The position numbers and the translations under genes are program-made. Below the pieces are notes generated by a model that was not told the origin of the DNA, searched no databases, and saw only the letters and a list, made by a program, of their open reading frames with translations. Shown here piece by piece: positions 1-17,885 of a stretch of DNA of 17,885 bases (position 1 is its first letter; each line of letters starts with the position of its first letter). This stretch comes from Lentisphaeria bacterium (GTDB taxonomy: Bacteria; Verrucomicrobiota; Lentisphaeria; Oligosphaerales; PUNB01): contig SLNM01000108.1 of assembly GCA_007133055.1 (NCBI GenBank), positions 1 through 17,885 of the forward strand, in the 5' to 3' direction.

Positions 1-17
1 GAGAAAAGGGATACTGT

Positions 18-1955
18 GTGGTTATGAAAAGCCATTTGCAACAACTGGCCGAATGCTCTCGACGCTACGGCCGCGATCATAAATTCGTCTTTCTAGGCGG
101 TGGCAACACCTCGTGCAAGGATGAAGAAACTCTCTTTGTCAAGCCCAGTGGAGTTGCTCTTAAAAATATTAAGGCGGAAGATTTTATCCGTCTGGACCGG
201 ACTGCGCTGCGCCGCGTTTTCAGTGCCAAAATGCCCGCTGATCCGGCGGGACGCGAGGCTGCCGTCAAGAATCTGATTGCGGCGGCGGCCTCTCCTTCGG
301 GCCAGGGGCGGGCTTCGGTCGAGGCGCCTCTGCATGAATTGCTGCCCCACCGCTTTGTTGTCCATACCCACCCGGTGATGGTCAATGGTATGACCTGCGG
401 GAAAAAAGGCGGCGAGAAGTGCGCTGAATTGTTCCCTGAAGCATTGTGGATCGACTATGCCGACCCCGGCTATTCCCTGGCCATGGCGGTGCGTAGGAAA
501 ATCAAGCGGGCAACTGCTGCGGGGGGATCGGTGCCGGCCATGATTTTTCTGCAGAATCACGGTGTTTTCATCGCCGCCGACACGGTTGCTGAGATCGACC
601 GAATGTATGCTGAAGTTCTGCAACGCCTGCAAGTTTTCTATCGGCGGGCGGGGGTTGCCTTGGAGTTGCCGACCGAACCTGCCGAGCCGGTTGCCGCCCT
701 CGATCTGGCACCCCGGCTCCGCGGCATTTGTCGCGCTGCCAATATTGGATCGACCGTGGTCACAGGAGAGCGCTATGCCGTTGCCGAAGGTCCGGTGACG
801 CCGGATCATGTGGTTTACGCCAAGTCCTTCCCCTTTCTTGACGCTAAACTTCGCCTTGATTCGGTTGAGTCCTGGCGCGAGCGGCATGGTTACGGACCCA
901 AAATATTTGCGTTTCCCGGGGTTTCGGTATTCACGGTTGGTTTCGCCGCGCAGGAGGCGCAGGACCTTCAGGTGGTTGCGCGCAACGCTGCGGAGGTGGT
1001 GCATTTGAGCCGGGCCTTTGGCGGTATTCGCTATTTGCGCGAGCGCGAATATCGTTTTATCGAAGGCTGGGAGGCTGAATCGTACCGCAGCCGTGTGGTT
1101 GTCGCGGCCGGTGATGCGCAGGCTGGGCGCCTGACCGGGAGAGTCTGTCTGGTTACCGGCGCGGCCCAGGGTTTCGGCCTGGGCATTGCCCGCGGCCTGC
1201 TGGCGGAAAACGCCATAGTCGGCCTGGCCGATCTCAATCTGCCGGGTGCCGAGGAAGCCGCCCGTGATCTGGGCCGGGAATCCGGGGCGCCCGAGCGAGT
1301 GTTCGCCGTCAAAGTCGATGTCAGCGAAGAATCTTCGGTTGTCGCCATGATCGACCATATCATCCGCCGGTTCGGCGGACTCGACCTGCTGGTTGCCAAT
1401 GCCGGAGTGCTGAGAGCCGGGTCGGTCAAGGAGATGAGCATCGAAGACTGGGAATTAGTGACCAAAGTCAATTATACCGGCTACTTCCTGTGCGCCAAGC
1501 ATGCGGCGCGGCTGATGGCCAGGCAGAACCGGGCCGGGGAGAAAAGGTTATGGACCGATATCATTCAAGTCAGTTCAAAGAGCGGACTCGAAGGCAGCAG
1601 CCGCAACGGCGCCTACGCCGGCAGCAAGTTCGGTGGTATCGGCCTGACCCAGAGCTTCGCCAAGGAGCTGGTCGAGGACATGATCAAAGTAAACAGTGTT
1701 TGTCCCGGCAACTATTTCGAGGGACCGTTGTGGAGCGACCCTGAAAACGGGCTGTTCGTGCAATACCTCGACGCCGGCAAAGTGCCTGGGGCAAACACCA
1801 TTGACGAGGTCAGACGTTACTACGAGGGCAGGGTGCCCATGGGCCGGGGCTGCCGTCCGGAGGATGTGGTGAAAGCCATCCTCTATTTGGTCGAGCAGAC
1901 CTATGAAACCGGGCAGGCATTGCCGGTCGGGGGCGGGCAGGTGATGCTGCACTAG
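18..1955 (+). CDS. Bifunctional class II aldolase / short-chain dehydrogenase
   Basis: Two enzymes are fused. Residues 1 to about 350 are a class II (zinc-dependent) aldolase/adducin domain: a GGGNTS phosphate-site loop near residue 28, metal-site histidines H116 and H118 in VHTHPV, and a further histidine H181 in QNHGVF. Residues about 370-645 are a short-chain dehydrogenase: Rossmann loop TGAAQGFG (380-387), NAG (461-463), a catalytic serine at 519/520 and Y533-x3-K537. This architecture is known from the YuxG/RhaD-type fusions that cleave a sugar-1-phosphate (rhamnulose-1-P in characterised cases) and oxidise the resulting aldehyde; 645 aa is slightly short for that family. The true substrate cannot be told from sequence, and no other sugar-catabolism gene is in the window. 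Start: GTG at 18 with AAGGG upstream, or ATG at 24; the frame is open to the window edge, so an earlier start is possible. Confidence 0.88.
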   Translation: MVMKSHLQQLAECSRRYGRDHKFVFLGGGNTSCKDEETLFVKPSGVALKNIKAEDFIRLDRTALRRVFSAKMPADPAGREAAVKNLIAAAASPSGQGRASVEAPLHELLPHRFVVHTHPVMVNGMTCGKKGGEKCAELFPEALWIDYADPGYSLAMAVRRKIKRATAAGGSVPAMIFLQNHGVFIAADTVAEIDRMYAEVLQRLQVFYRRAGVALELPTEPAEPVAALDLAPRLRGICRAANIGSTVVTGERYAVAEGPVTPDHVVYAKSFPFLDAKLRLDSVESWRERHGYGPKIFAFPGVSVFTVGFAAQEAQDLQVVARNAAEVVHLSRAFGGIRYLREREYRFIEGWEAESYRSRVVVAAGDAQAGRLTGRVCLVTGAAQGFGLGIARGLLAENAIVGLADLNLPGAEEAARDLGRESGAPERVFAVKVDVSEESSVVAMIDHIIRRFGGLDLLVANAGVLRAGSVKEMSIEDWELVTKVNYTGYFLCAKHAARLMARQNRAGEKRLWTDIIQVSSKSGLEGSSRNGAYAGSKFGGIGLTQSFAKELVEDMIKVNSVCPGNYFEGPLWSDPENGLFVQYLDAGKVPGANTIDEVRRYYEGRVPMGRGCRPEDVVKAILYLVEQTYETGQALPVGGGQVMLH

Positions 1956-2008
1956 CCCGAACACTTGAGAGACACATTAAGTTTTCACTTTATGAAGACG
2001 GCCTGGTG

Positions 2009-2998
2009 CTATTCCGCAAGCATCTCGAAAACTGGTTCTAAATCGCGGTCGAATTCCAGCAGTGCCTGAAATCTTGTGATGTGTCTTTCCATACCTTCCA
2101 GCTCCCTCAATAGTTCCAGCAAGGGCTGCTGCAATCTGTCCTTCTGTCGTTCGCTGGCACTTTCCAGGCGCCCTTGCAGTCGCTCCATTTGTTGCTGCAA
2201 GCGTTCCTGGTTGCGCAGGTCGCCGCGTAATTCCCGTTCGATTTGCGCTGCCAGATTGCGCCGTGCTCGTTTTGCGTTGTCCAACAGTCTTTCCAGTTGT
2301 CTTTCCTGGCGGGCGTCCCAGGCATCGCCGGCCGCTTCTTTTTCCTCCCGCATCCTCTTGAGATCGGCCAGGCTGTCGAGCAGGGACAAGCGATGTTCAA
2401 GCAAGTGCGGCGCGTGTTGTTGCAAGTACCTGTAGGTCCTTTGCGGATCAGTCCCACGCGGCAGCCGGGCGATGTCCTCGCCACTGGGCAAATTAAAATC
2501 CAGAGCCCGTTGCATGGCCTGCATTGTGTTGAGTCTGCCCTGCACGTGCGCAATCTCGCGTTGCAGCTCCTCAATTGCCTCCGCCTGTTCGCGCGCCCGG
2601 GCCGCATCCAATCTGTCAAGCTCATTTTGCAGTCGCCACAATCGGTTTTGCAAACGGTCAAACTGCAACTGGTATGGGCGCATTTCGCGCTCGACAGTTC
2701 GTTCGAAGCGTTCCACCAGCCGCTCCTGCTGACGCTCAAGCGTGCGCATTTCCTGTTCGGCCTGCCGCCTGGCTTCGCTGCCCAGCACCATCATCAGCTC
2801 AGCCATGCGTTCCCGTGCCTGTATTGCCTCCGTCCATAGACTAATCAGAGGCTCCTGATCGCCCTTCATCTCCTCGAATGTCGCCGCATAGGCATCATCC
2901 AACCGACCGGCGGCGGGCTGAAACCCCAATGGTCCCATGGAACAGGCCAGGCCAAGCATAGCTACCAACCATGGCACACAAAATTTTCGCAAGTGCAT
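2009..2998 (-). CDS. Secreted coiled-coil protein of unknown function
   Basis: The 329-aa product begins with an export signal (MHLRKFCVPWLVAMLGLACS). A cysteine follows GLA; it resembles a lipobox, but glycine at -3 is atypical, so a lipoprotein or a soluble periplasmic protein are both possible. From about residue 45 to the end the chain is nearly all long amphipathic helix rich in Glu, Arg, Gln and Leu (repeats such as EELQREIAHVQGRL and RLEQQMERLQGRL-like segments), typical of coiled coil. No catalytic motif is visible. The start at 2998 has GGAGG 8 nt upstream; the longer frame back to 3082 would run into the tRNA gene and is rejected. It is transcribed away from tRNA-Ala and converges on the aldolase/dehydrogenase gene, so it appears monocistronic. 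Function not recognised. Confidence 0.75.
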   Translation of the reverse strand: MHLRKFCVPWLVAMLGLACSMGPLGFQPAAGRLDDAYAATFEEMKGDQEPLISLWTEAIQARERMAELMMVLGSEARRQAEQEMRTLERQQERLVERFERTVEREMRPYQLQFDRLQNRLWRLQNELDRLDAARAREQAEAIEELQREIAHVQGRLNTMQAMQRALDFNLPSGEDIARLPRGTDPQRTYRYLQQHAPHLLEHRLSLLDSLADLKRMREEKEAAGDAWDARQERQLERLLDNAKRARRNLAAQIERELRGDLRNQERLQQQMERLQGRLESASERQKDRLQQPLLELLRELEGMERHITRFQALLEFDRDLEPVFEMLAE

Positions 2999-3027
2999 TT
3001 TTTCAGCCTCCGCTTTTAGGTTGTCTG

Positions 3028-3055
3028 TTGACAGACCCCAATCTTGCATTAAATT
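3028..3055 (+). promoter_or_regulatory. Putative sigma-70 promoter of tRNA-Ala
   Basis: TTGACA at 3028-3033 is followed after 16 bp by TAAATT (3050-3055), placing a start site about 13 nt before the tRNA 5' end. The -35 box is a perfect match; the -10 box is weaker. It sits in the 77-bp gap between two divergent genes. Confidence 0.55.
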
Positions 3056-3075
3056 AACGAGCTTGCACTTGGGAC

Positions 3076-3152
3076 GGGGCATTAGCTCAGTTGGCTAGAG
3101 CGCTACACTGGCAGTGTAGAGGTCATCGGTTCGAGCCCGATATGCTCCACCA
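3076..3152 (+). tRNA. tRNA-Ala (anticodon GGC)
   Basis: A full cloverleaf folds by eye: acceptor GGGGCAT (3076-3082) with ATGCTCC (3142-3148), D stem GCTC/GAGC, anticodon stem CTACA/TGTAG around loop CTGGCAG (anticodon GGC at 3110-3112), variable AGGTC, T stem ATCGG/CCGAT with loop TTCGAGC, and an encoded CCA end (3150-3152). The acceptor has a G3:U70 wobble pair, the established alanine identity element, which confirms the amino-acid assignment. It reads GCC and GCU codons. Confidence 0.97.
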
Positions 3153-3188
3153 CTTCCGCCTCAAAAAAACCTTCCGTTCATCGCAGTT

Positions 3189-3300
3189 CACCATATCCTG
3201 AATCCGTGATAAAATTGGCGAAAAGTATTATAATGCCACAGCTTCGTCTTGTCGCCTTGCGGATATGGTGCCGCTGGCTTTTCACGGAATCAGGCATATC
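3189..3300. repeat. Inverted-repeat cluster downstream of tRNA-Ala
   Basis: CACCATATCC at 3189-3198 has a perfect inverted copy GGATATGGTG at 3261-3270. The overlapping CCTGAATCCGTGA (3197-3209) has a near-perfect inverted copy at 3282-3294 (12 of 13). One left arm therefore has two competing right-hand partners. This could be a degenerate small mobile element or structured RNA; nothing else identifies it. Confidence 0.45.
3206..3234 (+). promoter_or_regulatory. Possible promoter inside the inverted-repeat cluster
   Basis: TATAAT (3229-3234) is preceded 17 bp upstream by GTGATA (3206-3211), a 4 of 6 match to the -35 consensus. It would read rightward into the CobT-like remnant. Activity is inference. 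Confidence 0.35.
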
Positions 3301-3345
3301 TGAATTCAGTCAGCTTTCATAATACTGTATCATATTTTTTTTGAA

Positions 3346-3633
3346 TTGCCATCTGGGTTGGCTGCCGAGATTGCAATTCGAACGACTGCAACCGGCCGAA
3401 ACGTTCTGGCCCGCAAGGACACCATCGATAATCCGCTGGAGCCGTTTCGGCAACTGGGAGCCATGACCATGCCGGGCGGCGGCGACCTGCAACCAAGCTG
3501 GAACGATCCCATGCTGTTTGCCGACCATGGCGCAGGAGATTCGCCTGACCATTGTCGGCACGCCGCGCGGCATCGCCCCGGCTCTGATCGACTGTACCAT
3601 TTTCGGAACAGGATCATTGCAATAATTCATTGA
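3346..3633 (+). pseudogene. Possible N-terminal remnant of CobT-type phosphoribosyltransferase
   Basis: An open frame from a TTG at 3346 (open back to 3304) carries a stretch that resembles the start of nicotinate-nucleotide:dimethylbenzimidazole phosphoribosyltransferase. DTIDNPLEPFRQLGA lies where the family has a lysine/proline-rich TKPxGSLG segment, and LQPSWNDPMLFADHGA matches the family pattern LxPxxxxPxxLVFAADHGVA. The resemblance stops after about residue 65. The rest of the enzyme (normally about 350 aa) is absent, no good start or ribosome-binding site is visible, and the tail overlaps the 3' end of the convergent dehydratase gene. The other frame downstream of about 3524 reads a protein-like segment (EIRLTIVGTPRGIAPALID), which may reflect a frameshift or chance. 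The assignment rests on motif recall, so it is tentative. Confidence 0.35.
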
Positions 3634-3940
3634 CCTTTGCCGCACTGATGAAATCGTTTTCGGACAAACCGCCGATGGCATGGGTTGAGTAGGTGATCCG
3701 GCATTTGTTATATCCCACCAGCAAATCAGGATGATGGTCCTCCTGATTGGCAATCCAGGCCACGGCATTGACAAAGGCAATGGTCTGGTAGAAATCGTCG
3801 AACTTGAATGATTTCTCAATGCTCTTTTCCAGCAGTTCCCATCCGGGCACTTGTTCCAGCATTTTCTGCGCCTCGGTCTGATCCATCGGTTGTGTGCCGC
3901 CTTCGCAGGCCCGGCAGTGTTTCTGAGTTAGTTCATTCAT
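3614..3940 (-). CDS. phhB: Pterin-4a-carbinolamine dehydratase
   Basis: The 108-aa protein has the full family signature: EDHHPDL with H69, H70 and P71, an aromatic residue after it (Y77), H87 in the THAIGG segment and D96. These form the active site that dehydrates 4a-hydroxytetrahydrobiopterin. Length is normal. The N-terminus has a HCRACEGG segment, common in bacterial members. In bacteria without phenylalanine hydroxylase the protein may recycle other pterins or act in molybdopterin-related roles; no hydroxylase gene is in this window. Start at 3940 has GGGAG 7 nt upstream. It lies 39 nt downstream of rnfD on the same strand and is probably co-transcribed with rnfCD. Confidence 0.92.
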   Translation of the reverse strand: MNELTQKHCRACEGGTQPMDQTEAQKMLEQVPGWELLEKSIEKSFKFDDFYQTIAFVNAVAWIANQEDHHPDLLVGYNKCRITYSTHAIGGLSENDFISAAKVNELLQ

Positions 3941-3979
3941 GGATGCACTCCCTTTTTTTTAATTGGCTTCAACATGATT

Positions 3980-5101
3980 TTAAGATAGCGGCAGTATGGC
4001 TTTCCGGGTATGCGTTAAAATCTTAAAACTGGCGTTTATTACCCTGAGTTTGACGCAGCTTTTCCCGTCTGCATTGATCGGGCCAGACTTTCCATTGTTT
4101 CCATCAGGCTTCGGTTGTCTGAGGGAGCGCAGGTCTTTATGAGTTTCCCGTTTCGGATGGCCGATCACCCGGGGGGTGGCGTATCGGTCAAGCACACCGC
4201 TGAGCAGGTTCATGATCAGAATGGCGACGCCAATGCCGCCGGGCAATTGAAAAAGAATTCGTACGGCGGCGGTTATGCCGCCGACCATGAAAGCGAAGAC
4301 GATCCTGGCCTGGATCGTCAGTGGTCCCGAGCTATAGTCGGTCACCATATAGACAGCGGCGAAAATCAGGGTGCCGCTCAATACATGATAGGCGGTGAAA
4401 GTGAGGTTGAATCCACTGTACAGGAAGATGACAATCGCGGTCCCCAGCACGGCCATGGTCGGCACTCTGAGGTCGATCACTCTGCGCCATACCAGGTATG
4501 CAAACCCAAACAGGACAATGAACTTCGAGGTTTCCCCGATGCTGCCGCCCATGCACCCCCAGAAAAGGTCGCTCAGGGGCGGCAGCTCAGGCGATACGGT
4601 GCGGGTGAAATAGCCGATATGCTCGAGCGGGGTGGCTGTGCTGACGGCATCCGGCCCCGGGGTTACCCACTGGGTGATCCGCGGCTCGAAGAAGACTTTG
4701 AGCATCACTCTGGCGGCAACGGCGGGATTTAGGACGTTGCGGCCAATTCCTCCCGGAAGTTGTTTAACTACCACGATGGCAAAGGCGTTGCCGAGAATTA
4801 TCGACCATAAAGGGGCGGTCACCGGCAGCGACAACGCCACCAGCAATCCCGTTACCGCCGCGCTGAAGTCGCTCACAGTTACTTTTTTCCCGACCATTCT
4901 TTGATAGCCCGCTTCGATCAATACCGCGCTGCCAACGCCGACCGAGCACATGACCAGCACCCAGCCGCCGAAAAAATAGAGGCCGGCGGCGGCCGGGAAG
5001 AGCAGGGCGATAATCACATCCCGCATAATGCCGGCATCGGTCTGGCCGGTGAGCAGGTGGGGTGCCGGGTCCGTAGGCAAATGCCAAATCGTTGCTTGCA
5101 T
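3980..5101 (-). CDS. rnfD: Ion-translocating electron transport complex subunit RnfD
   Basis: This inner-membrane subunit belongs to the RnfD/NqrB family, which carries a covalently bound FMN and takes part in ferredoxin:NAD+ oxidoreduction coupled to Na+ or H+ transport. The 373-aa chain has about eight or nine hydrophobic helices, a conserved LPGGIGRNVLNPA loop (115-128) and the flavinylation motif STAT at 154-157, so T157 is the expected FMN-linked threonine. The family core ends near VIGHPK (about residue 318); the last ~50 residues are polar and unlike the usual C-terminus, as if read-through had extended the frame. Start 5101 has AAAGG 8 nt upstream. It follows rnfC by 73 nt. rnfG, expected next, is missing; a pterin dehydratase follows instead. 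Confidence 0.92.
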   Translation of the reverse strand: MQATIWHLPTDPAPHLLTGQTDAGIMRDVIIALLFPAAAGLYFFGGWVLVMCSVGVGSAVLIEAGYQRMVGKKVTVSDFSAAVTGLLVALSLPVTAPLWSIILGNAFAIVVVKQLPGGIGRNVLNPAVAARVMLKVFFEPRITQWVTPGPDAVSTATPLEHIGYFTRTVSPELPPLSDLFWGCMGGSIGETSKFIVLFGFAYLVWRRVIDLRVPTMAVLGTAIVIFLYSGFNLTFTAYHVLSGTLIFAAVYMVTDYSSGPLTIQARIVFAFMVGGITAAVRILFQLPGGIGVAILIMNLLSGVLDRYATPRVIGHPKRETHKDLRSLRQPKPDGNNGKSGPINADGKSCVKLRVINASFKILTHTRKAILPLS

Positions 5102-5174
5102 TTTATTGGCCTTTCCAGGGTTCTGTCAGATTATTTGCCCCTTCCTCTTATATGGCAGGGCATTTTATTTGCGC

Positions 5175-6521
5175 TTACAATTGAATACTGCTGTTCTGCG
5201 GCTTGCTGCGGGGAGCCTCGCTTTGCCTAAGTTGCTCCAGGCCGGCCATGATATCCTTCAGCAGGGGGATGCGGGAAGGACAGATATAAGTGCAGCATCC
5301 GCAGTAAATGCATGATTCGGCTTTGAGCACCTTGCACAAATCCAAGCGACCGGCGCGCCGGGCGTTGCTGATCAGAATAGGCTGCAAGTTGACCGGGCAC
5401 ACATCAATGCACTTGGCGCAGCGAATACAGGCTCTTTCCTCTGGTCGGACGCGGGCTTCCGCGCCGAAACACAAGATAGTGGTGGTGTCTTTGACGACCG
5501 GAATCTCCGGGGCACTGAATGGTCTGCCCATCATAGGGCCGCCGTTGATCATCTTGCCGACATCCCCGGTAAAACCACCGCAAAAATCGACCAGCTCCCG
5601 CACGGGCGTTCCCACACGTGTCAGAACATTCTGCGGATTGGCAATGACCGGCCCCGTAACTGTAATGACCCGCCTGACTAAAGGTCTGCCCATGAAGACG
5701 GCGTCGTGTACAGCCTTGACAGTGCTGACATTGGAGGTGAGGATTCCCATTTCATTGGGGAATTTGCCCTGCGGAATCTCCAGTCCGAACACACTTCTGA
5801 GCAGCACCCCCTGATCGCCCTGCGGATAGCGGCCATGCACCTTTCTGATCCGGATATGCTTGTATCCCAAATCCCCGGCCACTTCTTGCAGCCTGGCAAT
5901 CGCATCCGGCTTGTCGTCTTCGATTGCAATCACATTATGTTCAGTGTTGAAAAGCCGGCGCAGCAACTCAACCGTGTGCAGTATTTCCGGGGCATATTCC
6001 AGCATTGTCCGGTGATCGGTGGTGGAGAAAGGCTCGCATTCAGCGCCGTTGATCAGCACGTAGCGATGTCTTTGATTGCGCGGTGAGAGCTTGACATGGG
6101 CGGGGAAGCCGGCGCCGCCTTTGCCGGTAATTCCGGCGTCCCGAAGTCGGCCGAAAAACTTTTCGGCGGAAATACTTTCATCCAGCGGTTCCAGCCACTG
6201 TTTATCGTCGAGACCGTTGTTTTCAATCACGACCGACAATGTTGGCCCTCGGAAGCTGTCTCTCTGTTCAATCGCTTTCACGGTGCCGGAAACCGAGCTG
6301 TGGATATTGGCCGAGATATGCTGCGGTGCCCTGCCGACCTGGGTGCCGATTCTTACCTGGTCGCCGACTTTCACACATACCTCGGCCGGGACGCCCGAGT
6401 GCATCATCATGGGGAAGACCAGTTCACTGGGAATCGGTCCTTCGACAATCGGTTTGCCGGCGGTCAATTCCTTATGGCCCGACACGGGCACTCCTTTCCG
6501 AGGTCTTAATAATCTTTGCAT
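5175..6521 (-). CDS. rnfC: Electron transport complex subunit RnfC
   Basis: This is the membrane-peripheral NADH/FMN and iron-sulphur subunit of Rnf, related to the NADH-binding subunit of complex I. The 448-aa sequence has GKGGAGFPAHVKL (about 133-145, the flavin/NAD-site glycine loop), INGAECEP, a biotinyl-lipoyl-like segment near residues 50-85 and two C-terminal 4Fe-4S motifs: C365-x2-C368-x2-C371-x3-C375-P and C404-x2-C407-x2-C410-x3-C414-P. Length is normal for a compact RnfC. Start 6521 has AGGAG 7 nt upstream. It is the first intact gene of the minus-strand unit and lies 60 nt after a broken outer-membrane-protein gene that may have shared its promoter. Confidence 0.95.
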   Translation of the reverse strand: MQRLLRPRKGVPVSGHKELTAGKPIVEGPIPSELVFPMMMHSGVPAEVCVKVGDQVRIGTQVGRAPQHISANIHSSVSGTVKAIEQRDSFRGPTLSVVIENNGLDDKQWLEPLDESISAEKFFGRLRDAGITGKGGAGFPAHVKLSPRNQRHRYVLINGAECEPFSTTDHRTMLEYAPEILHTVELLRRLFNTEHNVIAIEDDKPDAIARLQEVAGDLGYKHIRIRKVHGRYPQGDQGVLLRSVFGLEIPQGKFPNEMGILTSNVSTVKAVHDAVFMGRPLVRRVITVTGPVIANPQNVLTRVGTPVRELVDFCGGFTGDVGKMINGGPMMGRPFSAPEIPVVKDTTTILCFGAEARVRPEERACIRCAKCIDVCPVNLQPILISNARRAGRLDLCKVLKAESCIYCGCCTYICPSRIPLLKDIMAGLEQLRQSEAPRSKPQNSSIQL

Positions 6522-6581
6522 GCTGCTCTCCTGGTCGGTTCAGTTTCACAACGCAAATCCTGCCTCATGTCATTTCAGTGG

Positions 6582-6739
6582 TTAAAAAGTCTGGCTGAAG
6601 TTGACACCGACGAAGACGGGTAGTCTGCCGTCTCGGATAATGTTCACTCCGCCCAGGTATTCTCGGCGGCGGCAAAGGCGCATGACAGGTTGAAGCCTGC
6701 AAGCAGTATAACGGCTGTGAGCAATCTTCGGTACGACAT
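6582..6739 (-). pseudogene. Remnant of an outer-membrane beta-barrel protein gene
   Basis: An ATG at 6739 with GGAGG 7 nt upstream opens a clean signal peptide (MSYRRLLTAVILLAGFNLSC, then AFAAAE), but the frame stops at 6646-6644 after only 31 codons. In another frame the next 70 nt read LGGVNIIRDGRLPVFVGVNF followed by SQTF and TAA at 6584-6582. This is an alternating hydrophobic strand with a terminal phenylalanine, the usual end of an outer-membrane barrel recognised by BamA. A signal peptide joined out of frame to a barrel C-terminus implies a large internal deletion at about 6655-6675 (a GCCGCCGCCGAG stretch). On the minus strand TTGACA (6828-6823) may be the old promoter. A genuine 31-aa exported peptide is less likely. 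Confidence 0.6.
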
Positions 6740-6845
6740 AATTCTACCTCCGTGTTGGTTAAAAGGTAGGAAATTGATTTTCCCGAACGATCAGCGGCAG
6801 GTTTAATTCGGCAATGTCGCAATGTCAAGGAGGCATCTGATTATT

Positions 6846-7034
6846 TGGTAATGCGTCAGTCAAAGGTGCAGCGCTTGGAACGTACAACCGGAATACGATA
6901 GCGGCGACCAGCCTTCGCATGGCCTACGGCTTGGCAGGCGCGAACGGTGGACGATTAGCTTCGCTCGTAATCCGCTCTCGTCGCCGTTCTCGTCAATCGA
7001 CACGAATTTCCCACCTTTCGCTGACGCATTACCA
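6846..7034. repeat. 189-bp MITE-like element with 23-bp terminal inverted repeats
   Basis: The left end (6846-6868) and the reverse complement of the right end (7012-7034) match at 21 of 23 positions and share the core ATGCGTCAG followed by an AAAGGTG block. The two ends differ in a diagnostic way: TCAAAGGTG on the left, CGAAAGGTG on the right. No transposase frame fits inside, so it would be a non-autonomous element. A second member with the same two end types lies at 16275-16360. Its interior (6965-6994) resembles the hairpin arm at 10773-10804. No target-site duplication is obvious. Confidence 0.7.
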
Positions 7035-7052
7035 TCAAAACCACCCATTCGT

Positions 7053-7081
7053 TTGACAACTCCGCATGGTCGGACTATAAT
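7053..7081 (+). promoter_or_regulatory. Perfect consensus sigma-70 promoter
   Basis: TTGACA (7053-7058), exactly 17 bp, then TATAAT (7076-7081): all 12 consensus bases at ideal spacing. It begins 18 bp after the right end of the MITE-like element. Transcription would start near 7088, giving a leader of roughly 370 nt before the TPR/porin gene, or a separate untranslated RNA. Confidence 0.75.
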
Positions 7082-7143
7082 GCCCTTGCTGTTCTGGGAA
7101 AGCAATTTCCTATCACTTAACCTCCCTTCCGGCATCTCACAGA

Positions 7144-7305
7144 GAATTGCGAAATGTGCGAATCGAGCCAACTGTAGGTTGGGAATCTGTCCCGACCAGG
7201 CTCGATTCGCATGGGCGAGACGGATTGCCGCTTCGCTGCTATCCTACGGACAGCCTCTGTTGCTTCGCAACGGTCTCGCCCTACGAAATCTGCATTTCGC
7301 AATTC
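7144..7305. repeat. 162-bp nested inverted-repeat element
   Basis: Three sets of perfect inverted repeats are packed in. GAATTGCGAAATG (7144-7156) pairs with 7293-7305 at the boundaries, GCGAATCGAGCC (7158-7169) pairs with 7199-7210, and GGGCGAGAC (7213-7221) pairs with 7273-7281. Between the second pair is a smaller near-palindrome (GTAGGTTGGGA...TCCCGAC). As RNA this would fold into a closing stem holding two large hairpins. It looks like a repeat-family element, sits inside the predicted leader of the exopolysaccharide operon, and has no credible coding frame. From 7306 to 7394 I see nothing identifiable. Confidence 0.65.
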
Positions 7306-7394
7306 CCTGGGCGTCTCACCGTTTGTTGTTTATATTGCCAGTGCTTGCAAGCGGCTTGCGCCGGCTGGAAGTGCGGTTACGTTATCAGCAACGA

Positions 7395-7422
7395 TTCCTG
7401 AATATGCCTGGTTAGCTATAAT
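7395..7422 (+). promoter_or_regulatory. Possible proximal promoter of the TPR/porin gene
   Basis: TATAAT at 7417-7422 is a perfect -10 box 37 bp before the start codon. The best -35 candidate (TTCCTG, 7395-7400, 16-bp spacing) is poor, so this may be a weak or activator-dependent promoter. Confidence 0.4.
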
Positions 7423-7459
7423 TGATAGTGTTGTCGCACTTTAACCGGGGAACCGGCTT

Positions 7460-10400
7460 ATGCTTGACCAACTAAGACTACGAAGTTGTTTTCTTTATGG
7501 CTTGGTTAGTTTTTTGCTAATATTTGTTTATCTTCCCGTTCTTCGGGCTGGGGATGGCATTGGCGAAGTTGACAAGTATGCCGAGGCCCGTCGATTGTAC
7601 GAGCAGGGGGTTTTGGGCGAGTCGGCTCGCCTGCTTCGTTCTCACCTTGACACTGAACCTACCGATTTCAACGCACGCAAGTTGCTGGCCCGCATTTACC
7701 TTGACTTGGAAGACTTTTATCGTTTGCACGAGCAGGCCATTCTGCTTGTCGAGCAGCGTCCCGAGGATGGCGACGGGCAGCGGTGGCTGGAGCTGGCACG
7801 CCGGGAAATCGAGCGCCTGCGGCCGCAGAGACTGGCTGAGCTGCGGGAGGCGGTGCGGCATGATCCGGAGAATGTCGCGCTGCGAGTGCAACTGGCCGAA
7901 ATGTATGTTCGCATGGAGGAGGAGGCTCGGGCGGTCGAAGCGTTTGAAAGTGCCTACGAGCTGCGTCCGGACGACCCTGGTTTAACCCTGGCCTATGCCC
8001 GGTTTCTAGTTTCGCTGGAGCGTTTCGACCGGGCCGAGGAATTATATTTGGCCTACTTGTCGTTGCCTGAGGAACCCGACCCGCGGGTGCGCCAGGAGAT
8101 GTTCGACGTTCTGCTGGCGCCTGGCATGAGACATTTGGAGGAGGGGGAGCTTGACGATGCCATTGAGCATTACCAGCGGGTTGTCGAGCGTTATCCCGAG
8201 GAGTTGCATTTGCGTTTGCAGTATGCCCGCATGCTTTCCTGGGCCGAGATGTACGAGGAGTCGGTGGAAGTCTATGAAAGCTATCTGGAAGAAAAGGACG
8301 ACCCGCAGGTTCGTCTGGATAAGATCAGGGCAATGGCCTGGCAGGGCGCTTTCCCGGCCGCCGCCCGCCGATTGCGGGTTATGCTGGAGGAGGAGCCGGA
8401 GAATCTTGGCGCGATGAATTTGCTGGCCGACATATATCGGTGGAACGATGACATGGACATGGCCGAACGCCTTTACCGGCAGGTGCTGGAGCTGGATCCG
8501 GACAATCAGGATGCGCTCAGTGGTTTGCAGGAGCTGACTCGGATGGACGAGGTGCGCCGGGAGGAGGCGCGCCGCTACAGTATTCCCTACATGGAGGAGC
8601 TGCATCGGCAGAATCCGGACGACCCGGATGTCAGGCTGCAACTGGCCCGCCTGTACACTGCCGCCGGCCGACATCCATTGGCTCGCAGTCACTATGCTTT
8701 TTACCTTGGGCGTCGCCCCGATGAAATTCATATTCGGCGTGAGTATGCCGCTGTTCTCAGCAACATCGACGACTACGACGAGGCCATCCGCCAATTACGG
8801 ATAGTGCTGGATGATCATCCCGACGACGTTGCCAGCCGGATGCAAGTGGCCAACATGCTGATGTGGTTGAGTCGCCACCATGAAGCCGAGCGCGAGCTGC
8901 GGACTCTGCTGGAGTATATTCCGGAGAATCCGGAGGTGCATTGGAATCTCGGTCGCATCGCTCAGATTTTTGCCGATTGGGAGCCGGCTTTGGAGCATTA
9001 CCGCCGGGTTTTGGAATTGGCTCCGGAATATCGGGTGGCGGCGGCCCGGATTGTTGCGATCGAGGCGAATCCTTTTCGTCGTCTGGCCGCCAAGGAGGCG
9101 GCGGTGGAGCGAGCGCCCGACGATATTCAGGCTCGCATGGCGCTGGCCAACCTGCTGTTCGAGATGGAGCGCTATTATGAAGCTCGCATCCAGGCCGAGG
9201 CGGTGCTTGCCAGGCGGCCCCGGCATTTCGAGTCGGAGCGGCTGAAACAGCGGGCGGACAACATACTCGAGCGCCATCGGGCCAACCAAATTCGCGAGCT
9301 GCGCACGCAGTTGCGTGCGAATCCGCGCGACCTGGACCGCCATCTTGAGCTGGCCCGTCTGCTCAAGCAGGACGGTGCCTATCGCGAAGCCAAAGTTCGT
9401 TTTCGCTTGTATTTGCGTGCCTATCCCGATGACTTTGACGCGCGGCTGGAGTATGCGGAGATGCTTTCCTGGGCTCCCGAGTATCAGCATTTGGCGGCCG
9501 ATGAATATCGCGAGCTGGCGGCCATGCGCCCCGACGACTACGAGCTGCAATTGCAGAAAATTCGGATTCTAACCTGGCGTCCCGAGCACTGGCGCGAGGC
9601 GGAGGCGGAGCTTGAGGAGTTGTTGATACTGGACCCGGAAAACTGGGAGATGTACACGGCCATGGCCGAGCTGCACCGCTACCAGGGGCGCTATGCCCAG
9701 GCTCGTGAGATGTATGAAACTATCGAGCAGATTGACCCCGGCAACCCGCAGGCTCGCGAAGGCTTGGAAGAGATTGACAAGCAATTGCGGTCGCGGTTTG
9801 ACTTCACCATGGGGATGATGAGCGACAGCGACAGTTATACCGAGGCGATGATCGGAGGGCGCTACCATTCTTTCAGCCAGGACGGCACAAGATATACGGC
9901 GGGTCTGACTCTCTATAATTTCAGCCAGGGCGGTGACGGCAGTGCTTCGGCATTGATGCTGACCGGTGAAATCGCCTCGCGCCTGGCGGAGAATCTGGTG
10001 GGGTCGGCCCGGCTTGACCTGGGCGCCTACAGCATGGGCGGCTCGATTGTCTCCGGCGGCCTGCGCGGCAGTTACGCCATGGACCCGATCAACACGTTGT
10101 CTTTGGAGTATCGCGGTTACCCGGCTATTCACGAGGTGAAGACAGTTCGTTCTCTGGCCCAGGATATCAGTGTTGACAAAGTTACCTTTGCCTGGGACAG
10201 CAATGCCCCCTTGCAGGTTGCTCACAGAGGGACGCTCGAGCGTTTGTTTTTCGAGGGATATATCAGCTTTGCCTCATTCTCCGACGGTAATCAGCGGACC
10301 GCATTTTTGGTTCGGCCCTATTATCGGTTCAGAGACCGGGTTGACCGTCAGCCTGCGCTGGATGTCATGGTTGGCTGGCGTGGTTTGGCCTATACTCAGC

Positions 10401-10687
10401 AATCGGATTTCTACTGGTCACCGGTCAGCCATGCCGGTCCGATGCTGGGTGCGCGGGCGCAGGGCGGACTTGGCTGGGATATCGATTACGTAGCTGAGTT
10501 CGAGGTGTTCATCCCCGGCGGCGAGGAGGGCGGTGGTGGGACGCGGAATCTGAGTCTGAACTTGAATCGACCCGTCTCCGATAGTTGGATCGGCGCACTT
10601 AATTTTAATTTCGGACAGTCGGGGCGGGACGAGGAGGGCACCTATACCTATGCCGGAGTTATTTTTGAACTGTTGCATGAGTTCTAG
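7460..10687 (+). CDS. TPR-rich outer-membrane exopolysaccharide export porin
   Basis: The 1075-aa protein has three parts. Residues 1-30 are a signal peptide ending VLRA. Residues about 35-775 are a continuous series of tetratricopeptide repeats (roughly 18-20 units by eye, with repeated A-x2-LY-A/Y and P-x-D/N turns such as LELDPDNQDA). From about 777 (RSRFDFTMGMM) to the end come some 300 residues of alternating beta-strand sequence ending in FELLHEF with a terminal phenylalanine, as in an outer-membrane barrel. This is the layout of PgaA, PelB and BcsC, in which periplasmic TPRs bind the polymer or its modifying enzyme and a 16-strand barrel exports it. Size is between PgaA (about 800 aa) and PelB (about 1190 aa). 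Start ATG 7460 has a GGGG-containing site upstream. It leads the exopolysaccharide gene set. Confidence 0.85.
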   Translation: MLDQLRLRSCFLYGLVSFLLIFVYLPVLRAGDGIGEVDKYAEARRLYEQGVLGESARLLRSHLDTEPTDFNARKLLARIYLDLEDFYRLHEQAILLVEQRPEDGDGQRWLELARREIERLRPQRLAELREAVRHDPENVALRVQLAEMYVRMEEEARAVEAFESAYELRPDDPGLTLAYARFLVSLERFDRAEELYLAYLSLPEEPDPRVRQEMFDVLLAPGMRHLEEGELDDAIEHYQRVVERYPEELHLRLQYARMLSWAEMYEESVEVYESYLEEKDDPQVRLDKIRAMAWQGAFPAAARRLRVMLEEEPENLGAMNLLADIYRWNDDMDMAERLYRQVLELDPDNQDALSGLQELTRMDEVRREEARRYSIPYMEELHRQNPDDPDVRLQLARLYTAAGRHPLARSHYAFYLGRRPDEIHIRREYAAVLSNIDDYDEAIRQLRIVLDDHPDDVASRMQVANMLMWLSRHHEAERELRTLLEYIPENPEVHWNLGRIAQIFADWEPALEHYRRVLELAPEYRVAAARIVAIEANPFRRLAAKEAAVERAPDDIQARMALANLLFEMERYYEARIQAEAVLARRPRHFESERLKQRADNILERHRANQIRELRTQLRANPRDLDRHLELARLLKQDGAYREAKVRFRLYLRAYPDDFDARLEYAEMLSWAPEYQHLAADEYRELAAMRPDDYELQLQKIRILTWRPEHWREAEAELEELLILDPENWEMYTAMAELHRYQGRYAQAREMYETIEQIDPGNPQAREGLEEIDKQLRSRFDFTMGMMSDSDSYTEAMIGGRYHSFSQDGTRYTAGLTLYNFSQGGDGSASALMLTGEIASRLAENLVGSARLDLGAYSMGGSIVSGGLRGSYAMDPINTLSLEYRGYPAIHEVKTVRSLAQDISVDKVTFAWDSNAPLQVAHRGTLERLFFEGYISFASFSDGNQRTAFLVRPYYRFRDRVDRQPALDVMVGWRGLAYTQQSDFYWSPVSHAGPMLGARAQGGLGWDIDYVAEFEVFIPGGEEGGGGTRNLSLNLNRPVSDSWIGALNFNFGQSGRDEEGTYTYAGVIFELLHEF

Positions 10688-10772
10688 CCTGCTTGACGAA
10701 TGCGCAGTCTGAAACCTGGATGTCTTTGTCGCGAGCTTTGTAGAGTGTTGTTTATGAAATGGGAAATCGGTT

Positions 10773-10850
10773 GACGATAGCGGGCGACGATAGCGGATTA
10801 CGATTATAGAGTGCCCCAATCGTCCATCGCTCTCGTCGTCCGCTATCGTC
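10773..10850. repeat. Long imperfect hairpin between export porin and deacetylase genes
   Basis: Arms 10773-10804 and 10819-10850 (32 nt each, 26 of 32 complementary) surround a 14-nt loop. Both arms begin with GACGATAGCGG. The left arm resembles the reverse complement of 6965-6994 in the MITE-like element, so it probably derives from the same repeat family. It fills most of the 226-bp gap between two genes of the locus; T-rich runs (10867-10882) follow, so it might also attenuate transcription. I see no convincing promoter in this gap. Confidence 0.6.
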
Positions 10851-10913
10851 GGCCGAACGGGACAAGTTTTTTTGTTTTTTTTAGTGAACATTAAAAAAGG
10901 ATGGTTTTCAACC

Positions 10914-12716
10914 ATGAAAAGCGCGTATGTAAAGCAGTTGTCATCGCCGGGGTTGGCCATGTTCATGGTCTGGCTGGCGCTGATTCTGTGCATGGCTGTT
11001 TGGGGTCCATCGGCTCGGGCGATCAGCCGGGTGGCCATACTGGATTCTCGACTGGGCTCATTGCTGGCCGCTGACCAGAGGGTTGACGAGGATGAGGCAT
11101 GGCGCGAGCGACCGTTGCTGTGGCAGAACCTGCTGCGCGGATTATTCGACCATGTCGACGTGGTGTCCGGTGAAAGGCTGGAGGGGGATGCATTGCAGGG
11201 CTACGATCTTTTGGTAGTGCCCGACACTTCGTTGCTGACCCCGCAGCAGAAGGAAGTGGTGCTGGGGTTTCTGCGCCGCGGCAACTCAGTCATCCTGACC
11301 GCGCGCAGCGGTGCCGAATCGACCAGCGAGCGTGATCCCGACAGCCTGGCCCGGGCTTTGTCTTTGACTTATCATCCGGTCGAGCCGTCCGGTGCCAGTT
11401 CTTCGATTTCCTGGTGGGTAGTTATGGATCAGCCTTCCTATCTGTCGGCGGGGATACCCGTTTTGCAGCATCTGGCGGTTGAGGCGCCGTTGCCGGTTGC
11501 CGCCTCCGGCTCTGCCCGGTCGCTGGCATTCTGGATGGAGACCGGGGAATCAGATGAAGACTTTGGCAGTGGCGCCGCCCGCTCCGCCATACGCTACGGC
11601 AGGTTCGGGGAAGGTCGTTTTCTGTGGCTTGGATTCACCATTGACGGGGTGGGCGGGGATTTGGCCACCAGTCATGCATTTCATCAGTTGCTGAGCAATG
11701 CCACCAGTTGGTTTCGCGGCCAGGCGGTGGTCGAGATGGGCAACTGGCCCCATCCCCATCAGGCCGCGGTGATTTTTTCGATGGATACCGAGACCGCCTT
11801 CGGCAACCTATATGAAGTCAACGCCCTTGAAAACCTTGATTATATCACCTACTTTCTACTTACCGACGCGGCTGGCCTGTACACGCATCTTTTACGTGAA
11901 ATAGCCAGTCGGCGCCGGGAGGGAACTGCCACCGCCGAGCTGGCGGTACACGGGGACAACCATGATGTTTTCAGAGGCGAGTCGCGGTCGGTGCAGACTG
12001 CCCGGCTGCGGCGAACCCGGCATTATATCGAGGAGGAGACGGGGATGCGTCCGGTTGGCTTCAGGCCGCCCGAGGAGGCATACGACTACGCCACCTTGCA
12101 GAGCCTGGTCGATACTGGGTTCACATATATTTTTGCCGACGACAATCCGATACGCAATACGCCGCGGGTAATCGAGGTGGAGAACCAGCGGCTGGTTCAG
12201 TTCCCCATGCTTAATCTGGACGACATAAAAACCATCGTGCTCAACGACTGGCCTGAACCCGAGGAGGTGCTCGATGTATATTTGCGGGATATGGGGCAGA
12301 TTTTCAGCCGGGAAGGCTTGTACATGGCCAATTTGCACACGCATGTGCTTGCCGGCCCCAACTACATAGGGGTATTGAGAGATCTCGTAGACTACACGGT
12401 GGCGCAGGGAGTCTGGCAGACCAACTGCCGGCAAATGGTGGACTGGTGGCTGCGGCGGGGTGCGGTTGATCTGGGTGTTCGGGAAACCCGCGATGGCACT
12501 CTGCGTTTCCGGGTGGTCAACGATGGTATCGAGATGATCGAGAATTTAAGCTTGTCTCTGTGGCTTCCCGAGGACGCCCGGCAGGTGCGTCTGGAGGTGA
12601 TGCCGGCACAAAGAAGAATTGTCGACTATCGTCAGGACGGCAACCGGATTATCTATTCGGTGCCGGTTCTGATGGCGGGCGACGGACAGGAATATCGTCT
12701 GACATGGCAAAGATAA
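10914..12716 (+). CDS. Exported NodB-type polysaccharide deacetylase with N-terminal GATase-like domain
   Basis: The 600-aa protein starts with a signal peptide or anchor (hydrophobic to about residue 33, then PSARA). Residues about 38-280 resemble a class I amidotransferase/ThuA-like fold (VAILDSR, later YDLLVVPDTSLLTPQQ and GNSVILTARSG), without its catalytic cysteine being evident. Residues about 285-510 are a NodB/CE4 domain: D291-T-E293 (motif 1, catalytic Asp with Glu in place of the usual second Asp), H346-x3-H350 (metal ligands), R384-P-P-E (motif 3) and L-H475-T-H477 (motif 5). The last ~80 residues look like a beta domain. It probably removes acetyl groups from a periplasmic polymer, as PgaB or PelA do. 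Start: ATG 10914 fits the signal peptide; the earlier in-frame TTG and GTG codons lack support. Its end overlaps the glycosyltransferase start by 13 nt. Confidence 0.85.
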   Translation: MKSAYVKQLSSPGLAMFMVWLALILCMAVWGPSARAISRVAILDSRLGSLLAADQRVDEDEAWRERPLLWQNLLRGLFDHVDVVSGERLEGDALQGYDLLVVPDTSLLTPQQKEVVLGFLRRGNSVILTARSGAESTSERDPDSLARALSLTYHPVEPSGASSSISWWVVMDQPSYLSAGIPVLQHLAVEAPLPVAASGSARSLAFWMETGESDEDFGSGAARSAIRYGRFGEGRFLWLGFTIDGVGGDLATSHAFHQLLSNATSWFRGQAVVEMGNWPHPHQAAVIFSMDTETAFGNLYEVNALENLDYITYFLLTDAAGLYTHLLREIASRRREGTATAELAVHGDNHDVFRGESRSVQTARLRRTRHYIEEETGMRPVGFRPPEEAYDYATLQSLVDTGFTYIFADDNPIRNTPRVIEVENQRLVQFPMLNLDDIKTIVLNDWPEPEEVLDVYLRDMGQIFSREGLYMANLHTHVLAGPNYIGVLRDLVDYTVAQGVWQTNCRQMVDWWLRRGAVDLGVRETRDGTLRFRVVNDGIEMIENLSLSLWLPEDARQVRLEVMPAQRRIVDYRQDGNRIIYSVPVLMAGDGQEYRLTWQR

Positions 12717-14062
12717 GAACCAAAGACTGGCTGTATTTGTTCGCCTTGCTGGCGCTGGGTCTGTTCCTGACCGGGTGGACTATCGTGGCCTATGTCATGC
12801 TGCTGATCAATGTTCGCGACATAGCCTCGATCTTCGTCAATGTCTCGACCACCATTCTGATTTTGTTTTTGGTGGTTCTGATGATGCGATACCTGCTGCT
12901 GCTGTGGGCGTCCTATCGCCAGCATCGCGAGTCTATTAGCTTCTCCGACCGGGAGCGGGCGGATTTCACTCCGACAGTCAGTGTGCTGGTGCCTGCCTAC
13001 AATGAGGGGCCGGGCATTGAGGGAGCCATTCAGTCCTTGCTTGACCTGGATTATCCTGAGTATGAAGTTGTGGTAATCAACGACGGCTCGGCCGACGACA
13101 CTTTCGAGCGGGCGCAAAAGTGGGCTGGGCGGCATGAGCGCGTCAATGTGGTGGTCTTGGACACCGGGCGCAATGTTGGCAAGGCCGAGGCATTGAATTT
13201 GGGCATTGCCAGATCACGCGGTGAAATCGTGGTCTGCATGGACGCCGATTCACGCCTGGAGCCGCAGTCGATTCGCCGCGGGGTCGCGCACTTTCTCGAT
13301 CCCGAAGTGTCGGCGGTAGCGGGCAATGTCAAGGTGGTCAATCGCAACAGCATGCTGACCCGGATGCAGGCGCTGGAATATCTCGAGGGTCTGAATCTGG
13401 TGCGTCGGGCTCAGGGTTATTTTCAGTGTGTCAACATTATACCCGGCCCGATGGGATTTTTTCGCCGCCATGTTCTTCAGGAAATTGGCGGCTATGAAAG
13501 CGACACATTTGCCGAGGACTGCGATCTGACGGTCAAGCTGCTCTCTCTCAACAAGCGCATCAACTACGAGCCTGAAGCGATTTCCTGGACCGAGGCGCCG
13601 GAGACCATTGGCGGTCTGATTACCCAGCGCTACCGCTGGACCCGCGGCATCCTGCAGTCGATTCGCAAGCACAAGTACGATTTGTTCCACGTGCGCCGGG
13701 CCGGCTTTATCAATTCCATTGTTCTGTGGTATATGCTGTTCGAGGCTATTGCCTGGCCGATGATGAATATTTTCGGCAACATTTTCTTTCTGGCGGTCAC
13801 CGCCTGGTACGGGGCGGTTCATCTGCTGATCCTATGGTGGATGATACTGCTGCTGCTGGACATGATTGCCGCCCTGCACACGGTGTCAATGGAGGAGGAG
13901 GAGCTGTCGTTGGTATTTTACTCGATACCGTACCGGCTGTTTTTTATTTTTGCGGTCGACGTAGCCAAGATGTTGTCCACCCTGGAGGAGTTTTTCGGGG
14001 TTAGGATGACTTGGGGGCACGTCGAGCGGCGTGGACGAATCATGCAAAAGGAGACCGGATAG
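12704..14062 (+). CDS. Processive family 2 glycosyltransferase (PgaC/IcaA-like synthase)
   Basis: The 452-aa inner-membrane enzyme has two N-terminal helices (about 9-65), a cytoplasmic GT-A domain and four or so C-terminal helices. All processive synthase motifs are present: VLVPAYNEG, D127 in INDGS, D180-A-D182 (metal binding), E271-D272 in TFAEDCDLT (catalytic base region) and Q308-RYR-W312. This pattern is shared with PgaC, IcaA, hyaluronan and cellulose synthases; overall layout is closest to PgaC, so an N-acetylhexosamine polymer is a reasonable guess, supported by adjacent deacetylases. No PilZ domain is attached. The ATG at 12704 overlaps the deacetylase end, implying translational coupling; longer in-frame starts would lie deep inside that gene and give a non-membrane leader. 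Confidence 0.9.
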   Translation: MAKIRTKDWLYLFALLALGLFLTGWTIVAYVMLLINVRDIASIFVNVSTTILILFLVVLMMRYLLLLWASYRQHRESISFSDRERADFTPTVSVLVPAYNEGPGIEGAIQSLLDLDYPEYEVVVINDGSADDTFERAQKWAGRHERVNVVVLDTGRNVGKAEALNLGIARSRGEIVVCMDADSRLEPQSIRRGVAHFLDPEVSAVAGNVKVVNRNSMLTRMQALEYLEGLNLVRRAQGYFQCVNIIPGPMGFFRRHVLQEIGGYESDTFAEDCDLTVKLLSLNKRINYEPEAISWTEAPETIGGLITQRYRWTRGILQSIRKHKYDLFHVRRAGFINSIVLWYMLFEAIAWPMMNIFGNIFFLAVTAWYGAVHLLILWWMILLLLDMIAALHTVSMEEEELSLVFYSIPYRLFFIFAVDVAKMLSTLEEFFGVRMTWGHVERRGRIMQKETG

Positions 14063-14063
14063 C

Positions 14064-14360
14064 ATGGAACTGGTAACCATTCTGGCAACTGTTATTTTGC
14101 TGGCGACCCTAATCACTTTATTCTTTTCGTTTGCGGCCTATTTCATCACGCGTGCCAAGAAGTTGCGCAGTGGCGGCGGCGACCGACCGTCATCGGAGTC
14201 AGGAGAGGGGGGCGAGGGCGGTTCTGTTCGGCTTACGCCTGCCCAGCGTGGTCGGGAGCTGTTTGAGCGCTACACTCCGGGGCAGTCGGAGTCGAAGTGG
14301 CAGGCACCAACCTCCTCGGCTTCAAACGAGCCGGCGGAAGAGGACGATCAATGGATGTAA
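14064..14360 (+). CDS. Small single-span membrane protein of the exopolysaccharide locus
   Basis: The 98-aa product has one transmembrane helix at about residues 4-28 (TILATVILLATLITLFFSFAA), a basic stop-transfer patch (RAKKLR) and a low-complexity, acidic, probably cytoplasmic tail rich in Gly, Ser and Glu. The tail includes an RELFERYTPGQ segment. ATG 14064 lies 1 nt after the glycosyltransferase stop and has AGGAG about 10 nt upstream; its stop overlaps the next start by 10 nt. Position suggests an accessory partner of the synthase, analogous to PgaD, but PgaD has two helices and I see no sequence likeness. Function is inferred only from context. Confidence 0.7.
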   Translation: MELVTILATVILLATLITLFFSFAAYFITRAKKLRSGGGDRPSSESGEGGEGGSVRLTPAQRGRELFERYTPGQSESKWQAPTSSASNEPAEEDDQWM

Positions 14361-16252
14361 GGACACGAAAGGTTCGGGTCACTTTTCTGTATCTGTTTCT
14401 GATCGGCATGTTGATCATTGCCGCCTCACTGGTTGCCCACCGCCTGGTCAGCCAGGAAATGCTGCGCCAGGACGGCAGTCTTCGGGGGATGTTCGAGTGG
14501 CTCCCATTCGTCAGCTCACGTCGGGTGCCCGGAGTGCGGGTGGCCATACTACGTTCCGAGCAGACGGCCAGGTTTTTGGTCGGGATGGCGGTGGCCGAGG
14601 ACAGGGACGGCGAGGAAACGCGGATTGCCTACCAGTCCATCGCCGATTTTTGGCAGAGCTACTTCAGGCGCCGTCAGATAGAGGCGGAAATAATCTCGGA
14701 CCACGACCTGGAGATTGGTTTAAACCGGTTCAATTTGTTGATTGTGCCGATGGCTCACTGTCTTTCCGAGAGCCAGATACAGGGGGTCAAAGATTTTCTC
14801 AGCCAGAGACGAGGGGTTATTCTGACCCATATAAGCGGCAACCGCGATGCCGACGGGGTTGAGCGGGACTGGTCTCTGACCGGGGACGTGGTCGGCGGCA
14901 CCCCATACTTTCTGCCGCTCAGGGATGACCGTCCCCAGCGCCTGCAACTGCTTGCCGAAATCCCGATTACACTTAACGCCCCGACTGCTTTCGAGCTTAT
15001 GGTTCATGGCTACAATCAGTTGATTGGCATGAACTTGCGGGAGAGCAGAGGGCACGCCGCAGGTCTCTGGGCGGATGGCGGGCGGGTTTTGCCGGGCGGG
15101 CCGTTCGAGGAGCATGCTGGGATGGTCCAAGGCTATTATCTTGGAGGTCGGTTCGCGTGGTTCGGCTTCGACGCCCAATCGGTGGACTCACCGTCGGAAA
15201 TGTGGCAGACCTTCGGCACCGTCATGGATGATGCGATCGACTGGGCGACTCATCGCACGGTCATCGGCAAGGCACCCTGGCCCGAGCATCGGGCTGCTGT
15301 CACTTTCGCAATCGATCCTCGGCAGGATTTCGTGCGAGCAGCGGAATTGCAGAGAGCTATGACCAGGCGTGGGGTCAGGCCCGGCTTTTTTGTCAACGCT
15401 CGCCAGGCCGCGATCAATCGCATGATTCTTGCTGAGATTGCTCCTTACGTTGAGTTTGCCCTCCAGCTTGATCTTCCGAATCCGGAGCTGCTGGAGTCAG
15501 GCCAGAGCCGCAACCTGGAAGCGCTTATTCGAACCCAGGTGAACGAGCTGAACGAGTACATGGATGCGCCCTTTGTTGGTTTCAGTCTGCCGGAGGCCGG
15601 GCGGTTGGACATTGATCGGCTGGCCCGGCTTGGCTTTGAATATATCTGGATCGACGAGGAGCGCAGGTTGTCGCCGAAGTATTCGCATTTGACCATGCAA
15701 CCTTTGTTCAGTCGTCGCCGGGCGCCGGTGCTGATCTATGAGAATTGGCTCGGGCGTAGGGAGGGACGGGATGATGCGGAGGCAGGCCGCCCGGAGCAGG
15801 TAGTGGAGGCGATGCGGAGTGAGCTTCGGCGGAAAGTGCGCCTGGGTGGAGTTTACACCATCAAACTGCGTTCTGACAGGCATGGCTCCCCGACCTACGT
15901 TTCCCTGCTTGACCGCTGGCTGTCGGAGCTGCCGCGCGAGCAAGTTTGGGTGGCCGCCCCCGGCGAGATCGCGAGCTGGTGGCGCATGCACGAGAACCTT
16001 AAGTTGGACATGCTTGAAACCGCCCCCGGTCGAATGACCCTGAAGATTTCCAATGAGGGTAGGGACGCGGTGCCGCGGTTCCGAGTCTTTATCTATCCGT
16101 CCCGACTGCCCGACAATGTCGTTATTCGGGCCGAACGCATTTATGTGCCGATCCCCGACTATCGTTTGGAGCGGGAATTGGAGCGGGTGGAGTTGGTGGT
16201 CGAACGCATGGGGGGGCGGGAAAACCGTACCTATTATATTGACTTTGAGTGA
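14351..16252 (+). CDS. Catalytically degenerate deacetylase-like paralogue (pseudoenzyme)
   Basis: The 633-aa protein is anchored by an N-terminal helix (about residues 11-33). It repeats the architecture of the upstream deacetylase: a GATase-like domain (VRVAILRSEQ, FNLLIVPMAHCLSESQIQ, GVILTHISGN), then a NodB-like domain and a C-terminal beta region ending TYYIDFE. The NodB domain aligns well with its neighbour, yet key residues are gone: motif 1 is D322-P-R instead of D-T-E, the HGDNH metal motif is replaced by LQLDLPN, motif 3 Arg is S412 (VGFSLPEAG against VGFRPPEEA), and LHTH is LRSD (507-509). It therefore should not bind metal or deacetylate; polymer binding or a scaffold/regulatory role is likely. 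ATG 14351 has AGGA 6 nt upstream; the frame's earlier ATG lies inside the preceding gene. Confidence 0.8.
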   Translation: MDVRTRKVRVTFLYLFLIGMLIIAASLVAHRLVSQEMLRQDGSLRGMFEWLPFVSSRRVPGVRVAILRSEQTARFLVGMAVAEDRDGEETRIAYQSIADFWQSYFRRRQIEAEIISDHDLEIGLNRFNLLIVPMAHCLSESQIQGVKDFLSQRRGVILTHISGNRDADGVERDWSLTGDVVGGTPYFLPLRDDRPQRLQLLAEIPITLNAPTAFELMVHGYNQLIGMNLRESRGHAAGLWADGGRVLPGGPFEEHAGMVQGYYLGGRFAWFGFDAQSVDSPSEMWQTFGTVMDDAIDWATHRTVIGKAPWPEHRAAVTFAIDPRQDFVRAAELQRAMTRRGVRPGFFVNARQAAINRMILAEIAPYVEFALQLDLPNPELLESGQSRNLEALIRTQVNELNEYMDAPFVGFSLPEAGRLDIDRLARLGFEYIWIDEERRLSPKYSHLTMQPLFSRRRAPVLIYENWLGRREGRDDAEAGRPEQVVEAMRSELRRKVRLGGVYTIKLRSDRHGSPTYVSLLDRWLSELPREQVWVAAPGEIASWWRMHENLKLDMLETAPGRMTLKISNEGRDAVPRFRVFIYPSRLPDNVVIRAERIYVPIPDYRLERELERVELVVERMGGRENRTYYIDFE

Positions 16253-16274
16253 CAAAGGGGTTGCCATAGAATTC

Positions 16275-16360
16275 ATGCGTCAGCGGAAGGCGGAGAGCGG
16301 GCGGAGATCATGCTGGTTGACGATTGTTTGATTCAAGAGACGCACCTTTGACTGACGCAT
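16275..16360. repeat. 86-bp short member of the MITE-like repeat family
   Basis: The ends are ATGCGTCAGCGGAAGG (from 16275) and, inverted, ATGCGTCAGTCAAAGGTGC (to 16360). These match the two different ends of the 6846-7034 element, in opposite orientation, with a shorter interior. It lies 22 bp after the pseudo-deacetylase stop and separates that gene from the response regulator. Confidence 0.65.
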
Positions 16361-16415
16361 AACGTACAGTATTGGACGAGCAGTGGTTTTTTACGTCAAA
16401 AGAGCTACAGTAAGT

Positions 16416-16445
16416 TTGATATGGCATTGAACATAAATGTATAAT
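16416..16445 (+). promoter_or_regulatory. Putative sigma-70 promoter of the response-regulator gene
   Basis: TTGATA (16416-16421), 18 bp, then a perfect TATAAT (16440-16445). It lies about 70 bp before the response-regulator start, suggesting that this gene and the KaiC-like gene can be transcribed independently of the exopolysaccharide genes. Confidence 0.55.
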
Positions 16446-16515
16446 CGCTCATGCCCGAATTCGTATGAATTAATCAGGTTAGGTGGCATGGTGTTTTAAC
16501 ACAAGGCGGAAAAAA

Positions 16516-16893
16516 ATGGCAAAGATATTAATCATCGAGGATTCAAGCGAAGTTCAGGAGTGCTTGTCATGGACGGCTCGCAAGCTGGGGCATGAAGTCA
16601 CCGAAGCTGACACGGGCGACCAGGGATTGGAACTGGCGAAAGGACAGGATTTCGATTTGATTGTCTCCGACCTGCACATGCCCGGAAAGATTGAGGGAGT
16701 GGCGCTGATTGCCAAACTGCGGTCCAGCCGGCCTAAGACTCCGGTTATTGTCGTCTCCGGCTACCCTTCGGAATCGCTTGACGAATGCTATGCCTTGGGG
16801 GTCAAGGATTTTTTGGTCAAACCTTTCGAGCTGAGCTTTCTGTCGGATGTAATTGAAAGAGTTCTGGAGCAGAAGGGTGTTGGCATGGCCTGA
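16516..16893 (+). CDS. Stand-alone response-regulator receiver domain (CheY-like)
   Basis: The 125-aa protein is a single REC domain with nothing attached. Acidic pocket E8-D9, phospho-acceptor D52 (LIVSDLHMP), S81 in the T/S switch position (VIVVSGYPSE), aromatic switch near Y92 and K102 (FLVKPFE) are all present, so it should be phosphorylatable. No output domain means it signals by protein-protein contact. No histidine kinase is in the window. Start ATG 16516 has a GGCGGA site upstream; the longer frame from 16483 lacks one. The KaiC-like gene begins 86 nt later and is the obvious candidate partner. Confidence 0.9.
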   Translation: MAKILIIEDSSEVQECLSWTARKLGHEVTEADTGDQGLELAKGQDFDLIVSDLHMPGKIEGVALIAKLRSSRPKTPVIVVSGYPSESLDECYALGVKDFLVKPFELSFLSDVIERVLEQKGVGMA

Positions 16894-16979
16894 GCACGTC
16901 CGGCTGTTACGGCGAGCGCGTGATCCGGATTGCTTGTCGCAATTTTCTGTTGTTTGAGAGAAACGCAAGGATAGTAAGA

Positions 16980-17885
16980 ATGAAAAAAACACCGACCGGC
17001 GTTGGTTTCTTCGATCTGCGCTACGGCGGCATGCCCAGTGGCAGGTCGATGCTGCTAACCGGCTATCGCGGAGCGGGCAAGTCGATGTTCTGCTTGCAGT
17101 TTATCAAGCGCGGCCTGGAGCTGGACGAGCCGGCACTGATCCTGTCTGCCCAGTCCAGTCGCGAGCTGGCCATGCATGGCAAGGCGATCGGCATCGAGGT
17201 TGATGCTGAAACTGAGAATAATCGTCTGTTCATAATGAACTACGGCGATATTATTCAGGCCAACCATCGTGAGCAGGACATCATGCTGCCTCCCGAGGGA
17301 TTCACCGAATTGAAGGACATAATTGAACGCCGAGGCATTCAGAGGGTGGCTCTGGACACGGTGATTCCCTGGATGAACCTGACTACCAAGGGGCATCTGG
17401 CCGAGCACGTGGTCTCCTTTGTCAGAGCCTTCGAGAGAATGAAGACTACGGCTGTATTCACTCTGTACCAACCGGTTGCCCCGGCGGCTCTGAAGTTGCA
17501 TTCGCTCCTGGAGGAGGCTGTGCCGGTGGCGGTGACCATCGATTATAATTCGGCGGCCGGAACCAGATACTGGCGGGTTGACAAGTATTCAGGTGAAAAG
17601 ATGCAGGCTCAGCAGAGAAGAATCAAAATCGACCCGAAGGTCGGGGTCGTGCCCATGTCCGAGGTAGGCGAGGACTGGGAGATTGACTACAGTGATGCAC
17701 GCTTTGGCAAGACGGAGACCGTCAATCCGAAACCTCGGCCCTCCGGCTTTGCCGTCGGCTGGGGGGTGGACCGGGATACGGGGGAGGATGGCGGCGGTCG
17801 ATCCGGACAGAACGGACAGAACAGACAGAACGGACAGAACGGACAGAACGGACAGAACGGACAGAACGGACAGAACGGACAGAAC
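16980..17885 (+). CDS. KaiC/RecA-like ATPase with Gly-Gln-Asn repeat tail (partial, 3' end outside window)
   Basis: The first 302 residues are seen. The N-terminus reads TGVGFFDLRYGGMPSGRSML, the typical KaiC-domain entry, followed by a Walker A motif GYRGAGKS (28-35). A Walker B-like VALDTV occurs near residue 123, and a RecA-like core extends to about residue 225. Only one KaiC domain is present before a charged linker and a run of Gly-Gln-Asn triplets (from 17805). Such single-domain KaiC proteins are regulatory ATPases in many bacteria and archaea, often beside response regulators; the exact role is unknown. AAGGA lies 8 nt before ATG 16980. The frame is open at the window end. Confidence 0.8.
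   Translation, partial: MKKTPTGVGFFDLRYGGMPSGRSMLLTGYRGAGKSMFCLQFIKRGLELDEPALILSAQSSRELAMHGKAIGIEVDAETENNRLFIMNYGDIIQANHREQDIMLPPEGFTELKDIIERRGIQRVALDTVIPWMNLTTKGHLAEHVVSFVRAFERMKTTAVFTLYQPVAPAALKLHSLLEEAVPVAVTIDYNSAAGTRYWRVDKYSGEKMQAQQRRIKIDPKVGVVPMSEVGEDWEIDYSDARFGKTETVNPKPRPSGFAVGWGVDRDTGEDGGGRSGQNGQNRQNGQNGQNGQNGQNGQNGQN
17805..17885 (+). repeat. 9-bp tandem repeat encoding Gly-Gln-Asn, at least nine copies
   Basis: GGACAGAAC is repeated head-to-tail nine times up to the window edge, with one variant copy (AGACAGAAC at 17823-17831). It is exactly in frame with the KaiC-like gene, so copy-number change would alter protein length without frameshift. Confidence 0.95.

Follow-up and report, generated by a model that had tools for sequence, protein, structure and literature searches.

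The Pga/Ica systems for PNAG share with the locus described here a TPR porin with a PgaA-like motif in its predicted barrel, a PgaC-related GT2 synthase, a small membrane partner and a deacetylase. However, the GT2 of our locus falls outside the PgaC/IcaA branch, no PgaD scores over the cut-off, neither of its two deacetylases (hereafter deac1 and deac2) is a PgaB relative, and a dead paralogue as well as KaiC and receiver genes are added. The Pel systems, as represented by PelA and Bacillus cereus PelADA (CE26, CBM114), have the three-domain deacetylase plan found here, and PelADA further resembles deac2 in its single N-terminal membrane helix, which was modelled on PelG according to passages of the PelADA paper (PMC13254593). 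The same passages report that the N-terminal alpha/beta domain of PelADA binds oligomers, and call the link between the inner-membrane Pel machinery of Gram-negative bacteria and periplasmic deacetylation unclear. In contrast to Pel, our locus has a GT2 synthase, no PelG (10 out of 10 genomes), one dead paralogue and no GH166 domain; the likeness to CE26 is one of domain plan. A non-catalytic Rossmann-like N-terminal domain together with a deacetylase barrel is also described for human NDST1 and fungal Agd3, in passages of PMC10864358, although our locus is without the sulfotransferase and whole-chain rmsd exceeds 12. GH/CE4-GT2 fusions, as in Deinococcus and Sphingobium, differ in being one long protein with other neighbours. 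CE4 pseudoenzymes of the BA3943 type have a single-domain fold, unlike the three-domain deac2, and we know of no synthase operon for them. Among the systems compared, polymer-modifying proteins have been studied as enzymes, whereas here a non-catalytic paralogue is the constant part.

The window analyzed, a stretch of 17,885 nt, is one entire contig of a 2.03-Mb MAG that is 68% complete. The five genes of the original prediction (TPR porin, CE4 deacetylase, GT2, one-span protein and deacetylase paralogue) were all present on a single (+) strand, and the tight packing claimed for the last four was likewise found, with a 226-nt gap between porin and deac1 followed by a 13-nt overlap, a 1-nt gap and a 10-nt overlap. 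Together with two genes downstream, the features are:

7460..10687, + strand: TPR protein with a C-terminal barrel-like domain (approximately 9770-10684), putative outer-membrane export porin, 1075 aa
10914..12716, + strand: deac1, exported three-domain de-N-acetylase with intact active site and signal-peptide-like N-terminus, 600 aa
12704..14062, + strand: polysaccharide synthase of the processive GT2 type, from a distinct clade, 452 aa
14064..14360, + strand: one-span small membrane protein with a conserved helix, an invariant Tyr26 and a variable tail, 98 aa
14351..16252, + strand: deac2, membrane-anchored three-domain paralogue with an N-terminal membrane helix and a degenerate esterase site, 633 aa
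16516..16893, + strand: single-domain response regulator with the receiver Asp present, probable regulator; a receiver-KaiC fusion in relatives
16980..17885, + strand: KaiC-like ATPase with intact Walker A, truncated where the contig ends, probable regulator

The synthase has intact GT2 motifs and, by hydropathy, two spans N-terminal and two C-terminal of the catalytic part. PgaC was its best curated model, at 226 bits against a PgaC/IcaA cut-off of 422.3, and the CelA model gave 77 bits (cut-off 699). Identity amounts to 43-71% inside its clade and to 26-28% with E. coli PgaC, which groups with IcaA outside that clade; at the sequence level, the window synthase belongs to a GT2 clade of its own. 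The best-scoring outgroup GT2 domains were those of the Deinococcus and Sphingobium fusion proteins (282 and 264 bits). PgaD scored over its cut-off in none of 10 genomes (control: matches in 2 out of 14, one of them over cut-off), and the single sub-threshold match, 17.2 of 27 bits, falls within the window's own GT2. PelG was found in none of the 10 genomes at E<=0.01 (control: matches in 1 out of 14), and PilZ had no match in the GT2 or the other operon proteins. The locus, which had been described as lacking PgaD-like, PelG-like and PilZ components, is thus without them in these searches and fits no described subfamily tested; a plain Pga, Pel or Bcs operon was rejected on these scores. Scores also fell below the cut-offs for XrtA/PEP-CTERM systems, namely 122-164 bits for the ATPases of three relatives (XrtA-type cut-off 324.5), 160 of 312 bits for the porin (PrsT) and 19 of 276 bits for deac1. 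The one-span protein, kept at all 19 GT2 loci read, is a candidate counterpart of PgaD/IcaD.

The porin, whose final residue is Phe, matched TPR_19 (E 6e-54) and no barrel family. A C-terminal barrel is predicted because the profile of this region matches that of relatives (97% probability, E 7e-11), one of which has a PgaA_barrel match of 23.0 bits, under the cut-off of 27, and because the porin carries FSDGNQR, whose E. coli PgaA counterpart is FSDSNQR. Against the PgaA model the porin gave 85 bits (cut-off 367), the TPRs being clear and the barrel a matter of transitive and motif evidence only. With hhalign, the window-type barrel and E. coli PgaA were aligned over just 21 residues (4.4% probability), the L072-type barrel gave nothing useful (0.3%), and a PDB search with the porin barrel returned a single chance match (E 0.89) and none by profile. 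The TPR proteins of L048 and L049 have no barrel.

According to models and domain matches, both deacetylases consist of an alpha/beta domain, an esterase barrel and a beta-rich domain, as in Pel deacetylases and NDST1, in an arrangement that does not superpose on that of NDST1 or of PelA (whole-chain rmsd 12-17). The structure matches of deac2 include PelA (9cgy, E 4.7e-7), PelA is absent among the best 50 matches listed for deac1, and BLASTP of either protein against E. coli PgaB gave nothing better than E 0.77. The prediction of a CE4 deacetylase therefore stands for the motif residues of deac1 and has to be revised for the architecture, which in both proteins is the Pel-type three-domain plan and not that of a plain CE4 enzyme. 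Deac1 matches Pfam PF01522 (32.5 bits, cut-off 23.1) and has the Asp, acidic, His-x3-His, Arg and His residues of the CE4 motif, with D291, E293, H346, H350, R384 and H475 invariant in 15 out of 15 homologues. In the alignment, the first Asp is the only one of these six left in deac2, the motif residues are lost across its lineage, and no Pfam deacetylase family matches deac2 at E<=0.1, so that calling it dead was correct.

The deac2 lineage forms one clade (support 96 in a 48-sequence tree), and a wide search with its profile brought nothing beyond six proteins already known. Six genome pairs were compared, and in every one of them the esterase domain ranks first in conservation among the parts of deac1 and last among those of deac2, and the alpha/beta domain is more conserved in deac2 than in deac1. 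Columns at 90% identity make up 8 out of 236 in the alpha/beta domain and 35 out of 239 in the esterase domain of the active proteins (n=23, without L046_d1 and the truncated L050_d1). For deac2 (n=20) the numbers are 18 out of 244 and, where other conserved residues were sought in the esterase domain, 3 out of 238; degenerate proteins in the deac1 slot (L075, L077, L082) are in neither set. Judged from these alignments, conservation in the dead lineage is shifted from the esterase to the alpha/beta domain. Lys147, Arg233 and Tyr263 of deac2 are invariant in 20 out of 20. We infer that deac2 may be a membrane-anchored, polymer-binding hand-off subunit.

Co-occurrence in other genomes was found as well: the exact five-gene order recurs in a Puniceicoccaceae MAG, i.e. 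the arrangement is kept in a second order of the phylum, and the content in other phyla, which rules out a one-off arrangement. Since the deac2 lineage is present at 16 out of 17 readable loci and a deacetylase whose active site is intact at only 8 out of 18 judgeable ones, the dead paralogue is the constant partner. The predicted active and dead pair is thus there, with the roles redistributed, in that the dead member is constant and the active one variable across loci; the former apparently serves as a fixed structural component, the latter being optional. Such loci would offer a natural experiment in which binding and guiding of the chain are separated from chemistry. L008 has the GT2 and the small protein, no deac2-lineage protein, and two intact deacetylases only. 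Since some searches scored three to four candidates per genome (in one of them, three out of seven in G151 and G187), the counts are lower bounds. L084 was left out for porin and KaiC, L076 and L082 for deac2, and L076 for deac1; L079 has broken frames, and L050 (G001), which ends inside deac1, is outside every count of 19. Before trees and counts, P0006 and the second copies of the window were removed as duplicates.

We give a probability of about 0.5 to a distinct type of synthase-dependent exopolysaccharide system with deac2 as chain-binding hand-off subunit. The GT2 and the one-span protein would polymerise an N-acetylhexosamine and extrude the chain across the inner membrane. The polymer would be beta-linked, because GT2 enzymes invert, with GlcNAc as the most likely sugar, given that PgaC is the closest among the curated models. 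At the synthase exit the membrane-anchored pseudo-deacetylase would bind the chain via its conserved alpha/beta domain and pass it on with the acetyl groups left in place. Deac1, where present and intact, would work in the periplasm, de-N-acetylating a portion of the chain. The TPR porin would carry the chain over the outer membrane, and the receiver domain with the KaiC-like ATPase would set output. Against this reading stand the L008 locus, the TPR proteins of L048 and L049 that have no barrel, the failed superposition on NDST1 and PelA, and the absence of PelA among the 50 matches listed for deac1. Somewhat more tentatively, we propose a separate class of secretion machines in several little-studied phyla, where a former de-N-acetylase may act as exit adaptor and KaiC/receiver gating may replace operon-encoded c-di-GMP sensing. 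The genes appear to encode a hitherto undescribed variant of bacterial sugar-polymer synthesis and export machines; no description of it was found in the titles, abstract openings and passages of the open-licence literature, and the sole mention of a deacetylase in the passages of a Pontiella EPS paper concerns fucoidan breakdown (PMC7356697).

It is also conceivable, if rather doubtful, that the locus is a divergent PNAG (Pga) operon with the polymer and logic of pgaABCD, in which the deacetylase pair stands for PgaB and the one-span protein for PgaD, and whose mechanism would be nothing new. The top score of PgaC among curated models for the GT2, the PgaA-like motif of the porin barrel and the GH18 gene adjoining deac2 in L006 all point that way, as does the fact that PgaD and IcaD are themselves non-homologous, stated in a passage of PMC7112194. 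Against this stand the low score and identity of the GT2 relative to PgaC, the grouping of PgaC and IcaA apart from its clade, the failure of both deacetylases to match PgaB, and the presence of KaiC genes and of a dead paralogue that is constant, neither of which belongs to pga. A reading of deac2 as a duplicate in decay, with no role left to it, would agree with the loss of all its motif residues but one, and is nevertheless very improbable: a single old clade has been retained at full length across phyla, also at loci where no deac1 was seen, with stronger conservation of the alpha/beta domain than in deac1 and three residues that never vary.

Returning to the system with deac2 as hand-off subunit, the two genes at 16516-17885, for the response regulator and the KaiC-like ATPase, probably belong to it. 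They are unlikely to be unrelated neighbours, as might be thought from the 263-nt gap before the response regulator, a separate promoter-like site (six sites in the scan, 4.9 in shuffles) and the 5 out of 18 readable loci without a nearby KaiC gene (L008, L049, L072, L073 and L083). A KaiC-like gene adjoins the other 13, and in one phylum it overlaps the porin gene or lies at most 12 nt away in 8 of the 9 loci showing it, its product being fused to receiver-like and GGDEF-like domains. If true, KaiC-like ATPases would gain a concrete output beyond cyanobacterial clocks. Control by c-di-GMP may also occur, because PilZ and GGDEF proteins are encoded in the window's own genome, outside the operon; they are also found elsewhere in some genomes. 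Lastly, KaiC-like proteins in the small phylum appear to be non-catalytic, a point against the proposed system.

The polymer-export system of the window is a real, conserved and distinct variant among the synthase-dependent exopolysaccharide systems. All five genes were found on the plus strand when the window was read, as described in the original prediction, which had proposed a distinct system type with one active and one dead deacetylase. The distinct type holds; the main revision concerns the roles, the constant component being the dead deacetylase (deac2) and the optional one its live counterpart (deac1).

Gene content was compared over 19 GT2 loci, and the one-span protein was present at every one, in L073 by reading the gap. 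A TPR protein was located 5' of the GT2 gene or of deac1 in all 18 readable loci. Those of L048 (457 aa) and L049 (424 aa) are short and barrel-less, which slightly lowers our confidence in the overall explanation. The deac2 lineage was represented in 16 of 17 readable loci, L008 being the exception. The deac1 slot is intact in 8 out of 18 readable loci (the window, L006, L008 with two copies, L074, L078, L080, L081 and L084) and degenerate in four (L046, L075, L077 and L082), while no deac1 was seen in L048, L049, L072, L073, L083 and L079, the last with broken frames. With three of seven candidates scored, the genomes G151 (93% complete) and G187 (91%) gave no second match to the deac1 profile at E<=1e-15, and the three PelA-like proteins of genome G043 (L046:8524-11547 and L047:4349-6601) include none with an intact active site. 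L079:603-6957 holds KaiC and porin in a single 1566-aa frame and a GT2 gene with an in-frame TGA, reflecting either an assembly error or an unusual gene. At L048:8025-13498, a second, distant GT2 lies beside a TPR-containing protein of 1321 aa that matches deacetylases weakly; the pair may form another polymer system or be the exporter missing from L048.

Domain conservation was compared pairwise between four genomes with both deacetylases (the window, L006 and two others whose contigs were paired on equal length alone). In all six pairs the esterase domain was the most conserved within deac1 and the least conserved within deac2, and the alpha/beta domain was better conserved in deac2 than in deac1. 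Five genomes of the small phylum that contains L074-L082 agreed with this in their means, with alpha/beta conservation of 43% in deac2 against 33% in deac1, and 30% against 44% for the esterase domain; the beta-sandwich did not differ between the two in these genomes. Columns conserved at >=90% numbered 18/244 (alpha/beta), 3/238 (esterase) and 2/85 (third domain) in the deac2 lineage (n=20), and 8/236, 35/239 and 3/83, respectively, in the active set (n=23). Three residues are invariant in the 20 deac2 proteins: Lys147 (0/17 deac1, 2/7 other active proteins), Arg233 (2/17 and 0/7) and Tyr263 (3/17 and 2/7). Such a pattern fits a protein retained for binding rather than catalysis.

PMC13254593 describes B. 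cereus PelADA as single-pass and as sharing the three-domain plan of deac1 and deac2; its N-terminal domain (CBM114) binds GalNAc oligomers, its esterase belongs to CE26 and its membrane helix was modelled on PelG. Its catalytic activity is required (PMC13254593), whereas deac2 is proposed to be non-catalytic. The alpha/beta domain of PelA is predicted to contact the PelB TPRs, and carbohydrate binding was proposed for the similar domain of Agd3 (PMC12022489).

The GT2 motifs did not vary in any of seven aligned relatives. PgaC/IcaA was the top curated model for the window GT2 (226 bits, cut-off 422), and seven clade members are 43-71% identical among themselves, whereas their identity to E. 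coli PgaC is 26-28%. A 27-sequence tree, covering 18 of the 19 loci and nine others (PgaC, IcaA, NodC, BcsA, XrtG-type and more), separated the 15 core sequences from all others with support 84; a second split, with support 79, set the nine outside sequences apart from the core and the L072/L073/L083 trio taken together. Counts from the larger profile searches are lower bounds: deac1 matched in at least 5/387 genomes of the window's phylum (E<=1e-15) and at least 1/297 of the Acidobacteria MAG's phylum (E<=1e-20), and GT2 in at least 6/387 of the window's phylum (E<=1e-90). At E<=1e-120, GT2 matched in 10/39 genomes of the small phylum and 4/132 in the Puniceicoccaceae MAG's order, two of which were already among the 387-genome matches. 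Because environmental bacteria have been recorded with pga organisations in which neither pgaB nor pgaD was detected (PMC7112194), relatives of the present system may have been glimpsed earlier; the main text of that paper mentions neither Verrucomicrobia nor Acidobacteria, and it describes PgaD and IcaD as non-homologous.

An intact de-N-acetylase together with a PgaC-related GT2 points to a putative beta-linked N-acetylhexosamine polymer, and a GH18 chitinase-like gene 11 nt 3' of deac2 in L006 (15225-16559) hints at GlcNAc. The six loci where no deac1 was seen may export an acetylated chain. At L072:2197-5675, genes for a VIT/VWA 'sortase target'-like protein and for an exosortase immediately precede the porin-GT2-small-deac2 set, a link to surface protein sorting; L073 and L083 have ORFs of similar size. 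L006 encodes an EpsI/DUF3485 (exosortase-associated) protein near the operon (1408-2112, minus strand).

A KaiC-like gene adjoins the operon in 13 of 18 readable loci. In the window, two genes follow the operon:

16516-16893, plus strand, response regulator, 3' of the five-gene operon
16980-17885, plus strand, KaiC-like ATPase, after the response regulator, its 3' part lost at the contig end

Receiver and KaiC are separate proteins here, with Walker A and receiver Asp intact. At the loci of the small phylum, a KaiC-like gene lies 5' of the porin gene, overlapping it or at most 12 nt away in 8/9 cases (both share one frame in L079). L074:291-1970 and its equivalents in L075-L082 encode a protein that combines KaiC, receiver-like and GGDEF-like domains, each of them degenerate in appearance. 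In Pfam scans of two such proteins, KaiC scored above cut-off in both, the receiver above it in one and slightly under it in the other, and GGDEF under it. Across the nine aligned fusions, Walker A Lys is replaced by Arg in all, the receiver Asp, judged by eye, is substituted in eight, and no GGDEF string remains. An additional ATPase related to TIGR03015 (122-164 bits vs a 324.5 cut-off) occurs in L006, L046 and L048. GGDEF proteins were found in 9/10 genomes and PilZ proteins in 6/10, the window's genome (G000) among both, so that c-di-GMP control may apply; the matches are distant from the operon, except in G721, where the GGDEF match is the operon's own fused protein.

The window is the entire contig G000:C354 of a 2.03 Mb MAG (68% complete). 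It ends within the KaiC-like gene in nine copies of the 9-bp repeat CGGACAGAA (17804-17885), which code for a Gln-Asn-Gly-rich tail and may have caused the assembly to stop. Sigma-70 consensus sites lie at 7053-7081 (12/12, ~380 nt 5' of the porin gene) and 16416-16445 (11/12, 5' of the response regulator gene), in a scan that found 6 sites versus 4.9 expected from shuffling. Upstream of the operon are a tRNA gene (3076-3149; Rfam RF00005, 65 bits), overlapping the end of a minus-strand ORF, and, from reading translations, RnfD- and RnfC-like proteins on the minus strand (3980-6521).
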